From: Achromobacter sp. B7
Lineage (GTDB): Bacteria; Pseudomonadota; Gammaproteobacteria; Burkholderiales; Burkholderiaceae_B
Assembly (NCBI RefSeq): GCF_003600685.1
Contig: NZ_CP032084.1
Location: forward strand, 4,526,001-4,590,000
Direction: 5' to 3'
DNA: 64,000 nucleotides
Shown here: positions 1 to 64,000 of the stretch, piece by piece
Position numbering within the stretch: the first letter of the stretch is position 1
Layout: each line of letters begins with the position of its first letter
Translations under genes and position numbers: made by a program
Notes under the pieces: model-generated
Databases searched by the model: none
The model's input: only the letters and a program-made list of their open reading frames with translations
What the model was told of the DNA's origin: nothing

Positions 1-170
1 CGTTGGGGAAGGCACGCTGGCGGGAAAGCGATGTGTCATGGGAGATCTTCAAGGCGGGGACGGAACGCGAAGATTCTACTCGCGCCACCCCCGTTTCGCG
101 CAGCTCTCGGTCGCACTCCGAACCGCCCAATGACCTGGGCGCGCTTGCGCCGCAGGTGGCCCCGCGCCGT

Positions 171-1217
171 TTACACCGCGCCCGATTCCGCCAATTGCTT
201 GCGGCGGAACTCGCCCTGGCGCACGTGCATCCAGCCGGGATACTCGGGCGGCAGCGCGCTGACCTTGTCCAGCGCCGCCAGCTCATCCTGCGTCAGCTTG
301 ATGGCGGCTGCCGCCAGGTTGTCGTCCAGCTGGTCTACCCGCTTGGCGCCGATGATGACGCTGGTCACCACCTGCTGGTGCAGCAACCATGCCAGCGCCA
401 CCTGCGCCACCGACACGCCGCGCGCATCGGCCACGGATTTCAGGACGTCAATGCTGTCATAAGCGCGGTCGCGGTCCACCGGCGGGAAGTCGAAGGCGGC
501 GCGGCGGCTGCCGGCTTCGGCAGAGCCGTCACGGCTGTATTTACCACTGAGCAAGCCGCCTGCCAGCGGGCTCCACACCATCAGGCCGACGCCTTCGCTT
601 TGCAGCATCGGAACCAGCTCGCGCTCCAGGTCGCGCCCGGCAATTGTGTAGTACGCCTGTAGCGATTCAAAGCGCGCCAGCCCCAGGCGTTCGGCGATGC
701 CCAGCGCCTTCATGATCTGCCAGGCCGCCCAGTTGGACACGCCCACGTAACGCACGTGGCCATGCTGGACCAGCGTGTCCAGCGCGCGCACGGTTTCTTC
801 AATGGGCGTGGCCGGGTCAAAGCCGTGGATCTGGTAGAGGTCGATATGATCCAGCTGCAAGCGCGACAGGCTTTTCTTCACGCCATCCAGGATGTGCACA
901 CGCGAATTGCCACGCGCATTCACGCCCGCGCCAGTCTGGCCGAACACCTTTGTGGCAATGACGACGTCGTCTCGCGCGACCTTCAAATCGCGCAGCGCCT
1001 GGCCGGTGATGATTTCCGAGCGCCCCTCGGAATAGACGTCGGCCGTGTCGATAAAGTTGACGCCCGCTTCCAGGGCGCGACCGACCAGACGGTTGGCGTC
1101 TTCCTGTTGCAGGTTGCCGATCTTGCTCCACAACTCGCCTTCGCCGCCGAAGGTCATGGTGCCCAGGCAGAGTTCCGAAACGAATAGGCCGGTGCTGCCA
1201 AATTTCTTGTATCGCAT
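171..1217 (-). CDS. Aldo/keto reductase (348 aa)
   Basis: NADPH-dependent aldo/keto reductase of the TIM-barrel AKR family (YajO/Tas/YhdN-like), expected to reduce aldehydes or ketones in the cytoplasm; the substrate cannot be told. The family tetrad is visible as Asp57 (in NFIDTADVYSEG), Tyr62, Lys90 (IATKVFG) and His131 (YQIHG). The C-terminal half carries VSNWAAWQ and SPLAGGLLSGKY, typical cofactor-side loops. Full length for the family. The ATG is preceded by a purine-rich AAGGAGCACCACC. It is divergent from the AraC-type regulator at 1532, which is the likely regulator by position. Confidence 0.93.
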   Translation of the reverse strand: MRYKKFGSTGLFVSELCLGTMTFGGEGELWSKIGNLQQEDANRLVGRALEAGVNFIDTADVYSEGRSEIITGQALRDLKVARDDVVIATKVFGQTGAGVNARGNSRVHILDGVKKSLSRLQLDHIDLYQIHGFDPATPIEETVRALDTLVQHGHVRYVGVSNWAAWQIMKALGIAERLGLARFESLQAYYTIAGRDLERELVPMLQSEGVGLMVWSPLAGGLLSGKYSRDGSAEAGSRRAAFDFPPVDRDRAYDSIDVLKSVADARGVSVAQVALAWLLHQQVVTSVIIGAKRVDQLDDNLAAAAIKLTQDELAALDKVSALPPEYPGWMHVRQGEFRRKQLAESGAV

Positions 1218-1340
1218 GGTGGTGCTCCTTCTGCGGCGCGGCGGATCCGTGCGCCCCGGGATGGGACGCCGAACGCAACTGGCCGGGGTGCGAACAGTAT
1301 GCGTCGCAAGCGGCCGCCACGCGCTGCTTGATCCTGCCCG

Positions 1341-1419
1341 TTTTTTGCCTGATTCTCTGGCGGGTGTGCCGGAGAATCAGGCATACGCCCGATCCTCCTG
1401 ATTTTTTGCCCATTTCTCC
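1341..1419. promoter_or_regulatory. Candidate AraC-type operator in divergent intergenic region
   Basis: The 314-base gap between the divergent aldo/keto reductase and AraC gene (1218-1531) holds no gene. It contains an 11-bp perfect inverted repeat GCCTGATTCTC (1347-1357) / GAGAATCAGGC (1372-1382). It also has two copies of TTTTTTGCC followed by a related ATTCTC/TTTCTC block, at 1341 and 1402, which is 61 bp apart or about six helical turns. Direct, helically phased half-sites are usual for AraC-family proteins. The A/T run lies on the wrong side of the hairpin for a terminator. Confidence 0.4.
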
Positions 1420-1531
1420 ATAGCCTATCTGGCCCCGGTTCGGCGCGCCCACAGCGGGCATACACTGGAGCCCGCCCCTTATTCCGCCGCGCCTGTGCCG
1501 CCGCCAGGCCCGCGCCCCTCTCGGAGCCTCC

Positions 1532-2497
1532 ATGCCTATTACTACCGAGCAAACCGAAGCTTCCGTCAATATTCCCGGCTTGGACGGTGCTTACGAGCCC
1601 GCCCGCCGCGAGCTGCTTTGCACCTTGGACCGCATGACGGGCACGCTGGAGGGCTCGTTGGATACACCCATCGAAGGCTTGTATCTGCATCGCCTGTCGC
1701 AACCGACCGGCGCCAAGCCTGGTTTGCAAAAAGCCGCGCTGGCCGTCATCGCGCAAGGCTCCAAGCGCTTGTTGATCGGCGACGAGAGCTTTGAATACGA
1801 CCCCTTTCATTACCTGATCTCGTCGGTGGACCTGCCTGTGGTGGCCAAGGTGTCGGTGGCCAGCCCCACCCTGCCCTACCTGGGCTTGCGGCTGGACCTG
1901 AACCCCGAGGAAATCGCCGAGCTGATCAGCGACGAAAACCTGCCGCCGCTGGTGCCCGCCGAGGCTTCGCGCGCGCTGTGCGTCAATCCCCTGGGCGGCT
2001 CGCTGCTGGACGTGGTGCTGCGGCTGCTGCGGCTGTTGGACACCCCGCGCGACATCCCCATCCTGGCGCCCATGGTCAAGCGCGAGCTGCTGTACCGGCT
2101 GCTGATGAACGGCCAGGGCGTCGTGCTGCGCCAGACGGTGCTGCAAGACAGCCAGCTCAACCGCGTGGCCAAGGCCATCCGTATCCTGCGCGACAACTAC
2201 GCGCAACCGCTGCGCGTGGAAGAAATTGCGCGCGACGTGCACATGAGCGTGTCGTCCTTGCATCACCATTTCAAGCAGGCCACCGCCATGAGCCCGCTGC
2301 AATACCAGAAGCACCTGCGCTTGCAGGAAGCGCGCCGGCTGATGTTGAGCGATGACGCCGGCGTGGCCTTGGCCGCGCACGCCGTGGGCTACGAAAGTTC
2401 GTCGCAATTCAGTCGCGAATACAGCCGTTTGTTCGGCACCCCGCCCCTGCGCGACAAGCAGCGCTGGAAAGAAGAATCGGTGGGCGCGGCCGCCTGA
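1532..2497 (+). CDS. AraC family transcriptional regulator (321 aa)
   Basis: Cytoplasmic transcription regulator. Residues about 15-195 match the AraC_N-type ligand domain often found with aldo/keto reductases. Residues about 208-312 form the double helix-turn-helix: first HTH around RVEEIARDVHMSVSSLHHHF, second around GVALAAHAVGYESSSQFSRE ending in the FGTPP signature. It is divergent from the aldo/keto reductase at 171-1217, so control of that gene and of itself is likely. The inducer is unknown. Confidence 0.92.
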   Translation: MPITTEQTEASVNIPGLDGAYEPARRELLCTLDRMTGTLEGSLDTPIEGLYLHRLSQPTGAKPGLQKAALAVIAQGSKRLLIGDESFEYDPFHYLISSVDLPVVAKVSVASPTLPYLGLRLDLNPEEIAELISDENLPPLVPAEASRALCVNPLGGSLLDVVLRLLRLLDTPRDIPILAPMVKRELLYRLLMNGQGVVLRQTVLQDSQLNRVAKAIRILRDNYAQPLRVEEIARDVHMSVSSLHHHFKQATAMSPLQYQKHLRLQEARRLMLSDDAGVALAAHAVGYESSSQFSREYSRLFGTPPLRDKQRWKEESVGAAA

Positions 2498-2574
2498 GTT
2501 CGGCTTAGGGCCCGCGCGGCCGTCATCGCGTTATATGCTCCCGCTACGTCTTAATTCCGAAAGCGCGGGAAGTC

Positions 2575-3546
2575 ATGCACGATTTGAATGATCTTTACTA
2601 CTTTGTCCAGGTCGTGAAACACGGCGGCTTCGCGCCCGCGGGCCGCGCGCTGGACATCCCCAAATCCCGCCTCAGCCGCCGCATTGCCCTGCTGGAAGAA
2701 CGGCTGGGCGTGCGGCTGATCCAGCGTTCCACCCGCACCTTTGCCGTGACCGAGCTGGGGCAGGAATATTACGACCAGTGCCTGTCGATGCTGGCCGGCG
2801 CCGAGGCCGCACAAGACGTCATCGACCGCACGCATGCCGAGCCGCAAGGCACGATACGGATGAGCGCGCCGCCCGCTTTGATCTATTACTTTCTGGGCGA
2901 TGTGGTCGCGCGGTTCATGCAGAAGTGCCCCAAGGTGCACGTGTATTTGAAGAGCTTTTCGCGTTCCGTGGACGTGCTGCGCGAAGGCTTTGACCTGGCC
3001 GTGCGCGTGCGCTTTGGTCCCCTGGAAAACAGCGATCTGGTCATGAAGCCGCTGGGCACGAGCTGCCAGAGCCTGGTCGCCAGCCCCGCGCTGGCCCGCA
3101 GGCTGCCGCCGGACGCCGACGTTGCCAGGATTGCCGAACTGCCCACGTTGGCGCTGGGCACGGAACAGCGCGAATGCCAGTGGCGGCTGGACGGGCCCGA
3201 TGGCGTGCGTCAGAACGTAGCGTTCACCCCGCGCCTGGTCACCGACGACATGCTGGCGCTGAAGCAGGCCACGATGCGCGGCGTGGGAGTGGCCGCACTG
3301 CCCCTGATGATGATTCGCGAAGAATTGGACGCGGGCACGCTGGTGCCGGTGGGCGCGCCCTGGGTGCCGGAGCCGGGCGCCGTCCATGCGGTGTTCCCCT
3401 CACGGCGGGGGCTGCTGCCCGCCGTGCGCGAGCTACTGGATTTCATGGCGACGGAGTATCGTGAAAACGCCCAACGCGAATGCGATACGCAGCAGCGCCA
3501 CGGCATCCCTGGCCCGAAAGCCCCGCACCCATCGTCCGATAAATAG
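2575..3546 (+). CDS. LysR family transcriptional regulator (323 aa)
   Basis: LTTR with N-terminal winged HTH (residues about 1-60: the FVQVVKHGGFAPAGRALDIP region, then the wing SRRIALLEERLGVRLIQRST) and a periplasmic-binding-protein-like effector domain (about 88-295). The DsdC/AaeR-like layout is normal. It lies on the same strand as the AraC gene (78 bases upstream) and ycaC (117 bases downstream). Neither gap shows an operon-style overlap. Target and inducer are unknown. Confidence 0.92.
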   Translation: MHDLNDLYYFVQVVKHGGFAPAGRALDIPKSRLSRRIALLEERLGVRLIQRSTRTFAVTELGQEYYDQCLSMLAGAEAAQDVIDRTHAEPQGTIRMSAPPALIYYFLGDVVARFMQKCPKVHVYLKSFSRSVDVLREGFDLAVRVRFGPLENSDLVMKPLGTSCQSLVASPALARRLPPDADVARIAELPTLALGTEQRECQWRLDGPDGVRQNVAFTPRLVTDDMLALKQATMRGVGVAALPLMMIREELDAGTLVPVGAPWVPEPGAVHAVFPSRRGLLPAVRELLDFMATEYRENAQRECDTQQRHGIPGPKAPHPSSDK

Positions 3547-3662
3547 AACGCTGAGACGCAATTTGCCCAACTACCGGGGCTATTGGTTGATATTTAGAAT
3601 TCTGTTCATGCACTCACCGCGCAACACCGCGCACCAAACCTGAAGACATAACGGAGCAAACC

Positions 3663-4289
3663 ATGACCAAGCCCTACGTGAAACTGGACAAGAACGAAGC
3701 CGCCGTCCTGCTGGTTGACCACCAAGCCGGCCTGCTTTCGCTGGTGCGCGATTTCCAACCGGACCAATTCAAGAACAACGTGCTGGCACTGGCCGACCTG
3801 GCCGAATACTTCAAGCTGCCCACCATCCTGACCACCAGCTTCGAAGACGGCCCCAACGGCCCGCTGGTCCAGGAACTGAAAGACAAGTTCCCCACCGCCC
3901 CCTACATCGCCCGCCCCGGCAACATCAACGCCTGGGACAACGAAGACTTCGTCAAGGCCGTCAAGGCCACCGGCAAGAAGCAGCTGATCATCGCCGGCGT
4001 GGTCACCGAAGTGTGCGTCGCCTTCCCCGCCCTGTCGGCCCTGGAAGAAGGCTTTGATGTGTTCGTCGTGACCGACGCCTCGGGCACCTTCAACGAAGTC
4101 ACCCGCAACGCCGCCTGGAGCCGCATGGAACAAGCCGGCGCGCAGCTGATGTCTTGGTTCGGCGTGGCGTGCGAACTGCATCGCGACTGGCGCAACGACG
4201 TGGAAGGCCTGGGCACCCTGTTCGCCAACCACATCCCCGACTACCGCAACCTGATGGCGTCGTACTCGGCCAACCGCAAGGCCAAGTAA
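3663..4289 (+). CDS. ycaC: YcaC-like isochorismatase-fold hydrolase (208 aa)
   Basis: Cysteine hydrolase of the isochorismatase superfamily, closely resembling E. coli YcaC (same 208-aa length and near-identical blocks such as ARPGNINAWDNEDFVKAVKA and GVVTEVCVAFPAL). The catalytic Asp19 (LLVDHQAG) and nucleophile Cys118 (VTEVC) are present. YcaC forms an octamer whose physiological substrate is unsettled, so only hydrolase or amidohydrolase activity is inferred. The ATG follows AACGGAGCAAACC. A strong hairpin follows the stop. Confidence 0.93.
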   Translation: MTKPYVKLDKNEAAVLLVDHQAGLLSLVRDFQPDQFKNNVLALADLAEYFKLPTILTTSFEDGPNGPLVQELKDKFPTAPYIARPGNINAWDNEDFVKAVKATGKKQLIIAGVVTEVCVAFPALSALEEGFDVFVVTDASGTFNEVTRNAAWSRMEQAGAQLMSWFGVACELHRDWRNDVEGLGTLFANHIPDYRNLMASYSANRKAK

Positions 4290-4306
4290 AGCCCGCCCGT
4301 TTTGCC

Positions 4307-4348
4307 GATGCAGGCCGGATGCAAAAATATTTGCATCCGGCCTGCATC
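4307..4348 (+). terminator. 19-bp perfect inverted repeat after ycaC
   Basis: Arms GATGCAGGCCGGATGCAAA (4307-4325) and its exact complement (4330-4348) flank a 4-base loop AATA, 18 bases after the ycaC stop. The downstream T-run is weak (CGTTTGGG), so it may act as an RNA-stabilising hairpin rather than a strict intrinsic terminator. Confidence 0.6.
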
Positions 4349-4433
4349 CGTTTGGGCTCCCCGCGTGTAGTACCTGTACCGGCGCGCAATGGGCGCGTCG
4401 TCCACAGACCTTTCACGTTGCTGGAGACCGCTC

Positions 4434-4997
4434 ATGAAGACCCAACGTTCGCACCGCATTCCCGCCGTTGCCGGCCTGTTCGCCGTGTCGCTGCTTGCCG
4501 CCTGCGGCTCGATGAGTTCCCAATCCATGGCTTATTCGCAGGCCAACCTGCCCGCCAGCGTCCAGGCGCCCGCCGGCAACAAGGTGGCCTGGGAAACCGT
4601 GGGCGTGGGCGAGATCACCTACGAATGCCGCGCCAAGGCCGATATGAAGGGCCAGGCCGAATGGGTGTTTGCCGGCCCGAAGGCCGTGCTTAACGACCGC
4701 AAGGGCAAGCAGGTGGGCACGTATTACGGCCCGCCCGCCACGTGGGAAGCCATGGACGGCTCGAAGCTGACCGGCACGCAAGTGGCCGTGGCGCCGGCGG
4801 GTGACGGCAACCTGCCTTACCAGTTGGTCAAGGCAAACCCCGCGATGGGCGCGGGCGCGTTGACCGGGGTGACCTACATTCAGCGCGTGGCCCTGAAGGG
4901 CGGCGTGGCGCCCAAGACCCCTTGCACCACCGCCATGCTGGGCCAGAAGAGCCAGGTGCAATACCAGGCCGACTACATTTTCTACAAGGCGAACTGA
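4434..4997 (+). CDS. DUF3455-type lipoprotein (187 aa)
   Basis: Exported lipoprotein with a DUF3455-like body. The signal sequence ends in a lipobox LLAAC with acylated Cys24. The mature part has GVGEITYECRAKAD and WVFAGPKAVL blocks and a conserved GTYYGPPATWEAMDGSK region. The function is unknown; the family is often found beside ECF sigma factors. An upstream in-frame ATG at 4389 is less likely because the lipoprotein signal begins at MKTQRSH and GGAG lies about 8 bases before 4434. The sigma/anti-sigma pair follows 121 bases downstream. Confidence 0.8.
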   Translation: MKTQRSHRIPAVAGLFAVSLLAACGSMSSQSMAYSQANLPASVQAPAGNKVAWETVGVGEITYECRAKADMKGQAEWVFAGPKAVLNDRKGKQVGTYYGPPATWEAMDGSKLTGTQVAVAPAGDGNLPYQLVKANPAMGAGALTGVTYIQRVALKGGVAPKTPCTTAMLGQKSQVQYQADYIFYKAN

Positions 4998-5118
4998 TCC
5001 CGTGGGCCCGTCGTATTCCGACGGGCCCACGGCAGGGGACTCCGGGTAAGATGGCGCAACTTCCCACCGCGCAGGCAGATCACGCGCGGCCGCCCTCTTC
5101 CCGTTCCCCCGCTCTCGC

Positions 5119-5688
5119 ATGCCGAACCGCCTTGATCCGGATTTCGATTACGAAGCCGCCTTGCAGGAATGCGCCGCCGGCCGCCGGGCCGCCCTGGAGG
5201 CCCTGTATCGGCAAGAAGGCCCGCGCCTGTTGGGTGTGGCCCAACGACTCCTGCGCGACCGCGCTTGGGCGGAGGACATCGTGCATGACGCATTCGTCAA
5301 GATCTGGAAGCAGGCGGGCGCCTTTGACGCATCGCGGGGTTCGGGACGTGGCTGGGTCTACAGCATCACCCGCAACCTGGCGTTGAACGCGCTGCGCGAC
5401 ACCGCGCGCGAAACCGACGTAGATGATGACGCCGCTGCCGCCCTGGACGCGCGACACGCCATCGAAGCCTGGCACGACACGCGTGACGCGTTCGACTGGC
5501 GCGCCAGCGCGGGCCGCATGGCTCCGTGCCTGGAAGAACTGGAACCCGTGCGCCGCAACTGCGTGCTGCACGCGTATGTCGAGGGGCTGACGCACAGCGA
5601 GATCGCGCAACGCCTGGGCGCGCCGTTGGGCACCGTCAAGGCGTGGATCAAGCGCAGCCTGCAAGCGCTGCGGGAGTGCCTGGCATGA
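5119..5688 (+). CDS. ECF RNA polymerase sigma factor (SigK/RpoE-like, 189 aa)
   Basis: Alternative sigma factor with region 2 (about residues 25-90, including AQRLLRDRAWAEDIVHDAFV and GWVYSITRNLALNALR) and region 4 (about 130-185, GLTHSEIAQRLGAPLGTVKAWIKRSL). It directs RNA polymerase to a stress regulon. It overlaps the anti-sigma gene by ATGA (5685-5688), the usual sign of translational coupling with its inhibitor. The starting ATG has no strong Shine-Dalgarno sequence. Confidence 0.92.
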   Translation: MPNRLDPDFDYEAALQECAAGRRAALEALYRQEGPRLLGVAQRLLRDRAWAEDIVHDAFVKIWKQAGAFDASRGSGRGWVYSITRNLALNALRDTARETDVDDDAAAALDARHAIEAWHDTRDAFDWRASAGRMAPCLEELEPVRRNCVLHAYVEGLTHSEIAQRLGAPLGTVKAWIKRSLQALRECLA

Positions 5689-6482
5689 ACGCCCCGCAAG
5701 AAGCTTACGACGACACCGACGAACTGGCAGGCGAATACGTGCTGGGCACCTTGTCGGCCGACGCGCGCCGCGCGGTGCAAACGCGTATGACGCACGATGC
5801 CGCCCTGCGGGCCGCCGTGGCGCGATGGGAAGCGCGCCTGCTGCCATTGACGAATCTGTCGACCCCGGTGGAACCGTCGGCCAGCCTTTGGCCGCGCATC
5901 GTCGGCACCTTGGATGCGGCGCAGGCCAAGGGCACCGCCCATGCCCGCGTACAAGCCCATGCCCGGGGACAAGCCCAGACGAACGCGTCGGCGGCCCCGC
6001 GGTCGCGCCCTATCGGCCCATCCAAGCCGGGGCTGTGGGACAGCCTGATGTTCTGGCGCAGCGTGGCCGTGGGCGGTATGGCGGCGGTGCTGATCCTGGG
6101 CAGCACGCTGGCGCTGCGCCCCGCATCGACACCGTCGGCCCCGCAATACGTGGTGGTGTTGGTGGCGCCCCAATCGCAGGCGCCGGGCTGGGTGGTGCAG
6201 GCGCAGGCCGGGCAAAGCGCCGTGCAACTGGTGCCCATCGCCGCAACGGAAGTGCCGCCGGACCGGGCGCTGGAATTCTGGACCAAGGCCGACGGCTGGG
6301 CCGGCCCGGTATCGCTGGGTTTGATCAAGCCGGGCGAACCCGTCGTAATCCCGCTGGACAAGCTGCCGCCGCTGGAGCCCAACCAGCTTTTCGAGCTGAC
6401 GCTTGAACCCAAGACCGGCTCGCCCATCGGCAAGCCGACCGGCCCGATTCAGTTCATCGGGCGCGCGGTCAAGATGCTGTAG
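5685..6482 (+). CDS. RskA-family membrane anti-sigma factor (265 aa)
   Basis: Likely inhibitor of the preceding ECF sigma factor. The N-terminal 60 residues (DELAGEYVLGTLSADARRAV) match the anti-sigma-K/RskA start. A long Ala/Arg/Gln linker (about 75-118) leads to one transmembrane helix (about 122-145). A periplasmic RskA C-terminal domain follows (about 150-265), with PPDRALEFWTKADGW and SLGLIKPGEPV. There is no HxxxCxxC zinc motif, so it is the RskA rather than the ZAS type. It overlaps the sigma gene by 4 bases. Confidence 0.88.
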   Translation: MNAPQEAYDDTDELAGEYVLGTLSADARRAVQTRMTHDAALRAAVARWEARLLPLTNLSTPVEPSASLWPRIVGTLDAAQAKGTAHARVQAHARGQAQTNASAAPRSRPIGPSKPGLWDSLMFWRSVAVGGMAAVLILGSTLALRPASTPSAPQYVVVLVAPQSQAPGWVVQAQAGQSAVQLVPIAATEVPPDRALEFWTKADGWAGPVSLGLIKPGEPVVIPLDKLPPLEPNQLFELTLEPKTGSPIGKPTGPIQFIGRAVKML

Positions 6483-6496
6483 CCGGCAGGCGCGGG

Positions 6497-7645
6497 CTAG
6501 CGCTTGCGGCTGAAGGGATACGCTTGCTGGGCAAGGAAGGTGCCCGGCATGTCATTGTCCAGGATGCCGTAGTTTTCGGGCAGGCGATTGCCCACGCCGC
6601 GCACGGCCGTTCCAAAGATGTAGTCGATGAACGAGAAGTGGGCGGCGTAGTTCTTGTCGATGGCTTCCGTGTCCGACGAGTGGTGCCAATGGTGAAAGTC
6701 CGGCGTCACGATGATGTAGCGCAGCCAGCCCCACGGCAGCTGCACGTTGGAATGGATCAGCACGGCCTGGAAGCCGACGATGATGATGTAGGCGTCCAGC
6801 ACGGCCTTTGAAAACCCCAGCACGAACAACACGCCCAACACCGCCACGCGCGTGATCAGCAGTTCAACGATGTGCAGGCGCGATCCGGCCAGCCAGTCCA
6901 GCGTGCGCGTGCTGTGGTGCACGGCATGGATGCGCCACATGAACGGGACCTCGTGGTAGACCCGATGGGCCGCGTACTGCGCCAGGTCCGCCACCAGCAC
7001 CGCTACGAACAATTCCAGCAGATACGGCATCGACTGGATGGCGGCCTGTAGCGGCTCGTAGGCTGCCCAGGAAAACAGCCGGTGGATAAAGAAGTTGATG
7101 CACAGCAGCACCGCCCCCACCGACAGATGATTGAACAGGAAATGCTTCATGTCCACCTGCCACTCGCCGCGAAACACGGGTTGGCCGGGATACAGCGGCG
7201 TCAGCTTTTCGAAAATGATGAAGACCATGCTGGACGCCAGCAGGTCCAGGATGAACCAGTCCAGGCCCAGGTACGGGTGGTTGCCGGTATTGGACGTGGT
7301 CACTACGACCTGGCTGCCCCCGGCGGCCACCGCGCAGCAGACCAGCACGAAAGCCGAAATATTCAGCCAGCGCTGGCGGCCCAGCACGATGTTGGCCAGT
7401 GCGATCGACCCAGACACCAGCAACGCGGAAAACAGCAGCGTGCGCATCGCCTCCACGGAATAGAAGGCGCGCAGTTCCGGCGTGGTCAGGTAAGCGGGAA
7501 AGTGGAAAGCCAATACGCCCAGCACGGCCAGAATGGCCAGGAACAGCGCGATCACGCCGCTCATCATGCCGGTGCCCGGGTGGATACGCCCGTCCTTGCT
7601 GAAAAGAGCAAAAACCTGCCGAACATTGGACGCGCGTTGTTTCAT
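6497..7645 (-). CDS. Membrane fatty acid hydroxylase / sterol desaturase family protein
   Basis: Integral membrane di-iron oxygenase of the fatty acid hydroxylase superfamily. It has several hydrophobic helices (GVIALFLAILAVLGVLAF, LFSALLVSGSIALANIVLG and others) and the histidine boxes HRVYH, HAVHH and HHWHH expected to bind two irons. The substrate is not predictable (lipid or carotenoid-like). Start choice is uncertain: the frame is open to a GTG at 7735 with ATGs at 7729, 7720, 7702 and 7645, none with a clear ribosome-binding site. I chose the ATG just before the conserved MKQRASNVRQVF segment. Confidence 0.87.
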   Translation of the reverse strand: MKQRASNVRQVFALFSKDGRIHPGTGMMSGVIALFLAILAVLGVLAFHFPAYLTTPELRAFYSVEAMRTLLFSALLVSGSIALANIVLGRQRWLNISAFVLVCCAVAAGGSQVVVTTSNTGNHPYLGLDWFILDLLASSMVFIIFEKLTPLYPGQPVFRGEWQVDMKHFLFNHLSVGAVLLCINFFIHRLFSWAAYEPLQAAIQSMPYLLELFVAVLVADLAQYAAHRVYHEVPFMWRIHAVHHSTRTLDWLAGSRLHIVELLITRVAVLGVLFVLGFSKAVLDAYIIIVGFQAVLIHSNVQLPWGWLRYIIVTPDFHHWHHSSDTEAIDKNYAAHFSFIDYIFGTAVRGVGNRLPENYGILDNDMPGTFLAQQAYPFSRKR

Positions 7646-7899
7646 GTCTAAAAGATGACGGACCACGGGGTGCCGAGTGTATCTCCGGGCAAACCCTTTC
7701 ATGTAATCAAAAGTGAGCATCAACGACATTTTCACGCCGCGTATCTGCCGGCTTTGCGGGCGGTCAATTCACACCAAGGGCGGCGGGGGCCGCGTGGTTG
7801 ACAAGGCGCGGGGGTTGGCGTGTCATGGGCGAGCCGACGCGTGCCGCGTCCCGGTGCGTCGCCGGTTCCCGTCAACGGGTTCCCAAGAGAGAGGCCCTA

Positions 7900-8124
7900 A
7901 TGTTCCCTGAATATCGCCAACTCATTACGCAGATGAAATCCGAGAATGCGCATTTCTCGGCCTTGTTCCAGCGCCACAACGACCTGGACCAGGAGATTCA
8001 AAATATGGAGGACGGCGTCGTGCCAACCTCGGGCGTCAACATTGAAGTGCTGAAAAAAGAAAAACTACAGCTCAAGGACAAGCTCTACGGCCTGCTGCGG
8101 GCCGCCGACCAGAAGGCCGGCTGA
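7900..8124 (+). CDS. YdcH/DUF465 family small protein (74 aa)
   Basis: Small cytoplasmic coiled-coil protein of the YdcH (DUF465) family: residues 1-74 are mostly helical with HNDLDQEIQNME and LKKEKLQLKDKLYGLLR. The function is unknown. The ATG at 7900 is chosen over upstream starts because GAGAGAGG sits just ahead of it and homologues begin MFPEYR. It is divergent from the hydroxylase gene across a gap without other genes. Confidence 0.87.
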   Translation: MFPEYRQLITQMKSENAHFSALFQRHNDLDQEIQNMEDGVVPTSGVNIEVLKKEKLQLKDKLYGLLRAADQKAG

Positions 8125-8141
8125 CACCCCAGCTTTGGGCG

Positions 8142-9128
8142 CTACATCAGCTCAAGCCCCGCCCCCCGCACGATGACCGCGTACTTGGCCATTTCAGAAC
8201 GGAAGTACGCCGCCGTCTGCTCGGGGGGCATCAGCAAGATCTTGTTGTTCTGGGTGGCCATGGCCTGTTTGACCTCGGGCGCGTTGAACGCCCGCCCCAA
8301 TGCGTCGTAGACGCGCCGCACCTCGGCCGCCGGCAGCTTTGCCGGCCCCGCTGCCGCGAACCAGCCGCCTATCTCGTAGTCAACCAGGCCCTGCTCGCGC
8401 GCGGTGGCAAGATCCGGCAATGCCTCCATCCGTTCGCCCCCACAGGCAGCCAGCGCCTTGAGCGCCCCGCTTTTGATCTGCGGCAGTACCGACGGCAGCG
8501 ACAACACCCCGAAATCCACCTGCCCGCCGATCAGGTCCGCCATCATGGGCCCCACGCCCTTGTACGGAATATGGCGCGCCTTGACGCCCGCCTGCTGCAC
8601 GTACATTTCCGCCGCCAGATGCAGGATCGTGCCATTGCCCGACGACGCGTAGTTGTAGCGGCCCGGTTCCCGCGACAACAATGCCGTCAGATCCTTCAGG
8701 TTGTTGGCCGTGATGTTCTTCGGGTTGGCCACCAACAGGAACGGCGTCATGCCCACCATGCTGATCGGGGTGATGTCCGCCAGCGGATCGAACGGCAAGG
8801 ACTTATAGACGCTGGGAAAAATCACATGGTTGTTCGACACCATGCTCAGCGTGTAGCCGTCGGGCGCCGACCGCACCAACGCCGACGTACCGACGATGCC
8901 GCCCGCGCCCGGCTGGTTTTCCACCACCACCGTGTGGCCCAGCGCCGACGACAAGGCAGGGCCGGCCGAGCGCGTGATCGTGTCCACGCCCGAGCCCACG
9001 CCTACCGGCAGGATGAACTTCACGGGCCGGTCCGATTGCGCGCGCCCCAGGCCCGGCACGGCCAGCATCGCGGCGCCCAGCGCCCCCAATAGTTGTCGGC
9101 GGCTCCAACCCGCGCGTTGATCGTTCAT
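8142..9128 (-). CDS. Bug/TctC family tripartite tricarboxylate-binding protein (328 aa)
   Basis: Periplasmic solute-binding protein of the Bug family, very abundant in Bordetella and Achromobacter. It has a twin-arginine-like signal (SRRQLLGALGAAMLAVPGLGRA) and then the family features: PVKFILPVGVGSGVDTITR, VENQPGAGGIVGT, and YKGVGPMMADLIGGQVDFG near residue 190. It sits 33 bases after the CoA-transferase gene in the same direction. That suggests it supplies the acid processed by the CoA-transferase and lyase, although no TctA/TctB permease genes are adjacent. Confidence 0.92.
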   Translation of the reverse strand: MNDQRAGWSRRQLLGALGAAMLAVPGLGRAQSDRPVKFILPVGVGSGVDTITRSAGPALSSALGHTVVVENQPGAGGIVGTSALVRSAPDGYTLSMVSNNHVIFPSVYKSLPFDPLADITPISMVGMTPFLLVANPKNITANNLKDLTALLSREPGRYNYASSGNGTILHLAAEMYVQQAGVKARHIPYKGVGPMMADLIGGQVDFGVLSLPSVLPQIKSGALKALAACGGERMEALPDLATAREQGLVDYEIGGWFAAAGPAKLPAAEVRRVYDALGRAFNAPEVKQAMATQNNKILLMPPEQTAAYFRSEMAKYAVIVRGAGLELM

Positions 9129-9161
9129 GTCTGTCTCCTGGTTGTTTTTTATTGCCGTTCA

Positions 9162-10388
9162 TCAGGCCACCGCGCCCTGCTCCCGAAGCGCCGCGATCTG
9201 CGTCGCGTCATACCCCAGGTCTGCCAGCAGTGCGTCGGTATCCGCGCCCAAGGTGGGGGGATGCTGTCGAACCCCAAGCCGATGGCCGTCCATCATCAAG
9301 GGGAATAGCGCCGCGCCCGCCATCTGGCCGGCGCGTTCGCCGTCGGGCAGCCGGATGTCGGCCAGCCCGCCCGTCGCGCGCAAATGAGGGTCGTCGTAAA
9401 GCGCTTCGGGTTTGACGATGGGCGCGAACGGTAGGCCGATGCGTTCGAACACCGCCGCCAGTTCCGCCGCGCTGTACCCCGCCAGACGCGCGCGCAGGTC
9501 CGCCAGCAAGGTGGGGCGCAAGCGCACACGGTCGTTGTTGGTCGCCATGGCGGGGTCGCGCTTCAAATCATCAAAGCCGAAAGCGTCGCAAAACGTGATC
9601 CACTGCGCATCGCTGACGGCCGCCAGGAAAATCTGCTCGCCATCCTTCACGGTGAAAACGTCGTACAGCGCCCAGGCGGATACACGTTCGGGCATCGGTG
9701 CGGACGGCTGGCCGGTGATCGCGTATTGCAGCATGTGCTGCCCCACCAGGAAGACATTGTTCTCGAACAGCGCCGATTGCACTTCCTGGCCGCGTCCGGT
9801 GATGCCCCGCTGGATCAGCGCGGCCATCGCGCCGATGGCGCCGAACATGCCGCCCATGATGTCGTTCACGCTGGTGCCGGCGCGCACCGGGTCGCCGGGC
9901 CGCCCGGTCATATAGGCCAGGCCGCCCATCATCTGCACGACTTCATCCAGCGCGGTGCGCATGGCGTAGGGCCCGGGCAGGAAACCCTTGTGGCTGACGT
10001 AGATCAGCCGGGGGTTGTCACGTGCCAGCGACGCGTAATCCAGCCCGTACCTGGCCATGGTGCCCGGCCGGAAATTCTCGGCAACCACGTCGGCGCCCGC
10101 GGCCAGCTTGCGCGCGGCCTCGGCGCCGGCGGCGCTGTGGATGTCCAGCGCAATGCTCTTCTTGTTGCGGTTGAACATGGGAAAAAACCCCGCGCCCACG
10201 CCCAGCAGATGCCGCGTGCGGTCACCCTGTACGGGCTCGACCTTGATGACTTCCGCCCCCAGGTCGGCCAGCACCATGCCGCAGGTCGGGCCCATCACCA
10301 TGTGCGTGAATTCGACCACGCGCAGGCCGGCAAGCGGCAACGCGCGCGAAGTCTGCGGCAAGGACGGTTCTTGATGTGGTTGTGACAT
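9162..10388 (-). CDS. CaiB/BaiF (class III) CoA-transferase (408 aa)
   Basis: Transfers CoA between carboxylic acids. N-terminal block LPLAGLRVVEFTHMVMGPTC, then ADLGAEVIKVEPVQGD and FNRNKKSIALD. The family catalytic Asp is expected in the ...GLAYMTGRPGDPVR region that follows ALDEVVQMMGG. Start at 10388 because homologous sequence begins MSQPHQ; the open frame further upstream overlaps the lyase gene. It is the middle gene of a lyase / CoA-transferase / binding-protein cluster that reads leftward from the LysR-controlled divergent promoter. Confidence 0.92.
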   Translation of the reverse strand: MSQPHQEPSLPQTSRALPLAGLRVVEFTHMVMGPTCGMVLADLGAEVIKVEPVQGDRTRHLLGVGAGFFPMFNRNKKSIALDIHSAAGAEAARKLAAGADVVAENFRPGTMARYGLDYASLARDNPRLIYVSHKGFLPGPYAMRTALDEVVQMMGGLAYMTGRPGDPVRAGTSVNDIMGGMFGAIGAMAALIQRGITGRGQEVQSALFENNVFLVGQHMLQYAITGQPSAPMPERVSAWALYDVFTVKDGEQIFLAAVSDAQWITFCDAFGFDDLKRDPAMATNNDRVRLRPTLLADLRARLAGYSAAELAAVFERIGLPFAPIVKPEALYDDPHLRATGGLADIRLPDGERAGQMAGAALFPLMMDGHRLGVRQHPPTLGADTDALLADLGYDATQIAALREQGAVA

Positions 10389-10417
10389 GACAAAGCTCGT
10401 GTGAAGTGCGCGGGCGC

Positions 10418-11410
10418 TTAAAGGCGCGCGCCGCGGGGACCCTGGGTGTGGGGCTGCGCAAGCGAATGCGATGCAGCGCGGAACGTCTTGGGCACGCCGG
10501 CGCGCCACAACGCCCCATGCAATGGCTGCCCGGGCAGCCATCCATCCACGGCAGCGCGCAGCGCCAGCAGGCGATCGATGTCCACGCCGGTGGCGACGCC
10601 CATGCTTTCCAGCATGAACACCAGGTCTTCCGTACTGACGTTGCCGCTGGCGCCGGGCGCATGTGGGCACCCGCCGATGCCGCCCAGGCAGGCGTCAAAG
10701 CGCGACACGCCGGTCTGCAACGCGGCCAGCACATTGGCCAGGCCCAGCCCTCGCGTGTCGTGAAAGTGCGCACAGCACAGGCGCTCGCCGGCAATGCGGC
10801 GCGCGTCGGTAAACAGACGCTGCACCGCCGCGGGGTCCGCATAGCCCACCGTATCGGCCAGGCTGACGCGGTCCGCGCCGGCGTCCAGCAGCGCCTGCAT
10901 CAAGCGCAACACGTCGTGCGGCGGTACCTGCCCCTGCAAGGTGCAGCCAAAGGCCGTGCCGACGCCGCCTTCGATCAACATCGACGAGCCCGCCGCGTCG
11001 CGCGCCGCGCGTATCTGGCCCACCATCGCGACGACCTCGTCGGGCGTTTTGCGCAGGTTTGCCACGCTGTGTGCATGGCTGGCCGACAAGGGCACCAGCA
11101 TCAGGTCGGCGCCGCTATCCAGCGCGCGTTCGGCGCCCTTTACGTTGGGCACCAGGACCGACACCGACAGACCGGGCAGTTTTTTCGCGTGAGCCACCAG
11201 CGCGTCCGTGTCCGCCAACTGCGGCAGCAGACGGGCGGGCACAAAAGAGCCGACCTCGATTTCGCGTTGACCGGCGGCGTAGGCGGCGTCGATCCATTCG
11301 CATTTGGTGTGGGTTGGCAGCACCACGGGCAGGCTTTGCAGCCCATCGCGCAGCCCCACTTCGCGCACGACGGCGGTGGGGGGAATCACAAAAGATGGGG
11401 CAGTCGGCAT
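10418..11410 (-). CDS. Hydroxymethylglutaryl-CoA lyase family protein (330 aa)
   Basis: TIM-barrel HMGL-like enzyme that cleaves a 3-hydroxyacyl-CoA such as HMG-CoA or a citramalyl-type CoA ester. Metal and substrate motifs are visible: REVGLRDGLQ near residue 16, the CAHFHDTRG histidines, and the catalytic-cysteine loop GGIGGCPHAPGASGNVSTED. With the adjacent CoA-transferase it probably activates and then splits a branched dicarboxylic acid. The exact substrate is not established. First gene of the leftward cluster. Confidence 0.9.
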   Translation of the reverse strand: MPTAPSFVIPPTAVVREVGLRDGLQSLPVVLPTHTKCEWIDAAYAAGQREIEVGSFVPARLLPQLADTDALVAHAKKLPGLSVSVLVPNVKGAERALDSGADLMLVPLSASHAHSVANLRKTPDEVVAMVGQIRAARDAAGSSMLIEGGVGTAFGCTLQGQVPPHDVLRLMQALLDAGADRVSLADTVGYADPAAVQRLFTDARRIAGERLCCAHFHDTRGLGLANVLAALQTGVSRFDACLGGIGGCPHAPGASGNVSTEDLVFMLESMGVATGVDIDRLLALRAAVDGWLPGQPLHGALWRAGVPKTFRAASHSLAQPHTQGPRGARL

Positions 11411-11441
11411 GGCGGCGGATTCGGCAAGGGGTGGGAAGACC

Positions 11442-11471
11442 GATGAAGATGAAGATGAAGATGAAGATGAA
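11442..11471. repeat. Five perfect GATGAA hexanucleotide repeats
   Basis: Five exact tandem copies of GATGAA lie between the divergent HMG-CoA-lyase-like gene (start 11410) and the LysR gene (start 11561). A simple repeat of this length inside a promoter region could vary in copy number by slippage. Confidence 0.9.
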
Positions 11472-11524
11472 GCCAGTTTAGATATTCTCTATTCGCGCAC
11501 CAGCGGTATTTTGGAACGTTTAAT

Positions 11525-11539
11525 ATTCCCAATCGGAAT
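11525..11539. promoter_or_regulatory. LysR-type T-N11-A box
   Basis: ATTCC-N5-GGAAT, a perfect dyad with the T-N11-A spacing of LysR-type operators, 22 bases before the LysR start codon. It probably serves autoregulation and control of the divergent catabolic cluster. Confidence 0.5.
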
Positions 11540-11560
11540 TTCATATCAAGGCAGCCCGCC

Positions 11561-12469
11561 ATGCGCGATCTGGACATCACCACCCTGCGCCTTTTCATCT
11601 CGGTATGCGAAACCGGCAATATTGCGCGCGCCGGCGAACGCGCCAGCATCGTGGGATCGGCCATCAGCAAGCGGCTGGCGCAACTGGAAGACACGGTGGG
11701 CGCCAAGCTGCTGACCCGCAAACGCCGGGGCGTCGAGCCCACCGAGGCTGGCGAGACGCTGCTGGAACACGCGCGCGCCATATTGGCCAGCTCGGACCGC
11801 ATCGAACGCGACATGTCGGCCTATGCCAGCGGCGTCAAGGGCCAGGTCCGCATCCTGGCAACGGCGTCCGTGCTGGCGGAATCCCTGGCCGACGACATCG
11901 CGGCCTTTCTGCAAATGGCGCCCCATCGGAACATCCGGGTCGACATGGAAGAACGCGTCAGCCAGGAGGTCGTGCGCGAGGTAAAGGGCGGCATTGCCAG
12001 CCTGGGCATCTGCTGGGACGCGGCCGACTTCCACGGCCTGCAAACCCGGCCCTACCGGGGCGACCGCCTGGCTGTCGTGACCGCGCCCGGCCATCCGCTG
12101 GCGCAGCGCGAGGCGGTATGGTTTGACGACGCGCTGGACTTCGAACACGTCAACATGCCCGCCGCCGGCGCGGTCTTGCGCATGTTGCAGACGGCGGCAA
12201 GCCATAGCGGCAAGACCCTGCGCCACCGCGTCACCGTCAGCAATTTCGATTCGGCGTTTCGTGTGGTGTTGGCCGGCCTGGCCATCAGCGTCGCGCCCAT
12301 CGAGGTCGCCACGCCCTATGCGCTGGCCCATGGGCTGCGCGTGCTGCCACTGCTGGATCCCTGGAGCCATCGCCGCTTTGCCATCTGCCTGCGCGACGCG
12401 CAAGCGCTGTCGGCGGCGGCCAGCCTGTTGCTGGACCACCTGGTGGCGGCCGGACATGCCTCTGCGTGA
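11561..12469 (+). CDS. LysR family transcriptional regulator (302 aa)
   Basis: LTTR with N-terminal HTH (LRLFISVCETGNIARAGERA, then ISKRLAQLEDTVGAKLLTR) and an effector-binding domain (about 90-295). It is divergent from the lyase / CoA-transferase / binding-protein genes, which places it as their likely regulator in the classic LTTR arrangement. A T-N11-A box lies 22 bases upstream of its start. Confidence 0.92.
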   Translation: MRDLDITTLRLFISVCETGNIARAGERASIVGSAISKRLAQLEDTVGAKLLTRKRRGVEPTEAGETLLEHARAILASSDRIERDMSAYASGVKGQVRILATASVLAESLADDIAAFLQMAPHRNIRVDMEERVSQEVVREVKGGIASLGICWDAADFHGLQTRPYRGDRLAVVTAPGHPLAQREAVWFDDALDFEHVNMPAAGAVLRMLQTAASHSGKTLRHRVTVSNFDSAFRVVLAGLAISVAPIEVATPYALAHGLRVLPLLDPWSHRRFAICLRDAQALSAAASLLLDHLVAAGHASA

Positions 12470-12576
12470 ACGCCACCACGGCGCGGCAAGGCACGGCGTG
12501 CCGGGCCGGGCATGTACCCAAGTTCGCATATGGCGCGCCCCCCGGACATCGTCTTAAGCCGCCCTGAACTCGGTTT

Positions 12577-12599
12577 AGATTAATTAGTTTTTCTAATCT
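12577..12599. promoter_or_regulatory. AGATTA...TAATCT dyad upstream of lysE-type gene
   Basis: An AT-rich inverted repeat AGATTA-N11-TAATCT lies about 45 bases before the LysE-type exporter start. Its surroundings are GC-rich. It is a candidate LysG/ArgP-like operator or promoter element; the regulator gene is not adjacent. Confidence 0.35.
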
Positions 12600-12641
12600 G
12601 GCCCCAGCAGCTAGTCTGTCGCCCTTTTCATGGGGGTTGCA

Positions 12642-13244
12642 ATGACGACCGCGTTCGTTCCTGGATTTTTGCTCAGCCTGGGCCTGATCGTTGCCATCGG
12701 GGCGCAAAACGCTTTCGTCCTGCGACAGGGCCTGCGCCAGGAATATGTGTTTGCCGTGTGCCTGGCCTGCGCCGTGTCCGACGCCATCCTGATTGCGACG
12801 GGCGTGGCCGGCTTCGGGCTGGCGGTGGACACGCTGCCCTGGCTGGAGCCGGCCATGCGCTATGGCGGCGCGCTGTTCCTGTTTGTGTACGCGCTGCGCA
12901 GCCTGCGGTCGGCGTGGCGCACGCAGCACGACAGCCTGGCGCCGTCGGCCACGCAGACAGCCGGGCTTGGCGCCACGCTGGCCACGTGCCTGGCGTTCAC
13001 CTGGCTGAACCCACATGTCTACCTGGACACCGTGGTGCTGCTGGGGTCCATATCCAGCCAATACGAAGGGCAGAAAGTCGCTTTCGCGCTGGGCGCCATG
13101 TCGGCTTCATTCGCGTTTTTCTTCACGCTGGGTTACGGCGCCCGCCTGCTTCGGCCGCTGTTCGCCAGCCCGCGCGCCTGGCGCGTGCTGGATGCCTGCG
13201 TGGGCGTGGCCATGCTGGCGATCGGCTTGAAATTGGTGCTGTAA
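12642..13244 (+). CDS. LysE/ArgO family amino acid exporter (200 aa)
   Basis: Inner-membrane exporter of basic amino acids by family. The opening segment FLLSLGLIVAIGAQNAFVLRQG is the LysE/ArgO signature, and about six hydrophobic segments follow, with LAFTWLNPHVYLDT in the middle as in ArgO. Start at 12642; an in-frame ATG at 12630 is possible. Monocistronic by spacing. Confidence 0.9.
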   Translation: MTTAFVPGFLLSLGLIVAIGAQNAFVLRQGLRQEYVFAVCLACAVSDAILIATGVAGFGLAVDTLPWLEPAMRYGGALFLFVYALRSLRSAWRTQHDSLAPSATQTAGLGATLATCLAFTWLNPHVYLDTVVLLGSISSQYEGQKVAFALGAMSASFAFFFTLGYGARLLRPLFASPRAWRVLDACVGVAMLAIGLKLVL

Positions 13245-13329
13245 ACGCGCCGACTTGCGGCTGGCCGCAGTCATCTACAATCCGTTGACGCCGGCCGCAT
13301 CAAGGGCCGGCCCGCAACACACAGGTAGC

Positions 13330-14238
13330 ATGACGCGCGCGAAGAAACCAGCAGCAAGAAAGAAACGCCCCGCCGCCCGGGGCAATACAAAATCCGCCGG
13401 CCGAGCCTACCGGTTCATCAGGGCGCTGCTGGTGTCGTCGTTGGCCAGCTTCGGCGCCGCCACCTATGTGCTGAAACCGCAATGGCCCGCGCAACTGACG
13501 CCCGACGCCATTCTGGCTCGCCTGGGTTGGCCCGCGCAGGAAAAAATTGCCCCGGCCGTGATTCCGTCGGGCGCGCTGACCCACACGCGGTTTGCCGACT
13601 GTCCGCAGTTCTTTCCGAAAGGCCAGATGCCTGTCGTGCCGTCCGGCGCGGCGCTGCGCGAACTGTGCTTTACCGGCTTTGCCGTCTTGCATAACGGTCA
13701 AACCAAAACCCCCGTTTTCGTTGTTGAACGCCTGAACCGCAAGCTGCTCGCGCAGGCGCAGGGCATGCAGCGCACCGACAAGTTCTACGCGGAAGCGCGG
13801 CTGCCCGGCGCCGAACGCGCCGCGCTGGATGACTACAAGGGGTCGGGCTATTCGCGCGGCCACATGGCGCCGGCCGGCGATATGTATTCCAAGGAAACCA
13901 TGGCGCAAAGCTTCTCGCTGGCGAACATGGTGCCCCAAGATCAGACACAGAACGCGGGCTCGTGGAGCCGCATCGAGCAGGACACGCGCAAATACGTCAT
14001 GCGCGCGGCGGGCGACGTGTACGTCTATACCGGCCCCTACTACAGCGGCAAACCGGCGACGATCGGCGCCGGCGTCGCCGTGCCCAGCCACGTCTATAAA
14101 GTCGTGTACGACGCCACGACGGGCCGCTCGTGGGTGCACTGGCAGGCCAACGCCGCCAGCGCCAGGGAAGGCGCGCCCATCAGCTACGACGAATTCGTGC
14201 GTCGCACCGGCATCCAGCTGCTGCCGTCGGGCGGCTAG
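13330..14238 (+). CDS. NucA-type DNA/RNA non-specific endonuclease, membrane-anchored/exported (302 aa)
   Basis: Beta-beta-alpha-metal nuclease. A Lys/Arg/Ala-rich start (residues 1-25) leads into one hydrophobic segment (FIRALLVSSLASFGAATYVL), so it is probably exported or anchored in the periplasm. The nuclease core has SRGHMAPAGDM with catalytic His178 and LANMVPQDQTQNAGSW with metal-ligand Asn208, which match the DRGH...N...N pattern (Ser replaces the usual Asp). Start at 13330 with CAGG just upstream; the frame extends to 13255 without support. Confidence 0.88.
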   Translation: MTRAKKPAARKKRPAARGNTKSAGRAYRFIRALLVSSLASFGAATYVLKPQWPAQLTPDAILARLGWPAQEKIAPAVIPSGALTHTRFADCPQFFPKGQMPVVPSGAALRELCFTGFAVLHNGQTKTPVFVVERLNRKLLAQAQGMQRTDKFYAEARLPGAERAALDDYKGSGYSRGHMAPAGDMYSKETMAQSFSLANMVPQDQTQNAGSWSRIEQDTRKYVMRAAGDVYVYTGPYYSGKPATIGAGVAVPSHVYKVVYDATTGRSWVHWQANAASAREGAPISYDEFVRRTGIQLLPSGG

Positions 14239-14269
14239 CCGACGGCAGCCGTGCGCGGGGTCGCAACGA

Positions 14270-15439
14270 TTACGGCTTCAACACCACCTTGATGCAGCCG
14301 TCCTGCTTGTCGCGGAAGGTCTTGTACATGTCCGGGCCGGCTTGCAGATGTTCGTGGTGCGTGATGACGAATGACGGATCGATGCGGCCTTTGACGATCA
14401 TGTCCAGCAACTCATCCGTCCAGCGTTGCACGTGCGTCTGGCCCATGCGCCAGGTCAGCCCCTTGTTCATCGACGCGCCAAACGGAATCTTGTCGATCAT
14501 GCCGCCGTATACGCCAGGCACGGACAACACGCCCCCCGGCCGGCATACGTAGATCATTTCACGCAGCACGTGCGGCCGGTCGGTCTCGGCGCCCACCGCC
14601 TGCTTCACGCGGTCGTACATGCCGCCCATGGCGCTGGCTGAATGCGACTCCATGCCCACCGCGTCGATGCACTTGTCCGGCCCCTTGCCCTGCGTCAGCG
14701 CGTTCAGCCGTTCCACCACGCTTTCTTCCTCGAAGTTGATCGTAATGGCGCCGCCGTCCCTGGCCATCTTCAACCGCTCGGGCACATCGTCGATGCAGAT
14801 CACCTGACGGGCGTTGAGCAGCACGGCGCTGCGCACCGCCATCTGGCCCACCGGCCCCGCGCCCCACACCGCAACGGTATCGGTGGGCTCGATCTCGCAT
14901 TGCATCGCGGCCTGCCATCCCGTGGGCAGGATGTCGCCCAGGAACAGGACCTGGTCGTCGGTGAGTTCGGGCGGTACGGGAATATGCGTGGTGTCGGCCC
15001 ACGGCACGCGGACGAATTCCGCTTGTCCGCCCGCGTAGCCGCCCGTCAGGTGCGTGTAGCCGAACAGCCCGGCCGTGGTGTGACCGAACATCTTGGCCGC
15101 ATCGTCGGCATTGCGGTTGGTGCGTTCGCAGACCGAAAAATTGCCCCGTCGGCATTGGTCGCACTGACCGCAGGTGATGGTGAATGGAATCACCACGCGG
15201 TCCCCTACTTTCAGGCGCTTGGTCTCGCTACCCACTTCGACGACCTCGCCCATGAATTCGTGCCCCATCACATCGCCCGATTTCATTTCCGGCATGAAGC
15301 CGTCGAACAAGTGCAGGTCCGACCCGCAGATGGCGCAGGCGCTGACCTTGATGATGGCGTCGCCGGGATGTTCCAGAATCGGATCCGGAACCGTGTCGTA
15401 CCGGATGTCGTGCTTTCCGTGCCAGCAAAGTGCTTTCAT
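14270..15439 (-). CDS. Zinc-dependent alcohol dehydrogenase (glutathione-independent formaldehyde dehydrogenase-like, 389 aa)
   Basis: Medium-chain dehydrogenase. Catalytic zinc ligands are Cys38, His60 and Glu61 ([15 protein letters not shown]). Structural zinc ligands are Cys90, Cys93, Cys96 and Cys104. The Rossmann fold is at [14 protein letters not shown]. The long C-terminal half resembles the FDH/threonine dehydrogenase-like subgroup often annotated for stress-linked alcohol dehydrogenases. The ATG at 15439 follows AAGGGGACACAC. It is divergent from the DUF4142 gene at 15619. Confidence 0.9.
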
Positions 15440-15618
15440 GTGTGTCCCCTTAGACATGCAACCGCAGCGTTGCGAATCGCGCGGTGGGGGCAGCAACTAT
15501 CGTGCCTTCGCAGCGGGTTTTCCGAGCGCACCGCGTGCGTGCGTGGGCATGCGGATTGCTAGGTTGCATGGCCCCGCCGGGCGGCATCGCGCTGGCGGGC
15601 CTCATCCAGGAGACACGC

Positions 15619-16203
15619 ATGACCAAGCACGTCTATGTCGCAGCGCTTTGCGGCGCCATCATGTTGGGCGCACATGGCGTGGCCGCCGCGCAATCCGCGC
15701 AATCCGCGCCCAAGCCGGACCCCGCCGACTCCGCCGCGTCGATCACCAAGCTCAATAGCGAAGACCGCGGCTTCCTGACCCGGGCGGCGGAATCGGGTTA
15801 TCTGGAAGTGGACGGCAGCAAACTGGCGTTGAAGAAATCGCAGAACGCAAAGGTCAAACAGTTCGCGCAAAAGATGGTCGACGACCACACCCGCGTGGGG
15901 CAGCAATTGCAAGCGCTGGCAAAACAGAAAGGCTTCGAGACGCCGAAGGAGCCCTCGCTGGTGCAAAGCGCCAAGCTCAAGGCGCTGGACCTGCGCAGCG
16001 ACGGCTTTGATGAGGCGTACAGCGACGAGATCGGGGTGGCCGCGCACGAAGACGCCGTCGAACTCTTCGACAAGGCCACCAAAGAGTCCAACGATCCCGA
16101 CCTGAAGCGCTTTGCCGCCGACACGCTACCCGCGCTGAAGCGCCATCTGCAAGAAGCGCGCGCACTGCAAAAGGCCATTAAGGGCCAGGGCCAGGCGAAA
16201 TAG
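15619..16203 (+). CDS. DUF4142 periplasmic protein (194 aa)
   Basis: Exported helical-bundle protein. A signal peptide (cleavage near HGVAAAQS) is followed by a DUF4142 ferritin-like bundle, residues about 48-185, with FLTRAAESGYLEVDGSKLAL and QFAQKMVDDHTRVGQQL. The function is unknown; family members are general-stress proteins. Start at 15619 is supported by AGGAGA. It is followed 95 bases later by the YciE-like gene, a common stress-gene neighbour. Confidence 0.88.
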   Translation: MTKHVYVAALCGAIMLGAHGVAAAQSAQSAPKPDPADSAASITKLNSEDRGFLTRAAESGYLEVDGSKLALKKSQNAKVKQFAQKMVDDHTRVGQQLQALAKQKGFETPKEPSLVQSAKLKALDLRSDGFDEAYSDEIGVAAHEDAVELFDKATKESNDPDLKRFAADTLPALKRHLQEARALQKAIKGQGQAK

Positions 16204-16297
16204 CACGGCGCGCCAGGCATGGTGTTTGCTGAATGGCGCTGCGCCAATCATGGCCACCTTTACACCCATCACACCCATCAACACACGGGAGCAGACA

Positions 16298-16804
16298 ATG
16301 ACCCAGAAGACTTTGCAGGATCTATTCGTGCATGAACTGTCGGACATCTACAGCGCCGAGAAGCAACTGACGCGGGCGTTGCCGAAGATGGCCCGCGCCG
16401 CTTCCGACCCAGCGCTTGCTGAAGCGTTCACCCAGCATCTGGAAGAAACGCGCGGCCAGGTCGAACGCATCGACAAGATCATCGAATCCGCCGACTTCCG
16501 CCTCAAGCGCATCAAGTGCGCGGCGATGGAAGGCCTGGTGGAGGAAGGCCGCGACGTGATCGAAGACGTTGAAAAAGGGCCGGTGCGCGATGCTGCGTTG
16601 ATTGCCGCCGCGCAGAAGGTCGAGCACTACGAAATTGCCGGCTACGGCACGTTGTGCACCTTCGCCAAGCAGTTGGGCCTGACCGAGGCGTTGACGCTGT
16701 TAAAGGAAACGTTGGCCGAGGAAAAGGCCACCGACGAAAAGCTCAGCATGCTGGCGCTACAGCAGACCAACGCGGAAGCCGCGCAGGCCGGTAAAGCCAA
16801 GTAA
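16298..16804 (+). CDS. YciE-like ferritin-like domain protein (DUF892, 168 aa)
   Basis: Four-helix ferritin-like protein of the YciE/YciF family: LQDLFVHELSDIYSAEKQLT at the N-terminus, HLEETRGQVERI in the centre and EHYEIAGYGTLCTFAKQLG later supply the Glu/His metal ligands. Induced by stress in other proteobacteria; its reaction is unknown. Start at 16298 with GGGAGCAG upstream. A terminator follows. Confidence 0.9.
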   Translation: MTQKTLQDLFVHELSDIYSAEKQLTRALPKMARAASDPALAEAFTQHLEETRGQVERIDKIIESADFRLKRIKCAAMEGLVEEGRDVIEDVEKGPVRDAALIAAAQKVEHYEIAGYGTLCTFAKQLGLTEALTLLKETLAEEKATDEKLSMLALQQTNAEAAQAGKAK

Positions 16805-16830
16805 GGCCAGGCAAGCGGCCTGAGCCGCCC

Positions 16831-16882
16831 ACACCCCGAGGTCCGACGCGTGGGGGCGTCTTCGGATCTCGGGGTGTTTTCT
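16831..16882 (+). terminator. Rho-independent terminator
   Basis: ACACCCCGAG (16831-16840) pairs with CTCGGGGTGT (16868-16877), with further pairing of GTCCGACGC with GCGTC..CGGA inside, then TTTTCTT. It ends the YciE-like transcript. Confidence 0.85.
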
Positions 16883-16937
16883 TGATGCGCGGGTCCGAAC
16901 GGTGCCGCAGCCGGTTCAATCCCGAATCGAACCCGCA

Positions 16938-17465
16938 TCAATCACGTATGCGTGAAGGCCGCCGGGCACGACGGCCGCTGCCGCTTGCATCGTTCCGCCT
17001 GCCTGGCGATGCCCCGCCCGTTGCCAACGCAATGCCGACGCCGAAAGCGATATACACCAACAGCAAGGCGCCGCGCGTCAGTCGCTGCTCAAAGCCGGGT
17101 TGCAAGCGCTTGGGCGTTAATTGGTAATCGGCAAAACACGATGTGGCGGCCACCAGCGCCCCTTCCATCCACGGCCGCTTGCCCCAGCGCGTCTGCTGTA
17201 CGCGTGCGCTGGCCCGGGCGTGCAGCGTGGCCCAGAAGATAGACGCCGCATGGTGGATCAGCAGGCCGGTCGCCGTGTGCTTCCAGCTGGGGTCATCCTG
17301 GTGCAGCGCGCGCTCGCCCCACAGCCACTGGCTGGTCGCATTGGTCGCGGCGGCGGCGTGCCCGGTCTGGTGCTTAGCCAACGCAATCAATGCCAACGTG
17401 GACAACGCGCTGGCCGCGCTACCGCTACGTACGCCTTCTACAAAAGCTTGCCGCCATTCATGCAT
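16938..17465 (-). CDS. Conserved hypothetical membrane protein (175 aa)
   Basis: Not assigned to a named family with confidence. It has hydrophobic stretches around SGSAASALSTLALIALA, HHAASIFWATLHA and GALLLVYIAFGVGIALATGG, so it is probably an inner-membrane protein. The C-terminus is Arg-rich. Start at 17465 with AGGGGATC upstream; the longer open frame lacks support. It is divergent from the SDR gene at 17581. Confidence 0.72.
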   Translation of the reverse strand: MHEWRQAFVEGVRSGSAASALSTLALIALAKHQTGHAAAATNATSQWLWGERALHQDDPSWKHTATGLLIHHAASIFWATLHARASARVQQTRWGKRPWMEGALVAATSCFADYQLTPKRLQPGFEQRLTRGALLLVYIAFGVGIALATGGASPGRRNDASGSGRRARRPSRIRD

Positions 17466-17580
17466 GGTGATCCCCTGGTTGGTGTGGTGGCAGCCCGGGG
17501 CTCTTGCCCCGGCGCCGCCAGGTATGCAGTTTGCTGAACCCGCTGAACCGATCTGGCGCCGCGACAAAAAAGGAACAGGC

Positions 17581-18879
17581 ATGAAAATTCTGCTGACCGG
17601 TGCGCATGGATTCATCGGCAGCCGGCTGGTAGACGCCCTGCGCGAAGACGACCATCAGCTGGTATGCCTGGTGCGCACGCCACGCCCCCGCGACTTGAAC
17701 GTGCCGCGAGCAAGATACGTGCCCGCGGACTTTTCTCGGCTGACGCGGGTGGAAGACTGGGCGCCGCTGTTGTCCGGCGTGGATGCCGTTATCAATACGG
17801 TCGGAATTTTTCGGGAGTCGGGTTCGGCCAGCTTTGCCAACGTGCACGACAAGGCGGCCAAGGCGCTGTTCGCGGCGGCCCGGCAATACGGCGCGCAGGT
17901 CATCCAGTTTTCGGCGCTGGGGGCGGATGCCGAGGCCGCATCGGGCTTTCATATCAGCAAGCGCGCCGCGGACGACGCGTTGCGCGCGGCCGGCGCACCG
18001 GCTTACATCGTGCAGCCGTCGCTGGTCTATGGCGTGGGCGGCAGCAGCGCCGCGCTGTTCAACCAGCTTGCCGTCATGCCTGTCGTCGCTTTGCCTGCGG
18101 GCGGCTGGCAGCGCGTTCAGCCCGTGCACATCAATGACGTGGTTGCGGGCGTGCGCGCGATGCTGGCGCAGCCGGCGCCCGGTGCGGTCACCGTGGCGTT
18201 CTGCGGCCCCGAGCCCGTCACGGTGAGGACCTACCTGTCGATGCTGCGCGGCGGGCTGGGCATGGCGGGAAGGCAGTGGATCATTCCGGTGCCGTCGCGT
18301 ATGGCGAGCGCCGCGGCCAGGGCCGGCAGCTGGATGCCAGGCTCCTTGGTCGACGCGGACAGCCTGGCCATGTTGAACCGCGGTAATACCGGCAACCCGA
18401 TCGCCTTCGCCACGCTGCTGGGCCGCAGCCCCGTCGGCCCCGCATCGTTCATAGCGCCGCATGAGCAGGCACCGCTGCGCGCCGACAGCATCCTGCGCAC
18501 GATGCTGCCCGTGATGCGGCTGTGCATCGCCGCCGTCTGGCTATGGACGGCGGCGGTGTCCATGGGCTTGTACCCCATCCAGGACAGCCTGGCGCTGCTT
18601 GCCGACGCCGGCGTGCCCCACGCCCTGGCCCCGATCATGCTGGCGGGCGCGGCGGGCCTGGACCTGGTGCTGGGCGTGTTGACGTTGATGAACCTGGGGG
18701 GGCGCAAGCGCTGGGTGTGGCTGGCGCAGATGGCCTTGATACTGGGCTACACCGCCATCATCACCGTGCAATTGCCCGAGCAGTGGCTGCACCCCTTCGG
18801 CCCCATTTCGAAAAATGTGCCGATGCTGGCGGTGCTGGCGCTGCTGTATCTATGCGATAGCCGCGCGCGGAGGCCGTGA
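17581..18879 (+). CDS. SDR/NAD(P)-binding protein with C-terminal DoxX-like membrane domain (432 aa)
   Basis: Two-domain protein. Residues 1-290 form an atypical short-chain dehydrogenase with the TGAHGFIGSR nucleotide loop (6-15) and a SALGADA...SKRAAD segment near the active site. Residues about 300-430 are four hydrophobic helices of the DoxX-like type (MRLCIAAVWLWTAAV, AGAAGLDLVLGVLTLM). The substrate is unknown. It overlaps the next gene at TGATG (18877-18881), so the two are an operon. Confidence 0.87.
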   Translation: MKILLTGAHGFIGSRLVDALREDDHQLVCLVRTPRPRDLNVPRARYVPADFSRLTRVEDWAPLLSGVDAVINTVGIFRESGSASFANVHDKAAKALFAAARQYGAQVIQFSALGADAEAASGFHISKRAADDALRAAGAPAYIVQPSLVYGVGGSSAALFNQLAVMPVVALPAGGWQRVQPVHINDVVAGVRAMLAQPAPGAVTVAFCGPEPVTVRTYLSMLRGGLGMAGRQWIIPVPSRMASAAARAGSWMPGSLVDADSLAMLNRGNTGNPIAFATLLGRSPVGPASFIAPHEQAPLRADSILRTMLPVMRLCIAAVWLWTAAVSMGLYPIQDSLALLADAGVPHALAPIMLAGAAGLDLVLGVLTLMNLGGRKRWVWLAQMALILGYTAIITVQLPEQWLHPFGPISKNVPMLAVLALLYLCDSRARRP

Positions 18880-19343
18880 TGGAATATCTTTGGTTCAAGC
18901 TGCTGCACATTCTGTCTTCCACGCTGCTGTTCGGCACGGGCATCGGGTCGGCGTTCTACCTGCTGTGCGTGGTCCTGCGCCGCGACGTCAAGGTGGTGGC
19001 CTCGGTGGCGCGCGTGGTGGTCGTGGCCGACTGGCTGTTCACCGCCACCACCGCCGTCATTCAACCGCTGACGGGCTGGTATCTGGCCCACCTGATGCAG
19101 TTGCCCTGGAACACGCCGTGGCTGTCCGCCTCGTTGATGCTGTATGCGGTGGCGATCGCTTGCTGGTTGCCGGTCGTGAAGCTGCAAATGCTGATGCGCG
19201 ACAGCGCGACGGCCTCGGCCGCCGCCGGCGAACCGCTATCGCCCCGGTTCATGCGCTACTTTCGCGCATGGTTCGTGCTGGGCTTTCCGGCGCTGGGCGC
19301 GTTCCTGGGGATTTTCTGGCTGATGGTGTTCAAGCCGGCGTAG
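18879..19343 (+). CDS. DUF2269 family integral membrane protein (154 aa)
   Basis: Four-helix membrane protein with the DUF2269 pattern: WFKLLHILSSTLLFGTGIGSAF at the start (heme-ligand-like His), WLFTATTAVIQPLTGWYL in the middle and WFVLGFPALGAFLGIFWLM at the end. It is translationally coupled to the SDR-DoxX gene, which suggests a joint membrane redox role. That role is an inference from pairing only. Confidence 0.85.
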   Translation: MEYLWFKLLHILSSTLLFGTGIGSAFYLLCVVLRRDVKVVASVARVVVVADWLFTATTAVIQPLTGWYLAHLMQLPWNTPWLSASLMLYAVAIACWLPVVKLQMLMRDSATASAAAGEPLSPRFMRYFRAWFVLGFPALGAFLGIFWLMVFKPA

Positions 19344-19509
19344 GGGTGGGCCGTGGAAGGATCCGGCGCCTTTGCATCCGTCCCCGTGGCGCGGCCTGGT
19401 GCCGTCTGGTTCGGGCAAGGGGCCAGCTTGGAACGGGACTTGCTGAGCGGCACTGGCACCGCCCGACAAGCGCGGGCGGTCCTTGGATGCTTCACGTCAG
19501 GAGAAAACA

Positions 19510-19731
19510 ATGAAAACGCAGATCAGCTATCGCAAACTCGACGGCGACCACGGCGTCGCCCTGGTCAACGGCGGTATCTCAGAGACACTGCAAGCCAAGC
19601 GTGAATTGGCGAACTGGCTGGAACTGCCTGAAGGCAGCAGCGCCAGCACCGAAGAACAACAGGTGGACATCCGCCTGAAACAAGGCGGCATTGCCCCGGA
19701 ATCGGTGCAGTTCAACCACATCAGCGAATAG
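19510..19731 (+). CDS. Small conserved hypothetical protein (73 aa)
   Basis: Acidic soluble protein of unknown function; nothing in it points to a known fold. The ATG at 19510 follows CAGGAGAAAACA. It is the last chromosomal gene before the tRNA fragment and element boundary, and a strong terminator follows its stop. Confidence 0.7.
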   Translation: MKTQISYRKLDGDHGVALVNGGISETLQAKRELANWLELPEGSSASTEEQQVDIRLKQGGIAPESVQFNHISE

Positions 19732-19746
19732 CCCGCCACAAAAGCA

Positions 19747-19787
19747 CAAGGGCTTACGCCGTAAAAGCGTAAGCCCTTGATTTTTTT
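19747..19787. terminator. Strong intrinsic terminator at the element boundary
   Basis: Perfect 13-bp stem CAAGGGCTTACGC / GCGTAAGCCCTTG (19747-19759 / 19767-19779), 7-base loop, then ATTTTTTT. It terminates the rightward chromosomal transcript and abuts the CCA end of the leftward tRNA-Pro fragment. Confidence 0.9.
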
Positions 19788-19831
19788 GGTCGGGGCGGTG
19801 GGATTCGAACTCACGACCCTCTGCTCCCAAA
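19787..19831 (-). tRNA. 3' half of tRNA-Pro(UGG): attachment site (attL)
   Basis: On the minus strand the 45 bases from the anticodon loop (TTTGGGA) through the variable region, T-loop TTCGAAT, acceptor CGCCCCG, discriminator A and CCA read as tRNA-Pro(UGG). Homology stops exactly after the anticodon loop: the bases that should form the 5' anticodon stem (GCAGA on plus) are replaced by TTGGT. It is therefore a non-functional half gene left by site-specific integration. A T-stem A.C mismatch is visible. The intact copy is expected at the far right end, outside this window. Confidence 0.8.
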
Positions 19832-19985
19832 TTGGTTGCGCATGGAAGCGTGCGGACAACGCTGGAAAACTAATCCTTCGATTTCAACGACTTACAGCGC
19901 ACAAATTTCCATTATCATCCACCCACATCCGCCGCAATCCGCGACCGGGTGTACCTATGGGTGTACACAATATGGGAATAGGTGC

Positions 19986-21464
19986 ATGACGCGTTACCCG
20001 AAAAAAGGCCGAGGTCACAAATGGACAATTCGAGAGCTTGAATCCATACCGACTGCTTGGGCGAAAGACAGTATCGCAGACGGCGGAGGCCTGACTGGAG
20101 AAGTTCGTGTGTCGAATGGAGCCGCGGCGGTGGCATTCCGCTACGGTTTCAAGTGGGAAGGGCGCAAGGCTTGGTACTACTGTGGCAACTGGCCGACTGT
20201 CGACTTGGCCACAATCCGAGAACGGCGAGACAACGCTCGGGAACTCGTCGCAAACGGCGTCGATCCTAGGCGCCAAAAAGTCGCCGATAAGATCGAGGCC
20301 CAACGCAAGGTCGACCAGCTAATTTGCGAAGAGAGCCAGCGCCGCGCCCAAGACCTAAAGTTCAAGGACCTGTACGACGCCTGGATAGAAGAAGGGGTTC
20401 GCCGGTCTGACGACAATGCCGAGCTGAAACGGATTTTTGGCAAGGACGTATTGCCCGTTATCGGCGATTCCGTCCTGCGGACAATGTCCGAGAGTGACAT
20501 AAAGAAGGTCCTGCGCGAAGTGATTGGACGAGGCGCCAATCGTCTCGCAGTGATAATTTTCGGCGCTATAGGTCAAATGCTTGGATGGGCGGAGGACCGG
20601 CAGCCTTGGAGGCGCCTCCTCATCGAAGGAAACCCCGCGAAGCTCGTCGACCTTGATCTGTTGTTGGACGATGAATACGACCCGGAAAATGTGCGTACAC
20701 GAGTATTGCTAGACACCGAAATCGTGGAGCTAGCAAAACGCTTCAGATTCGGCGAAAACGAGTACGAGCAGGCACCCAACAAACGTGTCGCTAAGTTACC
20801 GGTCGCAGCCGCGACCCAACATGCCGTGTGGATATGTCTGAGCACGCTCACACGGATCGGAGCATTGACAAAAGCCGAGAAGGCGCACGTCAACCTTCCT
20901 GAACAAACTTGGTTTATACCAAAGGAAAACTCGAAAGGACGCCGCCGGCAGAAGCAAGACCAGATCGTCCACCTTTCAGAATTCGCAGTGCGCCATTTCG
21001 AAGCCGCTATGGCACTCTCGGATTCGCGCTACGTCTTTCCAGCTCGAGACGGCCTCGGTCCCCTTTCTGCGCAGACTGTGACGAAGCAAATCGGAGACCG
21101 CCAGACACGATTCAAGGCCTCTGACCGAACGCCCCTCGCCGGTCGCCGTAACGACGACACCCTCGTCCTAGCTGACGGAGCGAATGGAAAATGGACGCCT
21201 CACGACTTGAGGCGGACGGGCGCGACGATCATGCAATCTCAAGGGATTCCCGAGAACATCATTGACCGCTGTCAGGGTCACGTCGCCCACACGGGACGAA
21301 ACAAGATTCGGCGCCACTACCAACTTTATGAATTTGCCGACGAAAAGCGCGCCGCGTGGGAAAAACTCGGCGAATATTTGGAGCAGCTTTTACCTTTGGA
21401 TCTGACGCTCCCAAAGACGCGTATCGAAAAATCGCCGAAAAAGGGACGATCCGCGAAACAGTAG
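19986..21464 (+). CDS. int: P4-type tyrosine integrase (492 aa)
   Basis: Site-specific recombinase that catalyses integration and excision at tRNA-Pro. It has an N-terminal DUF4102-like arm-binding domain (residues about 12-100), a core-binding region and a C-terminal catalytic domain. The catalytic set is visible: Arg290 (TRIGALT), His406 and Arg409 (HDLRR), His432 (CQGH) and nucleophile Tyr445 (RRHYQLYEF). Start at 19986; the longer frame from 19836 runs back through the attachment site. Its base composition is lower in GC than the chromosome to the left. It is transcribed away from the tRNA fragment. Confidence 0.93.
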   Translation: MTRYPKKGRGHKWTIRELESIPTAWAKDSIADGGGLTGEVRVSNGAAAVAFRYGFKWEGRKAWYYCGNWPTVDLATIRERRDNARELVANGVDPRRQKVADKIEAQRKVDQLICEESQRRAQDLKFKDLYDAWIEEGVRRSDDNAELKRIFGKDVLPVIGDSVLRTMSESDIKKVLREVIGRGANRLAVIIFGAIGQMLGWAEDRQPWRRLLIEGNPAKLVDLDLLLDDEYDPENVRTRVLLDTEIVELAKRFRFGENEYEQAPNKRVAKLPVAAATQHAVWICLSTLTRIGALTKAEKAHVNLPEQTWFIPKENSKGRRRQKQDQIVHLSEFAVRHFEAAMALSDSRYVFPARDGLGPLSAQTVTKQIGDRQTRFKASDRTPLAGRRNDDTLVLADGANGKWTPHDLRRTGATIMQSQGIPENIIDRCQGHVAHTGRNKIRRHYQLYEFADEKRAAWEKLGEYLEQLLPLDLTLPKTRIEKSPKKGRSAKQ

Positions 21465-21680
21465 CCCGACTGGCGGCATTGCCTAACACCGCCTGTCCTG
21501 TGGTTTCCGGGCTGATGCACTCCAAGGGGTGCGCCTTGACCATCAGCCTCTTGTCCAAACTGAGCGCCCAATCAATTTGGTTGCGGCCGTCTCACTCCCC
21601 ACTTCCGTATCTACCTTTCGGAACGCGCCCGCCGATTACGCCGGGCGACCCCCGCATAAAGCTCAATCAAGGATCCCCGC

Positions 21681-21956
21681 ATGGCCTATCCGCCCGCGGC
21701 CCGCAGTGCGGCCGCATCTTTTGAATTTCCATCCACGGCGCGGGCAGCGCGGCACGCCGCCCGGACTTGGTTCGAATCCGCGCCGAATCTGCCCCCGGCG
21801 CAATACCGCGATCAGCAGTTCCGCGCGCACTGCGCGGACAAGACCGACTCGCCGCTCGAGCGCAGGGTCCGGAGGGCCGCTTTCAAGCAAGCGTTCGCGG
21901 AGGCCATGGGCCATATCGTCGTGGAAGAGGCACGTTTTCATGCGCTCGCTGCTTGA
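21681..21956 (+). CDS. Hypothetical protein (91 aa), first gene of pilus operon
   Basis: Unrecognised Ala/Arg-rich soluble protein. It begins with AAGGA seven bases before the ATG and overlaps the next gene by 17 bases, so it is read with the RHH gene and probably the pil genes. The 216 bases between the integrase and this gene hold no other gene and must contain the promoter. Function unknown. Confidence 0.65.
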   Translation: MAYPPAARSAAASFEFPSTARAARHAARTWFESAPNLPPAQYRDQQFRAHCADKTDSPLERRVRRAAFKQAFAEAMGHIVVEEARFHALAA

Positions 21957-22290
21957 GCGTCCCATTAGTTTCCGCCTTTCGGACGCGGCCTACCGACGTT
22001 ACGAAAGCGCCGCCCTCGATCGGGGTATGACACTTTCGGCCTATCTACGGGACAGGCTGGAAGTCGACGACCAGGTGGCTGAACACATTGCTCAACTCCG
22101 GCTCACATTGATGGACGCCGGCGCCGGCGGCAGCGACGCATCCCCGATGCTTCCGATCCTCTTGGAAATGCTGTTGCTCTCGCGGCGCCAAAGTTCCCCC
22201 GGCGATATGCGAGCCGTGCATCTCGAACTCGAGCGTCAAGGAATCCCCCCGTGGACACCGGCGGCCCAGGGCCGAGATCTACCGGGATAA
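21940..22290 (+). CDS. Ribbon-helix-helix-like small DNA-binding protein (116 aa)
   Basis: Residues about 5-35 (RPISFRLSDAAYRRYESAAL then MTLSAYLRDRLE) have the strand-helix-helix pattern of MobC/RHH regulators or accessory mobilisation proteins. The rest is helical with a Leu-rich centre (LPILLEMLLL). GAAGAGG precedes the ATG. Its position at the head of the pil operon suggests operon control; an accessory transfer role is possible. Confidence 0.6.
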   Translation: MRSLLERPISFRLSDAAYRRYESAALDRGMTLSAYLRDRLEVDDQVAEHIAQLRLTLMDAGAGGSDASPMLPILLEMLLLSRRQSSPGDMRAVHLELERQGIPPWTPAAQGRDLPG

Positions 22291-22330
22291 CACACCGGCC
22301 GTTCTGGCCGCATCTTCTCTGGAGTTACCC

Positions 22331-23068
22331 ATGCAAGTCAGTCTCCTGGCCACCGTCATATCGGTGGCCTGCATCCTTTCGGCCTGCGGATTCGTACCGC
22401 CCGCCCCTCCGACCCCCCCGAACTCCGGACGCATCCTGATTAACCATGCGGATCCGCGCACCGTTCTACCGGGTAAATCGCCGACAGCTCTGGCTTCGGC
22501 GGACATTCCCCCGATCCCGGTGCCGGAAGCGCCGCCCAAGCTTGGGAATCCAGCGTCCCCCGCCAGCGCCACGTCGCCGATGGCTAGCAATGCAGCGGCT
22601 GCTGTTCCTGGCGCCAGCTCCACCGCGACGCCGGCACCGGCTGCCGAGACGACGGCACAGGCCACTGAGGCGGGCACAAGTCGCCAGCAGGTCGCGGCGG
22701 CGCCCGGCCCTGTCATCACCGTGGAGGTCGCTTCGACGGAGCCGGTCGCCGAACCGGAAATCGTGGAACCCCCCAAGCAAATTTGGCGCATCAGCCCGCA
22801 AGACGGAACGGTCCGTCAAGCGCTCGCGCGTTGGGCGTCGGGCGCCAACTGGACGTTTGGGCCTGACCAGTGGGAACTGAATTTCGACATACCGATACAG
22901 GCTCCGGCCGAGTTCGAGGTGGCCTCCTTCCGGGAGGCCACACAGGCGCTGTCCCAGGCGGTCGCGATGGGCGAGTCGCCTATCCGCCCCTGCTTCTACG
23001 GCAACCGCGTGCTGCGCATGTTGCCCTTCACCCGCAGCTGCAACCGATCCCCAGCCACGCAATCCTAG
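22331..23068 (+). CDS. TcpQ/PilL-like type IVB pilus lipoprotein (245 aa)
   Basis: Outer-membrane-linked lipoprotein: lipobox LSAC at about residues 16-19. A long Pro/Ala-rich linker follows (about 20-150), then a TcpQ-type C-terminal domain (about 155-235) with WRISPQDGTVRQALARWAS and NFDIPIQAPAEFEVASFREA. In IncI-type systems PilL supports the PilN secretin. First recognisable gene of the pilL-N-O-P-Q-R-S-V order. Confidence 0.82.
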   Translation: MQVSLLATVISVACILSACGFVPPAPPTPPNSGRILINHADPRTVLPGKSPTALASADIPPIPVPEAPPKLGNPASPASATSPMASNAAAAVPGASSTATPAPAAETTAQATEAGTSRQQVAAAPGPVITVEVASTEPVAEPEIVEPPKQIWRISPQDGTVRQALARWASGANWTFGPDQWELNFDIPIQAPAEFEVASFREATQALSQAVAMGESPIRPCFYGNRVLRMLPFTRSCNRSPATQS

Positions 23069-23092
23069 CCGTGGCGCTGACCAGGAATACCC

Positions 23093-24784
23093 ATGACTGC
23101 ATACCGCACTGTAGCGGCCGCACTGACGCTTGCAGCGCTGTCTGGCTGCTCCGCGCTCCAATCGACAGGCCGAGTCAGCGCCCGTGCTGACCACGAAGGC
23201 TCAAAGGGCGCTTTCGCTATGGACGCCTTCAAAGGCATGGCAGGCGACACCGACCGGGCCAAAGGCCAGGTCGTCGAACTGCCATGGATCGCAGGCCGGC
23301 CCCAACCGCTTGCCCGCGATGTCACCCTGCCGCCGGCGCTGCGCGCCAACGTCAACACGACGCTGCTGTTCGAAAACAGCGCGGCCGACCTCAAAACCCT
23401 TGCCGACCGCATCCAACTCGCAACGGGAATCCTGGCCCACGTGTCTGCCGACGCTTTGCTGCCGGCCGAGTATTTCCTTCCGCGCCTGGCGGTCGAACAG
23501 GGCGGTGCTACAGCAAGTGCGAACTTTGCTGCCGCGACGGCGGACACGCTGGTTCCAGCCCTTGTACCCGGGATTGCCGTCGACCGTATCGCAGGCCCCG
23601 TCCTGCCCCAAGGCGTTGCCCGCACGAAGATGGCCCCCCTGCCCCCGGGCCAAGCGCCCCTCGCCACCGTACTGGACTCGATTGCACTGCGGCTGGGCGT
23701 CTACTGGCGCTACGACGAGAAAATCGGCGCGCTTCGCTTCTATCGCACGGAGACGAAAAGCTACGTCGTGCGCACGCCGACCCAGGCGGCTGAAGAGAGC
23801 CTTCAGCGCGATATCAAGTCGGCAAATTCGACGCTCGCGGACAAGTCGACCAGCAGTTCCAAGGAAGAGGCCCGCGAGCTCGCGGCGGTCGTCACCAAGG
23901 TCAGCCAGTTCCTCAGTCGCGCCGGCGTGATCAAGTCTGCGGACGGCGCGGCCAACACCATCGTCGTCACTGACACAAAGGATGCGCAGGACCGGATAGG
24001 CGAATTTCTGGACGCTGAGAACCGCCAGATGACACGGCGCGTGCGGCTCGTTTTCGAAGAAATCACGGTCCAACGCGACCAACTCAACCAAGGAAGCATC
24101 GACTGGAAGATTCTGTTCAACAGCCTTGGACGCGAAAACACTGCATCGGCAATTGGCGTCGGCCCCTTGCTCGACGCGGCCAAAGCTGCCGGCAGCGTGG
24201 GCGCATCGGTGGGCAGTGGTCCCTTCGCCGGCACGAACATCGCACTGAGCGCGCTATCGCAGCTGGGTTCGATCGTCAATCACAAGAGCATTCCGCTCCT
24301 CTCGCAAAACCGCCGACCCGCGAAGTACGACACCCGAAACACCTTTCAGTACATCAAGGATCTGCAACAAACGCAGAGCACGTCCGACAGCTCGGCTCCC
24401 ACGGTCACGGTTACGCAAGACGAAAAGACGGTCGGCACCTTCCTCACCGTCGTGCCCGATGCGCAGGACGACGGCCAGGTGCTCTTGACGATTGCCTACG
24501 ACGACACCCGACTCATCGAAATGAAGAAGGAGCCGGTTGGGTCGCGTGATGATCAATCGTTCGTGCAGCAGACCAACATCGGAGGCCAAGGGCGCGTACA
24601 GCAGGTAATGGTTCGCCCCGGAGAACAAGTGGTCATTGGCGGATATCAACAGTCTGCCGACAGTTCGACCCGCCGCCGTCTCGACGACAAGGCGCCGATG
24701 CTCATGGGCGGGTCTGACGCCTCGCAAGAACAGCAGCTGCTGACAGTGGTGCTGGTAACCGCAATTCCAGAAGAAGGATTCTGA
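23093..24784 (+). CDS. pilN: PilN type IVB pilus secretin (563 aa)
   Basis: Outer-membrane secretin lipoprotein through which the thin pilus passes. Lipobox LSGC near residue 20. N-terminal N-domains lie at about 90-330, including GAANTIVVTDTKDAQDRIGEF. The secretin beta-domain is in the last 200 residues, with VTVTQDEKTVGTFLTVVPDA and VRPGEQVVIGGYQ. 24 bases after the TcpQ-like gene and 2 before pilO. Confidence 0.9.
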   Translation: MTAYRTVAAALTLAALSGCSALQSTGRVSARADHEGSKGAFAMDAFKGMAGDTDRAKGQVVELPWIAGRPQPLARDVTLPPALRANVNTTLLFENSAADLKTLADRIQLATGILAHVSADALLPAEYFLPRLAVEQGGATASANFAAATADTLVPALVPGIAVDRIAGPVLPQGVARTKMAPLPPGQAPLATVLDSIALRLGVYWRYDEKIGALRFYRTETKSYVVRTPTQAAEESLQRDIKSANSTLADKSTSSSKEEARELAAVVTKVSQFLSRAGVIKSADGAANTIVVTDTKDAQDRIGEFLDAENRQMTRRVRLVFEEITVQRDQLNQGSIDWKILFNSLGRENTASAIGVGPLLDAAKAAGSVGASVGSGPFAGTNIALSALSQLGSIVNHKSIPLLSQNRRPAKYDTRNTFQYIKDLQQTQSTSDSSAPTVTVTQDEKTVGTFLTVVPDAQDDGQVLLTIAYDDTRLIEMKKEPVGSRDDQSFVQQTNIGGQGRVQQVMVRPGEQVVIGGYQQSADSSTRRRLDDKAPMLMGGSDASQEQQLLTVVLVTAIPEEGF

Positions 24785-24786
24785 CC

Positions 24787-26148
24787 GTGGCAACGCGACA
24801 GAAAGTCGCTCGGCGCACGAGCTACAAGCTCGTCGCGATACCGGGCTCGCCGAATCAACTGGTCCTCGGGCTCAAGTGGCGCACCGTCCTCGGGGAAGAC
24901 CTGGAAAAGCTTGCCCTCAAGACCGCCCGCAAAGCACGGGCAACGCACTTTGTGCAAAGTGATGCGCGCAGTTCGTCGGTCGGCTTGTTGGCCGCCAAAG
25001 GAAGCGAAACGCGTGCAAAGAGCAGAGCAACGCTTTTCTCTGGCGCCGCTGCCTTTGCGCAGATGCATCGACATGGCACGCATATCGTTGCATGCACGCT
25101 CCCCGACCAATCCGTATGGTTGGCGGTGGTCGTCGACGGGGTGGTGCAGACGGGCGGCGACACGATATTCCCCGACCAGGAAAAAGCAAAGAACGCAGTC
25201 GAAGAACTGGCTGCGCGCTACCGGGAACACCAGGTCCACAGCAACTACATCACGCAAGCGCGTTTGTTCTCGTTGCAACAGCTCACTGCACACGTGAACG
25301 GACAGTCTGCTTTGCGCAGGGCGTCCTTTAGGCTGTCCATGGTGTCGCCCATATGGTGGGTGCTCATAGCTGCGGTCGTCGCCTATGAGGCATGGGACTA
25401 CGGATCCGCTTGGTGGGACGAACGGCAGGCGAAACTTCAAGAAGAGGCCCAGGCGGCGCAGCCCCATTTCGACGCCACCGCGCTATGGAAAAGCGCTATC
25501 AGCGCTTGGGCTAAGTCGGTAAAGACCCAGGGCGGCGCGGGCATGACCGAACTACTCAATGTCATCCTGACGGTACCAGTAGAGCCCGGGCGCTGGCGGT
25601 TGACGGAAGTCGACTGCCGACCGAGCGCGGGGTCGTGCACCGCCACATACCGCCGTACACGTCTGGCCGACAACCACACGCTGCGGGCAGCACTGGCCGA
25701 ATCGTTTCGCATCGTCCATCCGGATTTGGATACTGCTACCGCAACATGGCCACTTCCGAAGGGGCGCTCGGCGCCGACTGTGGCCTTGGGGGACCTCCCG
25801 ACGGCAGCTGCGATCCAGACAACGTGGGAACCAAGCTGGCAAGCGCTTCGGCCCGCATTGCAGGACTTCACGCTGGCAAAGCCGGCAAGCGTGCAGATTC
25901 TCGTGCCCAACATCAAGTTGCCCAACGGCCTGGAAGAACCTGTGCCGATGCCATCGGGCACGAAGCTGCCCGCCAGCCGCGCACTGGTGATCAATGCGCC
26001 CCTGCGCTCTCTCTATGGCCTGGCCTTGCCGACAACAACTCAGATAACGCAGTTGCATGTGCGTTACCAGCCGGACTCAGCCCCCGGACTCGCCGCGAGC
26101 GCGTTCTCGGCCACCTTGAAAGGAGATATCTATGTACTCGCGCCGTGA
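24787..26148 (+). CDS. pilO: PilO2-type IVB pilus assembly protein (453 aa)
   Basis: Inner-membrane alignment protein of the type IVB pilus. It has a cytoplasmic N-terminal half (1-180), one transmembrane helix (about 185-205, ISPIWWVLIAAVVAYEA region) and a periplasmic C-terminal half. GTG start two bases after the pilN stop. It overlaps pilP by 17 bases. Confidence 0.88.
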   Translation: MATRQKVARRTSYKLVAIPGSPNQLVLGLKWRTVLGEDLEKLALKTARKARATHFVQSDARSSSVGLLAAKGSETRAKSRATLFSGAAAFAQMHRHGTHIVACTLPDQSVWLAVVVDGVVQTGGDTIFPDQEKAKNAVEELAARYREHQVHSNYITQARLFSLQQLTAHVNGQSALRRASFRLSMVSPIWWVLIAAVVAYEAWDYGSAWWDERQAKLQEEAQAAQPHFDATALWKSAISAWAKSVKTQGGAGMTELLNVILTVPVEPGRWRLTEVDCRPSAGSCTATYRRTRLADNHTLRAALAESFRIVHPDLDTATATWPLPKGRSAPTVALGDLPTAAAIQTTWEPSWQALRPALQDFTLAKPASVQILVPNIKLPNGLEEPVPMPSGTKLPASRALVINAPLRSLYGLALPTTTQITQLHVRYQPDSAPGLAASAFSATLKGDIYVLAP

Positions 26149-26668
26149 AACTTCGCTGCGCAATCGGCCTGCCCTGTGTCTGGCCGGCCTCGCCCTGGCG
26201 ATTGCCCTGCCTGCCGGCGTATCGGCGCAATCCGACAATCTCGCCGTGGCGCCTGAAGCTCCGGCTGCGCCGCCAAGCCACCTGGTGCGCGAGCTGCTGG
26301 AGCATGACGCGAAACAGGCGCTCGCCATTGAACGCGAGAAGTCGAAGACTGCCTTTGCTGGCTCGCCGCTCGCAGTGCCGTCCGTGACAGGAATCACGCC
26401 GGCGGATGCGGAACAGGCAGCCGCGCCCTCAGCATCACCGCCGAAACAACGCCTGGCGCGGCTAATTGCCATCGTGGGCGTTGGACGCCACCTCGCAGCG
26501 CATGTGCAACTGGAAAACAGACAGGCCGTCTATCTGACAGGGAAAGCCGCACCGGTCACAGGCGCTGGCCAGGGATTGCGTCTGCTGGAGATTTCCCCTC
26601 CCTGCGCCACGTTCCTGTCTCAAGAGGATGAGACGTTCACCTATTGCCTAGACGAGAGGGCACCATGA
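26132..26668 (+). CDS. pilP: PilP type IV pilus biogenesis protein (178 aa)
   Basis: Periplasmic linker between the inner-membrane complex and the secretin. Signal sequence cleaved near AGVSAQ; low-complexity Ala/Pro region to about residue 110; C-terminal PilP-type domain with LIAIVGVGRHLAAHVQLENR. AAAGGAGATATCT precedes the ATG. Overlaps both neighbours. Confidence 0.85.
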   Translation: MYSRRETSLRNRPALCLAGLALAIALPAGVSAQSDNLAVAPEAPAAPPSHLVRELLEHDAKQALAIEREKSKTAFAGSPLAVPSVTGITPADAEQAAAPSASPPKQRLARLIAIVGVGRHLAAHVQLENRQAVYLTGKAAPVTGAGQGLRLLEISPPCATFLSQEDETFTYCLDERAP

Positions 26669-28458
26669 AGTTCAGCATTTTCCAATGGGCTCGGCGAATG
26701 ACGCGCATGTTGCGCGTCGGCTTTCGCGAAGAAGAGCCGGCGCCTGTCCTGAGCATGTCGCTGACGCCCATCCAAACTGACGATTCTCCGGAAGGTCATC
26801 TTGACTCTTTCGAAGACGTCGAGAACATGCGCCCCGCGTTCGAGCTGCTCCGCGTTGATTGGTGCGGTTCCGAAGCTGCCGCCAAAGCGTGCGTGGCAGA
26901 ACTCGAAGGTGAGCGGTACGTGGTCTTCGTCAAGCAAGGGGAACAAGACTCTGACCTATACCGCGCCGTTCTCCAACGCGCTCGGGAGGCCACAGGGCGT
27001 GGCAACGTGGACGTGTACACAGTTAACCCCGTCGTGTTGCTTGCGTTAGTACGGGAGCGCATGCAGGCCAAGGACGTTAAGCAGCGCACTTCCAAGACGC
27101 GCGCGCTCGGCGCACGCTCCGCGGTGCGCGTCGGGTTCCATGACTTGGCCGCTTGGGCCGTCCGTAACGGTGCGAGCGACATGCACTTGAACATTGACAC
27201 CACGGCCGCGATCTCTCACGTAAGCGTGACGATCGACGGGCAATACACAACGCCCAAACAGTTGGCGATGCCGACCGAACGTCTCATCGAAATGGGCAAC
27301 GTCGCCTGGTTGGACGTCCACGGCGGCAGCGGGCTATTCCTCGATATGACCAATGAACAGCAGGGTCGGCTTTACGAAGTTGTGGACGACCGCTCTTACA
27401 TGCTGCGCTGGGGATCCTTTGTGGCGGACAAGGGACCGTCCATCACCCTGCGGATTCTGGACATGGACGCCAAAGTTGAGCCGGTGGACATGGAAACCCT
27501 GGGCTTCCTGCCTTCGCACGTCGCAAAATTTCAACGGTGTCTGCAAAGCATGGGCGGCGCGATCGTGACGGGCGGCATTCCGGGATCGGGAAAGACCGTC
27601 ACCAACGCCCAATTGATCGTGCGGTTGCCCGCAACACGCAAGGTCATGACGATCGAAGACCCGGTCGAACTGACCATTCCGCGCGCGTTGGCCGCCAGCG
27701 TCTCTCGATCGCTTGATGGTTCGGACCGCGACACGATGCGGTCCAAGCTGATGGCACTCAAGCGCGCTGCTGCGAGCGACGTGTTTCTTGGCGAAATCCG
27801 CGATTCGCTTACAGGATCGGCGTTTCAGGACATCGTCTTGTCGGGAAGCAGTCTCTATACAACGACGCACGTTGGCCATGCGCTCTCGATTCCGCAGCGA
27901 TTTGCCTCCAGCGAAATCGGCGTTCCGCGAACGACTTTGGGCACGCCCGGCGTTCTGAAGCTGCTCTCGCACCAAGCACTGATGCCGGTCACCTGCGACT
28001 GCGCACTGCCGGCAGATTCACTGCTGGAAGGCGCCGCCGATAGACTGGGAGTGCGCCGATCACGCGATGACTGGGCCCGCTACCTGGACGTTATCGAAAG
28101 CCTGTATGACTTTGGCAGCGGTCGCATCAAAGTTCGCAATCCGGACGGTTGCGAGAAATGTCGAATCAAAGGAATTCCGGAGCTGTTCGGGTACGCCGGT
28201 CGGACAGTTGTCGCTGAAATGTTCGAACCGTCGTCAGATCCAGAAGCGCTTCGCGCCATCAGCAGCGGCGATGAGCTACGTCTACGGGAGATTTACGCCG
28301 GTCACAGGACGGCCGCATATGACCACCCCGACATGGAAGGCAAGACCACCATGGACTGCGCTGTCTACAAAATGAGTCAAGGCCTGATCGATCCACGGGA
28401 CATCGAGCCGCATTTCCAGGCTTTTGCGACGCTATTACGTGAAAGGAAACCGGAATGA
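26665..28458 (+). CDS. pilQ: PilQ type IVB pilus assembly ATPase (597 aa)
   Basis: Secretion ATPase of the GspE/VirB11 superfamily that powers pilus extension. Walker A GGIPGSGKT at residues 303-311; Asp-box/Walker B region VFLGEIRDSLTGSA near 375; TTTHVGHALSIPQRF follows. A C-terminal CDCALP...CEKCRIKGIPE segment has paired cysteines like the GspE zinc element. ATGA overlap with pilP and overlap with pilR indicate tight coupling. Confidence 0.92.
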   Translation: MKFSIFQWARRMTRMLRVGFREEEPAPVLSMSLTPIQTDDSPEGHLDSFEDVENMRPAFELLRVDWCGSEAAAKACVAELEGERYVVFVKQGEQDSDLYRAVLQRAREATGRGNVDVYTVNPVVLLALVRERMQAKDVKQRTSKTRALGARSAVRVGFHDLAAWAVRNGASDMHLNIDTTAAISHVSVTIDGQYTTPKQLAMPTERLIEMGNVAWLDVHGGSGLFLDMTNEQQGRLYEVVDDRSYMLRWGSFVADKGPSITLRILDMDAKVEPVDMETLGFLPSHVAKFQRCLQSMGGAIVTGGIPGSGKTVTNAQLIVRLPATRKVMTIEDPVELTIPRALAASVSRSLDGSDRDTMRSKLMALKRAAASDVFLGEIRDSLTGSAFQDIVLSGSSLYTTTHVGHALSIPQRFASSEIGVPRTTLGTPGVLKLLSHQALMPVTCDCALPADSLLEGAADRLGVRRSRDDWARYLDVIESLYDFGSGRIKVRNPDGCEKCRIKGIPELFGYAGRTVVAEMFEPSSDPEALRAISSGDELRLREIYAGHRTAAYDHPDMEGKTTMDCAVYKMSQGLIDPRDIEPHFQAFATLLRERKPE

Positions 28459-29555
28459 AACTGCCGTTCGTACTCACAAGAGTTGGGCAAGCTGCGCGAA
28501 AGTTCGCTCGAAAGCGAGCCGACTGGTATGAGTACCTGGCGGACATAGCCGAGGACACCCAGGGAAAGCGCACGATTTTGAACATTCTTGACGGAGACGC
28601 CCAGCGCTATGGGAGGAGCGCACGGGGGGTCCTTTCGGCATACTGGGCACACAAGATTGTCGAAACGGGCAACATCGGGAAAACGCTCCACGGCACGCTC
28701 CCCCCAAAGGAAGTCGCCGAATTTGTCTCGTTACAGGGCCAAGACCAAGCGGTCCTGTCAAGCGGCCTGCGCGATATGGCCAGCCTTGTACGGTTGAACT
28801 CTAAGCTCCGCTGGATCCTGATCACGACGCTGCTGACCTCCTTGATCGCAGTGATCGTGTTATGGCTCGTGATTATGGTCGCGCTTCCCTACGTCACTGC
28901 CCCGATGATCGTCGACACGTTACCTGCTGTTCCCCGCGCTTACCTGAGCGCGTCCACCCATGCGTTCTTTGATCTTGCCGAATGGATACGGCAAAAGGGC
29001 ATTCGTCTTTGGTTTGGGGCACTTGTTGTTGGAATTGCATTCAAGCTCTCGTTCCCGTACCTGGACGGTCCGATACGAAGGTTCCTAGATCGCTGGGGGC
29101 CCTACCGCCTGTATCGGGACGTTCAGGGCATTGGTGTCATCAGCACTGCGGCAACCGCGGTTAAACCCAGGACCGGAAAGACCATGCAGCTACGTGAGGC
29201 CATCGAACTTCAGTTCGACGGGGCTTCTCGTTGGCTAACGGGCCGCTTGCAGGCCATTCAGCACCGACTCGAAGACTCGAAATCAGGCGCGCAGGTCTTT
29301 GACGTTGGACTGATGGACCGGGAGACCTATTGGTACCTCGAAGATCTTGCAGGCACCCAGGGCTTGGACGCCGCATTGCAGAAGACTCGTGTCCGAATGG
29401 AGTCCGTTGTCCTAAAGCATGTCGAAACGCGCGCGAAAGTGCTCCGCTGGGTCATTCTGATCCTCGCCGTCTTGGCAATGGCGGGCATCTTGGGGTGGCA
29501 TCAAAGCGTGCTCTGGGATATGCAAAACGCCGCATTGCTCGACTCGATGAGCTAG
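28455..29555 (+). CDS. pilR: PilR inner-membrane platform protein (GspF family, 366 aa)
   Basis: Type II secretion F-like platform that interacts with PilQ. Transmembrane segments lie near 115-140 (WILITTLLTSLIAVIVLWLVIMVALPY), about 190-205 and 335-355 (WVILILAVLAMAGILG), and the two F domains are separated by the pair of helices. Overlaps pilQ by 4 bases. Confidence 0.9.
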   Translation: MKLPFVLTRVGQAARKFARKRADWYEYLADIAEDTQGKRTILNILDGDAQRYGRSARGVLSAYWAHKIVETGNIGKTLHGTLPPKEVAEFVSLQGQDQAVLSSGLRDMASLVRLNSKLRWILITTLLTSLIAVIVLWLVIMVALPYVTAPMIVDTLPAVPRAYLSASTHAFFDLAEWIRQKGIRLWFGALVVGIAFKLSFPYLDGPIRRFLDRWGPYRLYRDVQGIGVISTAATAVKPRTGKTMQLREAIELQFDGASRWLTGRLQAIQHRLEDSKSGAQVFDVGLMDRETYWYLEDLAGTQGLDAALQKTRVRMESVVLKHVETRAKVLRWVILILAVLAMAGILGWHQSVLWDMQNAALLDSMS

Positions 29556-29630
29556 CGTGCCCGACCCTCAATTCTGATCGCGGCCATCTTGCAGATGGTC
29601 ACCACAAATCCTGAGTATCTGGAAATCAAC

Positions 29631-30254
29631 ATGAAGCACACCATCCTGCAACTGCAAGTCATCAATACACGCGTTGCCCACCAGCGCCTCCGCCAAGGAG
29701 GATTCACCCTTGTTGAACTCGCCGCGGTGCTCGTGCTTATCGGCGTCCTCATCATGATAAGCATGCCCTCCATCAAAGGATTCTTCGTCCAAACCCGGGT
29801 CGGGCCGGCGGCTGCCGAACTCCAGCGCTTCATGACGGCGACGCGCTTGCTGGGCGAAGGCGACTCCGTCACGCCTTACGCAGCCATCAACAATGCGTCC
29901 AATCTGGCGCCTGCAATGGCCGAGTCTTCCGTCTTCAAGGTGAACGGCGCCACGGTAGCGCACCGCCTGGGCGGCTCTGGCGTGGGCTCGAACGGAACCA
30001 TCACAATCGGGCCGGTGGCTCTCGGGGGTGGTGCTATGGGCAGCGGTCTGGGGTTGACGCTAACCAATGTGAACCACAGGGCCTGCCCCGGTTTGGCCAC
30101 CACGTTGAACTCCGTCTCAGAGATGATCAGTGTGAACGGAACAGCAGCAAAAACGCTAGGCACAAACAACGAACCGGGCTCCTTCAATGCGGTAACTGCT
30201 CAAGACCTATGCGTGAAGGGCGACAACAATACGTTTGTCTTCGCCACGCGATAA
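29631..30254 (+). CDS. pilS: PilS type IVB major prepilin (207 aa)
   Basis: Major subunit of the thin pilus. Prepilin cleavage site RQGG/FTLVEL after Gly24, with Glu at mature position +5 and a hydrophobic helix AAVLVLIGVLIMISMP. The C-terminal globular domain has two Cys (ACPG and DLCVKG) for the pilin disulfide loop. Start at MKHTIL chosen; in-frame ATGs at 29589 and 29595 would give an unusually long leader. No prepilin peptidase gene is present in the window. Confidence 0.9.
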   Translation: MKHTILQLQVINTRVAHQRLRQGGFTLVELAAVLVLIGVLIMISMPSIKGFFVQTRVGPAAAELQRFMTATRLLGEGDSVTPYAAINNASNLAPAMAESSVFKVNGATVAHRLGGSGVGSNGTITIGPVALGGGAMGSGLGLTLTNVNHRACPGLATTLNSVSEMISVNGTAAKTLGTNNEPGSFNAVTAQDLCVKGDNNTFVFATR

Positions 30255-30320
30255 ATCCGTAAACCCGCGAGCCGGGCGTGGCATTGCCTCGCCTGGCATT
30301 GCATTGATGACGAAGCTGCC

Positions 30321-31598
30321 ATGTGTCCTTCTGACGTTTCCGTGCCTCGATCAATACCCCGCCAGGCTGGCTTCACGCTTATCGAACTGATGGTAGTGAT
30401 CGCGCTCGTCACGCTCGCCATCGTCCTTGGCGGACCGGCCCTTAAGCGAGAAGTTGACGCGACCGCTGCGGAATCCACCGGCCGCTACCTTGCGCAACTT
30501 CGCGGTGCAGTAGTGGACCTTCAGGTCAAGCACGAAGCCTGGCTGCGCGGTGAGAATATCGCCAACGCCCCAGCTGGCACCTACCCCGCGCCACCAGCAC
30601 TTAGCTGGGTCGCCGCCCCAGGAGCCCAGGTCGCACGAGGTGGTGTCGCGGATCTCGCAGCGCTAGGCCTGCTGCCGCCTAGCACGCCACGCTTCCCATC
30701 CCTCGGAGAAACCGCCCGCTTCATCCTTGTCCGCGAAGGAACTTGCCCCGGCGAAAACTGCCGCACGGGCGCTTACGTATATACCTGCCAACCGATCAGC
30801 GATGTGCGGAGTCGTCGACTCAATGACACCTGCACCGCACCGGCCGGCAAGGCTGCTCGGTTCAATCAAGTTCTGCTTGGCAAGGTGATGGCGGCGTCCG
30901 ATGGGTACGGGGGTCATGACGCCAACGGAGGGGCCAATGTGCGCGGTCCGCTTATGAGTATTCCGCGCGGCTGGTTCGACTTCGGAGCAGAGCCCGGCCA
31001 CGCCGTCCTGGCAGCAGGTTTGAGTGCCACGCCATTCGGTCAATTTGTACGCCACGGAGAAACCAGACCAGTCACGCTCAACAACACCCTGACGGTGGCC
31101 GGTGCGATTCAGACCAACACGGGCCTACTGCTCAACACGGCCGTTGCACCTGGCTCGGCGTGCACACCGGAAGGGTTATACGCGTCTACCGCAAACAAGC
31201 TGCTTGCCGTTTGCACCGGTGGCGTGTGGTTCGCCCAAACCGGCCACGTCATCACCGGCACGTACGGCGATCTTCCCAACGACGCCGCAATCCCGGCTGT
31301 CACATGCCCAGCGGGGCTGTCGCCCTGGCGGCAGGTCGCGCTACAGGCGACCGACGCCACGGCACGCGGCAGCGACATCAATATCGGTGGCGCGATCGGC
31401 GGCAGCATCCAAGGCTCAGGCTACGTCAATGCAGCCGGTGCGGTTTCGGTCGGCGGTTCCTTCAGTGGCACATTTCAGAACTCTGGAAATAGCTACGTCC
31501 GCATGGCGCAGCGCGCCAGCATCGCCGGTGACCGGGTCGTGATTTCACCCCCAGACATGGGCGCTCGCGCCTCGGTGATCCAAGGCTGCAAGAACTAG
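30321..31598 (+). CDS. pilV: PilV minor pilin / tip adhesin (425 aa)
   Basis: Type IVB minor pilin that determines recipient recognition in IncI plasmids. Class III-like leader RQAG/FTLIELMVV (cleavage after Gly17, Glu22). The conserved N-terminal part runs to about residue 300 with CTPEGLYASTANKLLAVCTG. The variable C-terminal tip has CPAGLSPWRQVALQATDATA and a Gly/Ser-rich end. No shufflon recombinase or alternative C-terminal segments are adjacent, so the tip is fixed. Confidence 0.88.
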   Translation: MCPSDVSVPRSIPRQAGFTLIELMVVIALVTLAIVLGGPALKREVDATAAESTGRYLAQLRGAVVDLQVKHEAWLRGENIANAPAGTYPAPPALSWVAAPGAQVARGGVADLAALGLLPPSTPRFPSLGETARFILVREGTCPGENCRTGAYVYTCQPISDVRSRRLNDTCTAPAGKAARFNQVLLGKVMAASDGYGGHDANGGANVRGPLMSIPRGWFDFGAEPGHAVLAAGLSATPFGQFVRHGETRPVTLNNTLTVAGAIQTNTGLLLNTAVAPGSACTPEGLYASTANKLLAVCTGGVWFAQTGHVITGTYGDLPNDAAIPAVTCPAGLSPWRQVALQATDATARGSDINIGGAIGGSIQGSGYVNAAGAVSVGGSFSGTFQNSGNSYVRMAQRASIAGDRVVISPPDMGARASVIQGCKN

Positions 31599-31659
31599 CT
31601 CCTCCAGCAGGTCTTTCCCCCAGGCCGCATATCGAGCGGCAAATCTATCGGAGATATCC

Positions 31660-32490
31660 ATGTTCCTTCCCTCCACGCGAGGACAGGGCCGGGCTTTGCT
31701 CGCCCTGCTGTTCGCGCTGCTCGTGCCCACGGTCAGCCAGGCGTCTACCGCGAAACAGGCAGACGTACAGTTGCAGACCGACCTGAATACGATGGTCGTG
31801 CGTGTCGACCAAGGTGCGCCGCTACCGCCTGGCGGCTGCGTCGGTGGCTACTCCTGGCACACGACCTACGGCGGGTGCCGAATCGCGCAGACGCAGGCTG
31901 AGTATTCGCAGTGCCCTGCCGGGTACACCGGCAGTCAGGTCCGCTATCGGACCTACTACGTATTACAAGCCAACGCGAACGATGTGGCCTACGAGGGATG
32001 GGGGCCGTGGCAAGACGGTTGCACAGCATCCCGCGCCGGCGGCGTCCTCGATGTCGTGATCGCGAAAGCCCGTGGCAACGAGACGGGCGAGACGTTCGAC
32101 AACAGTTTGGGCGGAACGATAGCCGCACAGATGCAGGTCAACTACGGCACGATGTTTGGCGCCACCATCTATCGCCCCACCGCCGAACTGAACTGCATCC
32201 ACGCTTCAGGCACGACGTCAGGGGACACCGCGCGGGTCTGGATGGGCCAGCTGATGCCGCCCGGCACTTCAGTGACCAAGGGCGTGTCCGGCTACTGCCA
32301 GCTCTCTAACGGCAACCGGACCGCCACCTTGTTCGGCAGCTGCGACACAGGAAGCGGTGGTGACGCTGACGTCTGCCAGGGCGCGACACGCGTGGTCAAC
32401 ATCACGGCTGTTAGCGGCTGCACGGTGACAACCGAGACGCGCTTGCGCGGCCAGCTCATCGATGTCGGCAACTACGGCATCTGCAACTAA
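31660..32490 (+). CDS. Cys-rich secreted protein of unknown function next to pilV (276 aa)
   Basis: Not assigned to a family. A signal peptide (residues 1-29, LLALLFALLVPTVSQA) is followed by a mature domain with ten cysteines, an even number consistent with five disulfides, in Gly/Tyr/Thr-rich sequence (VGGYSWHTTYGGCRIAQTQA). ATATCC upstream is weak. It lies between pilV and trbM in the same direction, so it may be a pilus-tip accessory adhesin or a surface or exclusion protein. All of these are inference. Confidence 0.75.
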   Translation: MFLPSTRGQGRALLALLFALLVPTVSQASTAKQADVQLQTDLNTMVVRVDQGAPLPPGGCVGGYSWHTTYGGCRIAQTQAEYSQCPAGYTGSQVRYRTYYVLQANANDVAYEGWGPWQDGCTASRAGGVLDVVIAKARGNETGETFDNSLGGTIAAQMQVNYGTMFGATIYRPTAELNCIHASGTTSGDTARVWMGQLMPPGTSVTKGVSGYCQLSNGNRTATLFGSCDTGSGGDADVCQGATRVVNITAVSGCTVTTETRLRGQLIDVGNYGICN

Positions 32491-32506
32491 ATTCGGGAGA
32501 CCCAAT

Positions 32507-33130
32507 ATGCGACCCCTCCGAAACCTGCTCCTCCTGCTGGCGTTGGCACTTGCGCCGGTAATCACGCCGGCGTACGCAACTGGAGCGCCCAGTCTCGACG
32601 TCGGTGACGTCCTGGAAGGTGACAAGCGCCTGGCATGCGAAGCCATTCTTTGCTTGTCCAGCGGCACCCGGCCGAGTGAGTGCTCGCCGTCCCTGTCGCG
32701 ATACTTCGGCATCAACATGAAGAAGCTATCCGACACGCTGGAAGCCCGACGCGATTTTCTTTCGCTATGCCCCGCATCAGAAGACTCCAAGGAAATGAGC
32801 GACTTGGTGCGCGCCATTTCGCAAGGCGCGGGCCGGTGCGATGCCGCAGCGCTGAACGTTGCGCTCAAAACCTGGGGCGGTGGGAGCGACGACGGTGGCC
32901 CGATCGTCAGCAACAAGCGGCCGGGCTACTGCAACGTTTACGCGGCGCATGAATACACAGCTTTTGACGATGGCCTACCGCTTTACGTCGGCACCCCCGT
33001 TGACGGGGGCTACTGGGTAGAGCCACGGGATTATGAGCGCGAACTTGCCAAGTATCAAAAGGCACTTGCCGAGCGCAAAGAGCGTGAACAAAGCGGCAAG
33101 GGCCCGGGCTTTGGCATGGTGGGGAATTGA
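32507..33130 (+). CDS. trbM: TrbM/KikA/MpfK family conjugal transfer protein (207 aa)
   Basis: Exported transfer protein. After a signal peptide (cleavage near ITPAYA) it carries the TrbM block EGDKRLACEAILCLSSGTRP with ECSPSLSRYFGI and further conserved Cys. Known in IncP and IncN systems beside the T4SS genes. Start at 32507 with GGGAG; the upstream frame overlaps the previous gene. virB1 starts 3 bases after its stop. Confidence 0.88.
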   Translation: MRPLRNLLLLLALALAPVITPAYATGAPSLDVGDVLEGDKRLACEAILCLSSGTRPSECSPSLSRYFGINMKKLSDTLEARRDFLSLCPASEDSKEMSDLVRAISQGAGRCDAAALNVALKTWGGGSDDGGPIVSNKRPGYCNVYAAHEYTAFDDGLPLYVGTPVDGGYWVEPRDYERELAKYQKALAERKEREQSGKGPGFGMVGN

Positions 33131-33133
33131 CCG

Positions 33134-33799
33134 ATGGACTTCCCTACACTCGCCAGGCAGTGTGCGCCCGACGTGCACATCAGTACGCTCAGCGCTGTGG
33201 TCCGTCACGAGTCCGCATTCAATCCGCTCGCCATTGGCGTCAACGCCAAGCCCCATGTAAGCATCCGCCCGAAGTCCAAAGAGGAGGCAATCCAGGCGGT
33301 GCGCGAACTGATGGCTAAAGGTGTGGACTTCGACGTCGGCTACGGCCAGATAAACGTGCGGAACTGGAAGTGGCTCGGTGTCACGCCCGAGAGCATCTTC
33401 GACCCTTGCGTCAACCTCGCATCTGCCCAGCGCGTACTCGTCGATTGCTACAAGCGAGCCGCCAAGCTGCACGGCCCCGGACAGAACGCGCTGTATGCGG
33501 CATTCAGCTGCTACAACACGGGCAACCTGACCTCGGGCTTCAGGAATGGGTATGTCGGTAAGGTCATCGCCGGCGCTGGCCTGGCGGTACCGGCCATCGT
33601 GAAGGAGGGCGGCGCGCCCGCCAACGCTGACGCCAAGATGCGTAGCCCCCCGCTTCCGAAGTCGTCCAAACCCGACGCCTTTCAGAAGCCCCGCGATGAC
33701 GCCTTCGTGGCACCCCGCAAAGACGCATTCGAGCCGCGCCCAGATGCCACATTCGGCAGGCCGGTCCCAACGCCCTCCTCGCGTCTGCCGACGCAGTAG
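33134..33799 (+). CDS. virB1: VirB1-type lytic transglycosylase (221 aa)
   Basis: Peptidoglycan-cleaving enzyme that opens the wall for the T4SS. SLT fold with catalytic Glu26 in VVRHESAFNPLAIG, then DVGYGQINVRNWKWLG and AFSCYNTGN. No obvious signal peptide. The C-terminal tail contains three loosely repeated DAF/DATF-Pro/Arg units (about 180-210). It also replaces PilT, which is missing from the pil operon. Confidence 0.92.
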   Translation: MDFPTLARQCAPDVHISTLSAVVRHESAFNPLAIGVNAKPHVSIRPKSKEEAIQAVRELMAKGVDFDVGYGQINVRNWKWLGVTPESIFDPCVNLASAQRVLVDCYKRAAKLHGPGQNALYAAFSCYNTGNLTSGFRNGYVGKVIAGAGLAVPAIVKEGGAPANADAKMRSPPLPKSSKPDAFQKPRDDAFVAPRKDAFEPRPDATFGRPVPTPSSRLPTQ

Positions 33800-33815
33800 A
33801 AGCGCACCCTCGCCA

Positions 33816-33834
33816 GTGTTTAGCCGCTAAACAC
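33816..33834. promoter_or_regulatory. KorB-type operator (OB) in the virB1-virB2 gap
   Basis: GTGTTTAGCCGCTAAACAC contains TTTAGCCGCTAAA (33819-33831), an exact match to the IncP KorB operator consensus TTTAGCSGCTAAA. It lies about 78 bases ahead of the virB2 start. The same dyad could form an RNA hairpin that separates virB2 expression from the upstream message. Confidence 0.55.
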
Positions 33835-33908
33835 CGGCCCTCTCATCTACCTCAAACGAATGCCGCCCCGCTCATCGGCCGGGTGGCGTCACCCATTGGA
33901 GTTTCAAA

Positions 33909-34235
33909 ATGACCGCCGCATCCAATATCTCCCCTGCCGATTCGCAGCCCAAGAACCGCCGTACGCTTGTCGCCCTGGCATACGCGACCCTTGCCGTGCT
34001 CCTACTGCTGCAACCGGAACTGGCGATGGCGCAGTTCGAGAAGGCCACCACTGCCGTGCAGAAGGTGAAAGACTGGCTGTGGCTCATCATCCCTGTCATT
34101 GGTCTTGTTTCCGCCGGAATTATCGGCATCCTTTACTCGTTCGACGTGATTCGCAAGGAAACCGCCTATCAGTGGGCGGTCGGCATCTGCTTCGCTGGCG
34201 CCATCGCCGGGGGCATCATCAAGCTGCTGTTCTGA
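33909..34235 (+). CDS. virB2: VirB2/TrbC-type conjugative pilin (108 aa)
   Basis: Major T4SS pilin. A long signal peptide ends near PELAMA/QFEK. Two hydrophobic helices (WLWLIIPVIGLVSAGIIGILY and WAVGICFAGAIAGGIIKLL) flank a short polar loop DVIRKET, the VirB2 layout. GGAG lies upstream of the ATG. The gap with the KorB-like dyad suggests its own level of expression. Confidence 0.9.
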   Translation: MTAASNISPADSQPKNRRTLVALAYATLAVLLLLQPELAMAQFEKATTAVQKVKDWLWLIIPVIGLVSAGIIGILYSFDVIRKETAYQWAVGICFAGAIAGGIIKLLF

Positions 34236-34236
34236 C

Positions 34237-34638
34237 ATGGCGGCCGCATCAAAGCAAAAGGCCAAAGCTCCCGCCGTCGCGGCGCCAGCGGCGGTCGGGT
34301 CGCACGTCCCCCCAAATCGCTTTCCGCTTTTCAAAGGGGCGACCCGGACTGCGACCGTTCCGGGAGGGGTGCCCACGCGGGCATTCGCAGGGCTCGTCTT
34401 TCTGACCGTCACAGCCGCCTCATTCACGCTGTGGGGCTGGCTGCTCTTTCCCGTTCTTTATCCGGTGATGGCCATTCTGAGCCGCCATGATGACCGCGCC
34501 TTCTGGATCTGGGAGCTTTGGGTCAAGACCAAGTTCTTGGCTAAGAACAAGCGCTTTTGGGGTGCGATATCCCTCACGCCAACACCCTACAGCCGGCGGC
34601 GCCCATGGGCCCGCTGGCTCGGAGTTCACGACCGATGA
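34237..34638 (+). CDS. virB3: VirB3-type T4SS protein (133 aa)
   Basis: Inner-membrane T4SS component. A Lys/Ala-rich N-terminus is longer than usual (residues 1-28). The VirB3 core follows with FPLFKGATRTATVPGGVPTR and the paired membrane segment GLVFLTVTAASFTLWGWLLFPVLYPVM. It starts one base after virB2 and overlaps virB4 by ATGA. Confidence 0.88.
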   Translation: MAAASKQKAKAPAVAAPAAVGSHVPPNRFPLFKGATRTATVPGGVPTRAFAGLVFLTVTAASFTLWGWLLFPVLYPVMAILSRHDDRAFWIWELWVKTKFLAKNKRFWGAISLTPTPYSRRRPWARWLGVHDR

Positions 34639-37121
34639 AACAACAAGCCATCGTGACGCTGCCGGCGTATGAGCCGCCGGTCAGCACGTACGTTCCCTAC
34701 TCGCACCACGTCACGCCCACCATCATCGCGACCCGCGACTGGGAGTACCTCTCGGTCTGGCGCATCGACGGGCGCACCTTTCAAGGCTACAGCGATGAGG
34801 AGCACTACCGCTGGGTCGAGGAGCTCAACAACGTGTTCCGGGGGTTCCCAACGGGATTCGGGATCTGGTCGCACCTTGTCCGTCGCAGGGTCTTCGAGTA
34901 TCCCGAAAGCGACTATCCGGACCAGTTCTCCCGCGCTCACGATGCCGCGTATCGCAAGGTCTTCGCCGGTAAGCCGCCGATGATCAATGAGATGTACTTG
35001 ACGGTACTGACACGGGTGCAGATCGATCCCGCCTTGCGCTTGCTGTCTAACTTTGAAAAGCGAACGGCGCGCTCGGCGCTTGCGTGGCAGAACCAGGCGA
35101 TCGAACAGCTCGATGACGTCAACCGCAAACTTCGCGGATCGCTCAAGCTCTATTCACCGGAGCTGCTAACCATTGTCGAGCGGGAGTCTCCGCACGACAT
35201 GAACGACGAGGAGTCTCCGCACGACATGAGCGGCGAGGAGCCTCCGCGCCGGAAATCGCGGTTCTCGGAACCGGCCGAATTCCTTGGCTTTCTGCTCAAC
35301 GGCAAGATGCAGCCGGTGCCGCTGGTGAACGCGCGCCTGTACAACTATCTGCCCACCAGTCGTCAGTTCTTCTCCACGCACGGCGAACTCGCCGAGATGC
35401 GGGGGCCTGACTGGACACGCCGCTACGTGATGCTGGAACTTCGGGAGTACTCCAACAACACCAAAGCCGGCCACCTGAACTGCTTGCTCAACCAGCCGCA
35501 CGAGTTTGTGCTGTCGCAGTCCTTTGGCGCGATGTCAAAGCCCGATGGGCTGAAGGCGCTGTCACGCCAAATCAAGTGGCTGGAAGACTCTGGCGACTAC
35601 TCCGCGTCCCAGATCGAAGATCTGAAGAAGGCCCGCGACGAACTGGCCGCAGGTCGCTTCGTCATGGGTGACCACCACGCCACTATCCAGGTGTTCGGCG
35701 ATGACAGCGAGGGGGCCCTTCGGGCGGCCGCGAGTATCAGCGGCGCGCTGGCTGACGAAGAAATCATCGGTCGTCTGTGTGATCGCTCATCCTTGGCCGC
35801 GTGGGCCGCCCAGTTCCCGGGCAACTGGAAATGGCGCCCTCGCCCGGCGCCGATCACCTCGCTGAATTTCCTGAGCTTCTCCTCGATGCACAACTACCTC
35901 TTCGGAAAGCCGGCAAGCAATCCGTGGGGGCCGGCGGTCACGATGCTCAAGACGACGGGCGGCACGCCTTACTACTTGAACTTTCACGCCTCGCTTCAGG
36001 ACGTTGACGAAACCGGCAAGCGCCGCCTCGGGAACACGTCCATCATCGGCCAGTCCGGCGCCGGCAAGACGGTCCTCTTGGGTCATCTCATCACCCAGGC
36101 ACGCAAGTTCGACTACACGGGCATCGTGTTCGACAAGGATCGCGGCATGCAGGTGACCGTCATGGCGATGGGCGGCAAGTATTTCCCGCTGCGCCTGGGC
36201 GTGAAAACCGGCTGGAACTACCTGCAACTGCCTGACACCGCTTCAAACGTCGCGTTCATGGCCAGCATGACGAAGCTGTTGGGGGCAAACGGGGACGAGG
36301 AGGCCAGTCCCTCCGAGCAGAAGCAAATCGCCATGGCCGTCAACCAGCTTGTGAAGCACATCGACCTGGAGGATCGATGCCTGTCCAACCTGGTTAATTT
36401 TCTCCCCGCCGCGCCTGCACCTGACGGTCAGCTGAGCCTGAAAGAGCGCCTCAAACGCTGGTGCGCGGGCGGCGAGTATGGCTGGTTGTTCGACAACCCC
36501 AAAGACGAACTTGACCTGGCGGCTAACAACCTCTTTGGCTTTGACTTGACGGAGTTCCTCGAGCAAGGCCCCGTCCGTGACGCAGCAATAACGTACCTGC
36601 TTTACCGAACGGACCAGATGATGGACGGGCGGCGAATCGCCCTTTTCTTTGACGAAGTTCAGCACCCTCTGAAAGTGCCCTACTTCCAGGCGTCGATGCA
36701 GGATGCCAGCCGCACGGTTCGTAAGAAAAACGGCGTCCTGGTCTTCGCGACGCAGGAGCCCGCCGCGATCCTGGAGAACCCAGTAGGTCGCTCGCTGATT
36801 CAGCAGTCCGCGACCGCCATGTTTCTCGAGAATCCCAAGGCCACTGCCGAGGACTACGTTGACGGATTCAAGCTGTCTCCCGCTGTCTTCAAGATGGTCA
36901 AGGATCTGCCGCCGTTCAGCCGCCAGTTCGTCGTCAAACAAAACGAGTCTGCCGTCACGGCCGAACTGGACCTCGCCTCATGTCCCGAGGCGCTGCTGGT
37001 GTTCTCCGGATCCGAAGACCTGGCCGAAATCGCCGAAGCGGCAGTTGCCAAGCATGGTGACGACCCCGCGCTCTGGCTGCCCCACTACCTCAAGCTCGCC
37101 CAAGAGGCGACAAGGAGATGA
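34635..37121 (+). CDS. virB4: VirB4-type T4SS ATPase (828 aa)
   Basis: Large hexameric ATPase that energises pilus assembly and transfer. CagE/TrbE-like N-terminal half, then Walker A GQSGAGKT (residues 472-479) and Walker B-like RIALFFDEVQ. Start at 34635 overlaps the virB3 stop. An in-frame 27-bp duplication with a degenerate third unit (residues about 184-205, ESPHDM repeats) inserts an acidic loop. Full length. Confidence 0.94.
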   Translation: MKQQAIVTLPAYEPPVSTYVPYSHHVTPTIIATRDWEYLSVWRIDGRTFQGYSDEEHYRWVEELNNVFRGFPTGFGIWSHLVRRRVFEYPESDYPDQFSRAHDAAYRKVFAGKPPMINEMYLTVLTRVQIDPALRLLSNFEKRTARSALAWQNQAIEQLDDVNRKLRGSLKLYSPELLTIVERESPHDMNDEESPHDMSGEEPPRRKSRFSEPAEFLGFLLNGKMQPVPLVNARLYNYLPTSRQFFSTHGELAEMRGPDWTRRYVMLELREYSNNTKAGHLNCLLNQPHEFVLSQSFGAMSKPDGLKALSRQIKWLEDSGDYSASQIEDLKKARDELAAGRFVMGDHHATIQVFGDDSEGALRAAASISGALADEEIIGRLCDRSSLAAWAAQFPGNWKWRPRPAPITSLNFLSFSSMHNYLFGKPASNPWGPAVTMLKTTGGTPYYLNFHASLQDVDETGKRRLGNTSIIGQSGAGKTVLLGHLITQARKFDYTGIVFDKDRGMQVTVMAMGGKYFPLRLGVKTGWNYLQLPDTASNVAFMASMTKLLGANGDEEASPSEQKQIAMAVNQLVKHIDLEDRCLSNLVNFLPAAPAPDGQLSLKERLKRWCAGGEYGWLFDNPKDELDLAANNLFGFDLTEFLEQGPVRDAAITYLLYRTDQMMDGRRIALFFDEVQHPLKVPYFQASMQDASRTVRKKNGVLVFATQEPAAILENPVGRSLIQQSATAMFLENPKATAEDYVDGFKLSPAVFKMVKDLPPFSRQFVVKQNESAVTAELDLASCPEALLVFSGSEDLAEIAEAAVAKHGDDPALWLPHYLKLAQEATRR
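35184..35245 (+). repeat. In-frame 27-bp tandem duplication within virB4
   Basis: Two near-identical 27-base units (35184-35210 and 35211-35237; differences only in AACGAC versus AGCGGC) followed by a partial third GAGCCTCCGCG. They encode ESPHDMNDE, ESPHDMSGE and EPPRR. Confidence 0.9.
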
Positions 37122-37123
37122 TT

Positions 37124-37873
37124 ATGTTTGCATCGTTCAAGACCCGCTTCCTGTCCGTCCATGCCCAGCGCAAGCACGCAGCAGTGTTTGCCTGCGCGGT
37201 TGTGTTGGGTAACGCAGTGCTCCCAGTTCACGCAGCAGGTGTACCGACGGCGGACGCTATGGCGGCCGCACAACGGGCACTCCAACATGTGGAGACGCTG
37301 GCCAAGTACGCCGAGCAAATCGAAGTCCTCCGGGGCCAGCTCGAAAGCCAGAAGCGGCAGCTCGAAGCGCTCACAGGCACGCGAAATCTCGGCGATATCC
37401 TTAACAACCCGGCGATTCGCGATGCACTGCCGGCAGACGCACGGGATATTCTTCGTGCCTCCAATGGCGGGCTGGGCGGGATCTCGGACGCTGTGGAGCG
37501 CATTGAACGCGAGGAACGGTTGACGGGCAACTATGAACAGGACAAGAAGAACCTTGACGCCCGAGCCGAAAAACTCGCCGTTCGCAGCCAGGCGATGATG
37601 ACGCAGACGCAAAAAGCGATGACCGCCCGTGTCAAGCAGGTGGACCAGCTCCAGGCCAAGATCAATCAGGCCCAGGATCCAAAGGCCATCGCTGATCTGC
37701 AGGCCCGGCTGCTCGTCGAGCAGGCAAACATCCAGGCCGACCAAACCAGGGCGGACATGCTCACCCGCCAGATTGAGGCCGAGCAAGCCCTGATGGAGCA
37801 GCAAGCCGAAAAGCTGGCCGATAGCTCTTTCAGCCTTGGAGCAATCCGCGCGCCGCTTCCTGGAGCGAGATAA
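37124..37873 (+). CDS. virB5: VirB5-type minor pilin (249 aa)
   Basis: Periplasmic T4SS tip protein. Signal peptide (to about residue 37, LPVHA/AG), then a long helical bundle (QRALQHVETLAKYAEQIEVL ... QQAEKLADSSF) typical of VirB5/TrbJ. Start at 37124 rather than the ATG at 37118, because AAGGAG is too close to the first one. Its stop overlaps the virB6 start. Confidence 0.85.
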   Translation: MFASFKTRFLSVHAQRKHAAVFACAVVLGNAVLPVHAAGVPTADAMAAAQRALQHVETLAKYAEQIEVLRGQLESQKRQLEALTGTRNLGDILNNPAIRDALPADARDILRASNGGLGGISDAVERIEREERLTGNYEQDKKNLDARAEKLAVRSQAMMTQTQKAMTARVKQVDQLQAKINQAQDPKAIADLQARLLVEQANIQADQTRADMLTRQIEAEQALMEQQAEKLADSSFSLGAIRAPLPGAR

Positions 37874-38766
37874 TGGCCACCACCGCGGTCAGTCTAGCCA
37901 GTCTCGGCGGGATCGCGAACTGGATCGACCAGTCGGTGACTAAGATGCTAACGAGCGTCATCACGCCGTTGGTCGCGTCCGCCACCGCCAAGCTATTGCC
38001 GTTCGTGTCCGTTTCTTTGTCCGTCGCGCTGGTCTGGTACGGGTGGCTCATCTGCTCGGGCGCCATTCAAACTCCGGTCCTCCATGCGTGTCGGCGTGTC
38101 GTCAATATTGCGATCATCGTGAGCATCGCCAGCGCAAATGGGTTGTACCAACAGCAGATTGTCGGCGTCATGCTGGACTTACCCACCTCCGTGGCTAAGG
38201 TGTTCACGGGCACCGTCAAAACTCCATCCGAAATGATGGACGACGCGGCGAACAATGGCGCAGAAATCGGCACACGGTTGCAAGAGCGCGCACCAAGCGG
38301 TCTCAAGAAAATCGCGCAGGCCTTTGTCTTTGTGGTTGTCTCGGTCATCATCACCATAATCTCAGCGGTCATGAGCGCGATTGGGATGCTGGTGTTAATC
38401 ACCGTAAAGGTTGGGATGGGCTTAGTTGTCGTCTTGGGGCCGTTTTGCATACTCGCACTACTGTTCGAACCGACCAAGCAGTTCTTCCACAGCTGGCTCG
38501 GCCAGGCCCTCTACTATGCTATTTACGCAGGCCTCTTTATGGTCGTTTTCATGTTCATCATGGGGATGTTCGGACAACTCCAGCAAGGGTTAATCGATCT
38601 ATCGAAAGCGGACCAGATCAATATATTTTCCATGCTCACGGCTATCGTGTTCTTCATGATGTGCTCCAAGTTCATGCTAGAACAGGTCTCAGTGGTGGCT
38701 ACCAAAATAACTGGCAGCGGCGCTGGCGGCGGAATTGCAGTTCCCTTCATTGGGAAGATTGGCTAA
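37873..38766 (+). CDS. virB6: VirB6/TrbL-type polytopic T4SS protein (297 aa)
   Basis: Inner-membrane channel component with five or six hydrophobic helices, including a very long one around FVFVVVSVIITIISAVMSAI and GLVVVLGPFCILALLFEPTK. The latter matches the VirB6 signature region. GAGCGAGATA before the ATG; one-base overlap with virB5. Confidence 0.88.
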   Translation: MATTAVSLASLGGIANWIDQSVTKMLTSVITPLVASATAKLLPFVSVSLSVALVWYGWLICSGAIQTPVLHACRRVVNIAIIVSIASANGLYQQQIVGVMLDLPTSVAKVFTGTVKTPSEMMDDAANNGAEIGTRLQERAPSGLKKIAQAFVFVVVSVIITIISAVMSAIGMLVLITVKVGMGLVVVLGPFCILALLFEPTKQFFHSWLGQALYYAIYAGLFMVVFMFIMGMFGQLQQGLIDLSKADQINIFSMLTAIVFFMMCSKFMLEQVSVVATKITGSGAGGGIAVPFIGKIG

Positions 38767-38821
38767 TATTGAGTTTCAAATCGCCGCCCTCCCTGACAAG
38801 CACAATAATTCGAGGATATAG

Positions 38822-39142
38822 ATGGCTCCTTTAAAGCCGCTGGGAAAGGCCCTTTCTCAGAACCCTTTGATGGGCACGGATGTGCCGCTATCGGTGCCGC
38901 CCGGTGTTGCGCCCGATCAGCCGATATCAGCTTTCCAATGGATGAGCCTTGCCAAGGCGACTTGGACTTGGATTCTCCGTCCGTTGTGGTATCTCTGCTT
39001 CAAGTGGCCGTCTCAATTGTTCCTGATTGGAATGTCAACGCCCCGCTCAAAGAGCAATTGGGATTGGCGCCGGGAGCATGACCACCAGCAGGGCATGAAG
39101 ATGACCGAGGCTATGACTCGGGACATGCGCCAAGAGCGTTAA
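38822..39142 (+). CDS. Hypothetical single-helix protein between virB6 and virB8 (106 aa)
   Basis: Unrecognised. One hydrophobic stretch in the middle (TWTWILRPLWYLCFKWPSQL), Pro-rich N-terminus, charged C-terminus. It occupies the place where VirB7 is usually encoded but has no lipoprotein signal, so it is not VirB7. GAGGATATAG precedes the ATG. A terminator-like hairpin follows. Confidence 0.62.
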   Translation: MAPLKPLGKALSQNPLMGTDVPLSVPPGVAPDQPISAFQWMSLAKATWTWILRPLWYLCFKWPSQLFLIGMSTPRSKSNWDWRREHDHQQGMKMTEAMTRDMRQER

Positions 39143-39200
39143 AGCTTCCCAAAGCATCATTAGTAGGCCGGTCGGGACGCGACAGTGTCCAGACCCTGTA

Positions 39201-39231
39201 AAAGGCACAGCAATCGCTGTGCCTTTCTCTT
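39201..39231 (+). terminator. Intrinsic terminator inside the T4SS region
   Basis: Perfect 11-bp stem AAAGGCACAGC / GCTGTGCCTTT (39201-39211 / 39216-39226) with loop AATC, followed by CTCTTTG. It splits the virB1-6 transcript from virB8-11, so a separate promoter or read-through is needed downstream. Confidence 0.75.
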
Positions 39232-39290
39232 TGTGCTGCGCGTTAGCCAGCCGTCTCTGATTTAAATCCCCTCATCTCTTCGGAGAACAA

Positions 39291-39401
39291 ATGAATCTCG
39301 CCATTTCGGCCACGCTCGCCGCGGTCCGCCCATTTGCGCCCGTACGAAACGTGCGGCCCCTCAATCTTGTTCGGCATTCGGAGGACCAACATGTCCTTTG
39401 A
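39291..39401 (+). CDS. Possible 36-aa leader ORF overlapping virB8 start
   Basis: A short frame (MNLAISATLAAVRPF...) has a good CGGAGAAC ribosome site and ends inside the virB8 start region (39391). It may be a translational leader coupling virB8. It has no lipobox and is not VirB7. Coding evidence is limited to the ribosome site and overlap. Confidence 0.25.
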   Translation: MNLAISATLAAVRPFAPVRNVRPLNLVRHSEDQHVL

Positions 39402-40086
39402 AGACCCGAAGCTTTCGCTTCAGCAAGAGCTGGACAGAAACCGGAGCCTGGACCGGGACCTCCTCACGGAGGTCCTTTCATCCAGAGCGAAAGCATGGCG
39501 CGTGGCAGTTGGCGCATTCGTGCTGGCGTTTCTGGCGGTCGGCGCCCTGGCCTCACTGATGCTGAGCTACACGCCCCAGCCACCTTATGTCGTGCGGGTC
39601 AACGATGCGACCGGCGAGGTGGAAAACGTATCCCAGCTCGGCGACGCACAGGAGGACTATGGCCCTCGGATCGCGCGCTACTTCGTCACTCAGTACGTGT
39701 TGTCGTGCGAAGGCTACGACTGGCGCACCCTGCAAAACATGTACGACCGCTGCGGGCTGTTCAGCTCGCCGGATGTGCAACAGCAGTACCACGCCAAGTT
39801 TGAAGACGACCCCAAGACCGGCCGTGAAGCTCTGGACAAAAAGTATGGGGAACATACCCGCCTGGTCATCAACGTCCGGTCGATCACTCCGGGACCCAAC
39901 CAGACCGCTACGGTCCGGTTCACGCGCAGCGAGATGGGCCCCCAGCGCTCGCCCAGCAGTGAGCAATTTATCGCCACCATCGCCTACAGGTTTGTCAACG
40001 CGCCGATGCCGGAAAGCGTAATTCGCGACAACCCGCTGGGCTTTCAAGTCATTTCCTACTCGACCGCTGTCGAAACGCTGAGGTAA
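39391..40086 (+). CDS. virB8: VirB8-type T4SS protein (231 aa)
   Basis: Bitopic inner-membrane nucleation factor. Cytoplasmic N-terminus (1-37), transmembrane helix (VAVGAFVLAFLAVGALASLM, about 38-58), periplasmic NTF2-like domain with YVVRVNDATGEVE and YDWRTLQNMYDRCGLFSSPD. Start at 39391 supported by GGAGGA. First gene after the internal terminator. Confidence 0.92.
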   Translation: MSFEDPKLSLQQELDRNRSLDRDLLTEVLSSRAKAWRVAVGAFVLAFLAVGALASLMLSYTPQPPYVVRVNDATGEVENVSQLGDAQEDYGPRIARYFVTQYVLSCEGYDWRTLQNMYDRCGLFSSPDVQQQYHAKFEDDPKTGREALDKKYGEHTRLVINVRSITPGPNQTATVRFTRSEMGPQRSPSSEQFIATIAYRFVNAPMPESVIRDNPLGFQVISYSTAVETLR

Positions 40087-40091
40087 TCGTC

Positions 40092-40679
40092 ATGCAAAAA
40101 GCACAGATCAACGAACTCGCCCGCCGCCTCGAAGATGCAGGGCGCATGAGCAACGCAGAGCGCACGGCACTGTTGCGCGACATCGAACGGTACGCGAAGA
40201 GCGATCTCTACGGCGCCGCGCGCCTCTGCAAGGACCATCTTCACAAGGACGCGAACCTTCGTCTTCCCACGCCTGTCTTGGCTGCCGATCGTATCGGCAA
40301 ACACTTTGAAGAGCGCATCCGTGAGGCGCGCCGACCGGTGGAGCTCTACGGCGAGCAAGACCGGCAAATCCGTCAGCCGGAGGATGGGCGCGAGTACAAG
40401 GGCCCGATCGTTGGTACGACGCCAAACTGCTTGATCCAGCGTGACAACGAAACAGGGGACCTCATCGTCCATGCCCGCAACACGCTGAACCGGTCCTTTG
40501 AGATGACCGGCCAGGAAGCGGCGCTCGCCATCAGCTACCCCTTCAAGGCGGTAGGCGGCGTGGGCCTGGTGCGCGACGCTGACCACGACAAGCAGGCGGG
40601 GATGGGGATGGACCACCAACGTACGCACGAGTCGGCGCGCCAGCGTGAAAGCAACCTCGAGATGGGACACGCCCGATGA
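40092..40679 (+). CDS. KfrB-like domain protein between virB8 and virB9 (195 aa)
   Basis: Residues 1-80 are helical and highly charged. Residues about 102-160 (YKGPIVGTTPNCLIQ ... AISYPFKAVGGVGLV) match the KfrB-type beta domain of IncP plasmids. No signal peptide, so probably cytoplasmic. It starts 5 bases after virB8 and overlaps virB9 by ATGA, so it is expressed with the T4SS. Its role there is unknown. A second KfrB-like protein is at 46206-47084. Confidence 0.7.
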   Translation: MQKAQINELARRLEDAGRMSNAERTALLRDIERYAKSDLYGAARLCKDHLHKDANLRLPTPVLAADRIGKHFEERIREARRPVELYGEQDRQIRQPEDGREYKGPIVGTTPNCLIQRDNETGDLIVHARNTLNRSFEMTGQEAALAISYPFKAVGGVGLVRDADHDKQAGMGMDHQRTHESARQRESNLEMGHAR

Positions 40680-41494
40680 ACATCCGCTTCAGGCCTTTGG
40701 CCGTGGCGGTGCTGTCGGTCGCGCTTTGCGCGGCCGCAGCGCCTGCCTGGTCGCTCGACCGACCTGCAGCTTCGCCCAAGGATCAGCGAATCCGCTGGAC
40801 GGACTATGACGCCGCCGACGTCATTCAGGTCGATACAACGCTTGGTGTGGCCACTCAAGTCCAACTGAACGATGATGAGGACTACGTGACGCACGCCTTT
40901 GGCGATTCGGCGGCGTACGACTTCCAGCAAGTGGGCAAGCACCTCTTGCTCAAGCCCATCGTCGAGCAAGCCGACACCAACCTCCTTTACATCACCACCA
41001 AGCGAAACTACTCGTTCCTGCTGAAGTATGAAAAGGCGCGTAAGAGCGGCGGCGTCTTCCGGGTGGTGCTGCGGTATCCCGAGCTCGAACAGGCGAAGTC
41101 TGCAGCCCAGGATGAGCGCGACCGCGTGCAGCGCGATCTGGCCACCGCCGACGTCGCGATCAACTGGGCGGCCTACTCGATGAGCGGCGACACCAGCCTG
41201 GCGCCGGTCGCCGCATGGGATGACGGCGCGCAGACATGGCTTCGGTTTGCTCCTGGCCAGGATTTGCCTGCGATCTATTTCGTAGACGCAGACGGCCAGG
41301 AAGTGATCGTGAACTGGCATATGGAGGACGAGCAGACTGTCGTGCTTCATCGGGTCGCTAAGCGCTGGCATCTGCGTATCGGTAACCAGGTCTTGGCCGT
41401 CCACAACGACGGGGCGCCCGTTACACGCAGTCTGGCCACCGGTACCGTCTCGCCGCAGGTCGAGCGCGTCATTCGTGAGGAAACTGCGCCATGA
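40676..41494 (+). CDS. virB9: VirB9-type T4SS core protein (272 aa)
   Basis: Outer-ring core complex component. Signal peptide cleaved near APAWS; N-terminal domain with DYDAADVIQVDTTLGVATQV; C-terminal domain with LPAIYFVDADGQEVIVNWHM and a final VTRSLATGTVSPQVERVI. Overlaps its neighbours by 4 bases each. Confidence 0.92.
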   Translation: MNIRFRPLAVAVLSVALCAAAAPAWSLDRPAASPKDQRIRWTDYDAADVIQVDTTLGVATQVQLNDDEDYVTHAFGDSAAYDFQQVGKHLLLKPIVEQADTNLLYITTKRNYSFLLKYEKARKSGGVFRVVLRYPELEQAKSAAQDERDRVQRDLATADVAINWAAYSMSGDTSLAPVAAWDDGAQTWLRFAPGQDLPAIYFVDADGQEVIVNWHMEDEQTVVLHRVAKRWHLRIGNQVLAVHNDGAPVTRSLATGTVSPQVERVIREETAP

Positions 41495-42657
41495 ATCTCT
41501 TCAAGAGGCGAAAAAAACCCGGTCAAACCATAGACGCGGTGGCGGAGATCGAAGAGCACCAGGCGCAGATCGAGGGCCGCGGCCGCCCGGACCTGTCGGG
41601 TACTGCAAGGCCGATGCAACAGGGTGCGAAGGCCTTCATGTGGCTCATCACTTTGATGGCGTTGATGGTGATCGCCACGATGGGTTGGCGAGCATTCAAT
41701 ACGCCTGCTGCCGAAGAGGCCGCACCGGCGATGCAAGCCAAGATCGAGAACGTGCTTCCCGGTCTCAAGCTCCGACCCGATCCACCACCACCCCCGCCAG
41801 CCCCGCCAGAGCCGCCTGAATCGGCGCCCAAGGTGCCCGGGCCGGAAGGCAAGACGGAGCAGAAAGGCACGCTTTCAAACCTGGCAGAGACCGTTGCTGT
41901 CGATGCTGTCACACAGCGGCGCCTTAGCAGCGGGCTGCGAAATACCAAGGGAGAGGGGGGGCAGTCCTCTGCTCAGCAAAGCTCGTCCCAGCCGGAGCCC
42001 CGCGAAGCGGACAGCGGCCCGATGGCCGGCAAGCTCACCCCTATGAAGCTCTCCGCTTCTCGGGCTGGGCTGGTTGGCAATCGAGACATGTTGATCACGC
42101 AAGGATCAATGATCGATTGTGTGCAGGAAACCAAGCTCGTGACTGCGCAGGCGGGCATGCTCAGCTGCTTTGCGCCGCACGATATCCGCTCGACGAGCGG
42201 CCGCGTGGTCCTGATCGACAAGGGGACGCGATTCATCGGCTATCAGCAAGGTGTCTTGGCTCAAGGCCAGCCGCGTGTCGGCGTAGTGTGGTCACGTCTC
42301 GAAACTCCCAAGGGCGTCGTCATCCAGCTGGATTCTCCGGGCACGGGCCCCCTGGGTGAGGCAGGCTTGGATGGCTTCATCGATACGCACTTCGCTGAGC
42401 GATTCGGCGGGGCCATCATGGTCAGCTTGATCAGCGATTTGGGTACGTGGGCAACCTCGCGTGGCAGCAGCGACAACAGCCAGGTTCAGTTCAATACCAC
42501 GGGCGAGGCGGCCACAAACGCAGTAACCACCGTGCTCGACAACACCATCAACATCCCGCCGACGCTTTACCGCAACCAGGGCGGCCGGCTGGGAATTTAT
42601 GTCGCTCGAGATCTGGACTTCAGCTCGGTCTACACGTTCAGATCCGTCGCTCGTTAG
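41491..42657 (+). CDS. virB10: VirB10-type T4SS core protein (388 aa)
   Basis: Envelope-spanning scaffold. One N-terminal transmembrane helix (about 49-70, AFMWLITLMALMVIATMGW), then a Pro-rich periplasmic span (RPDPPPPPPAPPEPPE), then the beta-barrel TrbI domain with LITQGSMIDCVQETKLVTAQ and LGEAGLDGFIDTHFAERFGG. Full length. Confidence 0.93.
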   Translation: MNLFKRRKKPGQTIDAVAEIEEHQAQIEGRGRPDLSGTARPMQQGAKAFMWLITLMALMVIATMGWRAFNTPAAEEAAPAMQAKIENVLPGLKLRPDPPPPPPAPPEPPESAPKVPGPEGKTEQKGTLSNLAETVAVDAVTQRRLSSGLRNTKGEGGQSSAQQSSSQPEPREADSGPMAGKLTPMKLSASRAGLVGNRDMLITQGSMIDCVQETKLVTAQAGMLSCFAPHDIRSTSGRVVLIDKGTRFIGYQQGVLAQGQPRVGVVWSRLETPKGVVIQLDSPGTGPLGEAGLDGFIDTHFAERFGGAIMVSLISDLGTWATSRGSSDNSQVQFNTTGEAATNAVTTVLDNTINIPPTLYRNQGGRLGIYVARDLDFSSVYTFRSVAR

Positions 42658-42720
42658 CAGCGCGGTCGCGAGCCGCTAATGACGCCTCGCGCACAGACAC
42701 CTCTTACTCGACCAAGCGCC

Positions 42721-42750
42721 TGGCCCCCTGACCATTCGGTCGCGGGGCCA
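42721..42750 (+). other. 30-base nested hairpin between virB10 and virB11
   Basis: TGGCCCC..GACC-ATTC-GGTC..GGGGCCA spans 42721-42750, with no T-run after it. Possible mRNA processing or attenuation structure in the 115-base gap before virB11. Confidence 0.5.
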
Positions 42751-42772
42751 GCGTTCATTGACTAGGCATCCC

Positions 42773-43792
42773 ATGAAAGATTCCCACAACACATCGCCCA
42801 TCGACTCGGACGGCCGTGACACGGCGTTACGCCAGATGATGCGACCTATCTCCGGCTACATGGCAGATGACGCCGTCCGCGAGATCACCATTACGCGGCC
42901 CGGTGTGATCTTTACGCGCTCTCACGGGCAATGGCACGAACGCCATGATCCGAAGCTGACGTTCAGCTTCCTGGAAGCGTTGGTGTCGGCCATGGCCAGC
43001 TATAACAACGTCAACTTCAGCCCCATCATGTCGCTGCTATTGCCCGACGGTGAGCGCGCTCAGGTGGCCCAGCCGCCGGCCGTGATCGACGGCTCGCTTT
43101 CGATCAACATTCGCAAGCACAGCAGCGCCGTGAAGACCTTGGACGAGCTGGCCGCCGAAGGCGCCTTTGCTAACTGGGTCGATGTGAGCGGCCCCATGGG
43201 TAACGGCGACAACCTGACCGAGCACGACAAGGAATTGCTCGACCTCATGAAGGCAGGGGACATCCTCCAGTTTCTTCGTCGTGCAGTCACTCAATGCCGC
43301 AACATCATTGTCGCGGGCAAGACCGGCTCAGGAAAGACGACGTTTGCACGCAGTCTCATCGACTGCGTGCCGTCCTTCGAACGGCTCTTGACCATCGAGG
43401 ATGTACACGAACTCTTCCTGCCAAACCATCCCAACCGCGTGCACATGATCTACGGCAAAGGTGCTGGCCGGATGTCGGCCACAGAGTGCATCGAGGCCAC
43501 CATGCGCAGCTCGCCCGATCGGATCTTTCTGTCCGAACTGCGCGGCCCCGAAGCGTGGGACTACCTGAACGCTTTGAACACAGGCCACCCTGGATCAGTG
43601 ACGACCACCCACGCTAACAGTGCGCGCGATACGTTTGAGCGCGTTGCGCTTCTCGTGAAACAGTCCGCGGCCGGCAACCAGATGGATATCGACACGATTC
43701 GGCGCTACCTGTTTTCCACGCTGGACATTTCGCTGTACTTCGCCAACTACAAGCTCACTCAGGTCTATTTCAACCCTGGGCGCGTGCAATGA
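42773..43792 (+). CDS. virB11: VirB11-type T4SS ATPase (339 aa)
   Basis: Hexameric traffic ATPase at the base of the T4SS. N-terminal domain 1-155; Walker A GKTGSGKT at 182-189; Asp box LLTIEDVHELFL; Walker B DRIFLSELRGPEAWDYL; His box GHPGSVTTTHANS. The ATG at 42773 (AGG upstream) is preferred to a TTG at 42758. ATGA overlap with the next small gene. Confidence 0.93.
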   Translation: MKDSHNTSPIDSDGRDTALRQMMRPISGYMADDAVREITITRPGVIFTRSHGQWHERHDPKLTFSFLEALVSAMASYNNVNFSPIMSLLLPDGERAQVAQPPAVIDGSLSINIRKHSSAVKTLDELAAEGAFANWVDVSGPMGNGDNLTEHDKELLDLMKAGDILQFLRRAVTQCRNIIVAGKTGSGKTTFARSLIDCVPSFERLLTIEDVHELFLPNHPNRVHMIYGKGAGRMSATECIEATMRSSPDRIFLSELRGPEAWDYLNALNTGHPGSVTTTHANSARDTFERVALLVKQSAAGNQMDIDTIRRYLFSTLDISLYFANYKLTQVYFNPGRVQ

Positions 43793-44022
43793 GCACGCTT
43801 GTAGAAGTCGAACTTCCGTTTATATCGCCGGTAGGACTGCCAGGTGTTCTGCGGCTCCGCCACGAATGCAGCAAGGGAAACACTGCACTTCTATCCATGG
43901 AGTGCCGTGAGATGCTTGGCGGGCCGATTGGATCCGCACCTCTTACCACTGCCGACATGCACCGGCTTGTAGACGGGTTGATGGACGCGATCCACGCCAT
44001 CGAACGACAAGAGCGGCTGTAA
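43789..44022 (+). CDS. Hypothetical protein (77 aa) coupled to virB11
   Basis: Unrecognised small soluble protein, mixed strand/helix, ending in an amphipathic helix (DGLMDAIHAIERQERL). It overlaps virB11 by ATGA, so it is part of that operon. A 14-bp palindrome GGCCGCCGGCGGCC (44033-44046) lies just after its stop. Confidence 0.6.
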   Translation: MSTLVEVELPFISPVGLPGVLRLRHECSKGNTALLSMECREMLGGPIGSAPLTTADMHRLVDGLMDAIHAIERQERL

Positions 44023-44086
44023 ATCAAAATTTGGCCGCCGGCGGCCGACCGCAGCGTCCCGCCGTCAATTCCTCCCGGAGACTTCC

Positions 44087-44356
44087 ATGACCCGAGCGAA
44101 CCGCCAACGCGGCGCGCAGGAAGCACGCACCCGCATGGCTTACAAGATCATGCAAAGCGTCTTCGAACGCTGCCGCGCCGAAGGCCTCAGCGCCGAACAA
44201 ACCCACCAAGCAATCAAGGACGCCTACCCCTGGGGTGAGCGCCGCGCGTGGCCATACAAGGCCTGGCTGATGGCCCGCCGCGAATTCTATGAAGCACACG
44301 GCCTGCCCCTGCGGGCACGCCGCACCATCGCTGAATCACTGGAGACGGACTCGTGA
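44087..44356 (+). CDS. Hypothetical protein (89 aa)
   Basis: Unrecognised basic helical protein with AYPWGERRAWPYKAWLMAR in the centre. CGGAGACTTCC precedes the ATG. Similar small basic proteins are often encoded near replication genes of plasmids, but no function can be read from it. Confidence 0.6.
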   Translation: MTRANRQRGAQEARTRMAYKIMQSVFERCRAEGLSAEQTHQAIKDAYPWGERRAWPYKAWLMARREFYEAHGLPLRARRTIAESLETDS

Positions 44357-44381
44357 CCGGCACGCTGTACCAGCAAGACCC

Positions 44382-44394
44382 ATTACCCGGTAAT
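44382..44394. promoter_or_regulatory. ATTACC-C-GGTAAT dyad upstream of the rep-like gene
   Basis: Perfect 6-bp arms with a one-base centre, 26 bases before the start of the HTH replication-type gene. Candidate autoregulatory operator. Confidence 0.35.
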
Positions 44395-44420
44395 AACTCG
44401 CAGCAACGCAAGGGGCGAAC

Positions 44421-45470
44421 ATGAGCGTCGAAGCATCCAAATGGGCCAGAATGGCCGACGTCCAGAAATCCTCATCCAAGCTCGTGTTGCTGAACCTGGC
44501 ACAGCTCGTTCGTTACGATGCCGACCACTGGACGGTTTTCGCATCGATCGACTACCTGGCCAAGGTCACGCATCTAAATCGCAAGACGGTCATCGAAGCC
44601 CTTGGCCGCCTTCGCGACTTGGGCGCGATCCAGGACACAGGGCGACGTGCAGGCGACAACCGTAGCAGCATAGTTTATCGCTTGTGCCCGAATGCGGTCC
44701 CTCTGATCGACCTTGCGGCTACCGGCGCCGTCGCTGGCGGCGAATCGCAGGCAGCGCAGCAAGACCTGGCGCTGCAGGACGGCTTTGAGGTTGACGATGG
44801 AAACGCGCCGCCGGCATCTCCGGCCGACGACCGCGAGACGAATGCCAACCCAAGCGGGCCGTCAGAGCGGGGTGGGGCCACAGTTGACGAGTCGCTGTCT
44901 CTTCCCAAGGGGGACGCACCTTCGCCGCACTGCGGCGGGACGGGCGGGAGTTTTTATTCAGTGTGCGAATCAACCGAAGCAACGGGGGCTGGCTTCGCAG
45001 CTGCATGCTTTCCCACTTCCCCTGCCGCAGGGCACAGGCCTGCCAGCAAGGCGCCCAGGGGAGCCAAGCGAAAGGGCCGAAAGCGCCCGCCCGAAGCGCG
45101 CGGTGCCGGCGCTGGCCCGACCAGACTTCCAGCGAGCTGGAGCCTGCCGGAACAGTGGCGAAGTTGGACGCAGGAGCAGCGGCCGCTTTGGACGCAGGAG
45201 AAGATCGACGCCATGGCCGCCACCTTCAGCGCCTACATGCGGTCCAGACCCGGAGAACTGGGCATGTCACCCGACTGGTTCGAGTCATGGCGGCTCTGGG
45301 TTTTCCGGGAACGCGACGCCGGAGAGACGGCGGGCATGGCCTGGCAGAACAGTTGGACCGGCATCGTGGCCACCGGCAAGAAGCTCGGCGTTGAGCAGGC
45401 TCCGAACGAGCCGCCGCCCCATTTCAAGGCGCGCGTATTCCTCGCCGCCGGACTCGTGCCGTCCCATTAA
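44421..45470 (+). CDS. Plasmid/phage-type replication protein, HTH + DnaT-like (349 aa)
   Basis: Residues about 15-95 form a winged helix-turn-helix of the phage replication O / RepA-type (SSKLVLLNLAQLVRYDADHW, VTHLNRKTVIEALGRLRDLG). A long low-complexity Pro/Gly/Ser linker follows (about 105-235). The C-terminal domain (about 240-340) has SPDWFESWRLWVFRERDAGE and AWQNSWTGI, a pattern like DnaT or helicase-loader domains. The gene-free DnaA-box-containing segment starts four bases after its stop. Replication initiation or helicase loading is inferred, not proven. Confidence 0.6.
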   Translation: MSVEASKWARMADVQKSSSKLVLLNLAQLVRYDADHWTVFASIDYLAKVTHLNRKTVIEALGRLRDLGAIQDTGRRAGDNRSSIVYRLCPNAVPLIDLAATGAVAGGESQAAQQDLALQDGFEVDDGNAPPASPADDRETNANPSGPSERGGATVDESLSLPKGDAPSPHCGGTGGSFYSVCESTEATGAGFAAACFPTSPAAGHRPASKAPRGAKRKGRKRPPEARGAGAGPTRLPASWSLPEQWRSWTQEQRPLWTQEKIDAMAATFSAYMRSRPGELGMSPDWFESWRLWVFRERDAGETAGMAWQNSWTGIVATGKKLGVEQAPNEPPPHFKARVFLAAGLVPSH

Positions 45471-45473
45471 AAG

Positions 45474-45650
45474 TTGTCCACAGCCTGGACCCATATCGGG
45501 ACCAGTCCCAGTTTTGGGCCTAGCCCGAAAAGCGTTTTTGCCCGTCCCAATTTGTCCTTTCGCCAGTACCGAAAACTGCTTTTTGCCAGTACCAAAAACG
45601 GTACCCAATAGGTATATATAGGTTTTATAGGTTTTAGAGAGAGTCGCGCG
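45474..45650. other. Candidate vegetative origin (oriV-like segment)
   Basis: Directly after the replication-type gene: a DnaA-box-like TTGTCCACA (45474-45482), a dyad GGGACCAGTCCC near 45499, two direct repeats GCCAGTACC followed by an A-run (45562-45570 and 45585-45593), and an AT-rich stretch with two overlapping ATAGGTTTTA units (45608-45640). The rest of the 735-base gap to 46206 is GC-rich, with inverted GC tracts and no credible gene. Confidence 0.45.
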
Positions 45651-46205
45651 CGAGGCGCTGGCTCGTCGCGAACGCCGATCCGCCTACCCTCCGGTCGCTA
45701 CGCTCCCTCCGCCCCGCCGCCTGCGGCGCCGGCCTGAACCCCTTAGCTTCAGTCCCCCTCCCCGCCGGCGCGATGCGCCGGCGGGCGGGGGAAAGGCAGC
45801 CCCCCGGGCGTTGCGGGCCTCTGGCCTCGCGCCGCCCCGACCACCACGGCCTGCCTGCCGAACACCATCAACGCCGCGCCACCGCAGCAGACCTCCCTGG
45901 CCACACCGGTGTCTGCGCCCAGCAGAAAAGGTCCGTCCCCTTCCCGGCGGACCTTCCGCCGGGCGGGGAGTGACAGGCCCCAAAAGCGCGGGGGCTACTG
46001 CCCCCCTGGCCGGCCGCCTGGCGGCGTCCGCGCTTCCGACCCCCCGGGGAACCGCAACGGTTCCCCCCCGCCCGCTCACGGGCGCGGCTCCCCCTCCTTC
46101 AACCCCAGGTTCTCCAGCCGGAGGGCGCCACCACTCACGTCAACTTAATCGCACGCCGGAGCACGGTCTCGACCGCTTCGCACCATCACCCTTCCGAGGA
46201 ATCCC

Positions 46206-47084
46206 ATGAAAATCTCCGACTGGAAAACCAAAGTCCTATCGCTATTTCGCCCTGCCCGGCACGATCACGCGCCCGTTCTGAGCGGCCCGCGCACCCTCGC
46301 CGCCATCGCCGACCGCAAGCCGGTCGGAATCACGGTCATCAGCACCGGCGAGCGATTCGTACATGCCCCGTCGCTCGAGGACGCCGTCGTCGATCCGCGC
46401 TACTGGTCGCCAGACCCGTATCACGACGACCTCGAACGCGCCGCGGCCGATGGGCTCAAGCGCTGGGACGGAAAGTCAGTGCGCGACATCGACACGGACC
46501 GCTTTTACGACCATCCGGATCTCGAGACGCACACGGCGCTGCAGGGCAGCGTGCCCAAGCAGGCACGCGCCGAGCGCTGGAACCCTGCGCCGCAAGACCA
46601 TGGCTATCGGTCCAGCATCACGGTGCTGGCCGTCGACCGGCTTGGCGAGGCGCTCGTCAAGGAATACGTGGTCGATGATGCTCGCAATGCTGAAGGCTGG
46701 TCCTATACCGTCATGTCCACCGACCGAACCGCACAGCTCCTACGGGATTACGACGCCGCCGCAGATCTGACGCTCGGCACAGCCGAACGCCACCAAATCC
46801 GAACCGAACTCGTGCAGGCCCCCATCATCGGGGCGACTTATCGCGGTGAGCTCGTCTCCATCACGGGCGACACGGCCTATCAAAGAGTCGGGCAAGAAAC
46901 CATCGCCCACTGGCTCGGAGCATTGGCCGTCAGGAACCCGCAGCAGTTCGTGGGCAAGGAAGTCGAAATTAGCTACCCCTGCGGCAAGCTCGGCCTTCTG
47001 CGCCAGGTCGACCCCCTTGCACTCGGAGCGACGGCTTTGCATAAGCCGAGCGCTGAGAAGTCCGCAGGCGGCTTCGAGCGCTAA
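46206..47084 (+). CDS. KfrB-like domain protein (292 aa)
   Basis: Residues about 211-270 (ATYRGELVSITGDTAYQRVG ... VEISYPCGKLGLL) resemble the KfrB-type domain. The N-terminal 200 residues (WSPDPYHDDLERAAADGLKR, FYDHPDLETHTALQGS) are not recognised. CCGAGGAATCCC precedes the ATG. It leads the stability/transfer block and may be a plasmid-backbone regulatory or partition accessory protein. Confidence in the domain is moderate, in the function low. Confidence 0.62.
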   Translation: MKISDWKTKVLSLFRPARHDHAPVLSGPRTLAAIADRKPVGITVISTGERFVHAPSLEDAVVDPRYWSPDPYHDDLERAAADGLKRWDGKSVRDIDTDRFYDHPDLETHTALQGSVPKQARAERWNPAPQDHGYRSSITVLAVDRLGEALVKEYVVDDARNAEGWSYTVMSTDRTAQLLRDYDAAADLTLGTAERHQIRTELVQAPIIGATYRGELVSITGDTAYQRVGQETIAHWLGALAVRNPQQFVGKEVEISYPCGKLGLLRQVDPLALGATALHKPSAEKSAGGFER

Positions 47085-47128
47085 CCCGGCCTGCCGCGCA
47101 ATCTACCGAACCTGGGGAACTACCCTCC

Positions 47129-47557
47129 ATGCAACAGAATCACGCCCCGCCGGCGAATAGAGCCGAGATCGTTCAGCAGCTAAACAGGCTGGATGCCATC
47201 GACCAGCGCGCGCGGTTTCGCGCGCTCCTGCCGTTGATAGACCAGCTCGTTCGACGAGGGGTCACCCACGCCAAGATCGTTGAAACGCTGATCAACGCTG
47301 GCGTACCCGTGACCATCCTGTCGCTGCGGCAGGCCCTTTACCGATGGCGTAAGCGGACCGGGCCTGTGCCAATCGACGAGAACCGGGCTGACATCCGTTC
47401 AACGCCCGGCACTGCAGCAGATCTGCCCGCCGCAGCCCCCGTCACCAGTAGCTCGTCGACGAGCGGCATCCATAGCAAAGCCGACCTCGTTCGGCTTAGC
47501 CGAGCTTCAGATCCCATTGACCTCAATGAACTGGCCGAACTCGGCCGAAAAAAATAG
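47129..47557 (+). CDS. StbA-like HTH protein upstream of stbB (142 aa)
   Basis: Residues about 30-75 (LVRRGVTHAKIVETLINAG, then TILSLRQALYRWRKRTG) form a helix-turn-helix; the C-terminal half is a disordered linker with a short charged end. Position directly before an stbB-type ATPase matches stbA of IncW R388, which binds 11-bp-period repeats. The sequence itself gives only HTH-level support. Confidence 0.6.
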   Translation: MQQNHAPPANRAEIVQQLNRLDAIDQRARFRALLPLIDQLVRRGVTHAKIVETLINAGVPVTILSLRQALYRWRKRTGPVPIDENRADIRSTPGTAADLPAAAPVTSSSSTSGIHSKADLVRLSRASDPIDLNELAELGRKK

Positions 47558-47566
47558 GAACCCCGC

Positions 47567-48274
47567 ATGAAAATCGCAACCGTCAACTATTCCGGCTCCG
47601 TCGGCAAAACCGTCACGACCAGCCACCTTCTGGCGCCCCGCATTCCGGAAGCCGAAATTATCGCCGTTGAGTCGACCAACGAAAGCGCTGCCGATCTCGG
47701 TCTGGATGTCGAACAGATGCGTGGGGGACAGTTCGGCCGCCTTTTTCGCAAGCTGCTCATGGCGGAAGCTGCAATCGTCGACGTCGGTGCCTCCAACATC
47801 GAGGACTTCCTGGCCGAGCTGGTGAAGTACGACCAGGCGCATCTCGAGATCGATTACTACGTGCTGCCCGTGGTCACTTCCGGTAAAGCGCAGCGGGAAA
47901 CGATCAAAACGATCCAGGTTCTCGCGCAGATGGGTGTGCCGCCAGACCGCGTACGCGTGCTCTTCAATCGCGTCGATTCCGACGTGCGTGAGGAGTTCGC
48001 CGCCATCTTCGGATACGCCGTGCAGTCCGGCGATTTTCGCGCCAATCCTGAAGCAGCGATCTTTGAGAACGAGGTGTTCGATCTGCTGGCCAACAAGCGC
48101 ACAACGATCAAAGAGATCCTCGCCGACCCGCGCGACTACCGCCAGGAGCTGCGCCAAGCTGATCGTGACGACGTGAAGCTCGTCAGCCATCTCAGCGACA
48201 TGCACGCCCTACAGTCCCTGGCGCGTCCTGTTGACCGGCAGTTGGACAAGGCATTCGACGCCCTCTTCATGTAG
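47567..48274 (+). CDS. stbB: StbB-like ParA-superfamily ATPase (235 aa)
   Basis: P-loop protein of the StbB/ParA type. The N-terminus MKIATVNYSGSVGKTVTTSHL is a deviant Walker A, followed by IIAVESTNESAADLG and AAIVDVGASNIEDFL. In R388 StbB links plasmid stability and conjugation. 9 bases after the StbA-like gene and 8 before the next. Confidence 0.82.
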   Translation: MKIATVNYSGSVGKTVTTSHLLAPRIPEAEIIAVESTNESAADLGLDVEQMRGGQFGRLFRKLLMAEAAIVDVGASNIEDFLAELVKYDQAHLEIDYYVLPVVTSGKAQRETIKTIQVLAQMGVPPDRVRVLFNRVDSDVREEFAAIFGYAVQSGDFRANPEAAIFENEVFDLLANKRTTIKEILADPRDYRQELRQADRDDVKLVSHLSDMHALQSLARPVDRQLDKAFDALFM

Positions 48275-48282
48275 GAGGCACA

Positions 48283-48690
48283 GTGACCGCAATACCGTCC
48301 GGAAGCCCGGCCACCTCCTCTGCTATCCCCCGCAGCAGGATGGAGCTTTTATACCGCGACATGCTGCAGGAAAGCGCGCAGCTCGTCGTTCTGATCGAGC
48401 AGCTGACCGTCCGGCAACAAGAAATCGCGGCAACGATGCAGGCGGTTCCGACCATGGTGCGTCAAGCTGGCCTGGAGGCGGCGGCCAATGCGGGCAGTCA
48501 AGCCGCCCGCTCGCTTCTTGAGGCCAGCCGCACCCTGGCCAAGTCGACCTCAGACGCCCGCGTTGCGACTCGCGTTGCCACCCGAGCGTTGCCGGCGGCC
48601 GCGTGGCGAGCTGGCGTGCTGTGCGGGGTCTGCGCGCTCATCGGCAGCGGGATCGGCGGCGCGTTGGTGGCCCTCGCTCTTCGCCAGTAG
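48283..48690 (+). CDS. StbC-like protein with C-terminal membrane anchor (135 aa)
   Basis: Helical protein (about 20-100, Gln/Ala-rich coiled-coil) ending in a transmembrane helix WRAGVLCGVCALIGSGIGGALVALAL. The GTG start is supported by a strong AGGAGG. Position after stbB matches stbC; sequence-level identity cannot be shown by eye. Confidence 0.65.
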   Translation: MTAIPSGSPATSSAIPRSRMELLYRDMLQESAQLVVLIEQLTVRQQEIAATMQAVPTMVRQAGLEAAANAGSQAARSLLEASRTLAKSTSDARVATRVATRALPAAAWRAGVLCGVCALIGSGIGGALVALALRQ

Positions 48691-48753
48691 CCCTCGCAGG
48701 CCCAATCTCCAAGGCGCCCCGGGGCGCCTTAATCATCTTCCAAAAGGACATTC

Positions 48754-50382
48754 ATGGCACCCGACATACGCCGGCGAATCATCAAATTCGTCCTCTTATT
48801 CCTGCCCCTTTCTGCGTGGCTTCTCACTGCCAAGATCATGTCAGGCATTCCGCTATCGCACGTTACCTGGCTAGTCCTGTCGCATTGGGTCATATCGACG
48901 CCGGACTACCCAGCTCTGATCGCGGCGCCGAGCATCGGCTTCGTTCTGGCCCTGGCAATCTCGCTCACGCTCAAAAAATACTCGACCAAAGAAGGCTTTG
49001 ACGGCGCGGGGTACAAGAAGCACATACGCGGCACCGAAGTAGTCCCGGTAAAAAAGCTCGCTCAACTGTGCACCGAAAAAGGGAAGGCACAGATCGACGT
49101 TGCAGGCATCCCAATGCCAACCGGTATCGAAAACTTGCACCTTCTTCTGAACGGTGCGACCGGCAGTGGTAAATCGGTCCTACTGCGTGCGCTAGCCTTC
49201 TCTGCACTGAAGCGCGGAAACCGGTGCGTCATCGTCGATCCAAACGGGGACCTTTACAGCAAATTCGGACGGGCCGAGGACGTCTTACTCAATCCATACG
49301 ACGCTCGTACGGAGGGCTGGTCCTTCTTCAACGAGATCCGCGCGGACTTTGACTGGAAGCGGCTTGCGCTCTCCATCGTACCCCTCGGGAAGGACGCTAA
49401 TGCAGAGGAATGGAACGAATATGGTCGCCTGCTTTTGCGCGAAACTGCGCGCAAGCTGCATTCGCTAGGAACGCCCTCTGTGGAAGAGTTGTTTCGCTGG
49501 TGCACCATAGCATCGGACAACGACCTCCGAACCTTCCTCTCCGGAACCCTTGCTGAATCGCTGTTTGCCGGATCCGCCGAGGCGAGCAAGGCGCTTACGA
49601 GCTCTCGATTCGTGTTGTCCAAGTACCTTGCCGAGCACGTAAGTGTGCCGCAAGGTAAGTTCAGCATCCGTGACTGGATGGACACTGGCACGGGCAGTCT
49701 GTTTATCACGTGGCGCGAAGACATGATGGAGGCCCTAAAACCGCTCGTGTCTGCGTGGGTGGACGTCTTCTTGTCGGCGGTGCTTTCTCTGCCCGAAGAT
49801 CTTCAAAGACGGTGGTGGACTTACCTGGATGAAATCCCGTCGTTGGAAAAGCTCGCCTCGATCCAAGACGGTTTGACCAAGGGCCGCAAGCAAGGACTGG
49901 GAGTGGTGGCCGGTCTGCAGGCGGTGTCCCAGCTTAGGGACATCTACGGTGCAGATAAAGCGCAGACCCTTCGCGCTAGTTTCCGCTCTCTCGTGGTGCT
50001 TGGTGGGTCGAAGACCGATCCAGAAACGGCCGAAGAGATGTCGAAGGCCCTGGGTGAGCACGAAGTGGCGCGGCCGGAGTATACCGACAGCCGTAATCCC
50101 GGCAGTTCGCGCAACACCAGCGAACGCATGGTTCGCTCTACCGAACGAGTGGTGACGCCTGCGCAAATCCAGTCGCTGCCCGATCTAACCGGCTGGGTTG
50201 CCTTCGCTGGTGATCGGCCGATTGCCAAGTTCGTTCTACAACCAATGACCTTCGCGGTACGAAATGCCCCGTTTGTAGAGGCGAAGCGCGCCGGAGCCCA
50301 CAGGATGGCAAAGTCGCCAGCTGACGACCCCCAATCATGGTCGCCGGTGGATCTGCCCGAAGATCCGACCATGGCCGCATAA
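48754..50382 (+). CDS. trwB: TrwB/TraD-type coupling protein (T4CP, 542 aa)
   Basis: Hexameric DNA pump that couples the relaxosome to the T4SS. Two N-terminal transmembrane helices (about 8-28 and 50-75), Walker A GATGSGKS (134-141), Walker B-like WTYLDEIPSLEKL, and LKPLVSAWVDVFLSAVLSLP before it. Shorter than F TraD but similar to TrwB (about 507 aa). It directly precedes the relaxase gene. Confidence 0.92.
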   Translation: MAPDIRRRIIKFVLLFLPLSAWLLTAKIMSGIPLSHVTWLVLSHWVISTPDYPALIAAPSIGFVLALAISLTLKKYSTKEGFDGAGYKKHIRGTEVVPVKKLAQLCTEKGKAQIDVAGIPMPTGIENLHLLLNGATGSGKSVLLRALAFSALKRGNRCVIVDPNGDLYSKFGRAEDVLLNPYDARTEGWSFFNEIRADFDWKRLALSIVPLGKDANAEEWNEYGRLLLRETARKLHSLGTPSVEELFRWCTIASDNDLRTFLSGTLAESLFAGSAEASKALTSSRFVLSKYLAEHVSVPQGKFSIRDWMDTGTGSLFITWREDMMEALKPLVSAWVDVFLSAVLSLPEDLQRRWWTYLDEIPSLEKLASIQDGLTKGRKQGLGVVAGLQAVSQLRDIYGADKAQTLRASFRSLVVLGGSKTDPETAEEMSKALGEHEVARPEYTDSRNPGSSRNTSERMVRSTERVVTPAQIQSLPDLTGWVAFAGDRPIAKFVLQPMTFAVRNAPFVEAKRAGAHRMAKSPADDPQSWSPVDLPEDPTMAA

Positions 50383-50437
50383 CCATTTCACGCCGGACCG
50401 TCACCGTTCAGGGCGGTCTGCGCGTCTTGGAAATCTA

Positions 50438-53311
50438 ATGATCTCTTTGAAATCAATCCATCGGAGCGCCGCCACAAAGGCGTCGCATTACTACGCAGAC
50501 CAGAAAGACGATTACTACAGTCGCGACGGTACGGCCGCGCAATGGCAAGGCAAGGCGGCCGACGCACTAGGGCTTACCGGCGCGGTTCAACAGGAGGAAT
50601 TTCTGCGTGCGCTGCGCGGTGACTTTGGTCCAGACGTCAAACTATCGCGCTCTATCAGGTTGGATGCTGAGGCACGCGCGGCACTGGATATGACATTCTC
50701 TCCGCCTAAGAGCGTCAGCATCCAGGCGCTGGCCGGCAAGGATCCGTCAGTCATCGAGGCACACGACTGCGCGGTGAGCAAGGCGCTGGAATTTCTGGAA
50801 CATGAGCTACTGCGCGCGCGCCAGACGGAGCAGGGAATAACCACTACGGAGCGGACGGGCAACGCGGCTATCGCGAAGTTTCGACACGAGACGGCCAGGC
50901 CCACCGACGGTGCTTATTCGGATCCCCAGCTGCATACCCACGCACTGTTGATGAACCTTACCCAACGCGCCGATGGGCGCTGGGTCGCCATATCGAACGA
51001 TGAAATTTATCGATTGAAGTCCATGGTGGAATCGGTGTATCACGCCGAGCTGGCCAGCGGCCTGGAGAAGTCCGGCCATCAGATCCGCTACGAGGGCAAG
51101 AGCTTCGAACTCGCGCATATCTCTCGGGACCACATCGAAGGGTTCTCCAAGCGTTCGCAGGACATCAATGCTGAACTGGCGGCATTGGGTGAAACCCGCG
51201 AATCTGCGAGCAGAGCACTCAAGCAAACTATCGCCCTCAAAACTCGCCTGGACAAGGCCCCCGAAATTTCTCGCGAAGAACTTCAGCGTGACTGGGAACG
51301 ACAGGCGACTGAACTCGGCATTGATTTCAATGGAGCAAAGCAACCACTGGAAAAGGAAGCCGGATTGGAAAGCGGCAAGCCACCCCGGCAGGAATTGACG
51401 CCGGAGGCGGCTGCTCTGATTGCGGACGAATGCCTCCGGTGGGCGATCAAGCACCACACCGAACGCGAATCAGTGATGGACGGAAAGGAGATGCTGAAGA
51501 CCGCGCTGCGCCGTTCGCACGGCATGGGCATAAAGCTGGGCGACCTCAAATCGGCCGTCAAGCGCTCACTTGATAAAGGCCATCTGATCCTTGGGACGAT
51601 TCAGTACCGGCACGCGAAGGATAAAGACGGCGCCGGCGAATCGCGGTCGGACTTGGTCGCCGCCCTCGTTGTCGGTGGCATGAGCAAGAAACATGCGGAA
51701 GAAAGAATCCGCATTTCCATTGCTCGAGGCGAGCTTGTTCCGACCGGCGCAAGGTACACCACACAGGTGGCTCGGGAGCGCGAAAAGCGAATCCTTCAGA
51801 TCGAGCGCGAGGGGCGTGACCAGGTCGCGCCAATCTTGGATATTCAAGCAGCCCAAAGCGCTATGGCTGGCCGCTCGCTCAAGCCTGGCCAGCTGGCGGC
51901 CGCCAATCTGATCCTCAGCACGCCACACCGGTTCATCGGCGTCCAAGGCCTGGCGGGAACCGGAAAGTCGCACATGCTGGCTCAGGTCAAGGAGGCCGCT
52001 GAAGCTGCGGGCTTCAAGGTCCAGGCCGTGGCGTCCTACGGCAAGCAGATCGAGGCCCTGCGGGAACTCGGAATGGAATCCAGGACCGTAGCATCCGTTC
52101 TGGAGGCACGTCAGAAGGAGCGCTTCAAACTCGACCCGAAAACCGTCCTTGTCATCGATGAGGCGGGCGTGGTCCCTGCCCGCCTCATGGAACGCCTGAT
52201 GAAAATGGCCGAGGCCGACGACGCACGCATCGTCATGCTGGGCGACACGGGCCAAACCAAGGCCATCGAGGCTGGCCGCCCGTTTCACCAGTTGCAGGTA
52301 GCTGGCATGGCTACGGCCCTAATGGGCGACATCATTCGCCAGAAAACCCCCGAATTGAAGGCTGCGGTGGAACTAGCGGCAAAGGGTCAGGCGTCGGCCT
52401 CCCTTGGCGTGTTAGATCAGAAGCTGAAAGCGGTGCACACCATCAAGGACGACGGCGAACGATATGACGCCATAGCGACGCGATACGCAACGCTGAACGA
52501 CGATGAGCGGCGGGAGACCCTTATCGTGACCGGGACGAACGATTCGCGAAATGCCTTAAACGAGGCCACCCATCAAGCACTTGGCCTCGGCGGCCGCGGC
52601 TTTGAATTCAAGATGCTTACCCGACGTGACACTACGCAGGCAGAACGGCGAGTGGCCAAGTACTTCATCGCTGGGGATATTGTGCAGCCGGAGCGGGACT
52701 ACAAAGCTGGGAATTTGCGGCAGGGCGAGATGTACCGCGTCATTGGCGCGCTTGCCGGAAAGCCCAATGACCTAGTCGTTGAGCATATGGAAAAGAAGGT
52801 CCGGACCACCTTCAATCCTGCGCGTGCCGCCAAGTTGTCAGTCTACGAACCAGTCAAAGCAGAGTTATCCGCCGGCGATTGGGTTCGGGTGACGAGGCAC
52901 AACGCGGCTCTTGATTTGGCCAACGGTGATCGGTTTGAAGTGCTCGCGGTCACGCCCACAACGGTCACCATCGGCGGCAACGGCCGACGAATCACGATGA
53001 ACGCGGCAACAGCACCGCTGCATCTTGACCGCGCCTACGCGTCCACAAGCCACAGCGCGCAGGGACTGACATGCGATCGCGCGCTGATCAACTCTGAGAG
53101 TTTTAGCCGCACCACGCAGCGCGACGTCTACTACGTGGCGATTTCCCGAGCACGCTTTCACACGGAAATCTATACCGAGAATGCCGCAAAGCTGTCCGGC
53201 GCCGTGAACCGGCTCGAGGAGAAGACGGCGGCGTTGGACATAGGCTTGGAATCTACCCGTCCATGGCGACCACACAAAGCGCCCGTAGCGATGGAACTCC
53301 ACACTAAATAG
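50438..53311 (+). CDS. trwC: MOBF relaxase-helicase TrwC/TraI type (957 aa)
   Basis: Nicks oriT, covalently pilots the T-strand and unwinds it. The relaxase domain (1-300) has tandem tyrosines Tyr18/Tyr19 and Tyr26/Tyr27, as in R388 TrwC (Y18, Y26). Metal histidines are His150 (FRHE), His166 and His168 (LHTH). The SF1 helicase (about 480-940) has Walker A GLAGTGKS at 504-511, Walker B VLVIDEAG and the late motif AYASTSHSAQGLTCD. Size matches TrwC (966 aa). Confidence 0.95.
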   Translation: MISLKSIHRSAATKASHYYADQKDDYYSRDGTAAQWQGKAADALGLTGAVQQEEFLRALRGDFGPDVKLSRSIRLDAEARAALDMTFSPPKSVSIQALAGKDPSVIEAHDCAVSKALEFLEHELLRARQTEQGITTTERTGNAAIAKFRHETARPTDGAYSDPQLHTHALLMNLTQRADGRWVAISNDEIYRLKSMVESVYHAELASGLEKSGHQIRYEGKSFELAHISRDHIEGFSKRSQDINAELAALGETRESASRALKQTIALKTRLDKAPEISREELQRDWERQATELGIDFNGAKQPLEKEAGLESGKPPRQELTPEAAALIADECLRWAIKHHTERESVMDGKEMLKTALRRSHGMGIKLGDLKSAVKRSLDKGHLILGTIQYRHAKDKDGAGESRSDLVAALVVGGMSKKHAEERIRISIARGELVPTGARYTTQVAREREKRILQIEREGRDQVAPILDIQAAQSAMAGRSLKPGQLAAANLILSTPHRFIGVQGLAGTGKSHMLAQVKEAAEAAGFKVQAVASYGKQIEALRELGMESRTVASVLEARQKERFKLDPKTVLVIDEAGVVPARLMERLMKMAEADDARIVMLGDTGQTKAIEAGRPFHQLQVAGMATALMGDIIRQKTPELKAAVELAAKGQASASLGVLDQKLKAVHTIKDDGERYDAIATRYATLNDDERRETLIVTGTNDSRNALNEATHQALGLGGRGFEFKMLTRRDTTQAERRVAKYFIAGDIVQPERDYKAGNLRQGEMYRVIGALAGKPNDLVVEHMEKKVRTTFNPARAAKLSVYEPVKAELSAGDWVRVTRHNAALDLANGDRFEVLAVTPTTVTIGGNGRRITMNAATAPLHLDRAYASTSHSAQGLTCDRALINSESFSRTTQRDVYYVAISRARFHTEIYTENAAKLSGAVNRLEEKTAALDIGLESTRPWRPHKAPVAMELHTK

Positions 53312-53580
53312 GATGAAAAATGCAATGAATTCAAACGCCGTGCTTCACCTAATTAGCATGGTCAGCTTTGTACACGTTGGAGGTACCAACAGGGAGCGGG
53401 CCACTGGCGAAAACCAAGCTCGTGCAGACGCATGCAGCCTGGATGTTTAATGAGAGCTTGAAATAGGCGAATTTGGGCGAAAAATGACTCCATCGAGCGT
53501 GCCAGATGGGGTCGAAAGTCACACCATGCCTAGTGTTGGGTAATGCTCGCGGTGCGTTGCATGCAGCACCGAGAAAGAGA

Positions 53581-54261
53581 TTATGCCGGCGCGGGCCCGG
53601 CATCTTTCGGGCCTTCTTCGCCGAGCAACACATGCATCGTCTGAACCAGCCGTTTCTCCACGGCGGCGCCCTTATTCTCCGCCTCATCTCTCAAGGGAAA
53701 GCCGTTCTGCCGCCAGATTTCCAGCATGATATCGACGACATCCTTGTCGTCGTGCTTGACCCTGTCCTGTCGGGCGACGTTGGTATCAATCAGGCAATAC
53801 CACCAGTCGTTATTGAATGCACCGATCGCATCCTCCAGATCAGGAAAGTAGAACTTGGTGAGCATGATGAGGTGCTGGCCAGAATCCGTTGGATGCGCGG
53901 CCGGATTTCCTGTAATGAGCGTTTCGAATGAATGCCGGTAAACATCCTGCGTCTTCAGAAACGATTCCATCAGCTCTTCCAACTTCTTGATCCGCAGGGT
54001 GTGCAATTCCCCCCGCTTGCCGATCTGGCTCTTGATCGTCTCCGTGGTGTTCGTCGTCGTGGTGAGCTGGCCCTTGATCTTCTCTAGGTCGGCGCTGATC
54101 GCAGCGTTCGTGGCGCGCGTCTTGAGGTAGGCCCCAAAGAACGATCCACCGGCGGCCACCACCAGCAGGATCGCCATCGACACTAACTGCTGCTGCCAGC
54201 TACCCAGTCCGGCCAGCGCATTCGCCAGCTCGTGTATGGCGGTTACAACCTTCTCGTCCAT
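53581..54261 (-). CDS. Hypothetical membrane protein with coiled-coil (226 aa)
   Basis: Unrecognised. One N-terminal transmembrane helix (about 25-47, QQLVSMAILLVVAAGGSFFGAYL), a Thr/Lys-rich coiled-coil (55-95), then a soluble helical domain. GGGAGGA precedes the ATG. Transcribed toward the relaxase gene. The 269 bases between it and trwC hold no credible gene. The repeat array at 54442 lies 180 bases upstream of its start. Confidence 0.72.
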   Translation of the reverse strand: MDEKVVTAIHELANALAGLGSWQQQLVSMAILLVVAAGGSFFGAYLKTRATNAAISADLEKIKGQLTTTTNTTETIKSQIGKRGELHTLRIKKLEELMESFLKTQDVYRHSFETLITGNPAAHPTDSGQHLIMLTKFYFPDLEDAIGAFNNDWWYCLIDTNVARQDRVKHDDKDVVDIMLEIWRQNGFPLRDEAENKGAAVEKRLVQTMHVLLGEEGPKDAGPAPA

Positions 54262-54441
54262 GCAGACGTCCTCCCGATTTCGGCAGCCGAAAGTCTACTT
54301 GAACAACGACGTTTCGATCCTGTCAGGACGACCGAGTCCGTGAGGATCGGCCGCGCTGAGGCGGTGATGAAAGACCGTCAGGCTCAAGAAACGGGGCGGT
54401 GCGGGTCAGTGTCACGCTGAGTTCTTTACCAACGGTGGGTT

Positions 54442-54547
54442 TGTCTCACCGTTGTCTCAATGCTGTCTCACATCTGTCTTATGTGTGTCTCATGTATGTC
54501 TAATTTATGTCTCACACATGTCTCATATGTGTCTCACACATGTCTCA
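54442..54547. repeat. Ten 11-bp-period iterons, consensus TGTCTCA
   Basis: TGTCT occurs at 54442, 54453, 54464, 54475, 54486, 54497, 54508, 54519, 54530 and 54541: exactly every 11 bases, ten times. Eight copies read TGTCTCA; copies 4 and 6 read TGTCTTA and TGTCTAA. The 4-base spacers vary. A dyad AACGGTG / CACCGTT (54431-54437 / 54447-54453) brackets the first copy. The fixed helical phase marks a multi-site protein-binding array: a partition centromere, StbA-type operator or replication iterons. Confidence 0.93.
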
Positions 54548-54886
54548 AGGCGGGGGGCCGGACGCCGAAAATGCCGAAAAACGAACAGATGTATACGGCG
54601 GAAACTCGCGCAGAGCAGCGGCCCTGGTGGCCTGCGGCATTTGTGGACCGTTCGTTGTCAGACAAAAGAAAACAACCTGCCGCAAGGAAAATCCAAAAAA
54701 AACAAAGAGATGAACCCACCCGGAGGGTGCGTCCTGTGTGGTGGCTTTAAGGGACCCGCCGCCGCCCTGGCGGCGGGGGCCTTAAGGACACCTGTGAGCG
54801 TCCGGGGGACGCTCACGAAGTCGGAAGGACGGCCCCGCCGGCGCAGCCGGTGGGACTGGGCGCTCCGATCCAAAACGCCGTACATC

Positions 54887-54925
54887 CAAAGCAAAGGGCC
54901 GCCCATAGGGCGGCCCTTTGCTTTG
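54887..54925. terminator. Strong bidirectional hairpin upstream of the aminoglycoside kinase
   Basis: 18-bp perfect stem CAAAGCAAAGGGCCGCCC / GGGCGGCCCTTTGCTTTG with a 3-base loop ATA. It insulates the aph gene from leftward and rightward read-through. Confidence 0.75.
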
Positions 54926-55084
54926 CCGGAGTTGCGACCATCGAACGTCAGCGAATGGGGCCATTTTGATACACTCGCCGGCCGACGCCGCCTGTCCGGG
55001 GTCGATCGGTCATCAGTCCGGGGATTCGTATAACAAACGTTCGTGCCACTGGACACAAATCAAAATCTTGTAGACAAGGGCAGC

Positions 55085-55861
55085 ATGGACAAGGATATCC
55101 CGACCAAATGGCGAGAGAAATTAGCCGGAGCAGTCTTCGAGCGGCAAGTGATCGGCGAGTCGGCGGCAGAAGTGTTTCGCGTTCGTTGCAAGACCGGAAA
55201 CCAGCTATTTCTAAAGTCCGAGTCCGCTGTCTTGCAAAGCGAGCTTGCGGGCGAAGCTGAGCGCCTTAGATGGATGACACGGCTAGGTCTACCCGGACCT
55301 TCAGTTCTCGATGAAGCGACCGAATATGATCGCCACTGGCTACTCATGACGGCTGTCCCGGGTCTCGATTTGGCCAGCGCAAACCACCTAGAGCCGCACC
55401 AGATCATAAAAATGTTGGCCGCAGCGCTACATTGCCTCCACAGTGTGCCAAGTGAGACCTGCCCCTTCGGAATCAGTCTCGACGAGCGCATCGCGGCCGC
55501 CGAAAATCGCGTCAGAAAAGGACTCGTTGACGAATCCGATTTCGACAGGGCATTTCAAGGACGAACCGCTAGGGAACTGCTCGCTGAGTTGTGGTCAACG
55601 CGCCCAGACGCTTATGAGCGAGTAGTGGTTCACGGGGATGCCTGCTTACCGAACTTCATCGTTGATGGACACACCTTTGCGGGATTCATTGACTGTGGTG
55701 GCCTAGGCGTTAGCGACCGTTATCAAGACCTCTCCTTGACCGCAAGGAGCATTGCCCGTAATTTGGGGCAGGAGTGGGTTGATCCATTCTTTCGCGAATA
55801 TGGCGTGGAACCCGACGCGCAGCGTATAGCGTTCTTCTGCGCACTCGACGAGTTATTCTGA
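55085..55861 (+). CDS. APH(3')-type aminoglycoside phosphotransferase (258 aa)
   Basis: Cytoplasmic kinase that phosphorylates the 3'-OH of kanamycin/neomycin-type aminoglycosides by family. The phosphotransferase loop HGDACLPN (catalytic Asp), FAGFIDCG (metal-binding Asp) and LGVSDRYQDLSL are nearly as in APH(3')-II, and the protein ends in the typical LDE + aromatic residue. ATP-lobe Lys in LFLKSESA. AAGGG precedes the ATG. Lower GC than its neighbours suggests separate acquisition; no transposon or integron is visible around it. The variant is not identifiable by eye. Confidence 0.88.
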   Translation: MDKDIPTKWREKLAGAVFERQVIGESAAEVFRVRCKTGNQLFLKSESAVLQSELAGEAERLRWMTRLGLPGPSVLDEATEYDRHWLLMTAVPGLDLASANHLEPHQIIKMLAAALHCLHSVPSETCPFGISLDERIAAAENRVRKGLVDESDFDRAFQGRTARELLAELWSTRPDAYERVVVHGDACLPNFIVDGHTFAGFIDCGGLGVSDRYQDLSLTARSIARNLGQEWVDPFFREYGVEPDAQRIAFFCALDELF

Positions 55862-55942
55862 CCAAGGTGGTGTCGCGAACGCCGAAGCCTCTCAAGCAGC
55901 GGCCGCCCGAGGGCGCCCTTTTGCATTGGCTGATGGGTTACA

Positions 55943-56338
55943 TCACCAGATGGTCTGAACGTGGGGATAGTCCCGAATCTTCGAGTCAGCAGTGACCAAG
56001 GGTGCAGACAAATGCCGCGCCGTAGCCACTATGAGCCGGTCGGCCGGGTCTTTATGAAACTCCCCAGGAAGCTCAACCGACTGGACGGAAATCCGCACAT
56101 CCACCGGCACGAAGCGCACGGCCGGAACCTGGACAACGGTATCAAGCCAATCCGCCGCGTCCATCGTCAACGCAAGGCGTCCAGCTTTGACCAGCATTGC
56201 AACCTCCCACGCTGTGATAGCCGAGATCAAGATCTCCCCGTCCTGGCCCTCTGCGTCGATTGCCTCCCGTGCCGCGCGACTGAGCTGGGAATCACCCGAA
56301 ACCCACCAAAGCAGAGCATGGGTGTCCAACACAATCAT
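55943..56338 (-). CDS. vapC: VapC-type PIN-domain ribonuclease toxin (131 aa)
   Basis: PIN-domain nuclease: first acidic residue in IVLDTHALLWWVSGD (Asp5), Glu in ISAITAWEVAML, then DPADRLIVATA and LVTADSKI complete the acidic site. Start at 56338 overlaps the antitoxin stop by 4 bases (ATGA). Likely inhibits translation by RNA cleavage unless bound by its partner; stabilises the element by addiction. Confidence 0.9.
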   Translation of the reverse strand: MIVLDTHALLWWVSGDSQLSRAAREAIDAEGQDGEILISAITAWEVAMLVKAGRLALTMDAADWLDTVVQVPAVRFVPVDVRISVQSVELPGEFHKDPADRLIVATARHLSAPLVTADSKIRDYPHVQTIW

Positions 56339-56574
56339 TGAGCAGCCTCCCAAAAATCTTCGCCAATCGGCGACAGCGGATCATCGAACCGCACGACCGA
56401 CCCCCGCAGCACGGCCAGCGGATCCCGATCAATCGCCCGGTAGGGGCGGATTTCCAACGCGGGCTTGCCGTGATCCGTGACAACGATGGGTTCCCCCGTT
56501 GCCTCCACTTGCCGAAAAAACTCTAACGCCTTCGCCTTGAATTCGGTTTTCGATACCTGTTGATGACTATGCAC
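56335..56574 (-). CDS. Phd/YefM-type antitoxin (79 aa)
   Basis: DNA-binding antitoxin: the N-terminal Phd fold has VSKTEFKAKALEFFRQVEAT and PIVVTDHGKPALEIRPY; the C-terminal half wraps the toxin. GTG start supported by GGAGGG at a good distance. Paired with vapC by a 4-base overlap. A dyad upstream is the probable operator. Confidence 0.9.
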   Translation of the reverse strand: MHSHQQVSKTEFKAKALEFFRQVEATGEPIVVTDHGKPALEIRPYRAIDRDPLAVLRGSVVRFDDPLSPIGEDFWEAAQ

Positions 56575-56601
56575 GATGCGCCCTCCAAGCGGTCATTTCA
56601 T

Positions 56602-56627
56602 ATAGTCATTTTAGCATAAAAGACTAT
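56602..56627. promoter_or_regulatory. Candidate Phd operator
   Basis: ATAGTC...GACTAT inverted repeat with 14-base spacing in an AT-rich patch about 30 bases upstream of the antitoxin start; further TAGCAT half-elements occur around it. Confidence 0.5.
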
Positions 56628-56712
56628 TTAGCATGGTCATTTTTTGCGTGCCCGAATGGCCAGCAATGCCCCCTATGCGGCCCGCCGGACGTCCGCCCGG
56701 CGGGCACGGCCA

Positions 56713-58698
56713 CTACGTTTTGGCCAGATCGTTCTTCACGTCCAACACCACATTCACCGGCACGGGCTGTCTGCGCATCAACTCGGGAACCCACCGCGTC
56801 TCTGCCAGCAGTTCCTCGGCTGCCGCCGCCGCTGGTCCCTTCTTCATCGCCAGCAGAGGTTTGGCTTGGTCGGCACCGGCTGCGTCGGCAACAACAGCCG
56901 CGATTCGGTCCTTCGACACGTGCGCGAGGTAGGACTGCGCCGTCGGCTTCCACCATTTGCTCATGTCCAACTCGACCAGTTCGCCCAAGCGGTCAAGGTG
57001 CTGGGGTTCTTCACCGTAGGAATTGCTTTTGCGGCGGTAGATCGAAGCTCCCGCCAGCACAGCCAGCAGCTCGATCAGGTCCGCGTGCGGCTGCTCCAGC
57101 AACCAGGGCAGCACCGCCACGCCGTCATCGGGAGTCTGCTTCGTGACGGCTTCAATGTGCGCGTGCACCGCTGCCCAGGCCGGGCTCTCCTTGATGCCAG
57201 CGTCCGTGTTCGCCAACTCGTGGTGCGCAGTTCGCAACGAAAAATCGAACGTGTCTCCGGCGCTGCTGCGGCGGCTTCTGTCGAAATCCCCCAGCATTTG
57301 TTCGATAAGCAGGCAGAGGGCGAGCGTCGGGCGCATCATGATTTCGGCTTGGAGCGCAATGACGCGCTGTGCCTGGAGCCGGTTGGTCAGCGCCTCTGAA
57401 TGCACGGGCCGCGTCATAATGGGGGGCAAGTCTACGCCCGCCGTTTTCTGGCCATCTGCGTCGTTGCTTCGCTTGGCTTGTGCCACGGCGTCGCGCTCGT
57501 CCTGACGGATCAGGCCCCGAGTGACGGTCAAGTCGCCTTGATAGTCCAGGTGCACAATCGCGCCGCACAGGGCTTTCAGGTCGGCCGGGTAGTCGTAAAG
57601 CTCGGCCTGGATTTCACGAATCTGCCCTTCACAGCCGCGAATCACGCCGCGAACTTTGTCCAGGTCGGCCGCGCCGAGGCCTTCGGACTCTTGCAATTCA
57701 GCAAGCTTTGTCCGCGCCGCTTCGATCTTCTTTTGCAGTCCGTCGATCTGCTTGGCCTGGGCCTTGGTCGGCTCCTGGTTGACGCGCTGAATCTCGCCAA
57801 AGGGCTTTTTGTCGGCGTACTCGAAAGAAACACGGCATTCCACCCACAACCAGCCCTCTGCCTGCACCGCCTTGAACAGCTTGGACCGCTGCATCTTGGC
57901 AGCGCCCATGCTGCGCACCTTCTCCGGGTCGGCCAGATAGGCGTCGTTCTCGAATAGGTCGCGGCGAACTTCCCCGCCCGCCTTCTCATACGCGGCGACG
58001 GTCACGTACCGCGCCACGGGCGAGTCGCCGCGCATTTCAGTTTCGGCCAGCAACTGGCGGATGTGGTCATCGCGGTTCCAGTATTGGCCCGCCGACGCCT
58101 TCCATGCCGCCTCCTGGCGGGTGTGGTCGGACACGGAAGCCAGCGCCTGCATTTCGTCCATCTTGATTTTGCCGTCGCGGAACAACTGCATGAGCGTGGG
58201 CGAAACGCCGCCCAGCGCCAGCAGCTTCTTGACGGCCGATTCTGAAGCGCCATGCGCGGCGGCGATGGCCGCAACCGTCCAGTTTTCGGCGCGCAGACGC
58301 GCATAGCCTGCATACACGTCTGCCGGGTGCATCGCCTTGCGCCCGAAGTTTTCGACTAGGCTGGCGTGGTAGGCGTACTCGCTCGGAATGACGAGGCAAG
58401 GGACCGGGTAGTCGGTTGGGAAAACGCCGCCTTCGATCAGCAGGCCAAGGGCTGTCCACCGCCGTCCGCCCGCGCACACCTCATAGGAGCCGTCCGGCGC
58501 TGCGACCACAACGAGGTTTTGCAGGAGTCCGCCCATCGCCTGGATGGTGGCTTTCAGCTCCAGAATCTCGGTGTCCTGTTTGCGGTCCTGCGCACTTCGT
58601 GCTTGGTACGCTTCGCTGAGGCGCAGTTGCGAATGCGGGATATCCATGCGCGTGGCGGCGGCGTGGATGGCGGCGAGTTCGTTGGAATCGAGTTTCAT
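56713..58698 (-). CDS. parB: Large ParB/RepB/Spo0J-family protein (661 aa)
   Basis: Partition-type DNA-binding protein. The ParB nuclease-like N-terminal domain (about 30-130) has YEVCAGGRRWTALGLL and ASLVENFGRKAMHPADVYAG. The HTH region (about 130-200) has WTVAAIAAAHGASESAVKKL. The C-terminal 400 residues form a long extension with coiled-coil (about 300-360) seen in ICE/plasmid homologues. Start at 58698 with GGAG at good spacing. No ParA gene lies next to it. Confidence 0.88.
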   Translation of the reverse strand: MKLDSNELAAIHAAATRMDIPHSQLRLSEAYQARSAQDRKQDTEILELKATIQAMGGLLQNLVVVAAPDGSYEVCAGGRRWTALGLLIEGGVFPTDYPVPCLVIPSEYAYHASLVENFGRKAMHPADVYAGYARLRAENWTVAAIAAAHGASESAVKKLLALGGVSPTLMQLFRDGKIKMDEMQALASVSDHTRQEAAWKASAGQYWNRDDHIRQLLAETEMRGDSPVARYVTVAAYEKAGGEVRRDLFENDAYLADPEKVRSMGAAKMQRSKLFKAVQAEGWLWVECRVSFEYADKKPFGEIQRVNQEPTKAQAKQIDGLQKKIEAARTKLAELQESEGLGAADLDKVRGVIRGCEGQIREIQAELYDYPADLKALCGAIVHLDYQGDLTVTRGLIRQDERDAVAQAKRSNDADGQKTAGVDLPPIMTRPVHSEALTNRLQAQRVIALQAEIMMRPTLALCLLIEQMLGDFDRSRRSSAGDTFDFSLRTAHHELANTDAGIKESPAWAAVHAHIEAVTKQTPDDGVAVLPWLLEQPHADLIELLAVLAGASIYRRKSNSYGEEPQHLDRLGELVELDMSKWWKPTAQSYLAHVSKDRIAAVVADAAGADQAKPLLAMKKGPAAAAAEELLAETRWVPELMRRQPVPVNVVLDVKNDLAKT

Positions 58699-58724
58699 CA
58701 AAATGCTCCGGGTCGATATCGAGA

Positions 58725-58874
58725 TCAATGCAGTTGCGCGGGGATTTCGGGCGCGTCAATCGCCGCGATGAGGGCAGCAAGCTGGCGCATGGTCATCGCG
58801 GGAATGCGAAAGCCCAGGCCCAGCAAGTGAGCGCGGCGCATGTCGTTCGCCAATCTGATAAAGTCGTGGTTCAT
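58725..58874 (-). CDS. Small protein directly upstream of parB (49 aa)
   Basis: A 49-codon frame (MNHDFIRLANDMRRAHLLGL...) starts at 58874 behind AGGAG and ends 26 bases before parB. It is helical and amphipathic. Its length, ribosome site and position in the leftward operon argue that it is real; function unknown. Confidence 0.55.
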   Translation of the reverse strand: MNHDFIRLANDMRRAHLLGLGFRIPAMTMRQLAALIAAIDAPEIPAQLH

Positions 58875-58943
58875 CACGATTCTCCTAGTCCGAGGGTTGC
58901 GGGTGATGGCCCTTGTCGGTTGCAGCCGACAGGGGCCTTTTAC

Positions 58944-59366
58944 TTAGTAGCCAAGCCAGTTCAGCAGGTCGCGCCCGCGATATAGCGGGTGGTTCCCGTT
59001 GTCGGTGAAAAAGTCTTCGGCGCTCAGTTGGTGATCACGGATCTCCTGCATCACCTGGAACCGGGTCAACACGGCTTCCTCTGCCGCGTCCTTTTCGCGC
59101 AAGCCGTCCGCAGCGACTGGGCCGGTGTCCAACAGGTCGGCCAGCAGTTCGATCATGTCGGGCCGGTGGCCTGTCCAGGCGACCAACTCGTTTTCGATGG
59201 CGACGGCCAAGACCGGCGCGGTGTCATAGCCTTTTGCCGCGAGCGCTTGAGCGAAGTCGGCAGCGCTGCGTTCGGTGAAGTCGATGCCGCGCGCGGCAAG
59301 ATCATCCTTGGAAAGCTCGCACTGGACGCAAGCCAGGTGGGTGTACAGAACGACGTCGCAAGACAT
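58944..59366 (-). CDS. Glutaredoxin-like domain protein (140 aa)
   Basis: N-terminal thioredoxin-fold segment with a CxxC pair Cys13/Cys16 (HLACVQCELSK) and APVLAV near residue 50, as in NrdH/glutaredoxins. The last 55 residues (RFQVMQEIRDHQLSAEDFF, NHPLYRGRDLLNWLGY) are an added helical tail. Probably a cytoplasmic redox protein. It precedes the 49-aa gene in the same operon. An intercistronic hairpin (about 58901-58938) follows its stop. Confidence 0.68.
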   Translation of the reverse strand: MSCDVVLYTHLACVQCELSKDDLAARGIDFTERSAADFAQALAAKGYDTAPVLAVAIENELVAWTGHRPDMIELLADLLDTGPVAADGLREKDAAEEAVLTRFQVMQEIRDHQLSAEDFFTDNGNHPLYRGRDLLNWLGY

Positions 59367-59384
59367 GGCGGATTTCCTTGTTGA

Positions 59385-59615
59385 CTAGACTTCGGTTGAA
59401 CCGATCCAGGACGTTCCCAGGAACGCATCGCAGCCGATCACGGCCGATTCAGGTTGCACAGCGCAAAGCCCCTCATGTGTCCAGCCGTGTGCCGGTGCCT
59501 GCTGGACGTGCAGGGTCGACCCATCCAGGCCGCGCAGGAGCAAAGGCTGGTGGCGCAGTGCGGTCAGAATGTCCGGCTCGCCTTCCATCTGGTCCGTTAC
59601 GTACTTGATAAGCAT
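59385..59615 (-). CDS. Hypothetical protein (76 aa)
   Basis: Unrecognised. Start at 59615 (MLIKYVTDQMEGE) behind GAGAGGGG; the longer frame lacks a ribosome site. Part of the leftward small-gene block, 18 bases before the glutaredoxin-like gene. Confidence 0.6.
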   Translation of the reverse strand: MLIKYVTDQMEGEPDILTALRHQPLLLRGLDGSTLHVQQAPAHGWTHEGLCAVQPESAVIGCDAFLGTSWIGSTEV

Positions 59616-59628
59616 CTGGGTTCCCCTC

Positions 59629-60060
59629 TCAGCCGTGATGCGGGCAAGGATTGCCAGAACCATCGTTGCAACCCGAACACGCTGCCATCACTACGGTCTC
59701 TTCTGCTGCGTCCCAGCCGTCCACCCATGCGCTTGCCAGTTCGGCAACATCGGCCAGCAACGGCGGTACGTCGTCGGCGTCACGGCCACGGGTGAAGCCT
59801 TGGCGGCCTTGAACGTGAGCCAGCATTTGCGCGTAACCAAGGTCCATGAAACGGCTGTCTTCATCGAACATCCCTGCTGCTTTGGTGTGAGCAACGCGGG
59901 CGTCCAGGCCGCGAAGGAACACCACTGCGGGCTTCGGCATTGCGATTGTCTGAACAGTGTTTGCCATGGCTATTTCCTTTACATTCAAGAGCGTTTTTGG
60001 AGCGCTGACCGATCCTGAAGAAGTCGTCCGAGCGTAGGTTTGTTGGATTTGGTTGTTCAT
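59629..60060 (-). CDS. Hypothetical protein (143 aa)
   Basis: Unrecognised. The C-terminal part is acidic with three late Cys/His (SGCND, NPCPHHG), possibly a metal site. Two starts are credible: 60060 behind GGAGGG and 59967 (MANTVQ) behind AAGGAAATAGCC. The first 31 residues (MNNQIQQTYARTT...) are low in hydrophobics and could be a regulatory leader peptide. Confidence 0.6.
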   Translation of the reverse strand: MNNQIQQTYARTTSSGSVSAPKTLLNVKEIAMANTVQTIAMPKPAVVFLRGLDARVAHTKAAGMFDEDSRFMDLGYAQMLAHVQGRQGFTRGRDADDVPPLLADVAELASAWVDGWDAAEETVVMAACSGCNDGSGNPCPHHG

Positions 60061-60547
60061 GGTCTTTCCCTCCGCGTTATTCGCATCCGTTCCTGTGAGG
60101 CCTGTCCGTGCCGTCCGTGGCCACGTAGTGACGACTGGAAAGGGCCGGAGCAGAGGCCGCATGCGGAGCGCAGCCGAAGGCGAGCACCGAACGGGTGAGC
60201 ACCGGACCCTTGGAGGGAGAAACGCAGTGGTACGGTCGGCGTTTTAGGACGGGGCTCGCGGGAATGGATGCATTGCGAGAGACAGGGCGGCGACACCAAA
60301 GCCAGGCGCGCGCCGAGCGCCCCTACCCGCGCGCAGCGCGGGTCAACCTGGCCGCAAGGCGGCCGGCAAGCGGCAGCGCGCAGCGCCGGCAGGCGCGAAG
60401 GCGTGAGCCGACCGTAGGGAGGGTAGGACTGAAGCCCCGCGAGGGGGTGAGACTGGCGGGGTTGGCCAGGCTCAACGCGAAGCGCGATGGCCCGACCCGT
60501 AGGCGTAGCCGCAGGGGCACGCCCAACGGGGAGTCGTGATCAAAAAA
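60061..60547. other. GC-rich gene-free segment with perfect hairpins
   Basis: No credible gene. It contains ACCCGCGC-GCA-GCGCGGGT (60325-60343), GGCCGC-AAG-GCGGCC (60350-60364) and a GCCGGC...GCGCCGGC pair just after. It may hold a promoter for the leftward block or a structured RNA. A weak rightward open frame is Arg-rich and lacks a ribosome site. Confidence 0.5.
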
Positions 60548-60883
60548 TTAGTGCTGAGATTGGGACCCGGGCGGCATCGAGACATTCAGCAAATCCAGGG
60601 CCTTATTTGCCCTATCTCGTGCGTCGTCGATGATTTGATTCTGCCGAACGATGTACTCGTACAGAGCTTTGGGGCTGTTTTCCGCCTCGACCAAGCCTTG
60701 GTCGTTGATGATTTCGGTACACAAATCTACGCACTCATTGCAGATTGCAAGCGCACTCGCGCCAGGGGCGTTCTCCCGTGCGATCAGTTTGTGCACTTCG
60801 TTCTGAGACTTATCGCAAAACGAGCAATGCAGCGCGGCCGGCTGCTTTTTACGCCGTGGGTTTTTTTTCTTGTTTTCGTCCAT
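60548..60883 (-). CDS. Isolated ClpX-type C4 zinc-binding domain protein (111 aa)
   Basis: Residues 18-60 match the ClpX N-terminal zinc-binding domain: Cys20-x2-Cys23 ([17 protein letters not shown]) and Cys48-x2-Cys51 ([13 protein letters not shown]). No AAA+ ATPase follows; the C-terminal half is a helical tail ([19 protein letters not shown]). In ClpX this domain dimerises and binds adaptors or substrates, so this free copy might modulate ClpXP. Start at MDENKKK; no strong ribosome site. Confidence 0.82.
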
Positions 60884-61045
60884 TTGGCGCAGGGGCCGCG
60901 TCAACGCGTCGCGAGGTCAGAGAGGTGCGAAATCTAGCATATGGCACGCCGATCCGAACGGGTGTTTATCCCTAGTGCCCTACCCGTCTTGCGGTGGCAT
61001 TCTCAGGCAAATCGCGCGCGGATTTTTCGGACGAGGAGAACCACT

Positions 61046-61273
61046 TTGGACGGTACCCTGGTTATCAACGGAGTCCGGGCGACGTATCGGACCATTCAAT
61101 CGCCGAATGGAAATGGGGTCATAGCTGAAGTGCAGTATGCCCCGAGCGGACCGTGGGAGAGCGTCGGCGGCGCGCGCGCGGTATTCGCGGATGACGCCTT
61201 GGCTCGCCGAGCAATCCAAAGTCATGTCACCGCGGATTGGTCCAAAAGACTGAACATTACCCGGCGACTGTGA
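61046..61273 (+). CDS. Small hypothetical protein, rightward (75 aa)
   Basis: Unrecognised beta-rich protein (LVINGVRATYRTIQSPNGNG, WESVGGARAVFADDALARRA). A TTG at 61046 preceded by GAGGAG at ideal spacing is the best start; the frame is open from an ATG at 60941 whose extra 35 residues are Arg-rich and unlikely. It is the only rightward gene in this block. Confidence 0.55.
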   Translation: MDGTLVINGVRATYRTIQSPNGNGVIAEVQYAPSGPWESVGGARAVFADDALARRAIQSHVTADWSKRLNITRRL

Positions 61274-61349
61274 GCGCGCCTCCCTGGACAGCCTTGGACG
61301 TCTGATAGTCCAAGTGAGATAGCCAGGCCGCCAGGCCTGGCTATGCCGT

Positions 61350-61544
61350 TCAGCCGTTTCGGTGATGGTCCACCATGCCGGCCAAGTACGCCGCCTGCAA
61401 CGCCCTCCAAAGATCACATGCTGGTATTTCGTGATAGTCCTTGGAGCTGATCCACTGAAGTTCCGTACATTCCATGTCCAGAATCTCCAGGGCGATGTTT
61501 TCGATGGCCAGTTTCGCAGTGGCGGATAGCTGGGGCATTGCCAT
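61350..61544 (-). CDS. Hypothetical protein (64 aa)
   Basis: Unrecognised small acidic helical protein (LAIENIALEILDMECTELQW). AAGGAG precedes the ATG; it begins 3 bases after the stop of the gene at 61548-61802, so it is the last gene of that methyltransferase operon. Confidence 0.65.
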   Translation of the reverse strand: MAMPQLSATAKLAIENIALEILDMECTELQWISSKDYHEIPACDLWRALQAAYLAGMVDHHRNG

Positions 61545-61547
61545 GCT

Positions 61548-61802
61548 TCACTCCTTGTCCAGCTGGGCCAGCACTTGGCTGGCCAGCTCGTTCAGATCGA
61601 TTGCCGACTGGGCGATGGCGCGCAATTCTTCCAGCGGCAAGGCTTCGAGGAATCGCCCCATGCGTTGTTCAATTTCCTGCGCCGCCAGCACCGGCCAGGC
61701 GCCATATGCGGCGATCGCGGACAAACCGCCCCGATTGTTGCGGCCGTAGCCGTGCAGGTATGCGGTTAACCCATTCTTCAGTTCGTTTTCATCCCGGCTC
61801 AT
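61548..61802 (-). CDS. Hypothetical protein (84 aa) coupled to the methyltransferase
   Basis: Unrecognised. Start at 61802 overlaps the methyltransferase stop by ATGA; AAAGGA upstream. Helical with an acidic middle (EIEQRMGRFLEALPLEELRA). Possibly a partner or regulator of the methyltransferase by coupling only. Confidence 0.68.
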   Translation of the reverse strand: MSRDENELKNGLTAYLHGYGRNNRGGLSAIAAYGAWPVLAAQEIEQRMGRFLEALPLEELRAIAQSAIDLNELASQVLAQLDKE

Positions 61803-62446
61803 GCTGCGATCCTTTCCTGGTTGGCCAGCGCAAGGCGCTGCACTGCGGCGCCGTGATACTTCGGGTCCATTTCGATCCCGTAGAAGCGTCGTCCGGTTTG
61901 GCGGGCGGCCACGCACGTGGAACCAGAGCCGGCGAACGGGTCTAGAACAATGTCGCGTGGGCGGCTAAAGGTTTCGATCAGCGGCGTCAGGCATTCGACC
62001 GGCTTCTGGGTCGGGTGGTGGCGGTTCCCGGTGTACTTCCATGGCAGCACATCGGGCAACGGTGTCGCCGGCAGCGCCGGCTGGCCCTTGGCCAGCAAGT
62101 AGGCTGACTCGTGCTGGTACGCCAAGAATCGCGCATTTGACTGGTATTGCTTGGCGAACACGATGTGGCCGACCACACGAAAGCCCGCCGCGCGCCAGGC
62201 CGCGAAGAACCGATCCACCCGGTTCCAGCCATAGAACGAAATGCAGAACGCATCATCGCGAAGCACGCGGAACATCTGGGCAAACGCTGGCGTCATCCAT
62301 TCATCGGTGCGGTCATTGGCGATGCTCCGACCGGAGCGGTCCACGTAGTTAACGAGGTACGGCGGATCGGTCAACACCAGGTCGACGCAACGATCTGGCA
62401 AGGTGGGAAGAACGGACAGGCAATCGCCCAGGACAACACGACTCAT
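61799..62446 (-). CDS. Orphan beta-class DNA adenine methyltransferase (215 aa)
   Basis: DNA N6-adenine (or N4-cytosine) methyltransferase. Motif IV DPPY at residues 27-30 precedes motif I DPFAGSGST at 169-177, the beta-class order; HPTQKPVE (144-151) is the usual motif X approach. Start at 62446 behind AAGGAG. No restriction endonuclease is adjacent, so its role may be regulation or protection from host restriction. Recognition sequence unknown. Confidence 0.9.
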   Translation of the reverse strand: MSRVVLGDCLSVLPTLPDRCVDLVLTDPPYLVNYVDRSGRSIANDRTDEWMTPAFAQMFRVLRDDAFCISFYGWNRVDRFFAAWRAAGFRVVGHIVFAKQYQSNARFLAYQHESAYLLAKGQPALPATPLPDVLPWKYTGNRHHPTQKPVECLTPLIETFSRPRDIVLDPFAGSGSTCVAARQTGRRFYGIEMDPKYHGAAVQRLALANQERIAA

Positions 62447-62746
62447 GGTTGGCTCCTTGCGTGCAGCAATGTCAGCCGATCTGCATTGCACTGCACGGGG
62501 CAGGCGGGCGCAGCCCACGAAAGCGCGGTCAAGGGACGTGGAATAAATAGCGAACGCGGTGAGCGGTTCATGCCGCGAAAGCCCTTGAAGATGGGGCCGC
62601 GGCTACAAAGCCGCGCGCAGCGGCCCTAGCGTCCGTGCGGGAGTGGGATGCGACTGTATGCTCCGTGCAGTGCTTGTTGGTCTGCATGTGCCGAAGGTGG
62701 CGCGTCGCCGGCGCGCCAGGCCCCGAGAGGGGCCATTGCAACCTCG
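62447..62746. other. Gene-free 300-base segment
   Basis: No gene. Contains GCGGCT-ACAA-AGCCGC (62599-62614) nested in GGGCCGC...GCGGCCC. Presumably holds the leftward promoter of the methyltransferase operon. Confidence 0.5.
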
Positions 62747-63646
62747 CTAGAAGAGCGACATCTGGCCAGCGGCAGCAGCTTGGCGGATGGCCTTTAGAAT
62801 GGCCTGCGGCGGCGCATCGATCTCAGTCGATGGACTGTCGGCCGCCACCTGGTCGACGTGGATCTCGTCCATGGCCGCCGGCGCCTGCAGTAGCGCTCGA
62901 GCGCCCTCCTCCGCTTCGCGACGGCGAAGCCGTGCGCCCCAGCCGCCCAGGATGTGTGCGGGCGTAAACCACTGCTCCCGGCACTCGCCCGTGAGGCCGT
63001 TGCCATGAATCACCACGGCCGGCACGTGCAAAAGCGCCAGCTGAATGAATGTCATATGCACGCAGCGCTGATCGATGTCGATTGCAGTCGCGTGCATGCA
63101 CCGCTGATAGTTCAGCTGCGCATCGTGCATCGCGTGCGCCGCCGCGATCAACATGCCGCCGGCGCCGCAGGCCGGCTCCAGTACGCGAACGAAACCGTGC
63201 GCGCTCGTCTTGTCGACCAAATCCTGGCCATTGCCCATCATCATGTTGCCCATCAGGCGCGACACCTCATAGGGCGTGAAGAATTGTCCGGCGCCGGCGT
63301 TGCCCATGTCGAGCATCATGAACGTGCTTCCCAGCACGTCGCCAAAGTCTGCTGCCTGAACCCGGACCTCGTAGGCCATGACCAGGTGCGAGAACGCTTG
63401 GACAAGCTGGTCGAGTTCGGCTCGCTCGTACTGAGCGATCACCTGCAGGTAGCGCTGTTCGCGCGCCTCGCGCTGCGCCAGATCTGCTCGGGCCAATGCG
63501 ATCGCGCAGACCTCCACCCAATCGGTCCAGACGCGGTCGATGCCGCGCGTACGCGCGACCTGCCGAATGAGGCTGACGATTTCTTTCTGATGGGCGTCGG
63601 CGCTGTTCAGGAAACGGCGTTGTTGTGCATTTGACGTTTTGGCCAT
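62747..63646 (-). CDS. N-6 DNA methylase-fold protein lacking an NPPF/Y motif (299 aa)
   Basis: HsdM-like SAM-binding protein: GAGQFFTPYEVSRLMGNMMM (118-137) and motif I VLEPACGAGGMLIAAA (155-170), AIDID (188-192) as motif II. The catalytic NPPF/Y expected after motif III is not found; the corresponding stretch reads VVIHGNGLTGECREQ. It ends shortly after, without a target-recognition domain. Either a very divergent enzyme or a SAM-binding non-catalytic protein. AGAGACC before the ATG. Confidence 0.82.
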   Translation of the reverse strand: MAKTSNAQQRRFLNSADAHQKEIVSLIRQVARTRGIDRVWTDWVEVCAIALARADLAQREAREQRYLQVIAQYERAELDQLVQAFSHLVMAYEVRVQAADFGDVLGSTFMMLDMGNAGAGQFFTPYEVSRLMGNMMMGNGQDLVDKTSAHGFVRVLEPACGAGGMLIAAAHAMHDAQLNYQRCMHATAIDIDQRCVHMTFIQLALLHVPAVVIHGNGLTGECREQWFTPAHILGGWGARLRRREAEEGARALLQAPAAMDEIHVDQVAADSPSTEIDAPPQAILKAIRQAAAAGQMSLF

Positions 63647-63913
63647 GTGGTCTCTCCGGTTGCCAGGGCGGGAATGCCCGGAACTTGAGAGGCACGGCGC
63701 AGCGCAGCGCTTGTATGTTGGTGCCAGGCCAGCATGGTAGATTTTTTACACCGTGGAAGCGGTTAGACCGGCCCGTGCAGTTAGCCTAGCGCTGGGGCGT
63801 CATAGCCCGTACTTGAGTAAAAAACCCACGAGCGCCGTGCTGGTCTTCCTGAAGCCCGAACGGTTACGCGCGCCATTCTGAGCGCGCATGCACAAGCAAG
63901 GGAGCTGAAGATC

Positions 63914-64000
63914 ATGTCTATCTCGTCCGTAACGGTGGGAATTGACGTCGCAAAAGCACACTTAGACATTTGTGTACTGGGGGCCGAGCTCACCGCACTC
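63914..64000 (+). CDS. IS110-family transposase, 5' end only
   Basis: The first 29 codons begin MSISSVTVGIDVAKAHLDIC, the DEDD-transposase start (first catalytic Asp in GIDVAKA) of IS110/IS1111 elements. Cut by the window end. GGGAGCTGAAGATC precedes the ATG. The 200 bases upstream are the probable left end of the IS; these elements lack clear terminal inverted repeats. Confidence 0.85.
   Translation, partial: MSISSVTVGIDVAKAHLDICVLGAELTAL

What the first reader, a model, noticed from the sequence alone, without database searches (positions are those of the whole stretch)
54442..54547. Ten helically phased 11-bp repeats (TGTCTCA) of unknown ligand
Ten TGTCT(C/T/A)A heptamers occur at exactly 11-base intervals, bracketed at one end by a dyad. 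R388 StbA is known to bind 9-bp repeats spaced by 2 bp (11-bp period) near stb, and the element here carries a StbA/B/C-like set at 47.1-48.7 kb, yet the array lies 6 kb away, between a membrane-protein gene and an aminoglycoside kinase. The sequence differs from the R388 repeat. It may be a relocated centromere or stb site, replication iterons, or an operator controlling both flanking genes.
Basis: partly seen in the sequence, partly recalled or inferred. Interest (0 to 1): 0.75.

Follow-up and report, generated by a model that had tools for sequence, protein, structure and literature searches.

The report
StbA-type repeat array beside transfer origin
Ten evenly spaced DNA repeats in an Achromobacter mobile element are most likely docking sites for the element's own StbA stability protein; they sit beside the start point for DNA transfer, and in related elements the repeat sequence tends to change when the StbA protein changes.

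Summary
In detail: ten TGTCTNA heptamers at exact 11-bp steps, 54442-54547, the only such array in the 6.24-Mb genome. The window lies in an Achromobacter integrative conjugative element. All 11 elements whose StbB is at least 80% identical to the window's have a helically phased array there (edge 182-205 bp from nic), while stbA lies 7-36 kb away (10 elements). The repeat sequence differs between elements. Of 22 shared proteins, StbA identity best tracks array similarity (r=0.75; relaxase -0.14; oriT core 0.02). In one pair both stbA and array have changed although trwB-trwC between them is nearly identical. StbA matches R388 StbA's DNA-binding domain (7pc1) by sequence and predicted fold. 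Best explanation: an oriT-linked StbA-binding array working like R388 stbDRs, but with another sequence, on the other side of nic, detached from the stb operon. Binding is untested, and the covariation fails below about 60% StbA identity. Iterons, an operator for the flanking genes and ParB binding are disfavoured. New variant of a known kind.

The parts
54442..54547 (+). Array of ten TGTCTNA heptamers, 11-bp period; proposed StbA-binding sites
54591..54596 (.). GTATAC box, 136-138 bp before the GTGCG of the nic hairpin in 11 of 11 elements (GTGTAC in G017)
54655..54665 (.). Palindrome TTGTC-A-GACAA in the oriT block
54717..54739 (+). Predicted relaxase site: hairpin CACCC-GGA-GGGTG followed by CGTCCTGTGT; nic predicted between 54739 and 54740
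   Evidence: layout compared with R388 oriT
54740..54925 (+). Conserved leading-side block with strong hairpins (first arms 54740-54763 / 54769-54792; terminator-like 54887-54925)
47129..47557 (+). StbA-like DNA-binding protein, proposed ligand of the array
47567..48274 (+). StbB-family ATPase-like protein, with the SGxxGKT motif (SGSVGKT)
   Evidence: NCBIfam NF041292; 42% identity to R388 StbB; motif read
48283..48690 (+). StbC-position protein (no family hit)
   Evidence: position only
48754..50382 (+). TrwB/TraD-type coupling protein
   Evidence: Pfam PF10412; 57% identity to R388 TrwB
50438..53311 (+). TrwC/MobF relaxase
   Evidence: Pfam PF08751, NCBIfam NF041492; 48% identity to R388 TrwC

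Best explanation
The array is the DNA platform of the element's own StbA protein and a fixed part of its oriT region. SHOWN from sequence: phased repeats at a near-constant distance (182-205 bp) from a conserved TrwC-like nic site in 11 of 11 close relatives; repeat sequence that follows StbA better than it follows the relaxase, coupling protein, ParB-like protein or the oriT core; StbA carries the R388 StbA-type helix-turn-helix domain. INFERRED: one StbA DNA-binding domain sits on each 11-bp unit so that copies line up on one face of the DNA; this row of StbA beside nic acts on the excised circular element as in R388, where StbA acts through its repeats on both vegetative stability and conjugation, with StbB as partner. 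The conserved StbA C-terminus (73% mean pairwise identity; linker 20%) may touch a shared partner while the DNA-binding part and the array diversify together.
For: Arrays in 11 of 11 elements with StbB of at least 80% identity (10 scored: 0 of 500 shuffles each, and no other 180-bp window as high, though the margin is small for G094, G017 and G036b: 15, 18, 15 against maxima 14, 15, 14; the 11th, G024, 16 units). Edge 182-205 bp from nic in 11 of 11 while stbA-to-nic runs 7.0-36.3 kb in the 10 measurable. StbA identity against array similarity r=0.75, permutation p=0.0005, first of 22 proteins (next 0.49; StbB 0.44, TrwB 0.33, ParB-like 0.12, TrwC -0.14, oriT core DNA 0.02); still first of 10 proteins after adding G024 (0.61, 0.71, 0.77 for word lengths 4, 5, 6). 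Of 112 shared window ORFs 3 separate the two TGTCTCA relatives from other types, StbA by 12.2 points, the others by 1.6 and 1.5. Natural recombinants: window against G013b, bins 90-100% across 48.6-53.2 kb but stbA 56-73% and the array bin 57%; window against G027, stbA 93-96% and same array type but trwB 59-82%. G031 and G013a: identical StbA, same unit GTCCCGGT with different spacer letters. StbA matches 7pc1 by sequence and by predicted fold (top hit). R388 StbA binds its 11-bp-period repeats in vitro (PMC3098194, section 9).
Against: No binding data. The link is not predictive below about 60% StbA identity: G013b StbA is nearest to G036a (57%) and G024 to G094 (61%), yet those arrays differ; strict nearest neighbours agree in 4 of 11, and in 6 of 11 if the three TGTCTCA elements count as one. 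StbB and StbC also correlate weakly (0.44 each, p about 0.01). Three arrays run in the opposite orientation. Of three more distant elements, G199 shows phasing (1 of 500 shuffles) but G161 and G204 do not. Array position, orientation and sequence all differ from R388.
Confidence: 0.8

Rival explanations
1. Replication iterons: an element-encoded initiator, for example the HTH protein 44421-45470, binds the repeats to start replication of the excised circle.
For: Phased direct repeats are typical of iterons (recalled); the HTH protein has an HTH_36 domain and is shared.
Against: Its identity tracks the array poorly (r 0.35 and 0.34): G013b and G036b are closer to the window (82%, 83%) than G025 (71%) is, although G025 shares the TGTCTCA array. 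Array position follows oriT.
Confidence: 0.04
2. Operator for the two flanking genes (membrane-type protein and aminoglycoside kinase).
For: The array lies between their 5' ends.
Against: Neither gene was found in the 13 other fetched elements, whereas the array recurs beside oriT.
Confidence: 0.03
3. Sites for another transfer or maintenance protein (ParB-like 56713-58728, a TrwA-like accessory protein) or for a host protein.
For: oriT regions often hold accessory-protein sites (PMC4853378, passages); a TrwA-like domain occurs at 21529-22290.
Against: ParB-like protein r=0.12. The TrwA-like domain was found in only 2 of 14 fetched stretches at a convincing E-value (the stretches may not cover every element). 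A host protein would not explain element-specific units.
Confidence: 0.08
4. The match between StbA and array is descent only: both diverged together without contact.
For: Only 11 related elements; weak correlation also with StbB and StbC.
Against: trwB and trwC, between stbA and array, do not show it, nor does oriT DNA adjoining the array (0.02); in the window/G013b pair both ends differ with 90-100% identical trwB-trwC between them.
Confidence: 0.05

Closest known systems
stbDRs and StbA of plasmid R388 (IncW, MOBF; PMC3098194; NC_028464)
   Same: Direct repeats with 11-bp period close to a TrwC-type nic site; StbA with the same DNA-binding domain; StbB with the SGxxGK[T/S] motif; relaxase and coupling protein related to TrwC and TrwB.
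   Different: Unit TGTCTCA, not TTGCATCAT; array on the trailing side of nic, not between nic and stbA; no such repeats found elsewhere in the window, so none at stbA; stb genes on the trailing side; integrative element; no trwA between oriT and trwB.
Arrays upstream of stbA in other elements of the family with StbB about 61-66% identical to the window's
   Same: Helically phased repeats near a stbA relative in 13 of 15 loci examined.
   Different: R388-like place in front of stbA; ATCG-containing units.
TraK of RP4 (named a StbA homolog in PMC3098194)
   Same: DNA-binding protein acting between nic and its own gene, according to that paper (section 9).
   Different: MOBP plasmid; not compared by sequence here.
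Iterons and ParB centromere arrays (recalled)
   Same: Rows of regularly spaced binding sites.
   Different: Array does not follow the HTH or ParB-like protein of the element.

Membership tests
R388-type stbDRs | Direct repeats with 11-bp period | tested here: met
   R388 from PMC3098194 (9 bp spaced by 2)
R388-type stbDRs | Consensus TTGCATCAT | tested here: not met
   unit is TGTCTCA
R388-type stbDRs | Located around the stbABC promoter, between nic and stbA | tested here: not met
   array 7.3 kb from the stbA start; no phased pair of units elsewhere in the window
R388-type stbDRs | Near the oriT | tested here: met
   182-205 bp from predicted nic in 11 of 11 elements, on the opposite side from R388
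R388-type stbDRs | Bound by the cognate StbA | not testable with these tools
   covariation only
R388-type Stb system | StbA with the R388 StbA DNA-binding domain | tested here: met
   7pc1 E 1.7e-7; top fold hit E 4.2e-3
R388-type Stb system | StbB family with SGxxGK[T/S] | tested here: met
   NF041292 313 bits; SGSVGKT read
R388-type Stb system | stb genes in the leading region | tested here: not met
   stbABC lie 5' of the predicted nic with trwB-trwC; paper: leading in all plasmids surveyed
TrwC-type (MOBF) oriT | Inverted repeat followed by conserved single-strand segment before nic | tested here: met
   CACCC-GGA-GGGTG-CGTCCTGTGT against R388 GCACC-GAAA-GGTGC-GTATTGTCT
TrwC-type (MOBF) oriT | Nicking by the cognate relaxase | not testable with these tools
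   nic position predicted
Replication iterons | Cognate initiator whose sequence follows the repeats | tested here: not met
   only the HTH protein 44421-45470 was considered: r 0.35 and 0.34 against 0.75 and 0.71 for StbA

The most novel reading that the evidence does not exclude
stbA and the oriT-side array form a two-locus specificity cassette that is exchanged and diversified between otherwise similar elements, so that co-resident elements are told apart when they are positioned or processed for transfer (a compatibility tag). In both genomes here that hold two such elements (G013, G036) the two carry different StbA and array types (2 of 2).
Probability: 0.3. Interest if true: 0.75.

Novelty: new variant of a known kind. 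Interest (0 to 1): 0.58.

Why it matters
It ties the StbA array to the transfer origin rather than to the stb promoter: in R388 these are neighbours and position cannot tell them apart, while here 7-36 kb separate stbA from an array that stays with oriT. It also gives a natural series of StbA proteins with matching arrays, from which the rules of StbA-DNA recognition could be worked out, and makes the link between DNA maintenance and conjugation testable in integrative elements.

Tried and rejected
Plasmid searches with the array region and with StbA by tblastn found no match; with the oriT block, only short low-score matches in 64 records, 51 of them Rhizobium. The oriT pattern over a sample of 399 genomes of the order matched only the window's own genome and G025; it was strict, and missed G024, whose oriT differs slightly and was found later. 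The heptamer pattern matched 3 of 268 family genomes. Rfam found nothing in 53300-56800. G027 contig C10 holds a fragment of array plus oriT inside chromosomal-type genes, not another element as far as seen. From overall StbA identity I would have guessed a GTAGAC-type array for G024 (nearest G094); it is TGTCCCA, so that guess fails. Residue 64 of StbA (L in the TGTCTCA group, E in the two CGG-containing groups) looked like a specificity residue, but many columns separate the groups with so few elements, so I do not claim it. By the helical-lag score the known R388 repeats (26) are not the top of their plasmid: 5 of 1105 other windows score as high or higher, maximum 66.

Limits of the counts. 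The correlation scan used 22 proteins that I chose, each found in at least 7 of 10 elements; one search used 10 of them. The ORF scan kept 112 of 297 window ORFs of at least 80 aa (both TGTCTCA relatives and at least 3 other-type elements needed), many off-frame. Fetched stretches were 28-84 kb per element, so a gene not found may lie outside. Of 52 genomes with a StbB match I followed the 11 places of at least 80% identity and three of about 71%; 15 more loci were examined around stbA only.

Full report
1. Observation. In the 6.24-Mb genome no other place matches three phased units with up to two mismatches. The helical-lag 5-mer score of the array window is 85, against at most 13 in 500 dinucleotide shuffles and at most 19 in 2761 other windows. 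The dyad at one end exists but I do not see it at the two closest arrays (by eye).

2. Surroundings. The genome is one contig and the genus is Achromobacter: contigs of four genomes of the same genus carry that name. The element has a tyrosine integrase (19836-21464), type IV pilus-like genes, TrbM and a VirB4-like protein, VirB9-, VirB10- and VirB11-like proteins, and stbABC-trwB-trwC (47129-53311). The R388 oriT read from NC_028464 has the same layout, GCACC-GAAA-GGTGC then GTATTGTCT; the proximal hairpin arm and the segment before nic are the parts TrwC needs (PMC4176350, passages). Nic between 54739 and 54740 is a prediction.

3. Related elements. StbB of the window was searched in 268 genomes of the family; 52 match. 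The 11 places with at least 80% identity, in 9 genomes, were followed; in ten the oriT lies on the fetched stretch, in G024 on another contig. In 11 of 11 a phased array lies before the oriT. Ten were scored: each beats all 500 shuffles and every other window of its stretch (1337-2761 windows), narrowly in G094, G017 and G036b. G024 has 16 units of TGTCCCA/TGTCTCA. The array edge is 182-205 bp from nic (192, 192, 192 and 194 in the TGTCYCA group) and the GTATAC box (GTGTAC in G017) 136-138 bp from the GTGCG of the hairpin. In the ten measurable elements stbA-to-nic varies from 7.0 to 36.3 kb and trwC-to-oriT from 0.9 to 31.7 kb. So the array goes with oriT.

4. The unit changes between elements: TGTCTCA (window, G027, G025), TGTCCCA (G024), TGTCGCG (G036a), GTCCCGGT (G031, G013a), GTAGAC, which is GTCTAC on the other strand (G013b, G094, G017), and a weak GTCAC (G036b). 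An element-encoded ligand that differs between elements would explain this. Array similarity (strand-symmetric 5-mers) against identity of 22 shared proteins: StbA r=0.75 (permutation p 0.0005), next a VirB9-like protein 0.49, StbB 0.44, StbC 0.44, HTH protein 0.35, TrwB 0.33, ParB-like 0.12, TrwC -0.14; oriT core DNA 0.02. After adding G024, StbA stays first of 10 proteins for word lengths 4, 5 and 6 (0.61, 0.71, 0.77). Of 112 shared window ORFs, 3 are closer in both TGTCTCA relatives than in any other-type element: StbA by 12.2 points, an off-frame ORF inside stbB by 1.6 and 37118-37873 by 1.5. Two natural mosaics tell the same story (150-bp bins). Window and G013b are 90-100% identical across 48.6-53.2 kb, and 74-96% over stbB-stbC, yet stbA is 56-73% and the array bin 57%. 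Window and G027 share stbA (93-96%) and array type, yet trwB is 59-82%.

5. Results against. Below about 60% StbA identity the link is not predictive: G013b StbA is nearest to G036a (57%) and G024 to G094 (61%), but their arrays differ. Strict nearest neighbours agree for 4 of 11 elements, and for 6 of 11 if the three TGTCTCA elements count as one. StbB and StbC correlate weakly too. Of three distant elements (StbB about 71%), G199 shows phasing (1 of 500 shuffles) while G161 and G204 do not. Three arrays run in the opposite orientation.

6. StbA. The 142-aa product has no Pfam or NCBIfam match but matches PDB 7pc1, the R388 StbA DNA-binding domain, at E 1.7e-7; it aligns to R388 StbA at 49% over 49 residues, and its predicted model has 7pc1 as top hit (E 4.2e-3; mean pLDDT 63.5, about 80 over the domain). 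Across ten elements the linker is 20% identical on average and the C-terminal 30 residues 73%.

7. Mechanism. In R388, StbA binds stbDR DNA in vitro and acts in trans on the repeats for both stability and conjugation (PMC3098194; passages and sections 6 and 9 read). By analogy StbA here lines up on one face of the array beside nic and, with StbB, balances maintenance of the excised circle against transfer. Shown: anatomy, near-fixed distance to nic, covariation, StbA domain. Inferred: binding, stoichiometry, effect.

8. Same and different. It works like stbDRs, but three features of the R388 case are not met: sequence, position at the stb promoter, and leading-side location. That paper states that in all plasmids it surveyed the stb genes are leading (section 6); here stbABC and the array lie on the trailing side of the predicted nic. 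In five more distant genomes a stbA relative lies directly beside oriT: G161, G199, G204, G085 and G208. In 13 of 15 loci with StbB about 61-66% identical, a phased array lies upstream of stbA as in R388. The group studied here is the case in which stbA and array are far apart and the array stays with oriT.

9. Novelty. Paper searches listed nothing on StbA arrays in Achromobacter or on StbA-array covariation; only listings were seen for most papers and only open-licence papers are held, so this is not proof of absence. I call it a new variant of a known kind.

Noticed in passing
window 54740-54925: The block just 3' of the predicted nic, first to enter a recipient, is highly conserved and folds strongly as single-stranded DNA (54700-54800: z -4.66); the first stem starts exactly at the predicted 5' end of the transferred strand, and G027 lacks that stem. 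It could be a priming or strand-start signal.
   Followed up: partly
L055 14970-15110 (G027 contig C10): Five TGTCTCA-type units fused almost directly to a short oriT core, inside chromosomal-type genes, in a genome that also has a full element: a scar or an orphan oriT.
   Followed up: partly
window 53.3-54.4 kb and 55.0-56.7 kb: Variable DNA on both sides of array and oriT: trwC-to-oriT distance 0.9-31.7 kb in ten elements, a cargo hotspot beside the transfer origin.
   Followed up: partly
window 21529-22290: 253-aa protein beside the integrase gene whose C-terminal half resembles R388 TrwA (32% over 114 aa, E 1.3e-9), about 32 kb from oriT; no Pfam or NCBIfam hit.
   Followed up: no
window 55043-55861: Aminoglycoside 3'-phosphotransferase relative (NCBIfam APH_3p, 308 bits) in the variable DNA beside oriT; not found in the 13 other fetched elements.
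   Followed up: no
L021-L036, upstream of stbA: Phased ATCG-containing arrays, and in several loci a second short TTCTACC set, upstream of stbA in related elements of other genera (the second set by eye).
   Followed up: partly
window 55943-56574: Phd-family antitoxin gene beside a gene that looks like a PIN-type toxin (recalled; no NCBIfam hit), the latter shared with G025 and G094.
   Followed up: no
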